This document shows, piece after piece, positions 1 to 64,000 of a stretch of 64,000 nucleotides of DNA. The translations under genes were made by a program, and so were the position numbers. The first letter of the stretch is position 1; every line of letters starts with the position of its first letter. This DNA is from Liolophura sinensis (lineage: Eukaryota > Mollusca > Polyplacophora > Chitonida > Chitonidae), in contig NC_088301.1 of the NCBI RefSeq assembly GCF_032854445.1, positions 10,162,281 through 10,226,280 of the forward strand, in the 5' to 3' direction. Under the pieces are notes generated by a model that searched no databases, was not told the DNA's origin, and saw only the letters and a program-made list of their open reading frames with translations.

Positions 1-607
1 TGTTTTGGTTGGTGATAGCATTAACTTACAGATAAATAGATATTTGATGAAGACAGTTGCTACATTTGCATGGCCTATAGATCAGCTGATCTACACCTTT
101 TTCTACCTGTATTTGTGCTATGAGGATGTCATATACGTTTCATGAGTCTTAGAGGGGTGGAGGTGGAGTGGGGGTATTGTTTAAGATATTAACTATATAT
201 TCACTATATATCATGTGCTTTTTTCCCATTGTTGTTTTATTTACCGGTGATGGAAAATATACTGCTCTTTTGTGATTTTGGGAGATAATCTTAGTTTTGT
301 GCTGGTGTCCTCCCAGGTGTACAGATATCGTTTGAAGTGCCTGTGTGTACATTTCACTGTTGCCAGTATTCCTGTATTACGGAATTATTTAACCTGACTG
401 AAGTACATTTACATGTACTTAAACCCAGCTGTTGATGATATAAAGTTATATAACCTGTAAATAGAGATGAAATCCCAAGTGTTTCATAAACTGATGATAA
501 TTAAGATATTAAGGACAGATTGCCAATTTATACGTTGTAGGTAGTTATTTGTTGCATGCCTGTTCTAAATTATCAAGATAGACATTTACCAGTTGCAAAC
601 CTTTAAT
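1..607. other. Intergenic DNA, no gene seen
   Basis: AT-rich unique-looking sequence. The only open frame is short, on the minus strand, with no recognisable motif. Confidence 0.6.
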
Positions 608-2390
608 CATGATAACAATTAGCCACATGCACACCTTTTCATCATGATAACAATTAGCCACATGCACACCTTTTCATCATGATAACAATTAGCCACATGT
701 GCACCTCTTCATCATGATAATAATTTGCCACATGTGCACCTATTCATCATGATAACAATTTGCCACATGCACACCTTTTCATCATAACAATTTGCCACAT
801 GCACACCTTGTCATCATGATAACAATTTGCCACATGCGCACCTTGTCATCATGATAACAATTTGCCACATGCACACCTTTTCATCATGATAACAATTTGC
901 CACATGCACACCTTTTCATCATGATAACAATTTGCCACATGCACACCTTGTCATCATGATAACAGTTTGTCACATGCACACCTTTTCATCATGATAACAG
1001 TTTGTCACATACACACCTTTTCATCATAACAATTTGCCACATACACACCTTTTCATCATGATAACAATTTGCCACATACACACCTTTTCATCATGATAAC
1101 AGTTTGTCACATGCACACCTTTTCATCATGATAATAATTTGTTTTGTGCACACCTTTTCAGCCTAACAATTTGCCACATACACACCTTTTCATCATGATA
1201 ACAATTTGCCACATACACACCTTTTCATCATGATAACAATTTGCCACATGCACACCTTTTCGTCATGATAACAATTTGCCACATGCACACCTTTTCATCA
1301 TAACAGTTTGTCACATACACACCTTTTCATCATAACAATTTGCCACATGCACACCTTTTCATCATGATAACAATTTGCCACATGCACACCTTGTCATCAT
1401 GATAACAGTTTGTCACATGCACACCTTGTCATCATGATAACAGTTTGTCACATGCACACCTTTTCATCATGATAATAATTTGTTTTGTGCACACCTTTTC
1501 AGCCTAACAATGTGCCACATACACACCTTTTCATCATGATAACAATTTGCCACATACACACCTTTTCATCATGATAACAATTTGCCACATGCACACCTTG
1601 TCATCATGCTAACAGTTTGTCACATGCACACCTTTTCAGCATAACATTTTGCCACATGCACACCTTGTCATCATGCTAACAGTTTGTCACATGCACACCT
1701 TTTCAGCATAACATTTTGCCACATGCACACCTTTTCATCCTGATAATAATTTGTTTTGTGCACACCTTTTTAGTCTAACAATTTGCCACATACACACCTT
1801 TTCATCATGATAACAATTTGCCACATACACACCTTTTCATCATGATAACAATTTGCCACATGCACACCTTTTCATCATGATAACAGTTTGTCACATGCAC
1901 ACCTTGTCATCATGATAACAGTTGGTCACATGCACACCTTTTCAGCATAACATTTTGCCACATGCACACCTTTTCATCATGATAACAATTTGCCATGTGC
2001 ACACCTTTTCATCATAACTTGCCACATGCACACCTTGTCATTATGATAACAATTTGCCATGTGCACACCTTAAATCATTATAAAAATTTGCCATGTGCAC
2101 ACTTTTTCACCATGAAAGCAATTTGCCTCATGCGCACCTCTTCATCATGATAACAACTTGCCACATGCGCACTTTTAATCATGAGAACAATTTGCCACAT
2201 GCACACCTTTTTATCATGATAACAATTGCTGTGCTGAAGATAGAAATTTGCCATTTGCACACCTTTCATCATAACAATGTAGCAGTCGGCAACATGCGCA
2301 CCTTTAATCAAGATGGCAATTTGCAAATTGCACACCTCTGTATCAGGGTAGCAATTTGCCACTCACACACTTTCAATCATGCAACAGTGC
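608..2390. repeat. 35-bp minisatellite, about 50 copies
   Basis: Tandem repeats of a 35-bp unit built around ATCATGATAACAATTTGCC and CACATGCACACC. Successive units in the 860-900 region are exactly 35 bp apart. Shorter variants lack TGAT, and a TTGTTTTGTGCACACC variant recurs about every 350-400 bp (near 1140, 1480, 1750), which suggests a higher-order repeat. Copies become more divergent towards 2,390. The small open frames at 2,078-2,455 are translations of the repeat. Confidence 0.93.
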
Positions 2391-2765
2391 ACATATGTGC
2401 CACAAACAGGTTGATCAGTGCTGCTTTAGTTGATCAGATTACGATCAGATTTTGATGGTTGTCAGTAGGGGACATATGTGCCACAAACAATTAGTGCTGC
2501 TTTTGTCAGATTATGATCAAATTTGATTGTTGTTGGTAGGGGACTTATGGGCTATATAGAAATTGATTGGTGCTGCTTTTTGATAAAAGCATTTCTGTCA
2601 TTTGATGGTTGCAGAAACATGGCTTGTATGCAACCTATATGTTGGTCAATTTGCTGGATGTGTTTATCGGAATATGACCAAAAAATCCATGGTGTTTGAT
2701 GTGTGCAGTTGACATTCTCCATGTACAAGTTGATCAGTGCTGCTTTTGTAGATAAAGGTGAGGAG
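2391..2765. repeat. Degenerate tandem repeat, about 81-95 bp
   Basis: ACATATGTGCCACAAAC recurs 81 bp apart at 2391 and 2472, followed by TGATCAGTGCTGCTTTTG-like segments that recur again near 2570 and 2735. The copies are diverged. Confidence 0.7.
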
Positions 2766-2773
2766 ATTGGGCT

Positions 2774-3530
2774 ATGTCCTATTTGAGGAGATTGGGCTCT
2801 GCTCTGTTTGAAGAGATTGGCTCTGTTCTGTTTAAGGAGATTGGGCTTCTGATCTGTTTGAGGAGATTGACTCTGTTCTGTTTAAGGAGTTTGGCTCTGT
2901 TCTTTTTAAGGAGATTGACTCTGTTCTGTTTAATTAGAGTGTGTTCTGCTGTGTTGGAGGGGAGCGGGCACTGTTCTGTTTGAGCAGATTTGGGTTCTGT
3001 TTTGTTTGAGCAGATTGAGATCTGCTTTGTTTTAAGGAGAATGTGTTCTGCTATGTTGGAGGGGAGTGGGCTCTCTCTGTAGAGTAGGGTGGGCTCTGTT
3101 CTGTTTGAGGAGATTGGGATCTGCTTTGTTTTAAGGAGAGTGTGCCCTGCTATGTTGGAGGGGAGTGGGCTCTCTCTGTAGAGTAGGGTGGGCTCTGTTA
3201 TGTTTGAGGAGATTGGTATCTGCTTTGTTTTAAGGAGAGTGTGTTCTGCAATGTTGGAGGGGAGTGGGCTCTCTCTGTAGAGTAGGGTGGGCTCTGTTCT
3301 GTTTGAGGAGATTGGTATCTGTTTTGTTTTAAGGAGAGTGTGTTCTGCAATGTTGGAGGGGAGTGGGCTCTCTCTGTAGAGTAGGGTGGGCTCTGTTATG
3401 TTTGAGGAGATTGGTATCTGCTTTGTTTTAAGGAGAGTGTGTTCTGCAATGTTGGAGGGGAGTGGGCTCTCTCTGTAGAGTAGGGTGGGCTCTGTTCTGT
3501 TTGAGGAGAATGGGAGAGTTTCTCTCTTTG
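2774..3530. repeat. 99-bp minisatellite
   Basis: The anchor GAGTAGGGTGGGCTCTG occurs at 3082, 3181, 3280, 3379 and 3478, exactly 99 bp apart. The unit itself contains smaller TGTTTGAGGAGATTGG-like subrepeats. Because 99 is 33 codons, the minus strand stays open for 266 codons (2779-3579). The protein would be a bare 33-residue repeat with no signal peptide or domain, so I treat it as non-coding. Confidence 0.93.
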
Positions 3531-4035
3531 CTTGTTGAGATTTCAGGAAATGATTAAGAACATTATCCCTTTTGATCAAGGCTGGTGATTTTTGTTTATG
3601 GCAGATCTACTCTAAGCTGTTACCTATACAATTTATTCTCATTTCCTAGACTTTGCCCTGGAGTTTGTATATGTATATATAGGTGAGCCTTGAGTCTGCA
3701 ATCTTTTCTTACATTGTATTTTTTTCTCTGATGTTCAAGCTTGTTGTTTTACTTTTATATCATCAAGATTTGACTGAAAAATCTGCCGTTTTGTGATAAT
3801 TAGCCTCATTGGTTTTTCTTATGTTCTCATCATATTTTTCATGAACATATCCGGCCAGTAAGCCCACAAAAGGGACCGTTCCTCGTTTTAAAGGTCACTG
3901 TTGTTAAGCTCTGTATCCTTACGGAAATTGTCCACAGATAACTTTTTTGTATTTATGACCCCCTGTGTCCTTTGTAATTTGTTCTTTTTGCAGCTGGTAA
4001 TCTGTTCCTCACTGATAAGCGTAACCTTTTCACGA
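3531..4035. other. Intergenic DNA, no gene seen
   Basis: No convincing open frame, RNA or repeat. Confidence 0.5.
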
Positions 4036-4600
4036 TAGCGAAATATATATTTACGGTATATTCCAGGTCCAGTACAGTGCATATTTCAGGTCCAGTGTAA
4101 TGCATATTCCAAGTCCGGTGAAATGTATATTCCAGGTCCAGGAGAATGCATACCCAAGGTCCAGTGGACACATATTCCATGTCCTTTTAAGTGCGTACTT
4201 CAGGACCAGTGTAATGCGAGTTCAAGGTCTAATGAAATGCACATTCCAATCCCAGTGTAATGCATATTCCAGCTTAAGGAAATGCACTTTCCGTGTCCAG
4301 TGTGACGCATATTCCAGGCTTAATGAAATGCACATTATGAGCCCAGTGTAATGTATATTCCAGGCTTAATGAAATGCACATTCCGTGTCCAGTGTAATGC
4401 ATATTCCAGGCGTCATGAAATGCAGGTTTCGGGTCATGTAGATTGTATATTTCTGGTGCAGTGAAATGCATATTTTGCGTATTGAAAAATGCATCGCAAT
4501 GAAACGCATATTCCATATTCACTGAAATGGCTATTCCAGGTCCAGTAAATTGCATATTCCAGATACATTAAATTGTATATTTCAGGGCCAATGCAATTCA
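4036..4600. repeat. Degenerate 28-30 bp tandem repeat
   Basis: About 18 imperfect copies of a unit containing AATGCATATTCCAGGTCCAG. Small frames on both strands (TGPG... on minus) are repeat translations. Confidence 0.85.
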
Positions 4601-7600
4601 CCTCATAACACATTGATATTAGCATATCTCCACCTCAGATTACCCCAAAACAACATAGTTACACTCAGAAAAATTAATCGGTTAATTTTTACTCAAAGTC
4701 TGTTGTGTGAATGAAGCTAGAATGTATTCTGTTATTATAACGTAATACTGTTATTACTGACATATTCAATATAATATCTTGTTCGTCTGATAAAATCTTT
4801 ATGTTGAATTAATAGAATATGTATATTATATTTAAAATAATAATCCGATGCAATAGCAGGATACATTCTACTCTCGCTCGGACGACAGACTTCCTATTAA
4901 AATTATAAGATTAATTTTTTGAGTGTAAGTATACAAAAGTTGTTTGTAATGCTTCATGTACTTTGCACGGGAGACGCTATGAGAATATTTTAAATGAACT
5001 TCGGCATCGGTAAAGAAATATTTAATGTATATGTGTGTATAATCTATGTCCTGTTTCTTAAAAAAAAAAAAATACCATGACAGTGCGGTAACTAAAACCT
5101 AGAAGGTATCTCAGTTTGCATTATGACTGCATGCAGCTATTTACTTCCCAATCATAAAGCTAAATATTTTGTTTGTAATGAAAAAGCGTTGTCGAAAACA
5201 AAAGATTCACAAACAGGATAAATAATATACGTGTACTATTTTTTGGAAAAGCTTGAGTTATCTCTACGTTTCACTTTGTATCGCACACGTTCATTTTCTC
5301 ATGTAGCTGACAACTGTTTTTGTGCCACAGATTTGAATGTTTCACTTGTGTAACAGCCGTCAGGTGTAGGTTGGGAAAACCTGGCTCAGGCGCCAGTGGT
5401 TTGTCGTGCGAGCGCGCCTGCAGATGCATGTTCGCTGTCAGTATTTCTTACAACGTCATTCCTGTTGTGAGGATTCCATTTTTGTTTGTTGTGAATTGCC
5501 TGGGACACATTATCGCGCATAGCTTGTGTAACGTTTTAAAATGTCTGATATACTATATAAACTAGTAGTGTTTTTTCCAAGGCCTATACTCCCTAATACG
5601 GCTTGCCTCAGTGCTTCTTTAGAAAATTTTGTTTCCAAATTTCGTGTAGGTTGCGAGCTTGAGTTGCTCACCAAGCTTACCAATGTAAAACGCAATACAC
5701 GAGTTCAAAAACTCTTCATTAACATAATCTCAGCACCGGAATTGTACTGTTTTTGAACTGTTTAAATTTGGGGGAGGGGAGGGGGGATTTTTTTTTCTCC
5801 AGCCCAACCCAACACATCGTTGGGCGAACTCGTAGAGTAGTAATATTGAGATGTCCGTGTAACGGATCACCAGATGGTCTAAAGTGTGTGGTGAAATTTA
5901 GCTTTATCTGCATGTAGTTTTCATGAAACTGTGTCAGAGGACGCTATCGCTTTCTTGCAGTGCAATTCTCATTATGGGTTTGTATAGAATCCAACGGAAA
6001 TCATGAAGTCATTTGTCACCGTTGTTTAGGCTTAGTGTAGGGCACAGCTTTTGGATTTATATCAAACGAAATGACAACGACGTACATATTCTGGGGGAAA
6101 AAACGGGTAATATATAAACGATGCATGCCGCAAAAGACGCCATCTTCTGGAGGTGTTCGTAATATTTAAAAAAAAAATGGTAACATCGGACAGTTTTATT
6201 CACGTCTGAACTAAATTATAAAAACATTGAATACGTGTTGTTTTGCTATTAACGTTAGCCGCATCGCTGAAAGATTTTTCGTACTCTCTTTCGACATGAC
6301 ATTGGGTTTGAAGGTAATGACTCAGCAGTTTTTCAACTGTTCTGTGCCTTTAAGCGTTCAAAATGTACATGTATAACCTAGTGGGACCAACCAATGAATA
6401 ACAGTATATATACCCTTTAATTAATTCCGTGTTACTTTTTCATGTTTTCTGAAGTATGTTGAACTGTGTTAAAAAAAACTGTATTTTTTGGGACTATATA
6501 TCAACTTACGTTACCAAATTGTCAAATTTTCCAAGTTAAAATTTCTCCACAGGGTATATTGGTTACACCATTGACAACGTTTGCATGACAATCTAAAATT
6601 TCATCATTTGCTCAAGCTGTTTCTAAAGTTGGACACCTTGATCCATCCTCCAAACTGGATTGATTTCAAGAATACAAATTTGTCTGTTTGCCCACAGAAG
6701 TATTGCACACATTCCGTACATCATAAAGGCTGTGCACGTCCCTTGGTCCTGGTATCAAAATGACTTCCTTTGTATGTGGTTCTTTAACAACACAGAATAG
6801 AACACCAGTGAAAATACTTAAAAATTAATAAGAGAACTATTTTACCCCAAAATGACACTGTGCCTTCATATTGGTGTTGGCTATTGCATATGAATAAAGG
6901 AATGTCCGTTGCCTTGTCTGGGTTCGCACGAGGGCTGGTAAAGCCTGGAAATTGAAAGTAACTTTTCCAGGCCTTTAAACATCAGCTAATTTAGGCAGTT
7001 TTGTGGTGGACCTTGAAAAGCCTTGAAATTGAGGACCATCTTGGCACACTAACTGTAGGTTCATCGATAAGCTGCTGAACTTAAACTGTACTTGTATACA
7101 GATTTAGTACACGGGTATATTGGTTTTCTCTTGAGGAAATGTTTTCCAGCATCTACGAAATTGATTGATACATTACTGTGAGTATGAGTTAGATCAACTA
7201 ATAGCATCGTTTTACATTCCTTAAAACTTGTATAACTGTAGAATGTTTATTCGAAGTAGCCTGAAAAATATGAAGTTTGGGCCTGTAAAATATCAGGGTA
7301 TTTAAAATCGTTATTATGTTCATGCCATGGATTCTTAGCCCGTGTCTCTGGCGTGAGATCATAATGTGTAAGGTTTATTAAAATGTAAAACTTCTAAGTG
7401 TGGAAGAATGTAGAAATCGTACAGAAATTTGTACATGCGCATTTGCATCTTGACTAATGCCTTTCGTAAGCCCTGTCTCCTTTGTTCCATGCGATTATTT
7501 TTGGCGGGGTATCGTAAGGTACGTGTAGTTTAAAACAGCCTTTGTTTGTATGAATGTACAGGTGTCTTTGTTGAAGTCATACACCTATCGTCCTTGAGTA

Positions 7601-8000
7601 TGTCACCTTGATGTATGAAATGTCCTCTCGCCGCAAGTGTATGCTTCGACGCTAAAACTACAGGGACGATATTTGTCTCGGATAATAAAGAAACTGCTGT
7701 CTCGTATATCTGTACAGTACTTCGTGTCTTTGTATGCTAATGAATGGAGGTATTGTTCATGGCAATTGATACCAGTATTGATCATTTAGCGTTATTGATG
7801 TGGTGTACTGAGGGGTAAATAAACGCTTTTACATGATTCGTAATTTCATATGTAACACTACATATTGATTACTGTATAAGCGTTGCTGCTGGCTTGTGCA
7901 CCTGCGTTGTCCAGCTGTGTTAAAGCGAAGTTGTATCAGTCTAGACGTGATTACCGCTAATGGTCTGATTAGGTGGTCTGATGTTCAGAACGCGCGCCTC
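4601..8000. other. Intergenic DNA, no gene supported
   Basis: All open frames are under 85 codons with no recognisable motif. Near 5,300-5,560 there is a short stretch less AT-rich than its surroundings, after a possible acceptor (GTGCCACAG at about 5331). It could be a non-coding exon or promoter, but nothing in the sequence confirms this. Confidence 0.45.
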
Positions 8001-8057
8001 GAATGAATGATTATGGCTTAACGCCACATCGGCAATATTTCAGCCATATCGTGGCGA
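8001..8057. mobile_element. SINE 3'-domain fragment
   Basis: Contains TTAACGCCACATCGGCAATA followed by TTTCAGCCATATCGTGGCG. The same block recurs at 19,879-19,931 inside a satellite array. It resembles the conserved tail domain of GTGAGT-tailed molluscan SINEs. No tRNA head is attached. Confidence 0.65.
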
Positions 8058-10229
8058 GCGCGCGCCTCTACGTCTGGAGAATCGGGTCATACCAAAGACT
8101 TTAAAAAATGGCACTTGTTGCTGCCACGCTTGATACAGGGCTGGTTGGCCCGGTGTCAGTATTATGTGACGGGTACAAAGTAAAGTTATCCATAAAGGTT
8201 GTGACATTGACATCTGGATGAAACCAAATTAAGCTGACTTTCAGTCTGGCGCCAGAGGTATACCGTTTTTCATGTGACGCAAAATCCCGCTTCTCATCGT
8301 GAAATTTATTCAAAATGAAAATAAGCACTCGTTAACAGGTGTCTATCTTGTAACACGCAAATCTCTAAAGCGTGATTTCGCCCGAAACAAACATCTTTAC
8401 GCGCTACAGTAACAGAGAGCTGGGAACAGGTTTGTGATTTTCACATGAGCTTTTCAGGCGTAACACCCCACCCTTTCTCAACTTTTTTAATTGCTGACTA
8501 TAGGCCCATTGTACGTGCAAATTGCACAGCGATTTCGCAGTTCGGACGTTGCAGTTCACTCAGAAGTCACTCTAGTCACAATGATTTCTCAGCAATCATT
8601 GTGTTATTGATACACTGCACAAACAGCGGAAAATGAAATATGTTATACCTTCGGCAATGTTTAAATTTCTTTCGAAACTTTGTAGCATTTATTACAGGTT
8701 CCTGAGATTAAAATACAGGGACAAGAATCGAATAGTACACAAAATCGCTTACACGAAACGTTTTATCGGACTTAACTGACGACTTCTTACAAAGAACGCA
8801 TTCGCCGAAAGAGGAACTCACAATATACGTTTGCGAAAGGAGACGCGCGGAGTCAAAATTCGAAATATCTTGTGAAATCTTGACATCTCGTAAAATCTCC
8901 CAAAGTCTCTTAAAAATTCATGAATTGCTGTGAAATCTCGTGAAATATTATGCAATCTCCTTCTAAGGGTGTTGAACGCGGACGTAAACGTCCATATAAC
9001 AGCTTTAACTGTTTGAACTTTCGTTTCACTGGAAATGGAAAATTGATTCACTTTGTAAAATACACGGTGCGATAAAATCGTCTCCCCATTAAAGGAGAAA
9101 CCAGTAGTGAAGTAAAAAGCAGCAAAATCAGCAAGTAATGAAAAAATCTCGTTTTACTGGTTGTTTTTTACTTCAGGACTGGCATTTCATAACTGGTTAA
9201 TTTTTATTTCACCAGTGGTTTTATTTCATTACTAGGTGTTTTTATTTCACTATCGCTTGTTTTTTGTGTTATTTCATAACTGAAGTTTTGTATCACCACT
9301 GGTTGTAACAACAGGTCCTTTATTTTCCATTAGGTGTATGAAGCTGACAAGTGAGTGGCAGTAAAGACCAATATGTGGCCTTCCCTTCATATTAAAATTG
9401 TGCAGCTCTAGGAATAAATTCAGAGTATAAGGCACTCGAAAGTTAGAAAAATATACATGTGTGTGGGTGTGTGTCTGATTCGTGGAAATCTCTGTCAATG
9501 GCTTTACTTGTAAAGGAAATTTACGTGATATCATAAATCAATCCAAATCTTATCCCTGTTTACAGTATATAGATAGGCCTACTTTCGACTATAATGCCAC
9601 CTAGTACGTTAGCGATAACTCTATAGGCCGACGCGTATAAGCTATGAGTAAGTCATCAAGCGCGATAATGCGGCAGTTCCCAGTCCTTTCAGAAAAAAAA
9701 AATACCGTTACTTTCGGTTTCGATACTATTTCCCGTATTTCAGCGGGGCGCATCTCACAAACCTATATTTACGCCATTGCCAATGGTTTTGGAGGTGAAC
9801 ATTCCCAGAGCATAGATAAAGGTGAGTATTTTGCATAAATATTTCCCATTAAATTGGTATTTCGTGGTAGTTTTCACTACATGTACATGTACTATGGCTT
9901 AGGTAAGCATATGAAGCCAACAGATAGGTCTTCATCGGCTAACACTCTACGTGTATATCGCCTTATACACCCTCCAGAGAACATAGCGTTCTGCCCTACA
10001 TCAAGCGGTCTATATATAGCTCTATTGTGTACACTACCAGCCATCTAGCACAGCGCTCTACACCTTACCCATAGGCCTATATTAAAGCTGTACAGGTATA
10101 ATGTCTATCGTATTTCAACACTGTTAACTTTTTGTCAATCGTATGGCATTTTGGATGTGAGTGTGAACACATGGTCTAGACATTTAATTCATTACGAATT
10201 TTCAGCGCGCGTATAGGGCCTACCACTGA
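8058..10229. other. Intergenic DNA with weak TTATTTCACTACTGG repeats
   Basis: Around 9,100-9,300 there are loose repeats of ATTTCAYWACTGGTTTTT type. Otherwise no gene or element is recognised. The frames at 9,644-10,048 are short and featureless. Confidence 0.5.
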
Positions 10230-10610
10230 GGGGTACACCGAAAATGTACTCCTTGAAGGACCTCATGGTGACGTCATTTTGTGTTGAAGTGCTAAAAGGT
10301 GACGTCGTTTTGTGTTAAAGGGCCACAAGGTGATTCGTCATTCCAGGTTGAATGATTACGTGTTTACACCGTTCTGCAATGTAGGGCCACAAGGTGATTC
10401 TGTGTTGAGTGGTTACGACGTTACGCCATTCGTATATGAAGTTGTACAAGGTGACGTCATTCTGTACTGAAGGGCCACAAAATCGCATCGTTTCTCTGGG
10501 GAAAGGTCACAAAATGACACCGTTCTCTGTTGAATTCAGTGTTGAAGAGCCACATGGTAAGACGGTTGTGTATAAAGGGCCACATGGTGATGTCATTCCC
10601 ACGTACGAAA
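10230..10610. repeat. Degenerate about 30-35 bp repeat with CRE cores
   Basis: About ten diverged copies of a GGGCCACAAGGTGACGTCAT-like unit. Several keep the palindrome TGACGTCA, the consensus CREB/ATF site, which may be incidental to the unit. The + frame at 10,409-10,621 is repeat translation. Confidence 0.75.
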
Positions 10611-12290
10611 CCTGGGATTAAGATAGGCGTGATTCTGCCATTAACGATCCGTAATAACCTATCTACGCATATAATTTCCCTTTAAAGTGAGAATGTATCT
10701 GCACATTTGTGTGAAACTTTTAATGACGATTAGAATGACAAACTATATAAATTACTAGAAACGGGAGGCCTTAATTACCTTCAACGACTAGCGACATTAA
10801 AAACTCTTGATGAAGACAATGTGGCTTTTCCTTGAAATTTTGCCACATTAAAGTGAAAGACAGCAGCTGACTAACGTTTATGTCCACTGAAAGACTACCA
10901 TTCATGATATCTTAAACCGGCAGTAAATATTTTTTTACTTTTTCTTCAACCCAGTAAAAGTTTAGCGAAACTTCGTCTTGACACAGCTGCTGGACGTCTG
11001 CACTAGCAAAAAGTTACTCTAGCTCTCTAACGTCGAAGGTATTTTCCGTATAATAGTCTAAGCAATAGCCCATGGCAGATAGAAGCCGTGGACCAAGTGA
11101 TAAACATAGTTTTCTGTTAAATGAGACATACTGGATGAATATTTCTTCAACTTCTCGAACTGTTGACAAGGAACTCCAGCGGCCCTGTTAAAATATCCTA
11201 GCTGCAGATGTACGGCATTTCTGTTTCAGGTCGTAGCCTCCAGAGAGGTTGTGCTGGTGATTTTGACCGATATTAAATGTTTACAAATTTACAATGGGAT
11301 TGTTGTACATGTACATTTAGGCGTCAATTTTGTGGCAGTGGCTTCTAAGATGAAAGCAGTGCTGACCTAGTTATGGCGGACGTCAGAGAAAGCACCTCGG
11401 CTTGAACAGGGCGCGTCAGTAATTTTACTGTATTTTGTAAAAGAAAACAGAAAAAAAATCCCTTTTATGCGAGAAAGACGAAGGAGCAAAATCTAAATTC
11501 TTCAGTTGCAATAAATTCATGGGAAAAAATTATATCATAAGATTTAATTAATTGTCAACGTTGTCCGATGAGATGCCGTCTTCTCGTTCCCATTAACCTT
11601 CGGCAACCCTTTGAACTGACTCTGATATTTGTTTTTTAGAAACTGCTGACTAAACGCTAAAGTGAACGGCAAAATTGTATTTGGGGAGATGAATGCGGTT
11701 TGGACCGAGATGGTGTGGTAGTAGCAGACATAATTTGTGACACCGTCGTTGAATATTACTCCGCTTGTAAATCAACTGATTTTACGTCAGTGGTGGTCCG
11801 TAAATGATACACAGCTGCCCCACAACACTAACTGAAGCTTGAGTATCCGACTTTCGACTGAAATATGTTTTAGCAAGCTGCTGTTTTATCCTTTAAGACT
11901 ATCGCAAGTTCCGTTGCTGTTTTTTGGCACATTTCTTAGCAACAGTTAAACGTCAATGCATGACGCAGTGTGAATATTAATATCGGTGTTGCTAAAAAAA
12001 ATAAATAAAGAAAACACAATCTCTACATGTTGGAACGGTTTGGACAATTTCCACCAATATAGCCAATAATGTTTGGAACAGCTGGTGGCATTAGAGTGCA
12101 TTCGTATTGAAGGCCGTACATACACCGCAGTTTTAACCCAGCCAAGTTTTGTACCCGGTGGTAACGATGCAGGAATATATAGTCATCCTGGTAATATGCG
12201 TGTGAATTATTGAACAGAACATTTCATGGCTGATGACAATTGCTCCCTTTCTTACAATTGCAGTCCTCAAGGAATGTGTCCTCATCCCAG
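10611..12290. other. Intergenic DNA, no gene seen
   Basis: No open frame over 62 codons and no recognised element. Confidence 0.5.
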
Positions 12291-12860
12291 TGATGACTGT
12301 AATCCTTCGACAAACCACTACATGGGTCAGTACATGGATTATCGCTCTAAAGGATTAATCCTGAAGGATTATGTTGCCATTTAAGTGAGGATTGTATGTA
12401 ACCCTTTGACAGAACACTATGCGTTACTGATTCCACGTGTTGCCCCTCTGAAAGACGCAAACCTGTGACCATATTGAGGAAGGTGTAAATTATCCTTCTG
12501 CAAACCACTGCATCACTGATTCCATGGATTGCCTCTCTTAAAAACGCTAGTCTGAAAGATTGTGTTTTCTGACTATATTAAATTCATTATGCTTGATAAA
12601 GGTATTAGTACCTATACCGAAACATCGCTCACTGATAAATAGATAGAAATTGTGATCCATATATGTGTTAAGTTATAACTATATTGAAGATGGAGTAAGC
12701 CCATTACATGACAGAGTCCACACGTGCATGACCCCTCTAAAAGACACAAAACATTCACCATCCTTCTGTAGGTCACTACTCAGGATAGTGAAAACCTTCT
12801 GCAATTACCACATCACACGACTGATTCCACGCTTCGCCACAGTTTTGCAAGTGGCTATAG
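12291..12860. repeat. Highly diverged tandem repeat, about 110 bp
   Basis: CCTTCTGCAAACCACTGCAT, TGATTCCACG and CCTCTGAAAGACGC-like blocks recur in the same order at roughly 110-bp spacing. The copies are old and individually hard to delimit. Confidence 0.55.
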
Positions 12861-14929
12861 CTTAAGATGATGAATAATCATGACTGATGGCATGCGTTAC
12901 CCGTTTACAGGACACAAGAACAAAGGGGCACGTGGTAGTGCAATTCGATCCCCGCAGATTGTGTTTCCGTCTATGAACAGCTATTGCCTGTGACACCGTC
13001 CTGATTGGATGTAATATAAATGTAACACGTCAACTTTTGACATTCAATTGTTACTGACAGAGTTTCGCAGTTAAGGAACCTTTCAGACTACCTGAGTTTG
13101 TTACAGTTTTAATTATTCTTTTAACTCAGGAAATCTCTTCTCGACCACGGTGCTAAAACGTATTAAATAAGTGACCGACATTTGATTCTGACTGGCAGTC
13201 TTTGCAAGGACTGGTTCTATCGTCCAACTGGTACAGCCTTACGTCTCTTGCCCGATTACCCTTTGCCCTCATCTCTGTTGGTTACTGGGCGGGCTTTCAG
13301 ATCAGTGCTTTCAGTGCCTGGAACGCTAAATAGAAGCTGTTCATCATGTCAATGGTAAGGGTGAGAGCTTCACAAGTAGGGGTGAGGGTTTCGGGTTCTG
13401 GGTATGACCCAACTGTGAGCTTAGACCCAGATTAGATTAAATTAATATGTTCAGCCGTCAAAGAGCAGGTGTGACAAGAGATCGTTAACAAAGAGCTAGA
13501 CGAAATGTCGCCGACTGTCCCGGTCACTTTGACATATATACTGGAGTAATGGACACGAAGCTAGAAATTTTGCTGATTTGCCAGTCATGCAGTCGGCTTT
13601 AATTCTAGCACGTTCTGTTCCAGATGCATTTGTACACCTTTGAATTTTCCCAGTAGGATTAAAGTATCTGCACAACACCTATAAAGCTTACATGGGATTT
13701 CTATTAAACTTAATGCGTTCGATAAAAAGCTTTTTTTGTTAAGTCTGAATTAAAGTCCACTTAAGGCTTTATACCCTTTAACACATGTACCATCTTAAAC
13801 CTGATATGGCAACTGATATGTTCACGTGAGTCATATCACACACCTTAAGATATAAAGACATTATACCTTGCGAAATCATAGCCCACGCAGGGATTTCATG
13901 TAGTTCAATCCTTTCAGGTCACTATAGATACACTATGCAAACAAATAAAAAAAATGTCGTCCTGAAAGACGATCCACTTCCTATGGGCCTACTGCTGTCG
14001 CTGAGGCGGCGATTTGTAACATTTAACGTAGTAATCTTGTTTAGGAGTTGTCGCGAAAAATCACGTCATACGCTCAGTAATGTTAAATTTGAAGTGCATG
14101 CTCCTGGATTTAGACGGCTTATCCAGTGAAATGAACGCTCAACTTGTTTCTGTCGTCGTTGATTTCGTCACTGTTTACAGCATGCAAAATGAAAGTTTTA
14201 AGCCTCTGCCTATATAGTTTTACGGGATGGAAAATTTCTATAGGCCTCTACTACTTAAAACGTGTGGAAAGTGTTGCCAAGATGGCCGGCAAAACGACAT
14301 AAGTCTGTAGCGTTACGCCAATTTGAACCGAATAGGTACCGAGCTCGTATATCTCAAACTTGACAACCTTGGCTCTGCCCCACATTGCGTCTGGGGTATA
14401 TGCATTAAAAACTGGTATTGGCAGTGTTACCATATTGAGAATTGTGGGCGCCGGGGAGGGGGGAGGGGGTTGTCTTGTCTTGCTGCGTTCAGCATAGTGC
14501 AGTGCTTCTTTTTATTTTGCTCGCCAAACAGGCTCTCAAATGCTTTGACCGACATAATATATAGATTAAGTTAAAAACTCCAGCCAACAAACACAGATCT
14601 AAACCTATATGGATGTTACATGTGACGTCTATATTCAAATTGACATCCCTGTAAATGGATATGGGAGTGTATAGCTTTCTATTACTTTGGATGATACAGT
14701 GTGTGGTTTTGTGAATTAAATGCATGGACGTGGCTAGGTATATTACAGAGTGAGATGAACCATGTTTAACTGAGAACGGGTAGGGCTGCCTGAGGTCTGG
14801 CTAATGACTTAATTTATAGATATCGGTAGCCTACGCGGGTAATTATATGGCTTACAGCAATATGAATTGGATATGTTTTGTAGCAGGTTAGCCACATATT
14901 GAAATATATGACACCCCATCCAGTCATAT
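12861..14929. other. Intergenic DNA, no gene seen
   Basis: Only short featureless open frames. A G-rich run (GGGGAGGGGGGAGGGGG) lies near 14,453-14,470. Confidence 0.5.
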
Positions 14930-15125
14930 TATACTGATATCGGGTTAACCAGTCATGTCTCCGTGCTCTAACCTCTCAGTTCTGAACGACAAGCGAGGCA
15001 ACAACAAGTACCATTTATATAGTTTTTGGTATGACCAGACCTGGGTGTGATCCGGGGCCTCCCGACTTAGACCGACACTCTAACCGTCAGGCCACCGAAC
15101 ACTCACCGAACACCCTTCACCTATA
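14930..15125 (-). mobile_element. tRNA-derived SINE (family B) fragment
   Basis: Read on the minus strand, it begins with a tRNA-like head: a GTGGCCTGACGGTTAGAG A-box region and a GATCACACCCAGG B-box region. This is followed by the body containing CTTGCTCG... that is shared with 50,090-50,235 and 17,411-17,520. The GTGAGT tail is missing here. Confidence 0.6.
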
Positions 15126-15280
15126 AACCTGACCACTTTCATACAAGTGAAGCATTCTTGAATATGCGGCGTTAAATATCAGTCAGATTAAGCAACTATT
15201 GTAGTTACAATGACGTGATATTTTGACAATGAATTTGCCACTTTGCATATGCGTGTATATACTATCTGTTGATGTATTCA

Positions 15281-15472
15281 TTTATTTGGTTAGTGTTTTA
15301 CGCCGTATATATTCAAGAATCGTTCAGATATACGAGGGCGGTCAGCATTATGGTGTTGCTGACAGACCTCCCCACATACGGCCGGGAGAGGCAGCAAGAT
15401 CCAGGACTATCACTCACAGCGACTGCAATGGTGAGGCGGTCATCGCGCCGCGCTGGAGCGCTAGGAAAGGCT
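15281..15472 (-). mobile_element. Diverged tRNA-derived SINE (family A)
   Basis: The + strand shows TTTATTTGGTTAGTGTTTTA, CGCCGTATATATTCAAGAA, then CAGCATTATGG, ACCTCCCCACATACGGCCGG and the tRNA-like end CGCGCCGCGCTGGAGCGCTA. It aligns block by block with the full-length copy at 40,482-40,743 but is older. The 73-106 codon + frames over it are element translations. Confidence 0.75.
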
Positions 15473-16056
15473 ATCCTAGTCAATTACTGACCTGGGTTCA
15501 GGGACCTCATGATTCTAAATGCCTCCTCGACGAACTGAAGTAAATAAAAACAGATGCACTTAGCCTTTAACTTAAAAGCATTGAAAATTTCTGTGGTACA
15601 ATAGAGTTTTTCTGAAAGGAGAGCTAGGGGCATATCGCAAAGGGGAATTTCATAACCACCATTATCATGCAGGCATGTCTTCAAAAAACATTAGCTTATT
15701 AAGTATTATCGCTTTGTTAAAATATGCCATAAAAGAGGGCAAATACTGTATTGCGTTTTGCTTGCGGCTGGTGGATAAGAGGCTTTTTGGTTGAATTAAT
15801 GGACGTGCATGTTTTCTGTTCGTTTAAATGCTGAGCTACATTGTTCGATTTTCCAAATTATAAAATTTCAGATATCTATTTTCAATGACGACATTTTCCC
15901 GAGATTAAAATATGTGACCATTAACTTACATGGCTTTAATCTCTTTGAACAATTTAAACGAAATGTTTCAACGTCCGATTCAAAACAGTGAAGAAAGCAT
16001 TGAGCACTGAGGCCTTTCAAGAGAAAGGGTTTATCAGTCTGATTGCGCAATTTACT
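15473..16056. other. Intergenic DNA, no gene seen
   Basis: Nothing recognisable beyond short frames. Confidence 0.5.
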
Positions 16057-16207
16057 CTACGGTGGCCCATATACGACATTTTCCTTAACTTTCCATTTGA
16101 GTGAAAACGTTTTCATCTGGGTGGAAACGGTTTTCACTTTCACCCGAGTGGAAAGCAAAGAAAAAGTTACAAAAATTAAGGAAAATGTCGAAAGTGAGCC
16201 ACCGTAG
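16057..16207. mobile_element. MITE-like palindromic element
   Basis: The ends are inverted repeats of about 30 bp: CTACGGTGGCCCATATACGA at the left, and the reverse complement CTACGGTGGCTCACTTTCGA at the right, each followed by CATTTTCCTTAA. The 151-bp length without an open frame fits a non-autonomous DNA transposon. No clear target duplication was identified. Confidence 0.75.
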
Positions 16208-16554
16208 TATTCAGCTATTGCTAGAATTTCGGCCGAGATAAATTGAACTAACTTGAAGGATAGTAACGGCTAGAGAATGATGGGCTATGATAGATCATTA
16301 AGTGAGATGCGTATTTGTCACGTAGACCTAATTGTAGGTCTATACAGGGCCGGAAATGAGGACTTCGGTATACATAGCCAGAAGTGTACATGTATCAATC
16401 ATAGACTTCAGACATGTAGCTCAACATCACAACAACAGTTACTATATAATATAAAAGCACTAAACAAGCCTACTGATTGCATTGCCCTTTTTTACACCTT
16501 ACCGAAGTACAGTATATAAAGACTATCTGTGACAGCAAAAAAAATTGAAATGTG

Positions 16555-16735
16555 GATCCAGGAATATGGGGAATTGTCCGTATCGAAAGAATTGTCCGTA
16601 GAGGGAATTGTCCGCATAGGCAGGAAATGTCCGTAGGGGGAATTGTCCGTATCGAAGGAATTGTCCGTAAAGGGAATTGTCCGTATAGGATGAATTGTGC
16701 GTTGGGGGAATTGTCCGTATATGGGGAAATATCTG
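16555..16735. repeat. 18-20 bp minisatellite
   Basis: About ten copies of GGGGAATTGTCCGTATCGAA and close variants. The overlapping open frames in three minus and one plus frame are repeat translations. Confidence 0.9.
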
Positions 16736-17410
16736 CGCTCCATAAAATGTGCACGCGGTAATCACCTCGTATATGGTGCACAGATGAAAGTATACACGCA
16801 GAAGAATTGCACTCTACCTATTACTGTGACTTACTCATGACTAATAGTGGCGTTGTCCAAGAGCCCATCAGGCACATGTACAGCTGGCTTACAAGTAATG
16901 GAAAAAAACTAGTGGTGATTTCTCAGAAATCATAAAATTAGGTCATACCTGTTTGAAAGATATCTGTTATCCCCTTGTGTTCGACAAGGACTGACAACAC
17001 AGCGGGGTTGAGAAAAGAGTGGTGAAGTCCTCACAGTAAGTTATGTTCTATTTACATTAATTTATATGTTTACAACTAATGACATACCAGTACTAACTTA
17101 TTTACATAAACTTACATAAAAATGTGGCGTTTTGATATAAAACACAGCCAGGTTAAGGCCCTAAATTTACAGGTATAACGTTGGTATTTTAAATAAAGTG
17201 TACTACGCCCTACTTTTTTATGTCAAACTTTTGCTCAATGTTGTAAAGCATATAGCGCGAGGATATAATGTAGGGCGTTCTAGTTACTGTGCAAATGACT
17301 CGCAGTCATTTGGCATAGAAGAACTGGTTTGTAGAAATACAGCATTTGTACCAACTGTATATATAAGAATATAAGAACATATCTGTCCCCACTGTCGTAA
17401 TATAAAAACA
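16736..17410. other. Intergenic DNA, no gene seen
   Basis: No feature recognised. Confidence 0.5.
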
Positions 17411-17707
17411 TTTTTGTCCCTACTGTCAAAGTTGTATCGTTCTCGCTTGGCGTTCAGCAGTAGGGGGAAAGTGCAACGACAGGTTGACTCATATCAGTAT
17501 CATGGCTCGGATGGGGCGCCTTACTTGCCTTCCGTAAGTCGTCTCAGTAAATCAACACTAGGTAAAAGAGTGGTGGAAATCCATACTGCAACAAGGAGGC
17601 ACATTACATGCAGTCTAAGGACCTTCGTCGTCATACTAGTATGACGAGAAAATTGTTGAAAACTGTTAAGTACGACGTAAAAACCCCAAGCACTCACTCA
17701 ATCACTC
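17411..17707 (+). mobile_element. tRNA-derived SINE (family B), tail ends in ACTCACTC repeat
   Basis: Contains CGTTCTCGCTTGGCGTTCAG, GGGGCGCCTTACTTGCCTTC, a CACATTACATGCAGTCTAAG block and a TACGACGTAAAAACCCCA end, followed by ACTCACTCAATCACTCACTC. The same blocks run in reverse orientation at 49,896-50,235. The 28-bp satellite begins immediately after the tail. Confidence 0.75.
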
Positions 17708-17710
17708 ACT

Positions 17711-20290
17711 CACACCAGCTGTGAACCATAACCCATGACACACCAGTTGTGAAATATGACCCATGACACACCAGTTGTGAACTATGACCCATGACACACC
17801 TGTTGTGGACTATTACCCATGACACACCAGTTGTGAACTATGACCCATGGCACACCAGTTGTGAACTATGACACACAAGTTGTGAACTATGACCCATGAC
17901 ACACCAGTTGTGGACTATTACCCATGACACGCCAGTTGTGGACTATTACCCATGACACACCTGTTGTGGACTATGACCCATGGCCCATAACACACCAGTT
18001 GTGAACTGTAACCCATGACACACCAGTTGTGAACTATTACCCATGACACACCAGTTGTGAACTATGACCCATGGCACACCCGTTGTGAACTATTACCCAT
18101 GACACACCAGTTGTGAAATATGACCCATGGCACACCAGCTGTGAACTATGACCCATGACACACCAGTTGTGAACTATGACCCATGACACACCTGTTGTGG
18201 ACTATGACCCATGACACACCTGTTGTGAACTGTTACCCATGACACACCTGTTGTGAACTATTACCCATGACACACCAGTTGTGAAATATGACCCATGACA
18301 CAGCAGTTGTGAACTATTACCCATGACACAAATGTTGTGAACTATTACCCATGACACACAAGTTGTGAACTTTGACAATGACACACTAGTTGTGGACTAT
18401 TACCCATGACACACCTGTTGTGGACTATGACCCATGACACACCAGTTGTGAACTATTACCCATGACACACCTGTTGTGGACTATGACCCATGACACACCA
18501 GTTGTGAACTATTACCCATGACACAAATGTTGTGAACTATTACCCATGACACACAAGTTGTGAACTTTGACAATGACACACTAGTTGTGAACTATTACCC
18601 ATGACACACCTGTTGTGGACTATGACCCATGACACACCAGTTGTGAACTGTAACCCATGACACACCAGTTGTGAACTATTACTAATGACACACCAGTTGT
18701 GAACTATGACCCATGGCACACCCGTTGTGAACTATGACCCATGACACACCTGTTGTGAACTATTAGCCATGACACACCTGTTGTGAACTATGACCCATGA
18801 CACACCAGTTGTGAACTATGACCCATGACACACCTGTTGTGGACTATTACCCATGACACACCTGTTGTGAACTGTAACCCATGGCACACCAGTTGTGAAC
18901 TATTACCCATGACACACCAGTTGTGAACTATGACCCATGACACGCCAGTTGTGAACTATTACCCATGACACACCAGTTGTAAACTATGACCCATGACACA
19001 CCAGTTGTGAACTATGACCCAGGACACGTCAGTTGTGAACTATTACCCATGACACACCAGTTGTGAACTATGACCCAGGACACGTCAGTTGTGAACTATT
19101 ACCCATGACACACCTGTTGTGAAATATGACCCATGGCACACCAGTTGTGAACTATGACCCATGACACACCAACTGTGAACTATGACCCATGACACACCAG
19201 TTGTGAACTATGACCCATGACACACCAGTTGTGAACTATGACCCATGACACGCCAGTTGTACCAAGTGTACCCATGACAGACCTGTTGTGAAATATGACC
19301 CATGACACACCAGTTGTGAACTATGACCCATGGCACACCAGTTGTGAACTATTACCCATGACACACCGGTTGTGAAATATGACCCATGTCACACCAGTTG
19401 TGAACTATGACCCATGACTCGCCAGTTGTGAACTATGACTCAGGACACGCCAGTTGTGAACTATGACCCATGACACACCAGTTGTGAACTATGACCCATG
19501 ACAAACCTGTTGTGAAATATGACCCATGACACACCTGTTGTAAACTATGACCCATGACACACCAGTTGTGAACTATGACCCATGACACGCAAGTTGTGAA
19601 CTATTAGCCATGACACAGCAGTTGTAAACTATGACCCATGACACAGCAGTTGTGAACTATGACCCATGACAGACCTGTTGTGAAATATGACCCATGGCAC
19701 ACCAGTTGTGAACTATTACCCATGACAGACCTGTTGTGAAATATGACCCATGGCACACCAGCTGTGAACTATGACCCATGACACACCAGTTGTGAACTAT
19801 GACCCATGACACACCAGTTGTGAACTATGACCCATGACACGCCAGTTGTACCAAGTGTACCCATGACAGACCTGTTGTGAATGACTATGGCTTAACGCCA
19901 CATCGGCAATGTTTCAGCCATATCGTGGCGAGACCTGTTGTGAACTATGACCCATGACACACAAGTTGTGAACTATTACCCATGGTACACCAGTTGTGAA
20001 CTATTACCCATGACACACCAGTTGTGAAATATGACCCATGACACACGAGTTGTGAACTATGACCCATGACACACGAGTTGTGAACTATGACCCATGACAC
20101 ACCTGTTGTGAAATATGACCCATGACAGACCAGTTGTGAACTATTACCCATGACACGCCAGTTGTGAACTATTACCCATGACAAACCTGTTGTGAAATAT
20201 GACCCATGACGCACCAGTTGTGAACTATTACCCATGACACACTAGTTGTGGTCTATGGCTTATGACAGACCCGCCGTGAACTATAACCTG
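17711..20290. repeat. 28-bp satellite, about 90 copies
   Basis: Head-to-tail copies of a 28-bp unit, CCCATGACACACCAGTTGTG plus AACTATGA, run for about 2.6 kb. Variants (ATTACC/ATGACC, CCTGTTGTG/CCAGTTGTG, GAAATATG/GAACTATG) are intermixed, consistent with unequal exchange. One SINE-tail block interrupts it at 19,879-19,931. The frames it produces are repeat translations. Confidence 0.96.
19879..19931. mobile_element. SINE-tail fragment inside the 28-bp satellite
   Basis: CTTAACGCCACATCGGCAAT, GTTTCAGCCATATCGTGGCG and flanks match 8,004-8,056 closely. The repeat resumes on both sides (CCTGTTGTGAAT before, GACCTGTTGTGAAC after), so the piece arrived after the array existed. Confidence 0.75.
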
Positions 20291-20550
20291 TGTGATTTAT
20301 GAACTGAGATGCACTATGCGTGAGAAAAGTGCTGTGAATCACCGGTCATAAATCATGAAACTCTGTTTATGAATTACAAACACGAACACAGGAGTTTTGA
20401 ACATCGAATTGTTTTCGATCATGCATCATGGACGAACAGCGGTTCGCCAATTGAATTCCTGACACATCCCACACGATTAGTGTTGTTCGGCTGTGAAGAT
20501 AAAGATGTGGCTGAAGCGAAACGCCGGTGCATCGACCTTGAGCGCCAAAT

Positions 20551-20725
20551 TTATGGGTCTTTTTGCAGATAAATGCGTTACAGGGCTACTCAGTGAGAGG
20601 TCACAGAAATATATGGAGTCAGTAACCCTTATATTGGGTGAGGCTGACGCTTTGCACTATTTATGACGGGCAATGACACCTTTTATTTCTGTACCCTCTT
20701 ACTGAGTAACTGTGTAATGAAAAAT
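20551..20725. mobile_element. Fold-back element, family MITE-2, copy 1
   Basis: The left arm GCGTTACAGGGCTACTCAGT to GAGTCAGTAACCC and the right arm GGGCAATGACACC to TACTGAGTAACTGTGTAAT are inverted copies of about 50 bp around a short loop. A second copy is at 23,800-23,957. The overlapping short + frame (20,663-20,863) is not supported as coding. Confidence 0.75.
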
Positions 20726-21475
20726 AGAGTCCGCAAATGTATTTATCAGTACGCTAGCATTCGTCTGTATCGTACACACAGTAACCCAGCATATATACAT
20801 GTACATATTAATTTGAGCTTCCGCATTCTCTGTAATTCCCCCCGTTGTTTTTGGTGGCATTGAGTGGGTGTAGATTACAGCGAACTCTTGTCATTGCTTG
20901 TTTGGTTTGTACGAAATAAAAACACGGTTGTCATTAGCTGGAAGATACATGTATCACTGGACTGATGAGAGGAAGCATTCATGGATACCTAGTTTGCTCG
21001 CACTGAATGCCGGTGAATGACAGCATGTATATATCTAGTCTTTAAGTAACTCTGGGTCGGTTTACTTCATCATGTTTTTTTTTATGCATTATCACGCGAG
21101 ATCTGTAATGTAGCAGTACAGTGTTTATCTTCCGTTTTAGTCACCATGTTTCTTTTTCCGCTTATCTGTCCACGTCTAATTGTTCAAATTACCCATAATG
21201 ACGAGGGATGAGAGTGTAAGTTATCTAGTTATGAAGCTGCTGTGTATTTCCTTTCATACTTCCAGTAGTACCAAGTGTACACTGTAGGAGAACTTTTTGC
21301 AGTGACCTGCCCAACACATGCGAGGTGCCCTTTGACCTTTTTGTTTGACATGGTATCAACATATGGAAGCCTGTAAAGATTGCATCTTTCCACATGTGGT
21401 GAAAGCAAACTGCATATGCAAGGATGGCTTACTTCAATATTTTGCTCGATTTGCTTGATTGATTGATGTTAGAGA
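20726..21475. other. Intergenic DNA, no gene seen
   Basis: No open frame or repeat recognised. Confidence 0.5.
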
Positions 21476-22035
21476 GGGCCGTGGTCTAGTGATTAAAGGT
21501 GCTGGGACACACGAGGTGGGGGTTCAAAACTGGCATTTGAAGATTCCCCCGCTTCCATTGCTTGCGGGACGGTGTTGATGATAAGCTGTCGAGGATGTAT
21601 ACTTGGCCGTTTGCTCAGTTTAACTTTCGTTGAAGACCACTTGTCTCCCGTCACCAGATGCTAATTCCACAAAGCCATTTCTGACTTAAGTTAAAATTTA
21701 ATATGCCATCTTAAAGTTTATTTTTCGGCTTTAAAAATTAAAATTTTGTCCACCTTATCTATGTTACCTTAAAACAAATGTGCAAAAATTTCAACTCCCA
21801 GTACCAACAACTAAGAACTGTGAAGAGGTTTTAAATTTTAACTTAAGTCACAAACGGCTGAGTAGAATTGGCACCAGGGCGTGTTTATCTGTCCATCACA
21901 CGTGAGAAAGTTTGTCAGTAGCTTGACAAAAGTCTGGTTTACGCCGAGCATTCTGGTGACTCACAATAATGGTGGATTAAAAAATTCTTGAGTATGCCGT
22001 TAAAGAACAATCGAATAAATATATAAATTGACAAA
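21476..22035 (+). mobile_element. tRNA-derived SINE interrupted by a MITE
   Basis: The tRNA-like head has an A-box region GCCGTGGTCTAGTGATTAAA and a B-box region GGGGGTTCAAAACTGGC. The tail side contains ATTCTTGAGTATGCCGTTAA then AACAATCGAATAAATATATAAA, the usual SINE 3' domain. The body is split by the palindromic element at 21,659-21,873. Confidence 0.65.
21659..21873. mobile_element. Palindromic element, family MITE-1, copy 1
   Basis: The left end CTAATTCCACAAAGCCATTT and the reverse complement of the right end, CCAATTCTACTCAGCCGTTT, are both followed by a shared CTTAAGTTAAAATTTA-type stretch, giving terminal inverted repeats of about 40 bp. The flanks CACCAG may be a 6-bp target duplication. 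A related copy is at 55,233-55,409. Confidence 0.75.
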
Positions 22036-22474
22036 TGGATGAAGCTTCGTATGTATCCATATATTAATACCCTACATGTGAAACGAGAGATAATGAGAGC
22101 ACATGAATAATTTGGCCGTCGATCGAAACAAGGAAAAACATAAGCATGCACGTAGCACTGACACAATTTATCCCGCGTATGCATCGGAAAACTGGATTTC
22201 AAAATACATGCTTCTCTTCTACACAGGCGTCCGCGTCAGTTCTCCAGCTATATACGACAAATGTGTCGTGTATTTCCCATGTATGTATCGCCTGTATTAC
22301 ATGTACAGCGCATACGGCGCGTGTGACGTACCTTACCGTTCGTTACAATCTATTAGCTGATGTGGTCACCCGTTAGACAGCCTCTTACTTGTGCTCTGTT
22401 ACAGAAAATTCGCAGCAAGTCTCAGCACAGAGATGATTTTTTGCGTTAATTAGCTGTCATTTTTTTCTTTACAG
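22036..22474. other. Upstream flank of the receptor gene
   Basis: Probably intron or promoter of the receptor gene. A pyrimidine tract TTTTTTTCTTTACAG ends at 22,474. No TATA box can be assigned with confidence. Confidence 0.4.
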
Positions 22475-22520
22475 GTAATTTCGTCTACTGATATGCCAGG
22501 TCTAGTGTGGTCGCTGCATC
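22475..22520 (+). promoter_or_regulatory. Receptor 5' UTR with overlapping upstream ORF
   Basis: A strong acceptor (polypyrimidine then ACAG) at 22,473-22,474 suggests that the first coding exon is preceded by a spliced non-coding exon lying upstream, which I could not locate. An upstream ATG at 22,493 opens a short frame ending at a TGA spanning 22,589-22,591, overlapping the true start out of frame. It could reduce translation of the receptor. Confidence 0.4.
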
Positions 22521-22587
22521 ATGCTCACAAGGGTGTTATCCATATTTGTACAGGCTTTTGTCATGATTACTGCCTCGTCGGAGAATT
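22521..22587 (+). CDS. Receptor exon 1: signal peptide
   Basis: Starts at ATG 22,521 with A at -3. Encodes MLTRVLSIFVQAFVMITASS then EN, a hydrophobic core followed by a small-residue cleavage site. The donor GTGAGT follows, leaving phase 1, which matches exon 2. The alternative ATG at 22,493 is in another frame. Confidence 0.8.
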
Positions 22588-24058
22588 GTGAGTGACCTAT
22601 TATATATTTATTTATGTTATTTATTTATTTATTTGATTCAATTATTTATTCTTTGGTCGGTTGGTTGACTAGGTTGTTGATTCCTTGTTAAAATGGTAAG
22701 TTGCTGTCTTTGTTGTTTATCTATTGTTTTATCTGATCAGTGTTTAAATCTATGCGTCGCAACAGATATTCGTGTTCCATCCGTCAACCAATAAGGATGT
22801 TCCAGGTCAATAATCGCCAGGCCAATTCCCAAGGCGACTGAGTGAAATTAATATTCAAATCGTGTATCATCCTAGAATATCTTGTTGATCTAATTCAACA
22901 AGAAGAATATATTTCCCCCATCCCCCAGTTAAGCGGAATTAGACACAATCATCACGCAGAGCGCCAGAGGTTCTGAACGCTCATCCATATTTACTTACAG
23001 GAGAATTATACTCGTAAAACTAAAGGAACTTGGAGCCATACTGAAGCATGTTTCACTTACATGACCGCCGCAATTCGCCATGTACCTGACAATCCTGCTG
23101 ACTTAAAACCACGGTTCACTTTGGTTGGACACTCAAGAGTGCTCCACCGACAACAAAGTGGCCAGGTTTGCTGAATAAAGTCGGACTCTAGCAATAGTCG
23201 CAGAGGGAGACATTCAGCTCGGCTTCCCTCCTGAACAACTTGGGTTTCACGAAATGACTTTCACGTAATAGACGAAAACTAGCGATAAGTACCAGTTAGG
23301 GTTTCGCGAGTGCTCTTATACGCACTTACGGTAGATCTATAACATGACAGAAACATCGCAAAGTATAAGTAGATTCACTGTAACAACTTGGAGTCAGTGA
23401 ATGAAAAATTATACAATAATTTATGTGATGTTTTTGCTGTACAGACTGAAGTGGCAGCCTTTGAAGAACCCTTGGTCTAACATAAATTTATTTATTTAGC
23501 CTTTGGACTTTCACCAGTTTCTTGGTTCTGGAAACCAAAATATCATTAAAACCTTTGCAGATATACTGGCGAGTTACTTTCTGATAGCAGCTCGACAAGA
23601 AACACAGAAGATGTATTTCAGTTCACTTCAGTTCAGTTACCAGACGAAATACTCCGCTTTTCATTGGACAACAACGGTCACGTGGGGTATGGATATAGTT
23701 TCGAATCCTGCAGATGACGTGCAATGTGTCTACTGAGTAGGTTATCTCCATTTGTTGGGTTGAAGCGATTCACCTATACACCGGTCTTTCGCACTGAATA
23801 GATGGGTCTTTGCAGGATAAATTCGTTACATGGTTACTCAGTGATAGGATACGAAAATGTATGGTGTCAGTAATCCTCGTATTGGGCTAGGCTGATATGG
23901 GGATTATTGACACCATATATTTCCGTATCCTATCACTAGATAACGATGTAACGAATGTTACACATTAACTACAACAAAGTTACACTGGCACATCAATGTG
24001 TACCTTGCGTAAAAATCAATCAATGAATCAATCAGTCAATCAGGTGTTTGATTTCCAG
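22588..24058. other. Receptor intron 1
   Basis: Contains the fold-back element at 23,800-23,957. The + open frame at 23,503-23,736 has no family resemblance, and a splice role was not evident. Confidence 0.6.
23800..23957. mobile_element. Fold-back element, family MITE-2, copy 2
   Basis: ATTCGTTACATGGTTACTCA, GTGATAGGATACG and GGTGTCAGTAATCC on the left are matched in reverse complement by GGATTATTGACACC, CGTATCCTATCACTAG and GTAACGAAT on the right. The flank GGGTCTTTGCAGGATAAAT also matches copy 1 (20,551 on). Confidence 0.8.
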
Positions 24059-24340
24059 GTGAGATCAATACTCACGACGAGAGGCTGAAGCCCGTAGAGA
24101 CTTTAGAACTGGTGGCCGGAGAGATGTTACATTTAAAATGCACGGCGCCTCAACTGCTTGGAGTCAAGAATCTGACCTTTTCCTGGAACAATTTTGACCT
24201 CAGTGAGTACACCAAGACGTTCCCTGAGGAACGCAGAGCTGAACTGCGCGTGGAGAACACAGTGCCGTTCGCCGGAGTCTCACACGTGTACTGCGGATAC
24301 GGCGGTTTACAGGACTGCGGCAAACTTGTACTTATTGGAT
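24059..24340 (+). CDS. Receptor exon 2: Ig-like domain D1
   Basis: The acceptor TTTCCAG ends at 24,058 and the donor GTAAGT starts at 24,341. It enters in phase 1 and leaves in phase 1. The 94 residues include GEMLHLKCTAP, LTFSWNNF and SHVYCGYGG, the B-strand cysteine, C-strand tryptophan and F-strand cysteine of an Ig fold. It ends with CGKLVLIG, which leads into D2 as gp130 D1 does. In gp130 this domain binds a neighbouring cytokine (site 3). Confidence 0.85.
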
Positions 24341-26263
24341 GTAAGTATGCACGGCTTCTTCTACAACACCTTCAGTGTTAAGTCTGAATAAAATAATGTA
24401 TCGTGTGTCTCTGTACGAATCATTTAATGCAAATCTGGCATTATACACCTGTTTCAGGGCCAGAGAAGTCGCCCTGATGCCTTTGGTGACATATAATATC
24501 AGTATGAAACTGGTCACATACAATATCGATATGAAATTGATCACATACAATATCGATATGGCATTGGACACATACAATATCGATATGAAAATGGTCACAT
24601 ACAATATCGATATGAAATTGATCACATACAATATCGATATGGCATTGGTCACATACAATATCGATATTAAATTGATCATATACAATAACGCTATGAAACT
24701 GGTCACATACAATATCTATATGAAATTGATCACATACAATATCCATATGAAACTGGTCACATGCAATATCTATATAAAAGTGCTCACATACAATATCGAT
24801 TTGAAACTGATCACATCCAATATCGATATGAAATTGGTCACATACAATATCGGTATTAAACTGGTCATATAAAATATCGATATTAAATTGGTCACATACA
24901 ATATTGATATGAAACTGATCACATACAATATCGATATGAAACTGATCACATTCAATATCGATATGTTTCATAAAGCTCACATTACAGTCGAGACGTTTAA
25001 CTGCATTTAGGTCAGTCGAAATTTCTAAACAAAATCAGTAGAGGCATTTTCAAATGCATTTAAAATGTAAAAGATAGCAACAGTTATGTGTCACCGAAAA
25101 GGATACTGAGACAAATATACGAGATTACCTAATTATTTGGCGTTTTTAAAACAAATCAAGTAGTTGTATTCTATGGTGCGCTGAACGACCCATATTTGGT
25201 ATGTTAATAATGTGACAACAGTTACTTTCACTTTCACCTATAGAGGAATTCTTTAGGATTTTGCTTGTAGTTTACTGTAATTATTAACAATCCCTATCGT
25301 TCTATCTTCCGTCGCATATGGCGTGCATTAAAACAAATATTTAAATTACATAATTTTTTCAGAACCGTGTAGATGCTGAAACTCGACAGTGGAGTCTAGT
25401 GGATAGGCCTAAATTTCTTTATTTAAATAAATAAATAAATTCAAATATTTTTAAAAAATCACGACGAAATCAATTTCTGCTTTTTCATCCACTTGGACTC
25501 CGTGAATTTACCGCCATGATATTTAATAATTATGAATATTACACACCCACGTAAATATGTGATATATTTGATCACTGAGTGTCAGGTTTAGAGCTAAGTT
25601 CTCCCTTATGACATCAATGACACCATAAATGCATCAGCATCAATAAATTCTGAAAAAATGAGTATAAGTAGTTTCAGATATGGTTTTGACGCTTGCTTCA
25701 TTTTACATGTATGTAGACTGATACACTGTGATATGTATGCTTATTGCATTTGAGCCTGTAACATGTAGACTATTTCATGACATCTTGGCATATGTTGGTG
25801 GGTCAGAAATGATTATTACCTTTCAAGATGTCACCCTGTTTGACATCGCTCATTTCAGACTTGTACTTAAAGGTACACAGAATCGACGTTGATTGGCCGA
25901 CAGTGGAGATAGGGTCTTCTGGGTTAAATCTTGCAGCCTTGTTGACGCTTGAAAAAAATGTACCATTCCTACAATTCAGCTTAGGCATGGTAGAGCATGG
26001 ATTTGCCTATCTCTTACACCAGCCAATCAGGATCGATTTTGTATCCCTTTAAGTCTAAATTTTTTCCTGTGATACTATCTCACCGCCTGTTATGCTGAAA
26101 TTTTTCTAATGCACATTGTATAATATGTCTGAAATATTAAAAGTCTTACATTTTAAACATTTTGACTAATTACGTATTTAAGAGGACTAAGGTTTCTTTT
26201 TCTGCCATTCCCGATATGTGTAGTGCATATTACAGTTACTCGGTGTCCATGTGTTTGTCCTAG
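24341..26263. other. Receptor intron 2
   Basis: Carries the 27-bp array at 24,481-24,965. The region 26,114-26,230, just before exon 3, has a diverged copy at 32,197-32,306. Confidence 0.7.
24481..24965. repeat. 27-bp minisatellite in intron 2
   Basis: About 18 copies of a CACATACAATATCGATATGA unit with a 27-bp period, nine codons. This keeps one plus frame and two minus frames open for 126-179 codons. These reflect repeat periodicity, not genes. Confidence 0.93.
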
Positions 26264-26396
26264 ACCGTCCCGTGAAGCCACAGAACATCCGCTGTGTGTC
26301 CCAAGCTCTGAAGGACATGGTATGCACGTGGGATCAAGTGAAAGGTGAAGAGGACCTTAAAATACTCACCAACTGGACCCTTTCGTACCGCATCGG
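26264..26396 (+). CDS. Receptor exon 3: first half of FnIII D2
   Basis: The acceptor GTCCTAG ends at 26,263 and the donor GTAACT starts at 26,397. It enters phase 1 and leaves phase 2. Contains PVKPQNIRC, then a second cysteine exactly ten residues on (DMVCTWD), then LTNWTLSYRIG. This is the conserved first disulfide and CxW motif of class I cytokine receptors, with the same spacing as gp130 D2. Confidence 0.9.
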
Positions 26397-27540
26397 GTAA
26401 CTCATCTTTTTTTCCTACACCTCCTGCCATCGGGCTGTGAGCGGTCTCCCCTGTGATTTTCTCCCTTGGCCTTTGAGGCTACGAGTTGAATCTAACTCTC
26501 AATACTTCGGCCGTTGCTTCATGCCAACGGCTTTGTCACGTATCTACCGAAGTGCCTTGGAGTTTTCTTTTTCGGATTATGCCAAATTTCCTCCAACCAT
26601 AAACGTTATCGCTGTAAATATTGTATGTTGAAATTATGATCGAAAACAGCTTATAGCACAAAAAAGACAAATAAACGTTTTCTTTTGGTATGCAGCTCTT
26701 CGAAGGCAGTCAATAATCATTGCTATGTATTGAAAAGCTACAAGCATATCCGTGCAAGGTTTGGACCCAGAAGGGCATCATTAGTACTGATCGTTTCAGT
26801 GGGCAACTGTAACCACGTTGTTGAGTGAAGTTCGTTTGACGCTAAAGAATTCGGGGACAAATTCTTTCACAATAACGAAAAAATGTCGTGTTTTCTTTTT
26901 CTTCTGCCATCTTTTCGATGCTGATGTATAGTTTGGAGCATGTCCGCTTTACCAGTGACTGGCATGCTTGGTGTAGGTAATTCATATGAGTTCAGTTCAA
27001 ATACAGGTAACAGAAAATGTCCTATTTTCTTTTCCTTCTGTAAACTATTAATTTTTGGGGATATCTTCTCGATACCGATGTATAGTTTCCATCCCCACCT
27101 TAACAGCCACTGGCATCCTTCGTGTAGACAATTCGAGCTCAATTCAAAGACATGTACCGGTATGACGTTTTGGCCAATGAATTACCAAAATGTAGGAGCT
27201 CTTGTCATCCATCAGAGTGATGAGGGTGTCCGTTTAAGTGGTGCAGAGCAGAAACAACATGTAATTGAAGATAGTTGCTGTAATATTTCATGAGGTGAGA
27301 TAACATTAACATACAGGTGGGTTAAACTAGCTGCAGTATTCAATACTGTCAAGGCATCGCATGCATGCAAGGAAACGAAAAAGAACGTTGACATTGTGAA
27401 TGTGAGTCAAAGGTTGACAATCAGTAACTAGCTCGGAAGCAAGAAGTAAACTGAGAGACCAGCCACATCAACACATGAGGGTTGTATCTTAGTATTATTT
27501 ATTGAAAACGTCCTGTTGAACTTGTGAACTTTATTTTCAG
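26397..27540. other. Receptor intron 3 with a tandem duplication
   Basis: Two diverged copies of about 135 bp lie at about 26,875-27,010 and 27,012-27,160. They share CGATGTATAGTTT-like, ACTGGCAT and GAGTTCAGTTCAAA blocks. The 117-codon + frame at 26,940-27,293 runs through these copies and is not considered a gene. Confidence 0.65.
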
Positions 27541-27731
27541 GCATCGTTCTAAAATGGTGAATTGTACAGATCAGCGAAAGACACAAGATACATGTTTCTG
27601 GTCCTCAATAAATTTAGACGATCCGCGATTGGCTTTCAAGCGAGGCTTGCTCTATCACATGGTGGTGACCGCTTATAATGCTCTTGGTAGGACACAATCC
27701 GACGAAGTCGTCGTCGACCCTGATGAAATAG
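27541..27731 (+). CDS. Receptor exon 4a: second half of D2, version a
   Basis: The acceptor TTTATTTTCAG ends at 27,540 and the donor GTATTT starts at 27,732. It enters phase 2 and leaves phase 1; length 191 nt. Encodes HRSKMVNCTDQRKTQDTCFW, with cysteines ten apart as in the second disulfide of gp130 D2, then LLYHMVVTAYNALGRTQSDE, matching the F and G strands (gp130 has ENALGKVTSD). In gp130 this half holds the EF-loop cytokine contact. It is an alternative to exon 4b: phase allows only one of the two in a mature mRNA. Confidence 0.9.
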
Positions 27732-28419
27732 GTATTTATTCAACTGGAAAAAAAATATTATTAGGGAACAATGGGCATAACATCCTCTGAAAGCTTGATT
27801 CCCTACGCGAAAAATACAGAAATATCATAATCACTTTAGTTTTGCTTCAAATTGGAACAGTTTAGATGTTGCAGACAGTTAACACATGCCTTCCTTACTA
27901 TTTTAGGATAAACGGTAATATATTAGTAGTAAAATAGTAGGATCGTTTTATTTATCAGTTTTGTACTAGTGAATAGCCTTTACCATGAATAAACTTCAAA
28001 ATAGTCTTGGTTTCTTAGAGAAATTCCCGTCGAAATCCGCCATCGTCAAATTCAGTATTTATTGATGTCATATTTTATTTGTGTTATATTTTATTATGAG
28101 TTTAACGTTCGAATAATTAACATTTCATTTATACGACGAGAGTTTCGTTTGTGGGTAGAGGAAACCAGGGGGAGCCTGGGGAAAACCTCCGACCTTAGCT
28201 GAGCATCTGACAAACATTTTAAGCTGAAGCGAGATGGACTTGAACACATGAAATCATTGGTCAAGGCTATCAGTGGTTGGTTACAAGCCAGGGCTATGTC
28301 ATGTCAAGATTTCAAATCAAAGGCTCAGTCAGCAAATCGAAACATGTAAACATTCCATCTTACAAACATTGCACTATGTGTATCCTTAGATTCTGACGGC
28401 GGTTTGACATAGTGTCTAG

Positions 28420-29820
28420 CCATAGTCATTAGGGTGTTATGGGTTCTGGCATAAAGTAAACAGTCATTAAGGTGTTCAGGGCTCTGACACAAAGTCATTA
28501 ATGTGTGAAGGGGTTTGGCATAATTGCTAGCTATTGTCATTAAGGTGTTAAGGATTCTGCAATAAAGTTACTAGTTATAGTAATTAAGGTGTTACAGGGT
28601 TTGGCATAGTGCCTAGCTATAATCATTAAGGTGTTAGGGGTTCTGGCGTAAAGTCCCTAGTTGTAGTCATTAAGGTGAGATAAGTTTGGCATAGTTCCTA
28701 GCTATAGCCATTAATGTGTTAAGGGTTCTGACATAAAGTTGCTAGAGTCATTAAAGTCTCAAGGGTTCTGACATAGTTCCTAGCTATAGTAATTAAGGTG
28801 TCAAGGGTTCTCACATAGTTCCTACAGTCATTAAAGACTCAAGGGTTCTCACATAGTTCCTACCTAGAGTTATTAAGGTGATACGGATTCTGGCACAGTT
28901 CCTGCCTCTAGTGATTAAGGTGTTACGGGCTCTGACATACTCTAGTTCCTACCTATAGTCATTAAGGTGTTACGGGCTCTGACATACTCTAGTTCCTACC
29001 TATAGTCATTAAGGTGTTACGTGCTCTGACATACTGTAGTTCCTACCTATAGTCATTAAGGTGTTACGTGCTCTGACATACTGTAGTTCCTACCTGTAGT
29101 CATTAAGGTGTTACGTGCTCTGACATACTGTAGTTCCTACCTGTAGTCATTAAGGTGTTACGTGCTCTGACATACTGTAATTCCTACCTGTAGTCATTAA
29201 GGTGTTACGTGCTCTGACATACTGTAGTTCCTACCTATAGTCATTAAGGTGTTACGTGCTCTGACATACTGTTGTTCCTACCTATAGTCATTAAGGTGTT
29301 ACGTGGTCTGACATACTGTTGTTCCTACCTATAGTCATTAAGGTGTTACGTGCTCTGACATACTGTTGTTCCCACCTATAGTCATTAAGGTGTTACGTGC
29401 TCTGACATACTGTTGTTCCTACCTATAGTCATTAAGGTGTTACGTGCTCTGACATACTGTGGTTCCTACCTATAGTCATTAAGGTGTTACGTGCTCTGAC
29501 ATACTGTAGTTCCCACCTATAGTCATTAAGGTGTTACGTGCTCTGACATACTATAGTTCCTACCTATAGTCATTAAGGTGTTACGTGCTCTGACATACTG
29601 TAGTTCCCACCTATAGTCATTAAGGTGTTACGTGCTCTGACATACTATAGTTCCCACCTATAGTCATTAAGGTGTTACGTGCTCTGACATACTGTAGTTC
29701 CTACCTATAGTCATTAAGGTGTTACGTGCTCTGGCATACTGTAGTTCCTACCTATAGTCATTAAGGTGTTACGTGCTCTGACATACCTCCTACCTATAGT
29801 TATTAAGGTGTTATGGTTTG
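28420..29820. repeat. 47-bp minisatellite between exons 4a and 4b
   Basis: About 28 copies. The later ones are nearly identical, with CATTAAGGTGTTACGTGCTC and TGACATACTG... exactly 47 bp apart (for example 29,161 and 29,208). The earlier copies (28,420-28,900) are diverged and of variable length. Confidence 0.95.
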
Positions 29821-29943
29821 TTATAGGTGTGGATGTTATAAGAATGTAGGAGAGAACCTTTTTCATTTCATTCCGGATACAGAGCTTATTCCCAGCTTCT
29901 CATTGATCCATCACCATTATGTATCACTGCCCGGAATATCCAT

Positions 29944-30190
29944 ACAACTCTGCCCTCCTACGACAAAAGGAAGCAAGTGACAAATGCATTGTATTGATAT
30001 TTTAACCCAAAACATAAACACTGTAGGCCTTTCTTGGTCTTTCCCTATATCAGGATATATAATTTAAAGGCAAATTAACCCTAATATAGGGAAAGTTGAA
30101 GAAAGGCGCACACTGTTAATGTTTTTGGTCAAAATATCAGTAGAATGCATTTGTTACCTACTTTCTTTTGTCATAGTGGGGCAGAATTGC
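29944..30190. mobile_element. Long fold-back element (arms about 104 bp)
   Basis: The left arm, 29,950-30,053, begins CTGCCCTCCTACGACAAAAG and ends TTTCCCTATATCAGG. The right arm, 30,080-30,183, is its inverted copy with about 20% mismatches. Only about 26 bp separate the arms. It is either a non-autonomous DNA transposon or a large RNA hairpin within the pre-mRNA. Confidence 0.85.
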
Positions 30191-30420
30191 AGGAACGTAA
30201 CTCGGAGGAAAGACAACGTCTGCATTTTGGTATTTAATATCTCAGCATTAGATTTATAACGAATTTGAAGAATTGTTAAACGTTGAGTTAACAATTTTTG
30301 ATGTCAGTAATTGATAATTAAAGACTTCAACGTTCACTTTAATTGAAAGAAAGAATAATATAAAGTCGAACAAAACAATGATGATCTTGATATCAGCGAA
30401 AGGTGGTAGCCACTCAACAA

Positions 30421-30471
30421 TCACCTAAACAAGAACAAAAAGCGAGCACAAAGTTGTTCTTGTTTAGGTGA
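30421..30471. other. Perfect 18-bp inverted repeat (hairpin)
   Basis: TCACCTAAACAAGAACAA at 30,421-30,438 and its exact complement at 30,454-30,471, with a 15-nt loop. The outer segments GCGAAAG (30,396) and CTTTCGC (30,472) extend the pairing. Confidence 0.85.
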
Positions 30472-30950
30472 CTTTCGCGCGCCCTCTTATGATGTATATA
30501 CATGCGACCATCGTTGTTTCGCCTGGCTTGCTAACCCTTGGAATTGGCATAAAACTATTGATAAAATATTAAATAGCAAAAATGAAGACTTTGTATTCCC
30601 TCAGAGCTATACGTTCCTATTATTATTACCACAACCCACGCTTCTTAGAGTTAATTGCACCACATGCATCATCCCTGCGTGAACCGTCGGTTGTCAGAGA
30701 GTGACAGATTGCGAGGGAGCGTGAGACGTAGGGTTGAGCTATCTATGTGGCCAGTACATACAGCAGCGGGCTCCCATAAGCAAAAATGTCAGCACATTTC
30801 AGCTTCAACTTTCATTATTCCTTCAATATCTCATGGTGTGTTTTTTTTCTTCATTCATCGATCTGTAACGTTTGCATTTCAATACATTCTGAATAATTCT
30901 AAACCTGATTAATTGCATCTAACATCACTGCATTTTTCACCTAATGCTCA

Positions 30951-31130
30951 ATCCATTTTACCAGGGAAGGTGTAATTTGCTACTATTTAAGCCATTTTAC
31001 CAGGGAACGTACAAATTGCTACTATTTACGCCATTTTACCAGGGGACGTGTAAATTGCTACTATTTAAGCCATTTTACCAGGGGACGTGCAAATTGCTAC
31101 TATTTAAGCCATTTTACCAGGGGACGTGTG
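30951..31130. repeat. 39-bp minisatellite
   Basis: Five copies of a 39-bp unit, CCATTTTACCAGGGGACGTG plus AAATTGCTACTATTTAAG. The period is 13 codons, so the + frame stays open. Confidence 0.92.
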
Positions 31131-31759
31131 ACAGCATTGTCAATAAATTGCATTGACAGCATTGTCAATAAGCATTGACATGAACCGATTGAATAAAATC
31201 TTAACTGAAGTAAATTCCTATAGAACCGGATTATACTGGTTACATGTGACCGTTATGCAGCTATCATACCATCATCGATTCTCTGGTTTTGCTCTCCATG
31301 ATGTGGTCTTGCTCATTTTATGTTACACATGCTGGGCATTTTCCTAGATGAGGAATTCTAATGACTCCAGATTCCTATTGTTTCTTTCCATGGAGTTAGA
31401 TAACGTGTTGTGAAGAAGAAATGGAAAGCTGGTTAGCCGAGTTGCCATCTGCTGGAAAGCGGTTATGTAGGTAAATGGTTTTGGAGCTCTGTTCGTCAGA
31501 GGCCTTCGTCGTCCCAACTCCCATACATCACGAACTGTTTCCATGGAAAATACCAATGTGAGCTAAAGCATAATCATACAAACCAACGTTAGTTCATCAA
31601 CTTCTGATGCACGACGTCCTGGCGCCGTGTCCGACTGTTGTACTCAATGGAGACATCCCGGGGTTGCCTGCAGATGCCTGCAGATGGCTGGGCTCTCTGT
31701 GCAACGATTGATTATTATCATGGCGAAACTTCATGAAAATCGAAACATTTACCTTTCAG

Positions 31760-31944
31760 AGAAAGCTCCGCCTCAGATGCAGACTGTCCTTACCCAAACC
31801 GTACATCTTGTCAGTGGAAGTCGATCTCATCAGAAAAACATAACCAGGCGCTCAAGTGGGACGAGACATACCATACCACTGTCATTGCCACAAATAAGCT
31901 GGGCACTGCGAACGCATCGGCGTCGTTCATACCGAGGCTGTTAG
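31760..31944 (+). CDS. Receptor exon 4b: second half of D2, version b
   Basis: The acceptor TTACCTTTCAG ends at 31,759 and the donor GTATTG starts at 31,945. It enters phase 2 and leaves phase 1; length 185 nt, 61 whole codons without a stop. Encodes ESSASDADCPYPNRTSCQWK, then KWDETYHTTVIATNKLGTAN. It shares with exon 4a the cysteine pair, the CxW, SI, YH..V.A.N.LG pattern and the splice phases, but little else. It adds sequons NRT and NAS. Joined to exon 3 it completes D2 just as 4a does. Joining 4a to 4b would shift the frame. Confidence 0.82.
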
Positions 31945-32194
31945 GTATTGGCAAGCCCGCCCCTATTTGTTGTCACGTGGCACGCTTCAGTCAGTTTCTT
32001 TTGTCATGTGCCTGCGGATATCCAGCTGGTGTTGTAGCATCTCTGCTATACAAGTAAAAACTTCGTACTGAACTTATGCGGTCCGGAGAAAGCATTGTGT
32101 ACTGCATGCGCCCCTCTATTCGCATGTCGTGTCGTATCTTGTTGTCTTGGTTGTTGATATACATTTAAAGATATAACAAAGCAAGAGCCTAATT

Positions 32195-32545
32195 ACATGG
32201 AATAATATGCGTGAGATATCAAAATTCTTACGTTTTAAACATTTTAATTACTTGTGAATTTAAGAGAGTTGTGACTTTATTTTCTTCCACGCCCAACATC
32301 CGTATTGCTTCAAAGCGAAACTGTTAGGTATTGTCAACTCCTCCCCTATCTGACACGCTTCAGTCATTTTCTGTTGTAATACGTCTGAGGACATTGAAGT
32401 GTTGTAGCATCTCTTTTATACAGATAGAAAACTTCGTACTGAAAATTTACAGTCCGGAGAAAGCATCGTGTAGTGTATGCGGTATGGAAACGTTCCTTAC
32501 TTTGCATGTCATTTCCTGTGCCTTGCCTGTCATATATATTTAGAG
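32195..32545 (+). pseudogene. Remnant of a third exon-4 cassette
   Basis: 32,318-32,545 is a diverged direct copy of the exon-4b end and following intron at 31,936-32,175. Shared blocks include CTGTTAGGTATTG, GTGTTGTAGCATCTCT, AACTTCGTACTGAA and GTCCGGAGAAAGCAT. Immediately before it, 32,197-32,306 copies the intron just upstream of exon 3 (26,114-26,230; shared TTTTAAACATTTT and ATTTAAGAG). Only about 25 nt of exon-like sequence and the donor survive between the two, so the coding body has been deleted. Confidence 0.75.
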
Positions 32546-32572
32546 ACAGGATTCTTACTGTCGATCTGTTTG

Positions 32573-32645
32573 ATTTATTTATTTATTTATTTTATTTGAT
32601 TGGTGTTTTACGCCGTACTCAAGAATATTTCACTTATACGACGGC
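32573..32645 (-). mobile_element. Truncated SINE (family A) tail
   Basis: TTTATTTATTTATTTTATTT, GATTGGTGTTTTACGCCGTA, CTCAAGAATATTTCACTTAT then ACGACGGC: the 3' end of the element on the minus strand. Confidence 0.85.
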
Positions 32646-33492
32646 CTCGATCTGTTTGAGGGCAAAAGTCTATATTAGTGTGCGGAAATGTCCACAGCAT
32701 GATTTGGACATGTTCATCATCTACATATTCATCATCTGTCATCTATCATCATCATAGCCATTAATTGCTCATTGCTTTCTTCATTGGTCTGAGCATTTAT
32801 ATCACTCTACAACATTCGCATTGCTTTGGAGTACCGCATATATGTGTGAAAGTCTCCCCCACCCCTAATTATGGAGAATTTCCTCGGAAAAATTACATTT
32901 TTGTCTGTTACTCTAAAACTTTGTTGTTCCAATATGGGGAGTCCGACTTTTTAGGCTTATCATGTCATTTTCCTGCTTTTCTGCTGATTTGCATAAGACT
33001 GATAAGACCAATACAAGCCCGTGCTTTGATACTGCCATTGAGCATGCGCATGCCATCTGGATTTACTTTTATTTTACAAGTATAATGTATGCTTAACGTG
33101 ATGCTATATATTACCGCCTTTCTTTTCAAACAAACAACTTTTGAGAATCATGTATTATTTGCTGACATCATCTATTTCTACCTTCTACCTGAATAATCTG
33201 ATTTATAAGTTAGTACATGCTGGTCAAAGTGTATTTCTGTTTGAGAACTTATCGGAACAGTTACTGTGTTAGATGGCTTTGTTCCCATTCAGCTCACCAT
33301 GCTTAGAAAACAGTGTCAGTTTTTAACCCAGCCATAATTATCTGTGACATGATACCTTGTCTAAGGCGTCATGCAAGGCTTCCTCCTTTCACCATTACTT
33401 TTAATATGGTTTATTCCTTGTTTTTATAATTTTATCTTTTTTGTTTTGCTTATTTTCTTTCTGTCAAATGTGATCATTCTTCCGTTACCTAG

Positions 33493-33650
33493 TTAAACCA
33501 AACCAGGTACCAGTTAAGGCCGGCCCTCAGCTGGAGAACCGGTCTCTGCCCGTTACCATGGAGATTCCACACAACCTGGAGGGGGTCATCAAACAGTTCG
33601 AATACAGTTTGAACGCTACATGTCTCTCTGGACGAAATGAAAGCGATAGG
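33493..33650 (+). CDS. Receptor exon 5: first half of FnIII D3
   Basis: The acceptor TTACCTAG ends at 33,492 and the donor GTAAGT starts at 33,651. It enters phase 1 and leaves phase 0. Begins VKPNQVPVKAGPQLENRSLP, equivalent to gp130 VKPNPPHNL at the D2-D3 border, then VIKQFEYSLNATCLSGRNES. Minus-strand frames of 75 and 136 codons overlap here and are shadows. Confidence 0.85.
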
Positions 33651-34725
33651 GTAAGTAGTCTTCCTCGCCGCTTGTGTAATTGAAGAAGTGAGATATAGGG
33701 CGCAGGCTGGCCACACCTCAGAGATATCTTGCTGTTGCTGTTGCTATGTTCGCATGCGTTCCTGCTGGTTTGAACCTGGGGGGGGGGGGGGGGGGGCATT
33801 TGAGTGACCCGGCTTTGAGTGAGAATTTGTGTGATATTTCTACCGAAGGAGAGTTTCCTCCATTCGCAGTTCTCACCGCCGTCGTACGTTTTAGTGGCAA
33901 ATTCTTCCTCGTGAGTTCGACACAAAACAGCAAGCAAATAAATAATTAGAATGGAAGTATGGAGTACTATCGGTATTGTGACTTTTGTTTATACAGGGTG
34001 GCGAAACAAAAAACTGTATTTTATTAATTTCTGGTTGTTCTAACTCTGTAAAGATGGCTAATGTTGCTTTTTTTTAAATGAAAACAATTGAAGTATTTGT
34101 TTGAAAATTCAAACCTGAAGCAAAAGCATTGGCATTTTTTTCATGTGAAATACAACGACAAGGCAGCATACAGTATTCGATAATTCTATAGCAGTAGCGT
34201 TTAATGAATTGAAATTAACACCACTGCATATTTCTTTCACTTAATTCTGCTTAAGCCATGGTGCTAGGGGACATGTTAGTTGCTACTTATTAAGCATTTA
34301 CGTGGACATTTAAAAAAAAATGATACATATGATAAGAGGCGGTATTTCACCTGTTCCGTGTGTCATTTGCCGACTATCACGCTGCCGTTGCTGCTCTGGT
34401 TTTACTCTCCATATGTAGTTGTATTTTGTATTAAATATTCTTGCCACAAAAGTTTGAAACTGTTAGGAAAACCGCTGGAGAAGTTTTCACTGCTTCTCCA
34501 CCAGTTTATTTCACTTTTGACGGCTAAAAACGACATCTCCTTATTACAGTTTTGAGAGTACGCAATTATTGTTGTTAAAAGCTATGGTTAGGTGGACCTT
34601 CTGTAAAATACGTTCAATAGAATGGATATGGCGATCGCATATGCCTTGTTTAATAGCGCAGTACCTACTGAGATCACATGTGTATATTTTTTAGAACAAT
34701 AAAAGCACTTTATCTTTGCCACTAG
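33651..34725. other. Receptor intron 5 with a G19 tract
   Basis: A run of 19 G at 33,778-33,796 lies 128 nt after the donor. Otherwise AT-rich without features. Confidence 0.7.
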
Positions 34726-34876
34726 GTCATACATGGCACTGGGAGTGGGCCCGTATCTTTCCGCCTGGATAACTTGATGCCTAACAGTAAATACCTACTC
34801 AGTGGGAAGATTAAACCGAATGGCAGCGGATACTGGAGCGACCCATATGACCTAGAGATTGAAACACAAGAAGCAG
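34726..34876 (+). CDS. Receptor exon 6: second half of D3, WSXWS-like
   Basis: The acceptor TTTGCCACTAG ends at 34,725 and the donor GTACAA starts at 34,877. It enters phase 0 and leaves phase 1. Contains FRLDNLMPNSKYLLSGKIKP and then GSGYWSDPYDLEIETQEA. YWSDPY stands where gp130 has YWSDWS: the second half of the WSXWS motif is lost, while the first WS and following acidic strand remain. Confidence 0.88.
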
Positions 34877-35789
34877 GTACAATCGTCTGAGACTGCCTGC
34901 GGGTGTTAAAGGTTCATGAAAAATAACTCTATAAGGACGAGCATGGTTATGAGGAAAATAAAGAAAAAATAATGAAATCTTAGGGACTTAGTTTATGTCT
35001 CAAAAGTCAGCCATCAGTGTTATAAATACTTTCTGTCAGTGGTCGAAAGTTTTCAGAAATGATGTCAATGTCGAACTTACCGGCTCAACAGCACCATCTG
35101 ACCCCCCTCCCCACTTATGGTTCTTTCCCACCTCTCCATTGGGTGCCTGTAAAACGGTAAAGTCGCAACTGCAGGTTAGACCTCATCCCCGTGGCCTTTT
35201 GCAGATGTTAAAGCAATTTTACACCCCCCACCCCCACCCTCCACCGAAAACAAGGTTGGCAATTATTTGTGCTTTTATATATTAGGACTCACATTAAACT
35301 GTATATTTAGAAAGAAATTGGGATGTTATTGCTTGATTTGAAAGAGTTAAAACAACATCGATCCGGTGTGTCTAAAAATTATAGACTGTTTCAGAAAATT
35401 GGTATGAACCAGTAACAGATTAACTATATAGACCATCAGCGAAGCATCAGTTTTTGTTGTTGCTGTTGCTGACGTTCTTTATTCCAAAATGAATGACCAT
35501 ACTGAATAATTCTATGAGATGCTAAAGCTTCGAGGGAAAAACTTTAATGAATTGCGTTCATCTGTATATGCTAAAAACTTGATTCTGCGAAGAATCTTTT
35601 GTGTTTCGCAAATTCGCAATAGCGTTGATAAGTAAAGTAAAGTTGATATCGCCTTGCACTCGATTAGACCTCTGGCTAAGGGAATGGCCCTCATCAGTAA
35701 CAACAGCAGTGTCGGAGCAACATCCCATATGGACCTGTTCGTTGCAGTTTGAAAAAAAGAAAATAATGGAAACTGTTTCATGTTGACAG
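34877..35789. other. Receptor intron 6
   Basis: No element or gene recognised. The 103-113 codon minus frames at 35,512-35,899 lie across the next exon in antisense and show no motif. Confidence 0.6.
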
Positions 35790-35875
35790 CTCCGGAAAAC
35801 AGACCATCCGAGGTGGCTTTCACTCAGTGCCGGGGAGACTCCCGGGACAAACGCCGTGTGGACGTATACTGGCAG
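35790..35875 (+). CDS. Receptor exon 7: first part of FnIII D4
   Basis: The acceptor TGTTGACAG ends at 35,789 and the donor GTACGA starts at 35,876. It enters phase 1 and leaves phase 0. Encodes APENRPSEVAFTQCRGDSRD then KRRVDVYWQ. ENRPSEVA corresponds to EDRPSKAP at the start of gp130 D4, and the VDVYW segment is the B-C strand. Confidence 0.82.
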
Positions 35876-36914
35876 GTACGACGAGATGTCATTGTTCACT
35901 CTGATCAGTCTTGTTGATCAAGGAGTATTGTCATGGCACTGTCCGTCCGTCCATCAATCTGTCTATCAGTCTGTCTGTTTGTCAGTCGGGTCTGTCTGTC
36001 TGTTCTCATTTTTGTGTATCTGTCCTCATTTTTGTGACCGTCATAACTCTGAACTTTTTAAAAGGACATTCAGGGATTTTTGTGGAAGTAATCATTGTGA
36101 GTCATATGTGCCCTATGAAGCCTTTTCAGGTCGAACGTTGTATTAATTTTGCATATTAATCAGCTTAATTTGTGTAATTAGAAGCATTTTTGTGACTGGT
36201 GCATGTATTAAAAGGAAGTTCATGGAGTTTTGCAGAAATAATCATTGTACCTTTTGGCCTTTCTCAAAACCATACTGACAATAATTAGCATATTAATCAG
36301 CTTCAGTTGGCAGAGCAGTTGTAACCGTCATATCTCTGGAAGTATTGAGTGGAAATTTATGAAGTTTTCTTGAAATCATCTAAAACATATTTACGGAGAA
36401 AGCTTCATTTCTGTAGAGCTATGTTTTAAGAAGCTTTTGATTAGTCCACTGAAACATACTATTTTATTGATTAACGTTTTTTCGCCTGAAATGAGTGCGA
36501 CACCTTCACCGGTTGGGCCTGCGAGAGTTCCCTATTGCGTAAGCTCGTGATACATACATACCTCCCTTTTCATGGCTTATACCCCCTTGAGAAAGTGACA
36601 AAGTAAACGGTAATGTTTGCCTAAGTTCGATATGCTTTTATATTGAAATTAAGAATAGATACCTACAGTCAATGGAGGAAATCATCGAAGAGGAAAGTAA
36701 GCTATGTATTACGAAAATACGGAATAAACTCTGAAGCACATGAACAGACGGGTTCACTTTGTAGATGAGATTGGAAAGGGATTTGGAAATAGTGATGATT
36801 TGTGTGTGAGCGAGCAAGCGGGCTGCAAAATAGTTTCGCCTTTGCTTATTCAGCCTGCCTGACAGTCACTGTAAAGCCTTATCCAAGCGGATTTCCCTGT
36901 TATGTGATTCACAG
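35876..36914. other. Receptor intron 7 with degenerate repeats
   Basis: 35,930-36,000 is rich in GTCTGTCTGTC/CCGTCCGTCC. 36,050-36,400 holds three diverged copies (about 110-160 bp apart) with GCATATTAATCAGCTT and GTCATATCTCTGGAA-like blocks. No coding sequence. Confidence 0.6.
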
Positions 36915-37134
36915 TATCTGGACTCTATCTTTTCCAACGGGAAGATAACTCACTACAGGGCAAGAGTGACGTCATCAGCTGGCACGTGGACGAAGCAAAC
37001 GACGGAACTCTTCTCACCGATGACCTTCGATGACCTTAACATGACTGACAACTATGATCTGGAGGTGGCGGCCTCCACGCTGGCAGGTTGGGGACCATAC
37101 AGTTGGCCTGTCCAACTTTTGCCGCTTGACCAAG
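36915..37134 (+). CDS. Receptor exon 8: rest of D4
   Basis: The acceptor GATTCACAG ends at 36,914 and the donor GTACAC starts at 37,135. It enters phase 0 and leaves phase 1. Contains SNGKITHYRARVTSSAGTWT and then YDLEVAASTLAGWGPYSWPV, a typical C'-strand and F-G strand pattern (Y-x-L-x-V-x-A, then W-G-P-Y-S). Confidence 0.88.
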
Positions 37135-37599
37135 GTACACTCTTCACAAGGGGTTAATGTTCATCTTTAATACGCAGATCGTCACGACATGGATGTGGCG
37201 TTAAGTAATAATCAGTACTGTTTATTGTTGTAAACTTTGGCTACCTTCGGTTCGTCCAAGTGTGATTAATGTTACAGCTTTTAATGCTCTCTGACTGTTG
37301 GTAAGGGCTTTGTTGACCTTTGTAAATCTGTATTTCGCACGTGGGAAAGTTCATCAGTCAAATGTTGGTCTTTTGCCCTAAACCTCCGCTTTCCAGCACC
37401 GGTTAAACTGGCCACCATCATACAAAGTATGACGTCAAATAACAATCAGGATCCGATACGTGTGACCAATTGCTCACACTGTCCTCACTGTTCAGGGTTT
37501 GCCACTCTATACCTTAGGCTTTCATGTATAGTTAAATTCCATATATTTCATACCGTTGCCAAATCTTTTAGGTTATCTGTCCTGTATTGAAAATGAGAA

Positions 37600-37820
37600 C
37601 AGAATTTTAGGGGGTGAAGTGGAACCGGGTCCCGCGTCATTCTTTTCATTTTCAAATTTATACTAACAAGATACTTCAAATAATATATGAGTTACTCCAT
37701 TAATAAATTCCGTTTTTTCATTTCTTAATTTTCTGTGGCGAAAAGAAGGTGTCATTCTTTTCGTTTTCAGATTTATACTTACAAGAAACTTCAAATAGTA
37801 CATGACATATTCCACCATTA
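37600..37820. repeat. About 120-bp repeat, two units, shared with intron 11
   Basis: TCATTCTTTTCATTTTCAAA, TTTATACTAACAAGA and CATTTCTTAATTTTCTGTGG recur in order twice here and three times at 41,490-41,860. Confidence 0.8.
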
Positions 37821-38155
37821 GACTAGCATATCCATTGCTCAAGAAACCAATTTTGGTCGATTGTGATCAACTTCTGAGCTCACACCTGATCATCCTACCC
37901 TTCTATAAACCAGAGATAAACTTTAGACAAATCAAGGAAAGATCATGGTATATTTCTGTTTCGGAAACAAAAGCTCAAACTACACGCTGCAGAATACCTT
38001 CCACGATATGTATCCCCCTTATTTTGTGAGATTTCAGTTCGAGTGTTGATGGCAGACGATGGAAAAACCAGATCGTCTTCACCATTTATAGCATTTATCA
38101 AGAATTGCACATTGCGGCAATAGGCAGAGGAGATGTTAATCTGGGACTAGACAGA

Positions 38156-38215
38156 TTGATTGATTGATTGATTGGTGTTTTATGCCGAGCTCAAGTTTTT
38201 TTCACTCATGTAAGA
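38156..38215 (-). mobile_element. Truncated SINE (family A) tail
   Basis: GATTGATTGATTGATTGGTG then TTTTATGCCGAGCTCAAG. It directly abuts the 54-bp array. Confidence 0.7.
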
Positions 38216-38223
38216 TCTTTCAG

Positions 38224-38548
38224 GTTTATGGGTGGCAGCAAGCGTAGTGCTGGAAGTAAACCGTCAGCCTTCGACATGTTTATGGGTGACAGAAAGCGTA
38301 GTGCTGGAAGTAAACCGTCAGCCTTCGACATGTCTATGGGTGGCAGGAAGCGTAGTGCCGGAAGTAAACTGTCAACCTTCGACATGTTTATGGGTGGCAG
38401 GAAGCGTAGTGCCGGAAGTAAACTGTCAACCTTCGACATGTTTATGGGTGGCAGGAAGCGTAGTGCCGGAAGTAAACCGTCAACCTTCGACATGTTTATG
38501 GGTGGCAGGAAGCGTTGTACCGGAAGTAAACCGTCAGCCTTCGAATTG
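38224..38548. repeat. 54-bp minisatellite in intron 8
   Basis: Six copies of TTTATGGGTGGCAGGAAGCG, TAGTGCCGGAAGTAAACCGT, CAACCTTCGACATG. Period 18 codons; open in two plus frames and one minus frame (116-153 codons). No splice context supports coding. Confidence 0.93.
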
Positions 38549-38746
38549 TTTCTGCGTGACAGAGCTGGGTTCCAACACGTGACCACATTGGTCAAGATAT
38601 TGACAATCGCTGTGATCCAGCGCTGAAAAATACAATCGGTGCCAGCAAGGGAACACCTTATTGACATGGTGACAAAAGGCGAGGAGCATTGTATGTGATT
38701 TTATTTTATATATAAGAAAACTATATCTCTAGGATGTATCTTGCAG

Positions 38747-38919
38747 AGTTACCACTGGCCGCTGATGTCATAGCGGAGAGCGAGACTGATGAAGACGGTG
38801 GCGTCAGTGTGAATGTCTCCTGGACATCGCCCAGTGCCAGTCAGGCTTCGCATGCCAAAGTCTATGTCTGCTCCGGTCACATCGAAAGACCGATGGATGT
38901 CTTTCTAGCGAAGTGTGAG
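38747..38919 (+). CDS. Receptor exon 9: first half of FnIII D5
   Basis: The acceptor ATCTTGCAG ends at 38,746 and the donor GTAAGT starts at 38,920. It enters phase 1 and leaves phase 0. Encodes ELPLAADVIAESETDEDGGV, then SVNVSWTSPSASQASHAKVY, with the fibronectin-III B-strand tryptophan and proline. Confidence 0.87.
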
Positions 38920-40100
38920 GTAAGTCTGAGGTGAAACTAAGCTGAATTTTAGGCTGGGTACACCCATTAAATCGTCACCAGAATATGCCTACTCAGTCCA
39001 ATCTTCAGCGGAGATTCTGTATTTATTTAAAAGGAGAGAAAAAATAAAAATTAAAAAGTTCACATGAAAGAGTGCGGAAAGTTAGTTGTAAATGTGGTCT
39101 TCAAAATTTTTTTTTCGATTTTTCTTTAAAGAGAATAGACACCTGAAAATAATTTTTGTTCGGAGGTATTTGGGACTACCTTTTGTATATTTATTTATTT
39201 ATTTTTTTTTTTGATTGGTGTTTTACGTCGTAATCAAGAATATTTCACTTATACGACGGCGGACAGCATCTTGGGGGGAAGAAGCCGGGGGAAACCCACG
39301 ACCATCCGCAGGTTGTTGCAAGACCTTCCCAAGCTAGCCTTTTCGTATATACTGTCTTTGTGTCATAAATTATAAATGAGTATGTAACACATTTTAAGAA
39401 GATATTTGAACTAGAATTTGGTCTTTTTAGATAACAGATATGTTTATCTTGGATTTTGATCATATTTAAATTTTTAATATATTTGGATGTAAATAACAAC
39501 TAAACTAAATTTTTTTGACATGCATCACATCCTTATTTAGAACATTATTGTACAAAGGCGATAAATGCCAAGAGGTGGTCCGAAATACCCACCATACAAA
39601 AATATTTTCAAATACCCTTTTATCCTGAAAGCAAAAATCGAAAAATATTAAAAACCATATTTGTAAACAAGTTTTCGCGCTCTTTCATCTGATTTTGGCA
39701 TAATTTATATGTTTTCTTCTCCTTTGAAGAGAAAGAGGTCAGCTACAAGGTAAATTTTATAGCATTTTGATTTATACCCATTCCTGGCGGCATCTATTCC
39801 ATCTGGGGTCATTTGAATAGGAAATTGGTGTGCAATAAAATGTCACCGCAAGCGAAACTACATGTAGGAACAATATTGGTTGCACCATTTGGGAATACGA
39901 TACAAATACATGTACGATAAATACGATACAAAGTGGAGGCATGCTATATACACAGAGTGTCAGATATGAAATATTTTCAACGGGTCCTACACGAGTCCTC
40001 ATGCACCTTGTCTAGCTCGTCGATAGACGAGATGAAACTCTTAGAAGCTAGTCAAAATCTCTTTCACTTACGTCCATAAATCTAAGTTTCGTGTTTTCAG
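38920..40100. other. Receptor intron 9 with a SINE
   Basis: A family-A SINE lies at 39,188-39,335. The remainder is AT-rich and featureless. Confidence 0.65.
39188..39335 (-). mobile_element. SINE (family A), 5'-truncated
   Basis: A TTTATTTATTTATTTTTTTT tail, GATTGGTGTTTTACGTCGTA, ATACGACGGC, AACCCACGACCATCCGCAGG and GACCTTCCCA are present. The tRNA-like head is missing. Confidence 0.88.
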
Positions 40101-40266
40101 GGAGACATACGTACCGAGGACGTCGAGATGTCAACAGAGACCTCCAGACACTGGCTTGACGTCAGGATTAGATCGGACCGTGACGTCGTGATCGGTGTGG
40201 CACTGAATATAAGTGGTGTCAGCGGTGGGATCACGTGGGCGGAGTGCTTGGCGGACAGAAACACAG
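40101..40266 (+). CDS. Receptor exon 10: second half of D5
   Basis: The acceptor GTGTTTTCAG ends at 40,100 and the donor GTGAGT starts at 40,267. It enters phase 0 and leaves phase 1. Encodes GDIRTEDVEMSTETSRHWLD, VRIRSDRDVVIGVALNISGV, then SGGITWAECLADRNT. The frame and phases link cleanly to D6. Confidence 0.85.
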
Positions 40267-41234
40267 GTGAGTCTGGACATCTGTGTTACAGGGATGGATT
40301 CTTAACAGTGCCGGGGCCTAAGTTAATCGTTTCAGATTCGTATTATAATGACAGAAGCCGGGCACTTTTGTTTCCCCCATCCATAACAACCGACTTGCAA
40401 CCATTCTATAAATGAATAATTCTTGAGTATCTCACAACAACCAAACCAAACTAAACCAACGACAGAAGATATTTGTTTGATTTTTTTTTTTGATTGGTGT
40501 TTTACGCCGTACTCAAGAATATTTCACTTATACGACGGCGGCCAGCATTATGGTGGGTGGAAACCGGGCACAGCCCGGGGGAAACCCACGACCATCCGCA
40601 CGTTGCTGGGAGACCTTCCCACGTACGGCCGGAGAGGAAGGCAGCATGGGCTGGTCTTGAACTCACAGCGACCGCATTGGTGAGAGGCTTCTGGGTCATT
40701 ACGCTGCGCTAGCGCGCTAACCGACTGAGCCACGGAGGCCCCAATATTTGTTTGATACTGGTTGAATCGTGCCTTTCAAACAAACGATACATTATATATA
40801 ATATCCAATTCCGAGTAATGTGTGCCATTTGGGAAATTCATTGTGCTTTTCATTTTATCTAATAAACTTAATTTTTATAGCCACTTATGTCCTATAACGT
40901 GCATGATAAAATTGGCACCTGGTTACATAGAAAACTTAACTTTTATCTCCACTATTCATATTTAGCAGTTGATGTAGCTTTTGTGAATTGAATATGGTGT
41001 GTTTTCCTTTGCTCTAGGATATATTGGTTGAGGTACAGAAGAATGCATAGAAGAAGAACGTGTGAAAGTAGAAACACACATAAAGTCAAAGCAGTTCGTT
41101 CTTCACACGGCGAGAGTAAGCCTTGGTGAAATGGGCTATAATGCAGGTGTCGGTGAAGACAACGGTTCGCAATTCACAGTTAGCTACTCCATGGGGAGGA
41201 GCTCTTAATTTCATTGAATGAAATTTCTTTCTAG
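40267..41234. other. Receptor intron 10 with a full-length SINE
   Basis: Besides the SINE with its target duplications (40,469-40,756), no feature is seen. Confidence 0.7.
40482..40743 (-). mobile_element. Full-length tRNA-derived SINE with target duplication
   Basis: Flanked by the 13-bp duplication ATATTTGTTTGAT (40,469-40,481 and 40,744-40,756). On the minus strand it begins GGGGCCTCCGTGGCTCAGTC, a pol III A box within TGGCTCAGTCGGT, and has a B box GAGTTCAAGACCAG. The body with CCCGGGCTGTGCCCGG follows, then the conserved domain CGTATAAGTGAAATATTCTT, GAGTACGGCGTAAAACACCA and an A-rich tail. It is the reference copy for all family-A pieces here. Confidence 0.95.
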
Positions 41235-41387
41235 AACCGAGCCAGATGAGAGGAGTGAGCGTCCTGGATGTGGAGACCAATGCTGCGGTGGTTCAGTGGA
41301 ATATGATGTCATGTGAGGTTCAGATCAGGGGTTATCAGATTAGCTATTGGCCAGTGACAGACACAAGCAAACAGGACTGTGAGGACG
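41235..41387 (+). CDS. Receptor exon 11: first half of FnIII D6
   Basis: The acceptor TTTCTTTCTAG ends at 41,234 and the donor GTAAGT starts at 41,388. It enters phase 1 and leaves phase 1. Encodes VSVLDVETNAAVVQWNMMSC, then QIRGYQISYWPV, the B-strand tryptophan and C'-strand GYxISYxPV of a fibronectin-III domain. Confidence 0.9.
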
Positions 41388-41986
41388 GTAAGTGACCTAA
41401 ATAGGCAACACCCAACAGCATGGTGTATTCTACCACAGCTTCCTGCATTCTAGACGATCTTAATGTCTTATTATTCTGGATATGTTAATGTTTAAGGGGT
41501 GAGGTGGAACAGAGTCCCGGGTCATTCTTTTCATTATCAACTTTATACTATTAAGAAACTTCATATAATATAGTTATTCTACCATTAATTAATTCCGTTT
41601 TTTTATTTCTTAATTTTCTGTGTCAAAGAGAACGTGTCATTCCTTTCATTTTCAAATTTATACTTACAAGAAACTTCAAATATTGTATGACATATTCTAC
41701 CATTGATAAAATTCCATTTTTTTCATTTCTTAATTTTCTGTGGTGAAGTGGGACACGTTTCTGCGTCATTCTTTTCATTTTCAAATTTATACTAACAAGA
41801 AATTTCAAATAATATATGAGGTATTCTATCATTAATAAAATTTCATTCCTTAGTTTTCAGGAGTTTTCCGAATTACATGACCTTGAAAAATACATTAATT
41901 CACGTTTAACATTGTCCTTCAGTATGTCACATTATGGTACATGTTATCGTCCTTAATTTAACTACGCTCCCCTTCTTACCCCGAAG
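41388..41986. repeat. Receptor intron 11 with three about 120-bp repeats
   Basis: Units at about 41,490-41,605, 41,606-41,735 and 41,736-41,860 (anchor spacing 115 and 129 bp) match the pair in intron 8 (37,600-37,820). Confidence 0.8.
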
Positions 41987-42145
41987 GTATCAAACAAGAC
42001 TTCCGCGGTGGGAGAAAAACATTGAAAGCTCGCCTAAACAACTTGGACGAAGCAACCAAGTATACCATGTGCGCCAGAGCATTGACCGCTAGTGGAAAGT
42101 ATGCCCCATGGAGTGAGACGTTCCTAGGGGAGACAATCACGCCAC
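41987..42145 (+). CDS. Receptor exon 12: second half of D6
   Basis: The acceptor TTACCCCGAAG ends at 41,986 and the donor GTAATG starts at 42,146. It enters phase 1 and leaves phase 1. Contains LKARLNNLDEATKYTMCARA and then GKYAPWSETFLGETITP: the fibronectin-III E-F strand L-x-x-L-x-x-x-T-x-Y pattern and the PWSE close to the membrane. Confidence 0.9.
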
Positions 42146-42567
42146 GTAATGCTTCCTTTTTATAATGTTTTCATTGATAAGTTCGTGCAAAGCAGTTGGA
42201 ATCAGTATCGAGCATTACTTTGATTATTTGTTTTGTTGCTCTTTATGTGACTGTATAACTGCAGGTACATTTATTTGCAAAACAAATCTGACCAGTTTGT
42301 AGCTGATCTCCAGCAGGTGTTCCTATTAGGGTTACTATCTACAAGAGTATGGTAGTTGTTTTCCTTGTCCTTAACATTTTTCCATGACCATCCTGCGTTC
42401 TCAAATGATTAATCTCCTTGAAAGGCGACAGAAAATGTAAGATATGTAAGTTCGATTTGCGAGGTTCAGCAGCAAGCATTAGTACAGTTTTGGTGAATCA
42501 ATGACACATGGATAAAAACAACGTTGACCTACTTAGTCAAGATGGCCATCGAGGCATTTGTAGGGCG

Positions 42568-43094
42568 GCCTCGATCTGGCGTTATAGGGCATCCGGCCTC
42601 GGACCCCCATTAATTTTCCATAAGCGACAATGTTAACGTCTAGCGCTGTAGCTCAGTCCCAAACATTCCGTGGCCAATAAGCTTTGGGGTATACCTGGCC
42701 CAGCCTGTGAGAAAGAAGCCATAAAAATCTTGACATAGGTTGACCGTCAAAATCTGGACCTTTTCATGCCGGCAGCTGGGAGGCGTGCCTAGCAACGCCA
42801 AGGGGACGTCACTCGCAGCCTCATCACTACCTCACACCTTGTGTCCTCTCGCCCAGAATTTCAAACTTTCATCAAAAAAGCTCATACCTCCTCAAAGTTT
42901 AGACAGTTTCCAGCATTTTAATACCAAGCATGCACCTGTGCACCAAAAATGGACGCCTGGGAGCAAAAAAAGACTTTATACCCTAAAATTCACAGAACTA
43001 CAATCGTCCCTACCGAAAAACGGAAGTTGTAATGGGGGTCTGTGTCCATCCTCGTTCTGACGTTACAGCCTCGATTTGGCGTTATAGCGCATCC
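42568..43094. mobile_element. Segment bounded by 27-bp direct repeats
   Basis: GCCTCGATCTGGCGTTATAG (+GGCATCC) at 42,568-42,594 recurs with two mismatches at 43,068-43,094. Just inside, GACCCCCATTA and its inverse TAATGGGGGTC (43,029) face each other. This may be a small non-autonomous element or an insertion within an older repeat; the class is uncertain. Confidence 0.45.
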
Positions 43095-43288
43095 TTGATC
43101 AGGCGCGCAGCGTTAACAAGTAGCCAGTTTTTTCAGTGGTCTGGATTTAGAGTTGAAATTTAAATCAGATGTTCAGTGTCAAGGTTTTGTTTTATTTTAG
43201 CTTTAGACGTTTTTTGGTTTTACATATATTCTACTCTACATGCATCTTTTTATTGTCCCATTCTGTGTGATTGCCACACCATTTACAG

Positions 43289-43350
43289 ACTGATATTCTT
43301 AAGGACGGCGAAAAACACCATTCAGCTAAATAAATAAATAAATAAATAAG
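43289..43350 (+). mobile_element. SINE (family A) tail fragment
   Basis: TGATATTCTTAAGGACGGCG, AAAAACACCATTCAGC, then AAATAAATAAATAAATAA. Confidence 0.75.
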
Positions 43351-43433
43351 TGTAAAAATTTTAGTGGGAAAGAATTATTCCTTGTTGTATTAGCTTAAAG
43401 TTTCTGACATGCTATTTTGTGCTCTGCTTGTAG

Positions 43434-43506
43434 CGCCGGTGTTGATGATAAGTCTAGCGTCTGTGGCAGTGGTGCTTCTGATTTTGTGTATTATAGGGGT
43501 GGGTGG
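43434..43506 (+). CDS. Receptor exon 13: transmembrane helix
   Basis: The acceptor GCTTGTAG ends at 43,433 and the donor GTGAGT is at 43,507. It enters phase 1 and leaves phase 2. Encodes PPVLMISLASVAVVLLILCI then IGVG, an unbroken hydrophobic helix. Two other GT positions (43,499, 43,503) are possible donors, but only 43,507 has the GTGAGT consensus and the right phase for exon 14. Confidence 0.9.
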
Positions 43507-43774
43507 GTGAGTATATTTATGTGGTTTAATTGTTATTCAAATTTATGTCAAACATTTTAAGGATAAAACTGATACTTCACAAAATAAAGAAAAAACGGAG
43601 CTGGTTACATTGATAACCTATTCCTTCGAGTAAATCTTAACACGAATAAAAAAAGTTTGTCATTTTGCTAAAAATGCTGTCTTAAACTTGTAACTAGATT
43701 TTAATTTTTATATCTAATTTTTTTTATTATTTATTCTTTAAATTAACTTGTTTGAGGTTCTGTATAAATTCCAG
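43507..43774. other. Receptor intron 13
   Basis: 268 bp, AT-rich, no feature. Confidence 0.7.
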
Positions 43775-43838
43775 GGCACGTTGTTACATCCAAAAACAAA
43801 TTGCTGTTCAAAGCGTACCCGAAGTGCAGATTGAAGAG
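43775..43838 (+). CDS. Receptor exon 14: juxtamembrane segment
   Basis: The acceptor AATTCCAG ends at 43,774 and the donor GTAAGT starts at 43,839. It enters phase 2 and leaves phase 0. Encodes GARCYIQKQIAVQSVPEVQI then EE. A basic anchor follows the helix, and IAVQSVPEV sits where a JAK-binding Box 1 (hydrophobic, then PxP) is expected. Only one proline is present, so Box 1 is degenerate or absent. Confidence 0.85.
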
Positions 43839-45295
43839 GTAAGTTGTATCAGCGAGTTTTTTAAGTATCCTCAAGAGGCCTCCATACAAAATGTATTATG
43901 CCTTCGGCCGTCATTATATTGTATATTACATATACTGTCACCATGTATATTATATCTATTATCAGCATATCATACCAACTGTCATCAACATTATACTGTA
44001 TATTACGTCTGCTCCAACTATTACACTGTAGAGTATGTCTACTACCGTTATAAAACTGTGTGTTACGTCCTCTGTAACTACTACACTATATATTAATCCT
44101 AGCTTCCATTATTACATTGTGTAATACGTTTTCTGTCTTCATTACGCTGTATATTAGGTCTCCTACCTTAATTGCACTCTATATTACATTTACTACCACC
44201 ATTACAATCTGTATTGCATTTTCTACCACCATTACACTCTGTATTACCTTTCTTACCACCATTATACTCTGCATTACATTTACTATAACCATTACAATTT
44301 GTATTATATTTACTACCACCATTACACTGCGTATTACATTTACTACCACCATTACAATCTGTGTCACATTTACTACCACCATTACACTCTGTATTACCTT
44401 ACTTACCACCATTATACTCTGCATTACATTTACTACAACCATTACAACCTGTATTATATTTACTGCCACCATTACACTGTATATTACATTTACTACCACC
44501 ATTACAATCTGTATTACATTTACTACCACCATTACACTCTGTATTACTTTCTTACCACCATTATACTCTGCATCACATTTACTACAACCATTACAACCTG
44601 TATTATATTTACTGCCACCATTACACTGTGTATTACATTTACTATCACCATTACAATCTGTATTACATTTACTACCACCATTACACTCTGTATTCCTTTC
44701 TTACCACCATTATACTCTGCATTACATTTACTACAACCATTACAACTTGTATTATATTTACTGCCACCATTACACTGTGTATTACATTTACTATCACCAT
44801 TACACTGTGTATTACGTTTACTATCACCATTACCCTGGTGTATTTGGTGTGCTATCAGCATTACCCTGTGTATTACGTCTGCTACCATGATCATACTGGT
44901 GCCATCGATCTGCAGCAAAAGAAAATGAACTCAACCTTGCAAATAAACCCTACATTTGGAAGGATTTGGTTAATGTTGCTGCTCGTTTAGACTCTAAGTG
45001 TATAGTTATGCATATCAGTCATAGTCATATCAGTAAGGTCACAGTAGGGATATCAGAGGAATTTAACCTGGATTCGAACCTACGACCTTACTGAACTTGG
45101 GGTAAATCAAGTCTTTGTTTTTTTAATGACCACAGTTTGGTGCTTTGAGTAATTCTAAACGAGTGGCGTCTAATAGATTGCTATTAACATCACCGCGCAA
45201 AGGTTGCTACTTTTGCAGCATTTACATGAACAGTTAAGAGGTAATCTGGCGTAAATTGACACGAGGTCATAATGTACATTGTTGTTCCTTTCCAG
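43839..45295. other. Receptor intron 14
   Basis: Filled from 43,930 to 44,880 by the 30-bp array. The rest has no feature. Confidence 0.75.
43930..44880. repeat. 30-bp minisatellite in intron 14
   Basis: About 30 copies of ATTACATTTACTACCACCAT plus TACAATCTGT, with frequent ATTATACTCTGC variants that recur in blocks. The 30-bp period keeps several frames on both strands open for 114-257 codons; these are artefacts of the period. Confidence 0.95.
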
Positions 45296-45373
45296 ACCAC
45301 TCAGAATTACACTTATGACGATTACACAACCGTAGATGGATACGAAGCGACCCCAGCACCAGGGGACAACCAA
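45296..45373 (+). CDS. Receptor exon 15: cytoplasmic, tyrosine-rich
   Basis: The acceptor CCTTTCCAG ends at 45,295 and the donor GTAAGG starts at 45,374. Phase 0 on both sides. Encodes TTQNYTYDDYTTVDGYEATP then APGDNQ. Four tyrosines in acidic context could be SH2 docking sites. Its symmetric 26-codon length would allow skipping without a frameshift. Confidence 0.82.
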
Positions 45374-45983
45374 GTAAGGGTCATTTTGCCAAAGCCCTTT
45401 TCAATCCATACGTCAAATCCAACATTCGTATCTAGTACTCTGCAACCAAAAGGGGAGCTCCAAACTCGATAATCAACGGCATAAGATTTAATTTGTATGA
45501 ATGCATGCTTGGCAGATTTACCAAGGTTTATAACTTTTGGTCGTACTTGGGAAGGTCTGACAGCAACCTGCGGATGGTCATGGGTTTCTTCTGGGCTCTG
45601 CCCGTTTTTCTCCCACCATAATGCTGCCAGCCGTCGTAAGTGAAATATTATTGAATACGGCGAAAAACACCAATCCAGTATAGAAATAAATATATAACTT
45701 TTAATAAGTTTTTATTCTCATTAGTAAATGAATGGCTTGATTAGGTTGATAGAACATGTAACTGCTTTAGGCTAATCCAGCTCGAGTCCAAGCTGGGCTG
45801 ATCATTGTTCTCTTGTAACATATGAGAACTACGGTATCAGTTGGCCCGTCATCGCAAAGTAGGAATGAAGAATAGATTTTACAGCTGGGGCTAGAACTTC
45901 TTTAGGTTGGAAAGGAGTTTTTGTGAGGAAATGAATGGTTATCAAACACTCATGAAAAGACACTTTCTCTTGTGTTTTTCTAG
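45374..45983. other. Receptor intron 15 with a SINE
   Basis: A family-A SINE 3' half lies at 45,549-45,697. The rest has no feature. Confidence 0.7.
45549..45697 (+). mobile_element. SINE (family A), 5'-truncated
   Basis: GGGAAGGTCTGACAGCAACC, TGCGGATGGTCATGGGTTTC, TCCCACCATAATGCTG, CGTAAGTGAAATATTATTGA, then CGGCGAAAAACACCAATCC. Confidence 0.85.
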
Positions 45984-48900
45984 GCGGGTGCTAAACGTGA
46001 CAGCGGCCATGGATCAATGTCCAGAAGTAGTGAGTCTAGCACCGAATCCTGTCAGCCTGCCGCGGGTACCCGGGAACATTCATCCTCGGCTGAGTCTACA
46101 GCTGCCGTGCGACTACCGCGTACAGAAGCGGTACAAGCCACGGTCAGACAGACGTGTAGAGACAGGGTCACCCAGTCGAGAGATGAGGAAACAGAAGCGG
46201 CTAATCTCCTCCCTAGCAGTGGTTATGTTCTCGAGACAAGTTTGCGCAAGACCGAGCATCAGCCCATGCCCCAGGCTTGTCTCTCCGACGAGTCAAGGGA
46301 GACAACACGGTTGCTCGCTCCTTCGGCGAAGGATGAGGGTTCCCTGCATGGTGGAACCTGTGCAGATGTCTATGACTGCAGACCTAATGACCTGGCTTAC
46401 GTTCAGATCGGAAGCAATCTATACACAGAGGGGAATCTTTCGGACGATGAGAATTTGATGAACAACGTCATTCCTTGTGCCAGCTTTACTGCGAATGAAA
46501 TTTGTGAGCAAAGAAAGGGAGGTGACTCTGACAGTGATGTTGACACTGCCTGGCATCGTGGCGAGCGTAGACTCCATTCAAGGCCAGAGTTAACCGATAA
46601 TCTGATCCCAAGCAGGGGAGATAACTCTAGTGACCGTGCTGAAGCAGGAGCCTACTGTAGATTTGATACAAATGTATACGCACCAAGCAGTTCAGGGGGT
46701 GGAATGGATTCCTACTCTAGATTTATGGAAGAGTCTTTGGGAGACGCAGACTTTCACAGAAACGAAATACACGCTGCAACAAATTCCTCTGACACTATGG
46801 AGTCATACTCAAGGTTCGGTGCTTGTCCTGTCATTAACTCCCGGTCAAATTCCAGCAATTCGGCTTTTTCTTCAAACAGCATGGCTAGTGCACATTTCGA
46901 ACAGGAGGGTGGGGACAAAATCCCATCAGGTGTGTTGACGTACGGTCCCTCTACTTCATCCAACTGCGCTGACAATGGAATTGCTCCATATTCCAGATTG
47001 AGAAGAGATTTTGAAATATCTGCTGACTCTGACACACCACGCATGCACTCCAATAGATGGAATGGACAAGCAGTTCAACTGCCCACTGACACATGTTTTA
47101 CCCAAGATGCCACTGGTATCTCCAGCAATTCTGAACGAGGTATTGGCTGCTACACTCGATTTGACAAACACCCAATCGGAACGCCAAGAGCAACAACATC
47201 AACAACACCTGCAAACGTCAACGACTTGGCCAGTGGACATAACGACGAAGCACAGTCTTCTTGTGAACAAACCAGACTTTCAAATACCCGGCCTCCAACT
47301 TCAGATAACGACGAGTGGCCCTCAGATAGCCAGAGTCATTCTTTGGGTAATCCACCACGTTTTTCTGGCTACCCACGTCTTCCTCTTGAATGCCGAGGCC
47401 AGAAATCTGCTTACCAACCTCATCCGCCTGAACCTCATAACTACCACATCCAACATCAAACTTCCTCACAATACGAACGTCAGACTTCTGGAATTCAGGC
47501 TCAACCTTCTGGAAATCAGGTTCAACCTTCTGGAAATCAGGCTCAAACTTCTGGAAATCAGACTCAAACTCCTGACAACCAACGTCAACCCTCATCACAA
47601 TACGGACGTCATACTCCTGGAATTCAGGCTCAACCTTCGGACTACCAACCTCACCCTTTTGACTACCAGCTTGACCCATCTGAATACCATTGTTACCCTT
47701 CTGACTACCAGCGTCACCCATCTGAATACCAACGTCACCCTCCTAACTATCAACGACACTCATCGAACTATCAGCATAACCCTTCTGACTACCAGCGTCA
47801 CCCATCTGAATACCAATGTCACCCCTCTGACTACCAGCGTCAACCGTCTGAATACCAACGTCACCCTTTTGGCTATCAACGTCACTCATCGAGCTTTCTG
47901 CGTCACCCTTCTGACTACCAGCGTCGCCCGTCTGAATATCAACGTCACCCATCTGAAGACCAACATCATCCTTCTGAATACCAGCGTCACCCATCTGACT
48001 ATCAACGTCACTTATTGAACTATCAACCTCACCCATCGGACTACCAGCGTCACCAATCTGAATGCCAACGTCACCCTCCTGACTACCAGCCTCGCCAATC
48101 TGAATACCATCGTCACCCTTCTGAATACCAGCGTCACCCACCTGACTATCAATGTCACTTATCGAACTATCAACCTCATGCATCGGACTACCAGCGTCAC
48201 CTATCTGAATGCCAACGTCACCTTTCTGACTACCAGCGTCACCCATCGGACTATCAACCTCACCCATCGGACTATCAACCTCACCCATCGGAATTCGAAC
48301 GTCACTCATCGGAATACGAACGTCACCAATCGGAATACGAACATCAACCATCTGACTTTCAATATCACTCATCAGACTTTCAGCGTCTCCCATCTGACTC
48401 TCAGTGTCCCCCATTTGAATACCAAGGTCAACTTTATGACTGCGAGCGCCAACCTCGTGACCACCCACGTCAGCTTTCTGCACCACGACGTCAACTTTAT
48501 GATAACCAACATGACCCATCAGACTACAAGCGCCAGCGACCATCCTCTGACTACCAGCGTCATGCTTCAGAACACCAACCCGAAGCCTCAGAGCATCATA
48601 GTCAACAGTCAGCTGATTATCCGAGTTCGTATAGTCGATTTTCAGCATGTCGTGAAGTCACTACAGCAAATCAGCCTCAGGTTTATGTGGATTTGAACGT
48701 TACAAAAGACAATCCAAAAAATGCGGATAGGACTTCTGTTAAACTGGAGAAGGGCGGAAATGTGCTTTATTCAGCCTGCGACGTACCGATAAGCAAAAAC
48801 ATTGCTCATTTCGGCGCATTCGCAGCACAAGATCTCAACTGTAACAACAGGAGAGATCATAAAGGCGGAGAAATGTTTATTGACGATCTTAATTTTGATA

Positions 48901-49286
48901 TCCTTGATTTTGACCATTTTCTCCAAGACAGTACAGTTGAGGGCGTCATGGGTGATAACGAGAGCATTACAGTAGGGGGTGGCGAGAACAGTGCTGTAGG
49001 CGGCGATGGAAGGAGTGCTGTGGGCGTTGGCGGGAGCATTGCTTCAGGCGGTGGCAGGAGCATTACTTTAGGCGGTTGTGGGAGCATTGCTTCAGGCGAT
49101 TGTGAAAACTTTGCTTCATGCGGTTGTGTGAACATTGCTTCAGGCGGTAACAGAAGCAGTACACTAAGTGACAGTTCCTCGAACTGCCCGTCAGGAGACA
49201 ATGCAAATAGCGTTTGGGTTCAAAGCTCGAGGCCTTCGTCACCTACAGCGAAAGACAACTACTGCGTTAAAGAAACTGTACTTTAA
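45984..49286 (+). CDS. Receptor exon 16: repeat-rich cytoplasmic tail and stop
   Basis: The acceptor TTTTTCTAG ends at 45,983; phase 0; stop TAA at 49,284-49,286. Encodes residues 719-1818. It opens with AGAKRDSGHGSMSRSSESST: DSGHGS (724-729) fits the beta-TrCP degron DSGxxS, and the serine run recalls gp130 GHSSGIGGSSCMSSS. Acidic dileucines EAANLL (789-794) and ETTRLL (824-829) follow. YCRF, YSRF, YSRF, YSRL, YTRF and a late YSRF are spaced through the tail. Heptads run from about 1221 (GIQAQPS type) and 1271-1596 ([D/E]YQRHPS type). Seven YxxQ motifs (YHIQ, YERQ, YQRQ, YEHQ, YQGQ, YDNQ, YKRQ) fit STAT docking. Near the end are an acidic-hydrophobic stretch (1683-1701) and a Gly/Ser repeat. 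The antisense and +1/+2 frames of 71-335 codons over this exon are shadows. Confidence 0.92.
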   Translation, partial: AGAKRDSGHGSMSRSSESSTESCQPAAGTREHSSSAESTAAVRLPRTEAVQATVRQTCRDRVTQSRDEETEAANLLPSSGYVLETSLRKTEHQPMPQACLSDESRETTRLLAPSAKDEGSLHGGTCADVYDCRPNDLAYVQIGSNLYTEGNLSDDENLMNNVIPCASFTANEICEQRKGGDSDSDVDTAWHRGERRLHSRPELTDNLIPSRGDNSSDRAEAGAYCRFDTNVYAPSSSGGGMDSYSRFMEESLGDADFHRNEIHAATNSSDTMESYSRFGACPVINSRSNSSNSAFSSNSMASAHFEQEGGDKIPSGVLTYGPSTSSNCADNGIAPYSRLRRDFEISADSDTPRMHSNRWNGQAVQLPTDTCFTQDATGISSNSERGIGCYTRFDKHPIGTPRATTSTTPANVNDLASGHNDEAQSSCEQTRLSNTRPPTSDNDEWPSDSQSHSLGNPPRFSGYPRLPLECRGQKSAYQPHPPEPHNYHIQHQTSSQYERQTSGIQAQPSGNQVQPSGNQAQTSGNQTQTPDNQRQPSSQYGRHTPGIQAQPSDYQPHPFDYQLDPSEYHCYPSDYQRHPSEYQRHPPNYQRHSSNYQHNPSDYQRHPSEYQCHPSDYQRQPSEYQRHPFGYQRHSSSFLRHPSDYQRRPSEYQRHPSEDQHHPSEYQRHPSDYQRHLLNYQPHPSDYQRHQSECQRHPPDYQPRQSEYHRHPSEYQRHPPDYQCHLSNYQPHASDYQRHLSECQRHLSDYQRHPSDYQPHPSDYQPHPSEFERHSSEYERHQSEYEHQPSDFQYHSSDFQRLPSDSQCPPFEYQGQLYDCERQPRDHPRQLSAPRRQLYDNQHDPSDYKRQRPSSDYQRHASEHQPEASEHHSQQSADYPSSYSRFSACREVTTANQPQVYVDLNVTKDNPKNADRTSVKLEKGGNVLYSACDVPISKNIAHFGAFAAQDLNCNNRRDHKGGEMFIDDLNFDILDFDHFLQDSTVEGVMGDNESITVGGGENSAVGGDGRSAVGVGGSIASGGGRSITLGGCGSIASGDCENFASCGCVNIASGGNRSSTLSDSSSNCPSGDNANSVWVQSSRPSSPTAKDNYCVKETVL
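47490..48615 (+). repeat. Coding 21-nt (heptad) array in the receptor tail
   Basis: About 54 seven-residue units. The first block is GNQAQPS-like (47,490-47,639). From 47,640, units read DYQRHPS or EYQRHPS, with PHPS, CHPS and RHSS variants and later decay to DFQ, ECQ, EHQ. The register of seven is kept almost without indels, and tyrosine is retained in about three quarters of units. Confidence 0.93.
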
Positions 49287-49895
49287 ATTGAGCGTAAAGT
49301 CTGCCACTGTATATACATAGAAAAAAAGGAAATATGGCGAAGGTGTCACAGAAAAAATATTTTCAAAAATTATAACGCTTTGAAAGCCGACAGGTTGTAA
49401 TTCAGTATTGGGGATATGTCACAATTCATTCTCAGTAGCCATTTCGTAAAAGCCCTTAAAGCTTGGCCAGTCACTACCGTTGAAAGCGCCACGTGACTAT
49501 TGGCTGTAATGTCAGCTCTTGATAGTTAGTGTGGCTTCCGACCGTAGGTAGCCTCTCATCAATGCAACAAATTACAACAGGTTTATTATGACACTATCTC
49601 CTCCATATCTACAGGAAAGTGTCTATTCTAAATGAGGGCCTGCTATACTCTGTAAATTCCCTGACATGAGTACAACCAGCTAACACTGACCGTCGTGCAG
49701 GACGAAAACGAACAGGGTCACTTGTTCTCACAAAGATCGTCCGGACAGACTGCCAAACTCAAAAGAAGATCCGTTGTTTGAAAACGGATGGAGAACTGAA
49801 ACTTTTTAGTTGGGTATCTGGCGTTTTCTTTTGCGTTTTTTATCTCGCCCCATTACTTAATGTCGATAGTACAAGAGGGCTCCTCTTGATAGCTA
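49287..49895 (+). other. Probable receptor 3' UTR
   Basis: No open frame and no AATAAA close to the stop. The transcript probably continues to one of the signals near 50.7-51.0 kb, through the SINEs. Confidence 0.5.
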
Positions 49896-50240
49896 TAGTG
49901 AGTGAGTGAGTGAGTGAGTGAGTGGGGTTTAACGTCGTACTTAACAATTTTTCAGTCATATGACGACGAAGGAATCCTTAGAGTGTATGTAATGTGCCTC
50001 CTTGTTGCATGACGGATTTCTACCACTCTTTTATCTAGTGCTGCTTCACTGAGACGGATTACCGAAGGCAAGTAAGGCGCCCTGGCTTAGCCGTTATACT
50101 GATACCGGTCAACCAGTCGTTGCACTATCGCTTTCATGCTGAACACCAAGCGAGGAAGATACAGCTTCCTCTTTTAAGGTCTTAGGTGTGAAACGACCCA
50201 GGATTGATCCTGGATCTACCGCTCCCGAAGCGACTAGTAA
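49896..50240 (-). mobile_element. tRNA-derived SINE (family B), near full length
   Basis: The + strand shows GTGAGTGAGTGAGTGAGTGA, GGGGTTTAACGTCGTACTTA, TCAGTCATATGACGACGAAG, ACTGAGACGG, AAGTAAGGCGCCCTGG, CCAAGCGAGGAAGATACAGC and a GGATTGATCCTGGATC end (B-box-like in reverse). The same blocks occur at 17,411-17,707 (opposite strand) and in part at 14,930-15,125. Confidence 0.8.
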
Positions 50241-50289
50241 ATAGTTAAAAGGAAACTATAATACTATAATACAGTTATCGGACCCTTGC

Positions 50290-50510
50290 CTATTCGGCTA
50301 TTAGAATTGGTGGTCTTGCCTTCGCCGATTGGCCCGTCACCCAGTGAAGTCACAGGTTCGAATCCAGATCTCGCTTGTTTGGCTGACAGTTTAAGTCAGT
50401 GAGTTTGTCAGGTAATTGACGAAGGGTTTACTCCGGCCACTTTGCTTTCCTCCATAAGCCTGACACCCGAATAAGTGAAAATGTTTTTTGAGTACGCCAT
50501 TCAGTCATGT
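50290..50510 (+). mobile_element. tRNA-derived SINE-like element
   Basis: CACAGGTTCGAATCCAGATC is a B-box-like segment. The 3' part ends with GAATAAGTGAAAATG and TTTTTTGAGTACGCCATTCA, a diverged form of the family-A tail domain. Confidence 0.6.
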
Positions 50511-50706
50511 AAATAAGTGATCGACTGGCGAGAAATTGTGGAGCTCACTTCCATTGTAGTTACTGATGTGCTTAATCATATTTATGTGAACTCAGCTATC
50601 ACTCCTGCAAATTTATGTCTTTCATAGTAAAAATTCACGTTATGTTAACACTTCATGTAAAGTTATATACATTTCTCTATAGTGGAACTGAATTTGTATT
50701 TGGTCT

Positions 50707-50712
50707 AATAAA
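50707..50712 (+). terminator. Candidate poly(A) signal AATAAA for the receptor
   Basis: First AATAAA downstream of the stop on the + strand, 1.4 kb away. A second is at 50,968-50,973. Neither can be confirmed without transcripts. Confidence 0.3.
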
Positions 50713-51350
50713 GATATGTATGAACGCTATATTGTATGATCTGAATGTATTATTTTTCGTTCTGTTATTCACAACTAGGCCCCTATGCGGTCAAAAAAGG
50801 GCAAATTCTGGTCATACAGAGCATGCGTCGCTCTCCACCTTTCGTTTTACATGACTGCCACCAATAGACAAGCTTAACCTTTGGAACCTGTGAGACACAC
50901 GTAGGCTTCATGAGATTTAGCCTCATCACTTGTGTCCTCGCGTAGAACTATTTAATTAGCCATCATCAATAAAATTGTTTTAGGTGTAGGGTAGAATCAT
51001 GTTATACATACTTTAGATAAAGGGAATGCATCCGTACTAATTGTTTATGTTTTTGACATCACTTCCTGACTCATCACCGTGATCCCAGTGACCTCAGCGT
51101 TGTTCAAGATTTCTAAACAATATTTGCTATTGATGGAAGTGATGTAAAGCGAAAGAGCGACGCATGTGGTGTAAGGAGTATTGTTTTTCGTGATACATGA
51201 TTACTACTTCACCAGTTTACCCACAAACCGTCACCACATACATGAACAAATGACTATAGATACCTTGGTCCGAATGGATGGATATACCACATCCAATGTC
51301 TCACCACCCCTTCCCCTGACAACATCACTTTGATTCCCGGTGAAAGCCGT
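50713..51350. other. Intergenic DNA, no gene seen
   Basis: No supported feature besides the second AATAAA at 50,968. Confidence 0.5.
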
Positions 51351-51370
51351 TGTGACGTCATGACGTCACA
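51351..51370. promoter_or_regulatory. 20-bp perfect palindrome with two CRE sites
   Basis: TGTGACGTCATGACGTCACA equals its own reverse complement and contains TGACGTCA twice back to back. TGACGTCA is the consensus CREB/ATF site. The nearest confident genes are 2 kb upstream and 6.4 kb downstream. Confidence 0.5.
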
Positions 51371-52294
51371 GAACAATTGGATATTTGTAATCAGTATGTG
51401 GGACATCCGGTTGACACACTTGCAGCAATATTGATTAGGACTAATCAAGTGAGTGTTCTTGATTGACAGTTCGGAAAGGTCTATCCGCTTTGGCGAGAGA
51501 GATTCCTCCCTGGTAATCTTGGTACATATAATTCAGCATTAAGTCGCGTTCACACGATGCGATTTCTCGAATGATCTTGTCGAATTCGATAAGTGGAAGG
51601 AAAATTGGACAAGCCTAGTTCGTGACTTGTTCATATAGCTAGTGTGGCGATCTTATTCAACATATATGAATATAATATGTATATGCATAGAATATACATC
51701 CTTTAGCACTGGAATAGCAGTCCATATTCATTTACCAGGATGTTGTAAGTAAATAAAGTTAGATAAGGGTAGGGAGTGAGCGAAATAAGCAGGGAACAAA
51801 GAAATACCGTAGGGACGGAGCACAGAATGAAAAAAAACTCCAGAATAACGGTAATGATCCAAATTAGGAATAGAAGCGACCACACCAGATGACAAGTGGA
51901 CGTTCATGTCGCTGATGTCGATGATGTCGCTGCCATGCACCACCCATGTTGGCCCATCTATATGTGTTCCTCTTTTGAGAAATCATAGTTAACGAAGTCA
52001 AATTAAAAATTCTTCCTCTTGTTGACAAGAAATCCTGCTCTTTATGAGGGGAGGGGGGGAGGGGAAAGGGCAAAATGAAGCGACTTCAGTCTGATACTGG
52101 GTATTTTGTGCTGTTTGTGAAATGTACTTTGTCATTTTCTTTGGGTCATGTAATATCTCTTTTATCTATACTCCATTGTGAAATTAATAATCAAACTTTG
52201 TACGGCGGTGTAAAACACCAGTGAATAAATGGGATTTTGATGTGATATGAACCTAGCTAGGTTTAGCCATGGTCATGGTCCGTAAATGTTTGCC
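51371..52294. other. Intergenic DNA, no gene supported
   Basis: Only short frames. The minus frames at 51,703-52,073 lack motifs. Confidence 0.5.
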
Positions 52295-52522
52295 CTACTT
52301 TGTCAGTTCCTCCTCCGGAATGTGCCCATATACAAACATGACCCAGATTGTGCCAAGACTGACCATCGTGAAGGCAAACAGAGCACCAGAACAGAGTGGT
52401 AATCCAAAGCAAACACACAGAGGGTGTCGGTACCTTCTGGGTGTCTGCGTACCCTTTATGTCGTATATCCACTGGGTGCATACCCAATCCCTTTTTTGTT
52501 GTGTTTTTAGGGAGAGGATATA
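52295..52522 (-). CDS. Possible C-terminal exon of an unknown membrane protein
   Basis: This minus frame is open for 75 codons before a TAG and has no ATG near its start, as an internal or last exon would. It reads YDIKGTQTPRRYRHPLCVCF, then a hydrophobic stretch GALFAFTMVSLGTIWVMFVY, then GHIPEEELTK and stop. A basic segment, one helix and an acidic end look protein-like. I do not recognise a family, and the upstream splice acceptor is uncertain (CACCCAG or TACGCAG are candidates). The + strand is also open here (134 codons) but looks random. Confidence 0.28.
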   Translation of the reverse strand, partial: YILSLKTQQKRDWVCTQWIYDIKGTQTPRRYRHPLCVCFGLPLCSGALFAFTMVSLGTIWVMFVYGHIPEEELTK

Positions 52523-53825
52523 TCAATGGTCATCTAACGTCTCTTCCGTACACATTGTCTACAAGGCCATTCGTTTTTCATGGATAACGTCCTGTTATTT
52601 TGCATTGGAGAGTTGCCAAAGTCACCAGTCTGTAAGGGTAATTCTTTTTGAGGCAAAAGACACGGTAGCATAAATTGTATTTCATTCTTTAATCAGTTGC
52701 TTAAATCATATTGGATGATATCGAGTACTTATATCACATATCTAATCCAGACGAAGAAGATTGTTCAGCAAATGGAATCTTTCAATTTACGATCTAAGGC
52801 CATCTATTCCTTAAGTCAGGGGTTGCAAAAACACAAATATAAGAGCCATGGATATACTAACCTGTATCCTCCCCTTCCTGCGCTCCCGCCCTCGACCACT
52901 ATAGTCCGTCGTTAGTTATACGCACCTTATCACATATTTATATATCATATCTAAGGCAATTGACAATCTCCACGTTTGTAATAAAGATATTGCTCTTCGA
53001 GTCAGAGTCAAGTAAGGCACACGATTACAGCTCAGTCAACAACCTTACGCGTGTTTCACCCAACCCACCGTATACGCCAACATGTACATATAGCACCCTG
53101 TCTCACTAGCCCTGTACTCAGTGGTGTGGGGAGTACTTAGGCCTGAGACCCCTGCTAAGATGTATGTACAGGTAAATACTTATTAAGGAGGCCTTTAACC
53201 CAGATTATGTATTTAGCCTGATAAGTGAAGCGCGCATGGTAGGGGGGTCGCTGAAGAACTGATCAAGTGGTATGTAGACATCAAAGCAACACCGGACCTC
53301 TGATTCCGTAAGTGTAATTGGCTCTGTTCCTATCAGATCAGAAAATCACTGCATAATCAATCACATGCAGTTTGTCATTGATGCGTTTATGTTTGTGAAG
53401 AATGAGTCGTGATGAGTGTATACAAATCTGCTCGACTGTCTTAACGTAGGAGCTGGCATGTATAATGGGTACAGCACACAAAGACAAGATGTCAAGTGTG
53501 CGTACATGTTTTCACAGTACTGTCTTCAGTAAGTGACACTTAACCAAGTTTATAATTACTATAATGATAAAACATTTCGTAAAAATCATTTCTCATCCCC
53601 GCTGATTAGAAAGACTATACTCTGCGCTTTTTATAATAATGGCAAAATGCCAACATCTTTTTTTTTCATTATTTATTTTACAAAACGACAAAAATATGCA
53701 GTAAAAAAAGATTCATACCATAAACTGATGTATAGGATGAGTAGCAATCTAAAAAAAATAAACTTTTCAGGCAAACAAAAGTGATGGCGATGGAGGTAAA
53801 TATTGAGTGCCGGTATTTAATTTGG
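52523..53825. other. Intergenic DNA, no gene seen
   Basis: No supported feature. Confidence 0.5.
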
Positions 53826-54203
53826 CTAAGGGTAATTGTACCATCTCTGATTGTTATCTTCTCGCATGCTTCGCTGAGCCTCTTCAGTTCGAACATGTCG
53901 GGGAATACATAAAAAGGCCGTGTGCATTGTTGGGAGATGTGCCCAGGTATAATTGAAGCAGCTTTTATAGTTCACCCTCACCCCGGGTATTAATGGTGGC
54001 AGTAGCGGGACTGACACCTGTTCGTCCCCACAAATGACCCTAGAAAGTCCAGGAGGTGACCAGTTCTCTGCTAACGTCTCCTCCTGCCCTACAGCTGCCC
54101 CATATACAACTGCCAGGATAAAGGCTATAGGTAGCTCTACTCGCCACGCTGCGTTTAGTACACCTCGGTTAAGTCCAGATTCGTATCGTGGGAAAGTTAC
54201 GAA
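53826..54203 (-). CDS. Uncertain open segment, possibly repeat-derived
   Basis: Minus frame open for 125 codons between two stops, without an ATG in its first two thirds. Includes FPRYESGLNRGVLNAAWRVE, then a hydrophobic ELPIAFILAVVYGAAVGQEE, then CFNYTWAHLPTMHTAFLCIP. The GATACGAATCTGG near its start resembles a tRNA B box, so it may be a SINE or other repeat that happens to be open. Function unknown. Confidence 0.2.
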   Translation of the reverse strand, partial: FVTFPRYESGLNRGVLNAAWRVELPIAFILAVVYGAAVGQEETLAENWSPPGLSRVICGDEQVSVPLLPPLIPGVRVNYKSCFNYTWAHLPTMHTAFLCIPRHVRTEEAQRSMREDNNQRWYNYP

Positions 54204-55232
54204 CTAGAGCGCTGTTACTTTATAGACGAAATGCATTTCAGAAGTTCTTGTCAAAAAGCTTTGATGTCATTAACATTTCCTGAAGCACCCTTCACAAAGG
54301 TAAGTGTCTTTTTTGACGTGGTTACATTCCTTATGTGCACCGAGATATGTGTAGGCCTATATTTATATATGTGTGTGTGCCGTGCGGTATAATGTAAATG
54401 ATGCGTTCGTCTTATTTACTAAAAAGGGAACGTAGGTAGAGTGACTAGTTGTTGTATATGCATATAGACCGAGCCTACATATGAGTATGGGGGGAGTTAG
54501 TGAAACAGTACATAACAAACAACATATGTTACACACATGAAATTTAGTATTTGTCACTATCTGGACTGCGTATGCTGTGTATTTTTATGTTAGAACAATG
54601 TCGAGCTAAGAGAGCTAAAGGCCTATACATACATATCAGTTTCGTGTGCTTTTAGATTTGTCACGCTAGACTTCTCAGTTTAGCCCTCGAGTCCTTCCCA
54701 CAGGTGCGCTGATTACAGATTTTATAGGTAAAGCTATCTCATGTATAAAAGGCTACCTATACACGTGTTCCATCTAACCCGCAATCTTGACATATTTTAA
54801 GACAAGGCCATGTGTATATATGTAGGCTATAGGATGTTACCGCAGCCAATACCTCCGCTGTATATAGTGAAACATTTGAGGGATGTGACAACGTTGGTCG
54901 GTCAGGGTGTGATAGTATATATTATACCGCGGTGTTTAGGTCTCCGACTGCTTGGGCGGATCTCTGTGTGTCCGCCCGTGTGTCAGCTACCCGTGCCTAT
55001 AGGTTACCAGGTATGCTGGACCTCATATTGAGATGAGATCACCTGTCACCGATGAGAACGACAGACCACCCAGGTATATGTATCCTTCAGTTGACTGGGG
55101 TAAGTCTTGTCCATCAGTGCAGGCTATATACACCTGTGTTGAGTCGTCAGGGGTTATTTCATCAACTGGTAAAATGGAAAGTTATCTATTAATTATACTT
55201 ATGAAGACTGTACTTTGACTATGTAGAACAGG
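54204..55232. other. Intergenic DNA, no gene seen
   Basis: No supported feature. Confidence 0.5.
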
Positions 55233-55409
55233 GGCCGATTCCACAAAGCCATTTATGACTTACGCCAAAATTTGAAATACGATTTGAAATACGATTAAAT
55301 GTTACCCAATGCAAAAGTGTTAACATTTACACTTCCTGCATCAAAATCTAGGCAATGTGAAGAAACTTTTAATTTTTGACTTCAGTCAGAAATGGCGTTT
55401 GGAATCGGC
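55233..55409. mobile_element. Palindromic element, family MITE-1, copy 2
   Basis: The left end GGCCGATTCCACAAAGCCAT and the reverse complement of the right end, AGCCGATTCCAAACGCCATT, form inverted termini of about 40 bp. The layout matches 21,659-21,873. Confidence 0.8.
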
Positions 55410-55855
55410 TGAAGCCTCCGTCCTGGGTTCGCGCCCGTCAGTCTCCAATTTGTCTCGATGACGTATACCTCTATGTTAACAGTCAGGAGTTTTACGTGAC
55501 GTCATAAATACACATGTATAGTGTGTGGTGTACACTGTAACAGTTTGAGGTTGACTTCGCTTTCATGCAACGTTAAGTTTATGGACACGTTGTTCACTAT
55601 TGTATTAAGTGCTAAGCCCGACATATTTTATAACAAAGTTTATAATAAAAGAAACTGTAGTTAATATTATGCGCACTTAAATCTCATTAAACCTTTTTTG
55701 ACCAAGGCCATAAAAAATTAAAGTAACACATATAAACCGACTAAAATTCAGTCTGAGCAGATGTGAATTTGTGAGTAGACATGCCGTATACTCGATCCCC
55801 TTGAAATCCCCTATAATATAAGATATTAGGTATAAAACTGCGCCAAAATTCCAAG
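55410..55855. other. Intergenic DNA, one CRE-like site
   Basis: TGACGTCA at 55,497-55,504; nothing else recognised. Confidence 0.45.
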
Positions 55856-56080
55856 ACATTATCAAGGTTTTGGTTTGCACCAGGGTTTTCATTTGAACCG
55901 TCGAAGTAGGACCGAAGTTTTCATTTGAACCATCCGGATTGAACCAAAAGTTTGATTTCAACCATCAGGGTTCGACCATAGTTCTCATTTGAATCATCGG
56001 GATTGGAGCAAGGTTCTCATTTGAGCCATTGGGATTGAACCAAGATTTTGATTTCAACTATCAGGATAAAACCTAGGGTT
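55856..56080. repeat. Degenerate about 36-bp tandem repeat
   Basis: About six copies of a GGTTCTCATTTGAACCATC, GGGATTGAACCAA unit. Confidence 0.85.
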
Positions 56081-56697
56081 GCATATGAGATTGCGTTTAG
56101 CTGTATACTTACAAAAGAACAATAAATAGTCAATAATAATTAGATGGCTAATACTTGGGTAATACCTATGCAGCTACTATATGGTTATTAGAAGCTCGAT
56201 ACATAGATGTAATCCCGATAGAATGAGTCATGGTAGGCGACTGTATATGTAAGTTAATTAGTAACTATAAGTACATCAATACGTATATTGAAATAACAGG
56301 GAACGTCTTGGAAGGTTCAGTACCCATAATGCAATATGCGGAGTGTGACCGAGTGGTTAAGAGACTTGCATGTCAATCACTGGGTCACGTGAGATGTGGT
56401 TTCAGTTTCATTTTCTGTGAAAGGATATTTTTGGATTCCAATGCTTCCATTGTTGTCAGGGCCATGGTGGCATTATGTACACGGTGCTGCCTTTTGGCGT
56501 GGTCTTGTATGAACTTGGCTTGAAACCAGGTGCTATGTGCGTGCCATATGTACGACAATATCACAGTTCTTATACGTAAGAGAGTTCCCCAGTAACTCGC
56601 CAAAACTTGGTGGTTTATTCCTGTGGACAAATCTTAAAATAAATGAACGCATATAGTTTGTAATTGTATACATGGTTAAAACCTTCCTAATAAAACT
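56081..56697. other. Intergenic DNA with a tRNA-like head
   Basis: GTGTGACCGAGTGGTTAAGA (56,342-56,361) resembles a tRNA-Leu/Ser-type A box and is probably a SINE head. No intact B box or cloverleaf could be completed. Confidence 0.4.
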
Positions 56698-56834
56698 TAT
56701 TTATTTATTTATTTGATTGGCGTTTTACACCGTACTCAAGAATATTTCACTTATACGACGGCAGCCAGCATTATGGTGATAGGAAACCGGGCACAACCCG
56801 GGTGAAACCCACGACCATTCACAGGTTCCCGGAG
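56698..56834 (-). mobile_element. SINE (family A), 5'-truncated
   Basis: TTATTTATTTATTTGATTGG, CGTTTTACACCGTACTCAAG, ACGACGGCAGCCAGCATTAT, AAACCCACGACCATTCACAG. Confidence 0.88.
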
Positions 56835-56980
56835 CGCCCTAATGAAATTGGACAGGCAACTGCTGCCACGGTTAGTGCCATACTTGCAAACGGGGCTAAA
56901 ATAATTATTGACTAACTTGTAGGTTTGCATGGGAGATTTATTGATGGTACATAAGGTTGACTGAGTCATAGTTTATGGTA

Positions 56981-57167
56981 TTTATTTATTTATTTGATTG
57001 GTGTTTTACGCCGTACTCAAATATATATCACTTATACGACGGCGGCCAGCATTATGGTGGGAGGAAACCGGGCAGAGCCCATGGGGGACCATCCGCAGGT
57101 TGATGACAGACCTCCCCACGTACGGCCGGAGAGGAAGCCAGCATGAGCTGGACTTGAACTCACAGCG
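56981..57167 (-). mobile_element. SINE (family A) with target duplication, head missing
   Basis: Flanked by the 12-bp duplication TAGTTTATGGTA (56,969-56,980 and 57,168-57,179). The element runs from the TTTATTTATT tail to CTTGAACTCACAGCG, stopping before the tRNA A-box part. The duplication shows that the 5' truncation happened at insertion. Confidence 0.92.
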
Positions 57168-57179
57168 TAGTTTATGGTA

Positions 57180-57745
57180 CCTCAAATTCTTAACCCGCTT
57201 TTCTTCATCAACCATCTAAATGTAGCATTTATTATCTGTTTGTAGAATAGCCGGACGTTTGTCACATATCAGTTGGACTGACTCTGTGTTGTGTGAAGAT
57301 TGTCTGTTGTGCTATGAAGTGATGAAAGTGATAAACGAGCATCAGACCGCGCGTGGTATCGTGACGTCATGCCGGTTAATGTAGCTGTCAGGTGAAACAG
57401 AATCGCACCTGTCTGTCTTTGAAGCGACAATTGCAGTCAGGAAGGATTTCTAATGATCGATGGTATCGGGTGTTTGTGATACCTGTGGATTCTTTGTGAA
57501 AGAGTAGCATTCCCTGGGAGTGGCCGGTCACGTGGTTGTCTGGATGGATAACAATCCTAACATTACATATGGTCAACCTGCTGTTTTAGGGTCAGCTCTC
57601 TAGATGCTGAACAAAAGCGCACTCAGTGATGTATACCTCAGTGCTTGGGTAAGATGCGTCCAAACCAAGAGTTTTGTTACCGCAGAGACGACCGGTGTAA
57701 GATTATGACAGTGCGCACACTACCGTAAAGTCAACGGATGCCAAC
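57180..57745 (+). promoter_or_regulatory. Upstream region of the XKR gene with a CRE
   Basis: Contains TGACGTCA at 57,362-57,369, about 380 bp before the start codon. No TATA box or initiator could be assigned. This should include the promoter or 5' UTR of the gene at 57,746. Confidence 0.4.
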
Positions 57746-59770
57746 ATGGCGGACAGTTCTACGGAGAAGGAGCGCATGTGCTGTTCAGCCACGTGCTTCA
57801 CGCTGTTCATCGTCATCTCTCTCTTCACTCACATCTCGGAAGTGTTTCTCAACGCCGTCTACATTTTCTACGTGTACACAGATACGGTGAACCCCGAGTG
57901 GACGGCCACTACACTGGGCTTTCTTCTTCTTCCCATCGTGGTCACTCAGCTTTTCTCTGCCTTGCTACATCTTCAGTGGCGAGTAGCCCAGAGCAAAGAT
58001 GGTGGGGGCAGGATACAGAACATCCTTCCTGTGGCGCTACTTCATGTCGTTCAGCTCGGCTTCGTATGGAGACACCTGCGCATCCTGAACGAGAGGAATC
58101 CAGTCCACAGGAAGAAGTTCCTGGTAGACGTGTTGTTGTTGAGACTAGTGTTTGCCTTTACATCCTCCCTTCCTCTCTTGTTACTACAAACACATTACAT
58201 CCTTACTCATCAGCCCTTCCACGGGATACAGCTAGCTGCCATGCTAGTCTGTCTGCTATCGACGTCATGGGCGCTGGCGTCATATCGACGTCAACATGAA
58301 TTCTGTGATATTGACAAAGTGATTCTGACCTGGCCAGGCACGATTTTCCGGTGGCTATGGCGGATGGGTGAGGTCACTTCCAGAATCTTGTCCCTGGCAG
58401 TGTTTGCCACAACTTATCATTATTGGACGTTTTTAGTTCTCGGTCTTCACTGGACAACAATGCTGATCTGCATTTGGGCCACCATCTTGGGGACAGTGCA
58501 CCGGAAAGACTTTAATCGCGCCAGTCATGCGCTTATTTGCGTTGCTATTGGCTATGTCTACACATTCGCTCACCTGAATTTCAGCAATCATCGAGCTAGG
58601 TGTAGGTATGTGACGTATTATTCCATTATATTCTTAGAGATATGTGTCTTGGTGGCCGCATGGCTGCTAAGCAACACCTCATGGCGGACAAACATTATAT
58701 CGTATTACCTCATAGCTGTCATCGGTAGTGCTTTTGTACTTTCGGTTATCTCCATGTCAGTATACTACGGCTGCTTTCATATCCCGATATCTAGTGTTCC
58801 CAAAGGGAATTCAGACGTCTGCATTCACGATGGTTGTATCAACTGTAAGTTAAGTCTGTGCACCAAACACAGCAAAGTCTTACAGAGGCCCTTCAACCCT
58901 GGTTGGACCTCACAATATCAAGCAGCCGTCTACGACGGGCACTACTACAAACATGTCCTTCAGGACTCTTTATTGGACTCTGCCTCTGAGCTGGACGATC
59001 GGTTTCGAGGGAACACGTCATTTAACGACAGAGAAGTGGAGATGATCATGAAATCGGGCTCGGACTCAGTGACGTCAGTGGGCCACAACAGGAAGGTAAC
59101 TGTGGAAATTGTTGCAAGTAGTAGTCATGGCAACCCAAACGGTGAGGACGACGTGAAAACGGATTGCCCAGCATCAAAGTCTAAAACCACCAACACCGAA
59201 GTGACGCGAACGACAGCCAGTGCAACCTCAACTCTCAAGAGTAGCCTTGATTTGTATAATAATTTAAACTGTACCCAACTGGAGAAGTCGTTCGACGCCT
59301 CAACCTTGTTAAAGAGCAAGGCGTTAAGGAAGGCGGAGTCACTATCAAGTGCTCTGTTACATTTGGACTCGGAGAACAGCGAGAGTGGCATGTCGCAGCA
59401 CAACCTCAGGGATTATAATCTGACCGTGTCGTCTGTAGGTCTTTCGTTAAAGCGCAATAGTGACTGCGGAAAGCAAACCCATCCTAAAGCAAAGAACCGG
59501 GTGTTAAAGTCAGACGATTCCAATTTGTGGGACAATTCTGTGGAAGATAACAATGCGGAAGACGTTGTCTCCAAAAGGCAAAGCCCGGAAAGCAGTACGA
59601 CAGGCGAGATTTCTGTGGTCGTTAGTGACGTTTTAACGGAAGTGTTTGATGAGTGTGGTGAGCAACCAGTTGATGGAGGTGCTCACCACTCCAGGTCACC
59701 GCTCACCACGGACGTGTCATCCTACATCTGTGAGACTGACAGTGACGATAACCCGGAAATGATAATTTAA
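57746..59770 (+). CDS. XK-related (XKR) family membrane protein, 674 aa
   Basis: Single uninterrupted frame from ATG (context CCAACATGG, a good Kozak match) to TAA. XKR proteins are polytopic plasma-membrane proteins; several (XKR8, XKR4, XKR9) scramble phospholipids in apoptosis. Hydrophobic segments run at about 17-45, 52-75, 92-110, 125-150, 160-180, 212-235, 236-252, 260-277, 288-308 and 316-345. Family-type signatures are LLRLVFAFTSSLPLLLLQTH (131-150) and WRMGEVTSRILSLAVFATTY (205-224). HDGCINCKLSLC (361-372) is a cysteine cluster after the last helix. Residues 380-674 form a hydrophilic, Ser/Thr/Asp-rich tail. Length is close to vertebrate XKR4, 6 and 7 (about 580-650). No textbook DEVD caspase site is seen; SELDD near 412 is a weak candidate. 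The mouth of the frame is not interrupted by introns, unlike vertebrate XKR genes. The 173-codon +1 frame and the 92-codon antisense frame are shadows. Confidence 0.9.
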   Translation: MADSSTEKERMCCSATCFTLFIVISLFTHISEVFLNAVYIFYVYTDTVNPEWTATTLGFLLLPIVVTQLFSALLHLQWRVAQSKDGGGRIQNILPVALLHVVQLGFVWRHLRILNERNPVHRKKFLVDVLLLRLVFAFTSSLPLLLLQTHYILTHQPFHGIQLAAMLVCLLSTSWALASYRRQHEFCDIDKVILTWPGTIFRWLWRMGEVTSRILSLAVFATTYHYWTFLVLGLHWTTMLICIWATILGTVHRKDFNRASHALICVAIGYVYTFAHLNFSNHRARCRYVTYYSIIFLEICVLVAAWLLSNTSWRTNIISYYLIAVIGSAFVLSVISMSVYYGCFHIPISSVPKGNSDVCIHDGCINCKLSLCTKHSKVLQRPFNPGWTSQYQAAVYDGHYYKHVLQDSLLDSASELDDRFRGNTSFNDREVEMIMKSGSDSVTSVGHNRKVTVEIVASSSHGNPNGEDDVKTDCPASKSKTTNTEVTRTTASATSTLKSSLDLYNNLNCTQLEKSFDASTLLKSKALRKAESLSSALLHLDSENSESGMSQHNLRDYNLTVSSVGLSLKRNSDCGKQTHPKAKNRVLKSDDSNLWDNSVEDNNAEDVVSKRQSPESSTTGEISVVVSDVLTEVFDECGEQPVDGGAHHSRSPLTTDVSSYICETDSDDNPEMII

Positions 59771-60719
59771 ATGCTAATCTTTTTCGGGCATCGCAGTTTT
59801 ATCAGAACTAGTTTTAAAATAGCAAGCCTCGATGTGATTCACACTTCACGAACTTTGATTTGGAATATTATCATTGTAGACACTTTTTTATCCTCCCACA
59901 GAATTCATAGAAATGTTAAATTTGTTACAGCAAAACTGTATTTATAACATATCATATAGATAGACACCTGTGTAGTATAAACCTTTGACGAAGTTTAAAA
60001 CAAAACTGTGGGGACGGTGCCGCAAAAATATCATATTTATGATGAAAATCACCATGCATCTTACATATGTCTACAGAATTTATTACCACGGTGATCAAGA
60101 TGGTCACACCATTAATTTGCGGTGTGAAACATAGCCCAAAGCCCATAGAATGACGTTTTTAACAGATTCTGGAGTATTTTCACCGTTTATCCCCTCATAT
60201 GTTAGAGAAAACCCCAACAGTGCATATACTTTCACACGTTTATACATTTTTAAACAAATACTGGATAAATCTTCAATGTTTTCAGCCTCTAAAGCACTTT
60301 TTTCAGTGGAATTTATGCCTACAATTATCACGAAAAAGACGCTAGAATGATTCGTTTGTGTTACTAAAGATGGAAGCAAATTATTTCTCTACACCTCATG
60401 GTTCTCTCAAAATGTTTCATAATACTGGTCACTATAGTGGCTGAAAAGGTCGAAGAATCAGGGTACTCTTCCCGCATGTAGTTTATATATGTTATATATG
60501 TTGTTTGCCCATGAGCATTCCACGACCAGACGACATTTCTGCATTTTGCAATGAAAAGATACCATTGTCACCGCAATTCTGGATAAATTAAACTCTTTGT
60601 CTGACACCGCGCATGTAGTCCTATGTAAACCACATCTTCTCCTTCCTTCTGTTAGCCTTGTCTTGAGTGTGAAGTCTGCCGGAGGATTAAGTACAGTCAG
60701 AACGATATTTATCTTGTAA
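59771..60719. other. XKR 3' flank, probable 3' UTR
   Basis: No close AATAAA. Short frames on both strands at 60,104-60,379 look like chance or old repeat. The first AATAAA on the + strand is at 60,800-60,805. Confidence 0.45.
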
Positions 60720-61030
60720 TGCAATCATGCTTCTTGCTAATCTTATATCACATCCATCTCTCCCAAAACGATGCTTATCTCTTATCTCAATTATCTCTCA
60801 ATAAAATACTCATATCACATCGCAATCATAGCTGTCAATAAGATTTTTATCTCGTAATACAACCATTTTTCCAAGCACACTTTGTCAGCCCTCTCAGCAC
60901 GATGCTTATCTCAGTACAGTCATCTCCATCAGTCTAATGCTTCTCTCATGAGATAAGTTTTCACTACTATGCTTATCTCTTATCTCAATCATCCCAAACA
61001 ACCTTATCTCGTATCACAATCATCGTTCTA
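60720..61030. repeat. Degenerate CTTATCTCxTATCxCAATCATC repeat
   Basis: Loose tandem copies of CTTATCTCTTATCTCAATCA and similar at irregular spacing. Contains AATAAA at 60,800-60,805, a possible end for the XKR transcript. Confidence 0.65.
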
Positions 61031-62585
61031 AATGAAATAGCAAATTGGCCACTGACAGTAAACAGTGACTGTTATTCTACAAGGGCAATATTACAATGTC
61101 ACGTAAGACGTAATAAGGTCATGGTTTGATCGAAGAGTTTTATGCATATTTATGATATGTTCATATCTAAATACATTTATGTCTAAATGCTGTGAAATAT
61201 TTCGTTATTATAAAGAAGAACTGATGGATTGTGAGATAAAAAGTTTAGTAAACCCAGGTGTCAAGAAATCCCAAACAAAATACACCTAGAAGAATTGTTT
61301 GTTTCTATTGCTTAAAACATCATTGGCATATTGGCACTCTGGCGAATAATACTGTGAGCGTGTTCATGTAACGGTAGTTAGTGACAAATCCAAGCTGTGT
61401 ATAGGGGTTTTAACAAATCGTATTTGAAGAGATCTAACATATGACTCTCTGATTCAGTCATCAAAAGTGCTATATACAAAGTTTCCCACGCTTGTCTATT
61501 ACTTAATTTGCAAACCGCAGCTACCTCCGCAGGGGGCCTAGTGATATTTCCGGGTTAATTTTTGCGTCGCAGTCAAAAACCTATTGTCTGATCTGCACTG
61601 CAATAGAGTTGTCATGAGCAAGCGTTTTCGTGAAGATAGTAATATATATTTGTATATATGTATTGACACCTGTAAAAATAATCACAGGTATACAACGCAC
61701 ATATATGTATACATGCATGCATATACTCAATCAGTTTTGTGTATTTTCGTTTTGTTTTTTTTTTTTGTTTTTGTTTTTTTTTTTAAGCAGTGATGTTCCT
61801 CGGATCAATGGTGTTTTTTGTTTTTTACCTCAGGTCATCCCTTTTGTCTGCCTGTATATGCAATGATGGAAATAAACGTTGAGTTATTCATATATATCTT
61901 GAGTTTGTACGCGCAATTCTCTGCTAATATCTATAGCCTGTAGATACCGGTATATGCAAGCACTATGATAAATTAGGGTAAACCAGATTAGCATCTGTAT
62001 AGACTGCTTTCGACGATATCATCCGACAAAAAAGGCTGTGTGTTGAAAAGTGGACGAGGTATGCATACTGATTATATCGCCTCTATAGTCAAGATCGTCA
62101 GCTGAATTCGTCAAAAGGGCTTTTTTTTTAAATTTCAAACTACGTTATTCTATAATTCAACACCCCGCTGTAAGGCAAATTCATTTACACATCGAAGGAC
62201 GTTTGTGTTCTAAGGTTGAAAGGTTTAGCAAATGGGCTGAGGGGCTGTTTTTTTTTCTTTTCTGTCTGTTTATTTTTTCGTTTTTAAATTACTTCGCGTT
62301 GATTCATTTTTTTTTTTCATATATACAACACGTACCAGTAGAAGCTATCAGAAGTCGAACCTAGAACTCTTATGTATATAAGGTTCTGTAACTGACGCTG
62401 TGGAAAATTCACAAATCCTGCTTTGCGGAGTAAAGGAGGTTAACAATATACATGTATATGTGTATTTTTCTGGCATGGCATATACCTTAATTTGTGCCTA
62501 CGAGTCTTGCTGCGCAAAATACTCTAAACAAATTAACAGCTCATCGTCACGTGTCTGCAGGATGAATAATGTTTCTTATGCCCTG
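61031..62585. other. Intergenic DNA, no gene seen
   Basis: T-rich runs at 61,752-61,785 and 62,240-62,320. Nothing else recognised. Confidence 0.5.
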
Positions 62586-62969
62586 TGTCGTATAGTCTAG
62601 CGGTTTAAGGCGCTTGTCTTTCAGTGACCCACAAGGTTCGGGTTCAAAACCCGGGCCTTGTGCAGGTAATTTGTGGATTCCTCGCTCTCTTTGCGTGTCG
62701 GCCCTCGGTAACAAAAACGGTTGACAACGCTCTTGTTTCAATGGCACAGTCTCACATTCGGTAAAGACAACTTCCACTAAAATGCTGTTCATGTTCATAT
62801 ACATGACACGTGAAAAGGGTTTTTGGAAAGATCTGACAGCAACCTGCAGATCGTCCTGCGTTTCTCCGGGGCTATGACCGGCTTCCTCCCACCAAAATGC
62901 TGGCCTCCGCCGTATAAGTGAAATATACTTGAGTGAGGCGTAAAACGCCACTCAATTAAATAAATAAAA
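62586..62969 (+). mobile_element. tRNA-derived SINE with head and family-A tail
   Basis: GTCGTATAGTCTAGCGGTTT (A-box region) and TTCGGGTTCAAAACCCGGGC (B-box region) form a tRNA-like head. From 62,819 the family-A 3' half follows: GACAGCAACCTGCAGATCGT, CCTCCCACCAAAATGCTGG, GTATAAGTGAAATATACTTG, AAAACGCCACTCAATTAAAT. The spacing of about 230 bp leaves open whether this is one element or two. The 134-codon minus frame over it is an element translation. Confidence 0.7.
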
Positions 62970-63154
62970 TGTGGGAAAGTTCATCAGTAACTTGCCAAAG
63001 GTCGGTGGCTTACCCCGGGAACTCTAGTTCCTCATCCCATAAAATAGCTTACCATCGTATATAAATACGCTTCGCCGCTCCAGTATGGCTGGTATTTTAT
63101 TGAACAGAGCTTCTCAAGAACGCAGTGACAAGCTGTAAGGGCGCATATAACTTT

Positions 63155-63478
63155 ATCTTTACCCGGGTTCCGCCCGGTTTCCTCCCACCATAATGCTGGC
63201 CGTGGTCGTATAAGTGGAATATTCTTGACTAGGGCGTAAAACACCAATGAAATGAATATAATTTTATCTTTATCCGGGTTCTGTCCGGTTTCCTCCCACT
63301 ATAATGCTGACCGCCGTCGTATAAGTGAAATAGTATTGAGTAGGGAGTAAAACACCAATGAAATAAATGTAATTTTATCTTTACCCGGGTTCTGCCCGGT
63401 TTCCTCCCAGCATGATGCCGACCGCCATCGTTTTAGTGAAATAGGGCGTAAAACACCAATCAAATAAATAAATAAAAT
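63155..63478 (+). mobile_element. Three tandem SINE 3' ends
   Basis: Three head-to-tail copies of about 105-110 bp start at about 63,155, 63,262 and 63,372. Each runs TTTATCTTTACCCGGGTTCT, GCCCGGTTTCCTCCCA, a GTATAAGTGAAAT block and GTAAAACACCAATGAAATAA. The last ends in AATAAATAAATAAAATAAA. Confidence 0.88.
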
Positions 63479-64000
63479 AAAGATAACTTTATCCGGCCTT
63501 AGTTATACGAGTGTGCTTATTAAGGTGTGTGTCGTATTGCATAATTAAAACTGTTTCACTTAAAACTGGAAAGGAGAAACACGCAGTGCCCAGGGGAGAC
63601 CACCGCATCTAATAAACACTTACCTGAAACTTTCAAAACACAAGGCCGGAGCCGAATTACCGAGGTCTGGTTTCAAACTTCGTATATAAAGTAGAATTTA
63701 AAGTTATATTATACTGTGACTGCTATATGTAGAGAGACTCTGTAAACAGCACGGTTTTATTGGACACATAGGGATTAGACCTACATCTTACCCAAGCCGG
63801 TCCTCCAGATGTGTAAATCAGAAAAATATACACCAGTTCATGAAAAAATAAAAGAAAAGAGAAAAAGAAACGGAAACGGCAGACAGGCCTTCACGATGGA
63901 GGTCATGCCTAGAGTACATAATTGTAAACTGTGAGTTATGTCTTTTTGTTGGCTAAGGTATATGATATAAGTCATTTATTGAGAAAGCATCACGAACATT
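63479..64000. other. Intergenic DNA, no gene seen
   Basis: A-rich stretch near 63,840-63,880. No open frame or element recognised before the window ends. Confidence 0.5.

What the first reader, a model, noticed from the sequence alone, without database searches (positions are those of the whole stretch)
27541..31944. Frame-enforced mutually exclusive exons in the cytokine-binding domain of a gp130-like receptor
Seen: exons 4a (191 nt) and 4b (185 nt) both follow good acceptors, both enter in phase 2 after exon 3, both leave in phase 1 into exon 5, and both lack stops. Both keep a cysteine pair, a CxW and a YH..V.A.N.LG F-G strand pattern at the same places, yet are otherwise strongly diverged. 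Since 191 and 185 are both 2 mod 3, inclusion of both or of neither breaks the frame. Known: in gp130, this half of D2 carries the second disulfide and the EF-loop contact with helical cytokines. Inference: one locus makes two receptors with different cytokine-binding faces and the same signalling tail, a way for an animal with few cytokine receptors to widen ligand choice. I do not know of mutually exclusive exons described in gp130 or Domeless receptors.
Basis: partly seen in the sequence, partly recalled or inferred. Interest (0 to 1): 0.93.

Follow-up and report, generated by a model that had tools for sequence, protein, structure and literature searches.

The report
Swappable half-domain in chiton cytokine receptors
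A gp130-like cytokine receptor gene of a chiton carries two alternative versions of half of its ligand-binding domain that only fit one at a time, and a neighbouring sister gene carries such a pair too, which suggests that these animals widen their receptor set by splicing; RNA evidence is still missing.

Summary
Exons 27541-27731 (191 nt) and 31760-31944 (185 nt) have AG/GT sites, enter in phase 2, leave in phase 1 and are stop-free; with either, the frame runs from exon 2 to the stop at 49286. Skipping or joining both gives an early stop. New here: a tandem paralogue 66 kb upstream (gene B) also has two exon 4s (173 and 185 nt), same phases, and a third gp130-like gene (C, another scaffold) has one. 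Profiles built without the exon under test recover 5 of 5 (E 8e-7 to 1e-11); no other of 2,970 ORFs beats E 0.079. Silent sites between A and B are saturated, so an unused exon should have decayed. Both spliced forms match gp130 best, though 4b itself adds little; the swapped segment includes the position of gp130 Phe169. I read it as mutually exclusive exons working like FGFR IIIb/IIIc. Exclusive splicing and changed ligand choice are untested: no transcripts were available. The genome is a published chiton assembly, identified by scaffold lengths.

The parts
22521..22587 (+). putative signal-peptide exon (MLTRVLSIFVQAFVMITASSEN), donor in phase 1; tentative
   Evidence: ad hoc scan of 1-24000, the one candidate left by its filters
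24059..24340 (+). exon 2, Ig-like domain D1
26264..26396 (+). exon 3, first half of D2 with C-x9-C-x-W; leaves in phase 2
27541..27731 (+). exon 4a, second half of D2, version a (191 nt)
31760..31944 (+). exon 4b, second half of D2, version b (185 nt); a second in-frame acceptor would start it at 31766
33493..33650 (+). exon 5, first half of D3
34726..34876 (+). exon 6, second half of D3 with degenerate WSXWS (GYWSDPY)
35790..35875 (+). exon 7, first half of D4
36915..37134 (+). exon 8, second half of D4
38747..38919 (+). exon 9, D5
40101..40266 (+). exon 10, D5
41235..41387 (+). exon 11, D6
41987..42145 (+). exon 12, D6
43434..43506 (+). exon 13, transmembrane segment
   Evidence: end set one base short, corrected
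43775..43838 (+). exon 14, juxtamembrane
45296..45373 (+). exon 15, cytoplasmic
45984..49286 (+). exon 16, long cytoplasmic tail with stop codon

Best explanation
Exons 4a and 4b are a pair of mutually exclusive exons, made by exon duplication, that encode alternative second halves of cytokine-binding domain D2 in a gp130-like receptor. A transcript joins exon 3 to 4a or to 4b and then to exon 5. Transcripts with both or neither are frameshifted and meet an early stop, so they make no full receptor and are probably removed by nonsense-mediated decay. The result would be two receptors with the same signalling tail and different D2 faces, probably with different ligands or partners, as FGFR IIIb/IIIc do. 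Shown: anatomy, phases, open frames, homology, the second pair in gene B. Inferred: exclusive splicing, decay of wrong products, change of ligand. How the choice is made is unknown; about 4 kb (gene A) and 6.5 kb (gene B) between the exons speak against steric exclusion, and all their sites are GT-AG.
For: Exact phases, open frames and splice dinucleotides; frame open from exon 2 to the terminal stop with either exon, 1796 and 1794 codons; early stops with both or neither in gene A and gene B. Tandem gene B has 4x (C7:10127731-10127903, 173 nt) and 4y (10134420-10134604, 185 nt), same phases. Leave-one-out recovery of 5 of 5 exons, E 8.2e-7 to 1.1e-11, against 0.079 for the best other ORF. Silent sites between A and B are saturated: same base at 13 of 45 fourfold sites in five constant exons. 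One exon 3 per gene, no third exon 4 found. With 4x or 4y, D2 of gene B passes a curated Pfam cut-off of a cytokine-receptor binding family (EpoR_lig-bind 28.6 vs 27.3; IL6Ra-bind 27.2 vs 24.3); D2 of gene A with 4a does too (LIFR_D4 29.1 vs 25). Parallel: FGFR1-3 all keep the IIIb/IIIc pair, which in FGFR2 swaps the second half of an Ig ligand-binding domain (PMC4566030, passages).
Against: No transcript evidence. Donors of 4a and 4b score 4.2 and 2.9 on a PWM from 16 constant donors, only one of which is lower; 4b's acceptor (4.5) is middling. Codon usage supports coding only for 4b (3.5% of 87 null ORFs as high) and C4 (1.2%), not for 4a (22%), 4y (14%) or 4x (61%). Similarity of 4x/4y (0.068/0.061) and of 4a/4b (0.134/0.135) lies under the 0.15 default of WebScipio, though my gap costs differ. 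Alone, neither exon peptide passes a Pfam cut-off (4a no family, 4b LIFR_D4 at E 0.092); the complete D2 with 4b was not scanned against Pfam. 4b adds little to the gp130 match. No intron pairing above shuffles.
Confidence: 0.78

Rival explanations
1. Only 4a is used; 4b (and 4x of gene B) is a leftover of an exon duplication that is not spliced into stable mRNA.
For: 4b's donor (TAGGTATTG, 2.9) is weaker than 15 of 16 constant donors, and 12% of the GT sites of the window score as high; 4b adds 2.5 bits or less to the gp130 matches 3l5h and 8v2b; no transcripts.
Against: 4b is fully open with both cysteines and C-x-W; a b-like exon is also intact in gene B although silent sites between the genes are saturated; 4b has the best codon score of the four A/B exons; it adds 9.2 bits to the match with prolactin receptor 1f6f.
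Confidence: 0.1
2. The second exon is a regulatory (poison) exon: its inclusion together with the first, or skipping of both, switches receptor production off through nonsense-mediated decay; two receptor forms are not the point.
For: Both wrong products stop early in both genes; with both exons joined the stop is the last codon (TAG) of the second exon in both genes.
Against: A poison exon need not stay open in its own frame with the conserved cysteines, C-x-W and F-G strand residues, as all four do.
Confidence: 0.08
3. Both exons are used exclusively but the swap does not change the ligand; it tunes stability, the D2-D3 elbow, or pairing with a partner chain. (A variant of the best explanation, so the odds overlap.)
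For: The swapped segment also runs to the D2-D3 linker (exon end to exon 5); no ligand of this receptor is known, and IL6-like ligands were not found in most invertebrates (PMC13203501, passages).
Against: The segment includes the position of gp130 Phe169, a key site-II residue; 4a, 4x, 4y and C4 have Phe there, 4b has Leu.
Confidence: 0.3
4. The exon pairs of genes A and B arose independently after the gene duplication (a rival for the history, not for the mechanism).
For: The order differs: a then b in gene A, b then a in gene B; no alternative topology is rejected (AU 0.08 for (A4a,A4b),(B4x,B4y) with LG+G4, 0.11 with LG); by BLAST A4a is as close to B4x (27.7 bits) as to B4y (27.3).
Against: The best tree joins A4b with B4x with four, five and six sequences; with four the log-likelihood gap is 2.2 (LG) or 3.6 (LG+G4). 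BLAST scores sum highest for the pairing by type (62.0 against 46.2 and 44.7). Third-position identity is higher within types (0.39, 0.41) than between the two exons of one gene (0.20, 0.25); the cross pairs give 0.25 and 0.35.
Confidence: 0.25

Closest known systems
FGFR1-3 exons IIIb/IIIc
   Same: Mutually exclusive exons encode the second half of an extracellular ligand-binding domain; kept in several paralogues (PMC4566030, passages read). Decay of wrong FGFR2 isoforms is cited in PMC6071210 (passage and reference entry seen).
   Different: Ig domain of a vertebrate receptor kinase; splicing and ligand change are established there, not here.
gp130 / class I cytokine receptors (including Domeless and molluscan 'IL6R')
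   Same: Ig D1, two-domain cytokine-binding module with C-x9-C-x-W and a second Cys pair, three further FN3-like domains, one TM segment, long tail; best PDB match is gp130.
   Different: WSXWS is degenerate, Box 1 unclear; no mutually exclusive exons in D2 of such receptors turned up in my searches, seen mostly as listings.
Dscam-type exon clusters with competing RNA structures
   Same: One exon of an array is used per transcript; such arrays are thought to come from tandem duplication (PMC6071210 abstract).
   Different: Only two exons here, and no docking/selector-like pairing found in a simple test.

Membership tests
Mutually exclusive exon pair | adjacent homologous exons of similar length | tested here: met
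   191/185 nt in A, 173/185 nt in B; leave-one-out HMM E 6e-8 to 1.1e-11 for these four
Mutually exclusive exon pair | same reading phase at both ends, no in-frame stop | tested here: met
Mutually exclusive exon pair | inclusion of both or neither breaks the frame | tested here: met
Mutually exclusive exon pair | WebScipio default similarity of 15% of self score (a search setting, not a biological criterion) | tested here: not met
   0.134/0.135 in A, 0.068/0.061 in B with my gap costs (cut-off in PMC3228551, passages)
Mutually exclusive exon pair | exactly one of the two in mature mRNA | not testable with these tools
   no RNA data held; five-tissue RNA-seq is public (PMC11068029, passages)
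gp130-like class I cytokine receptor | CX(9-10)CXWX(26-32)CX(10-15)C in the cytokine-receptor module (PMC1963337, passages) | tested here: inconclusive
   C-x9-C-x-W met; x29 (4a) and x30 (4b) met, counted by hand; the last spacing, 9 (4a) and 7 (4b), is below 10, but human gp130 has 9 in the alignment
gp130-like class I cytokine receptor | sequence match to cytokine-receptor domains | tested here: met
   gp130 best in PDB, E 3.5e-11 (4a) and 1.6e-7 (4b); Pfam LIFR_D4 and EpoR_lig-bind over cut-off for the 4a form
gp130-like class I cytokine receptor | WSXWS in the second domain | tested here: not met
   GYWSDPY in A, GYWSEPS in B, GGFWSED in C; degenerate versions only, so I say gp130-like
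gp130-like class I cytokine receptor | Box 1 JAK-binding motif after the TM | tested here: inconclusive
   IQKQIAVQSVPEVQIEE resembles it only loosely, judged by eye against a recalled motif
FGFR IIIb/IIIc-like ligand switch | the two forms bind different ligands | not testable with these tools
   no ligand known for this receptor

The most novel reading that the evidence does not exclude
Class I cytokine receptors have, in a chiton, an exon-swap switch of the FGFR IIIb/IIIc kind in the cytokine-binding module itself, old enough to be present in two diverged tandem receptors, so that two genes make four receptors with different cytokine faces.
Probability: 0.5. Interest if true: 0.8.

Novelty: new variant of a known kind. 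Interest (0 to 1): 0.64.

Why it matters
Some invertebrates have very few class I cytokine receptors (two in a sea squirt, abstract of PMC1963337 as listed), and IL6-like ligands have not been found in most of them (PMC13203501, passages). Here I found three gp130-like genes. An exon swap inside the cytokine-binding domain would give two receptors per gene with one signalling tail, a way to widen ligand choice without new genes. It also gives a handle on the unknown ligands: a protein that binds one form and not the other. The splicing claim can be tested at once on public RNA-seq of five tissues.

Tried and rejected
Long-range pairing between introns as the cause of exclusion: the longest gapless helices (14, 15 and 14 nt) between the three intron pairs, repeats masked, are no longer than in 20 shuffles each (mean 15.0-15.6, max 18-20). 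A tree of the exon copies cannot settle one versus two duplications: 61 columns, no alternative shown rejected at 0.05 by AU, and with C4 or gp130 added the place of A4a and C4 shifts, though A4b with B4x stays in the best tree. A 114-nt similarity between the intron before exon 3 (26113-26226) and the intron after 4b (32195-32308) first looked like a trace of a larger duplication; the same stretch also matches five places on C6 and one on C8. A third exon 4: none found in A, B or C. Relatives elsewhere in the genome: only genes A, B and C give convincing matches (in which only the best candidates are scored); matches outside these genes start at E 0.17 (C6:70228409, C7:8795755) and were not followed up. 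COX1, for naming the organism, was found, but my one-frame translation of the 3-kb locus was unreadable; scaffold lengths named it instead. Structure prediction was not run, because the spliced domain is not contiguous in the DNA and half a domain would fold poorly. Papers: 10 searches used; in the listings and passages that I saw there was no exclusive exon pair in the cytokine-binding domain of gp130, Domeless or another class I receptor. Of the 61 papers and the 36 only the 20 and 25 listed were seen, as listings; of those, which hold both 'mutually exclusive exons' and 'gp130', I opened none (10 of 11 listed). So this is weak evidence of absence.
Full report
WHAT WAS CHECKED. 4a is 27541-27731 (191 nt) and 4b is 31760-31944 (185 nt); both follow AG, precede GT, enter in phase 2 after exon 3 and leave in phase 1 into exon 5. 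In each exon just one of three frames is free of stops, and it is the one set by exon 3; a second frame of 4b is open up to its last codon. The window has no N, and exon 4a matches one place in the genome by DNA search.

THE GENE. I assembled the coding exons by hand from splice sites and frame: Ig-like D1 (24059-24340), D2 (exon 3 plus 4a or 4b), D3 (33493-33650 and 34726-34876, with GYWSDPY), D4 (35790-35875 and 36915-37134), D5 and D6 (38747-42145, four exons), a transmembrane exon (43434-43506) and a tail ending at 49286. With either exon 4 the frame is open to the terminal stop: 1796 codons with 4a, 1794 with 4b, counted from exon 2 (one search shows a stop in exon 15 because I had set the end of exon 13 one base short). 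The start of the gene is uncertain; one signal-peptide-like exon was found at 22521-22587. D2-D3 with 4a matches gp130 best in the PDB at E 3.5e-11, and with 4b at E 1.6e-7. A control with the exon-4 part masked still gives E 9.1e-8 for its best chain; for chain 3l5h, 4a adds 15.7 bits (46.1 against 30.4) and 4b adds 2.5 (32.9); for the best chain of the control, 8v2b, 4b is slightly lower (34.4 against 35.5); for prolactin receptor 1f6f, 4b adds 9.2 (29.8 against 20.6). So 4a is clearly gp130-like and 4b is a strongly diverged version that still fits the family. Alone, neither exon peptide passes a Pfam cut-off. WSXWS is degenerate and Box 1 is unclear, so I call the gene gp130-like.

FRAME LOGIC. 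Skipping both exons gives TAA at nucleotides 2-4 of exon 5; joining both gives TAG as the last codon of 4b. Any duplicate of an exon bounded by phases 2 and 1 has this property, so it does not by itself show regulation. That double or skipped products are destroyed is an inference.

THE DECISIVE NEW EVIDENCE. A genome search with exons 3 to 5 found a tandem paralogue on the same strand (gene B), its exon 3 at C7:10122413-10122545, about 66 kb upstream of exon 3 of gene A. Gene B also has two exon 4s: 4x at C7:10127731-10127903 (173 nt, most like 4b) and 4y at 10134420-10134604 (185 nt, like 4a), same phases, before an exon 5 at 10136061. Gene C on C9 has exon 3 near 5340025 and one exon 4 at 5344002-5344189 (188 nt). 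I then built profiles from five of six sequences (the five exons plus the matching part of human gp130), leaving out the exon under test, and searched all 2,970 stop-to-stop ORFs of 30 or more residues on both strands of the three regions. The left-out exon came back each time, 5 of 5: A4a 1.1e-11, A4b 6.0e-8, B4x 1.4e-8, B4y 4.3e-10, C4 8.2e-7; the best ORF that is not one of the five was E 0.079 over the five scans. So A and B have two each and C has one, at this sensitivity. In gene B, too, both wrong products stop early: in exon 6 when both are skipped, and at the last codon of 4y when both are joined.

AGE AND CONSTRAINT. Between A and B, exon 3 is 60% identical in protein and four other constant exons 29-41%; third codon positions of these five exons are 25-37% identical and 13 of 45 fourfold sites agree, close to chance. 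An exon without function should have lost its frame or splice sites over that time; four of four are intact. History is less clear. With four exons the tree favours A4b with B4x and A4a with B4y, but not significantly (AU of the alternatives 0.08 to 0.22). With C4 added the best tree keeps A4b with B4x but puts A4a beside them and B4y with C4; with gp130 added the second-best tree (0.06 log units behind) puts B4x with C4. By BLAST A4a is as near to B4x as to B4y. C4 is a-like by eye in Cys spacing and exon end, so type a may be the older one. The order of the two types is reversed between A and B, which I cannot explain.

WEAK POINTS. Codon usage supports only 4b and C4 clearly, and 4x not at all (87 null ORFs); the donor sites of 4a and 4b are weak on a model from 16 donors. 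A scan in the style of WebScipio (PMC3228551, passages read) finds the pair as the best candidate for each other in both genes. In A the scores are 0.134 and 0.135 against reverse-strand nulls of -0.012 and -0.003 (only 7 and 8 null candidates); in B 0.068 and 0.061 against 0.013 and -0.023. All lie below that program's default cut-off of 0.15. A 47-nt candidate for gene B exon 7 scored 0.116 and a null for A exon 14 reached 0.115, so short exons are noisy.

WHERE THE SWAP FALLS. In the alignments the residue of gp130 called Phe169 (numbering fixed by cysteines 112, 122, 150 and 160, recalled) lies inside the swapped segment. It is a key site-II residue for IL-6, viral IL-6 and LIF (PMC7378365, passages read). 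The aligned residue is Phe in 4a, 4y, 4x and C4 and Leu in 4b. All five exons keep the Cys pair and C-x-W. This makes a ligand or partner change plausible, no more.

MECHANISM OF CHOICE. The exons lie 4,028 nt apart in A and 6,516 nt in B (from the coordinates above), so steric exclusion is unlikely; all their sites are GT-AG and none looks U12-like to me (motif recalled); no intron pairing exceeds shuffles. What remains is frame plus decay, with an unknown regulator.

ORGANISM. Contigs C7 (60,359,117 bases) and C9 (37,343,639 bases) equal in length scaffold_3 and scaffold_5 of the chiton assembly published as Liolophura japonica, which also has 632 scaffolds (PMC11068029, passages read) and was later corrected to L. 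sinensis (PMC12441733, whole text). The total differs slightly: 609,464,459 bases here, 609,495,693 in the paper.

KNOWN OR NEW. The principle is known: FGFR1-3 keep the exclusive exons IIIb and IIIc, which in FGFR2 change the second half of a ligand-binding Ig domain and ligand specificity (PMC4566030, passages). I found no report of it for the cytokine-binding domain of gp130, Domeless or other class I receptors in searches, most of whose hits I saw only as listings. Hence: a new variant of a known kind, strongly supported by DNA, untested by RNA.

Noticed in passing
window 31926-32110 and 32309-32481: The end of exon 4b with its donor and about 165 nt of the following intron are repeated some 370-383 nt downstream (75-85% identity in pieces), a small local duplication at the alternative exon.
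   Followed up: partly
window 45984-49286: The receptor's last exon encodes an 1100-codon tail with many tyrosine repeats of the type S-D/E-Y-Q-R-H-P; from the TM segment on there are 62 Tyr and 7 YxxQ motifs.
   Followed up: partly
C7:10127731-10127903 and C7:10134420-10134604 (gene B): Order of the two exon types is b then a, the reverse of gene A.
   Followed up: partly
window 28804-29902 and 24375-25073: Minisatellites of 47 nt and 27 nt period inside introns of the receptor.
   Followed up: no
window 29945-30189: Fold-back element, two 110-nt arms 82% complementary, between 4a and 4b.
   Followed up: no
window 57701-59767: Open frame of 689 codons with Pfam XK-related (E 6.4e-59), downstream of the receptor on the same strand.
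   Followed up: partly
G000 contigs C99 and C632: Seven COX1 matches about 15.5 kb apart on C99 (one of them shorter) and one on C632, perhaps a head-to-tail mitochondrial assembly artefact.
   Followed up: no
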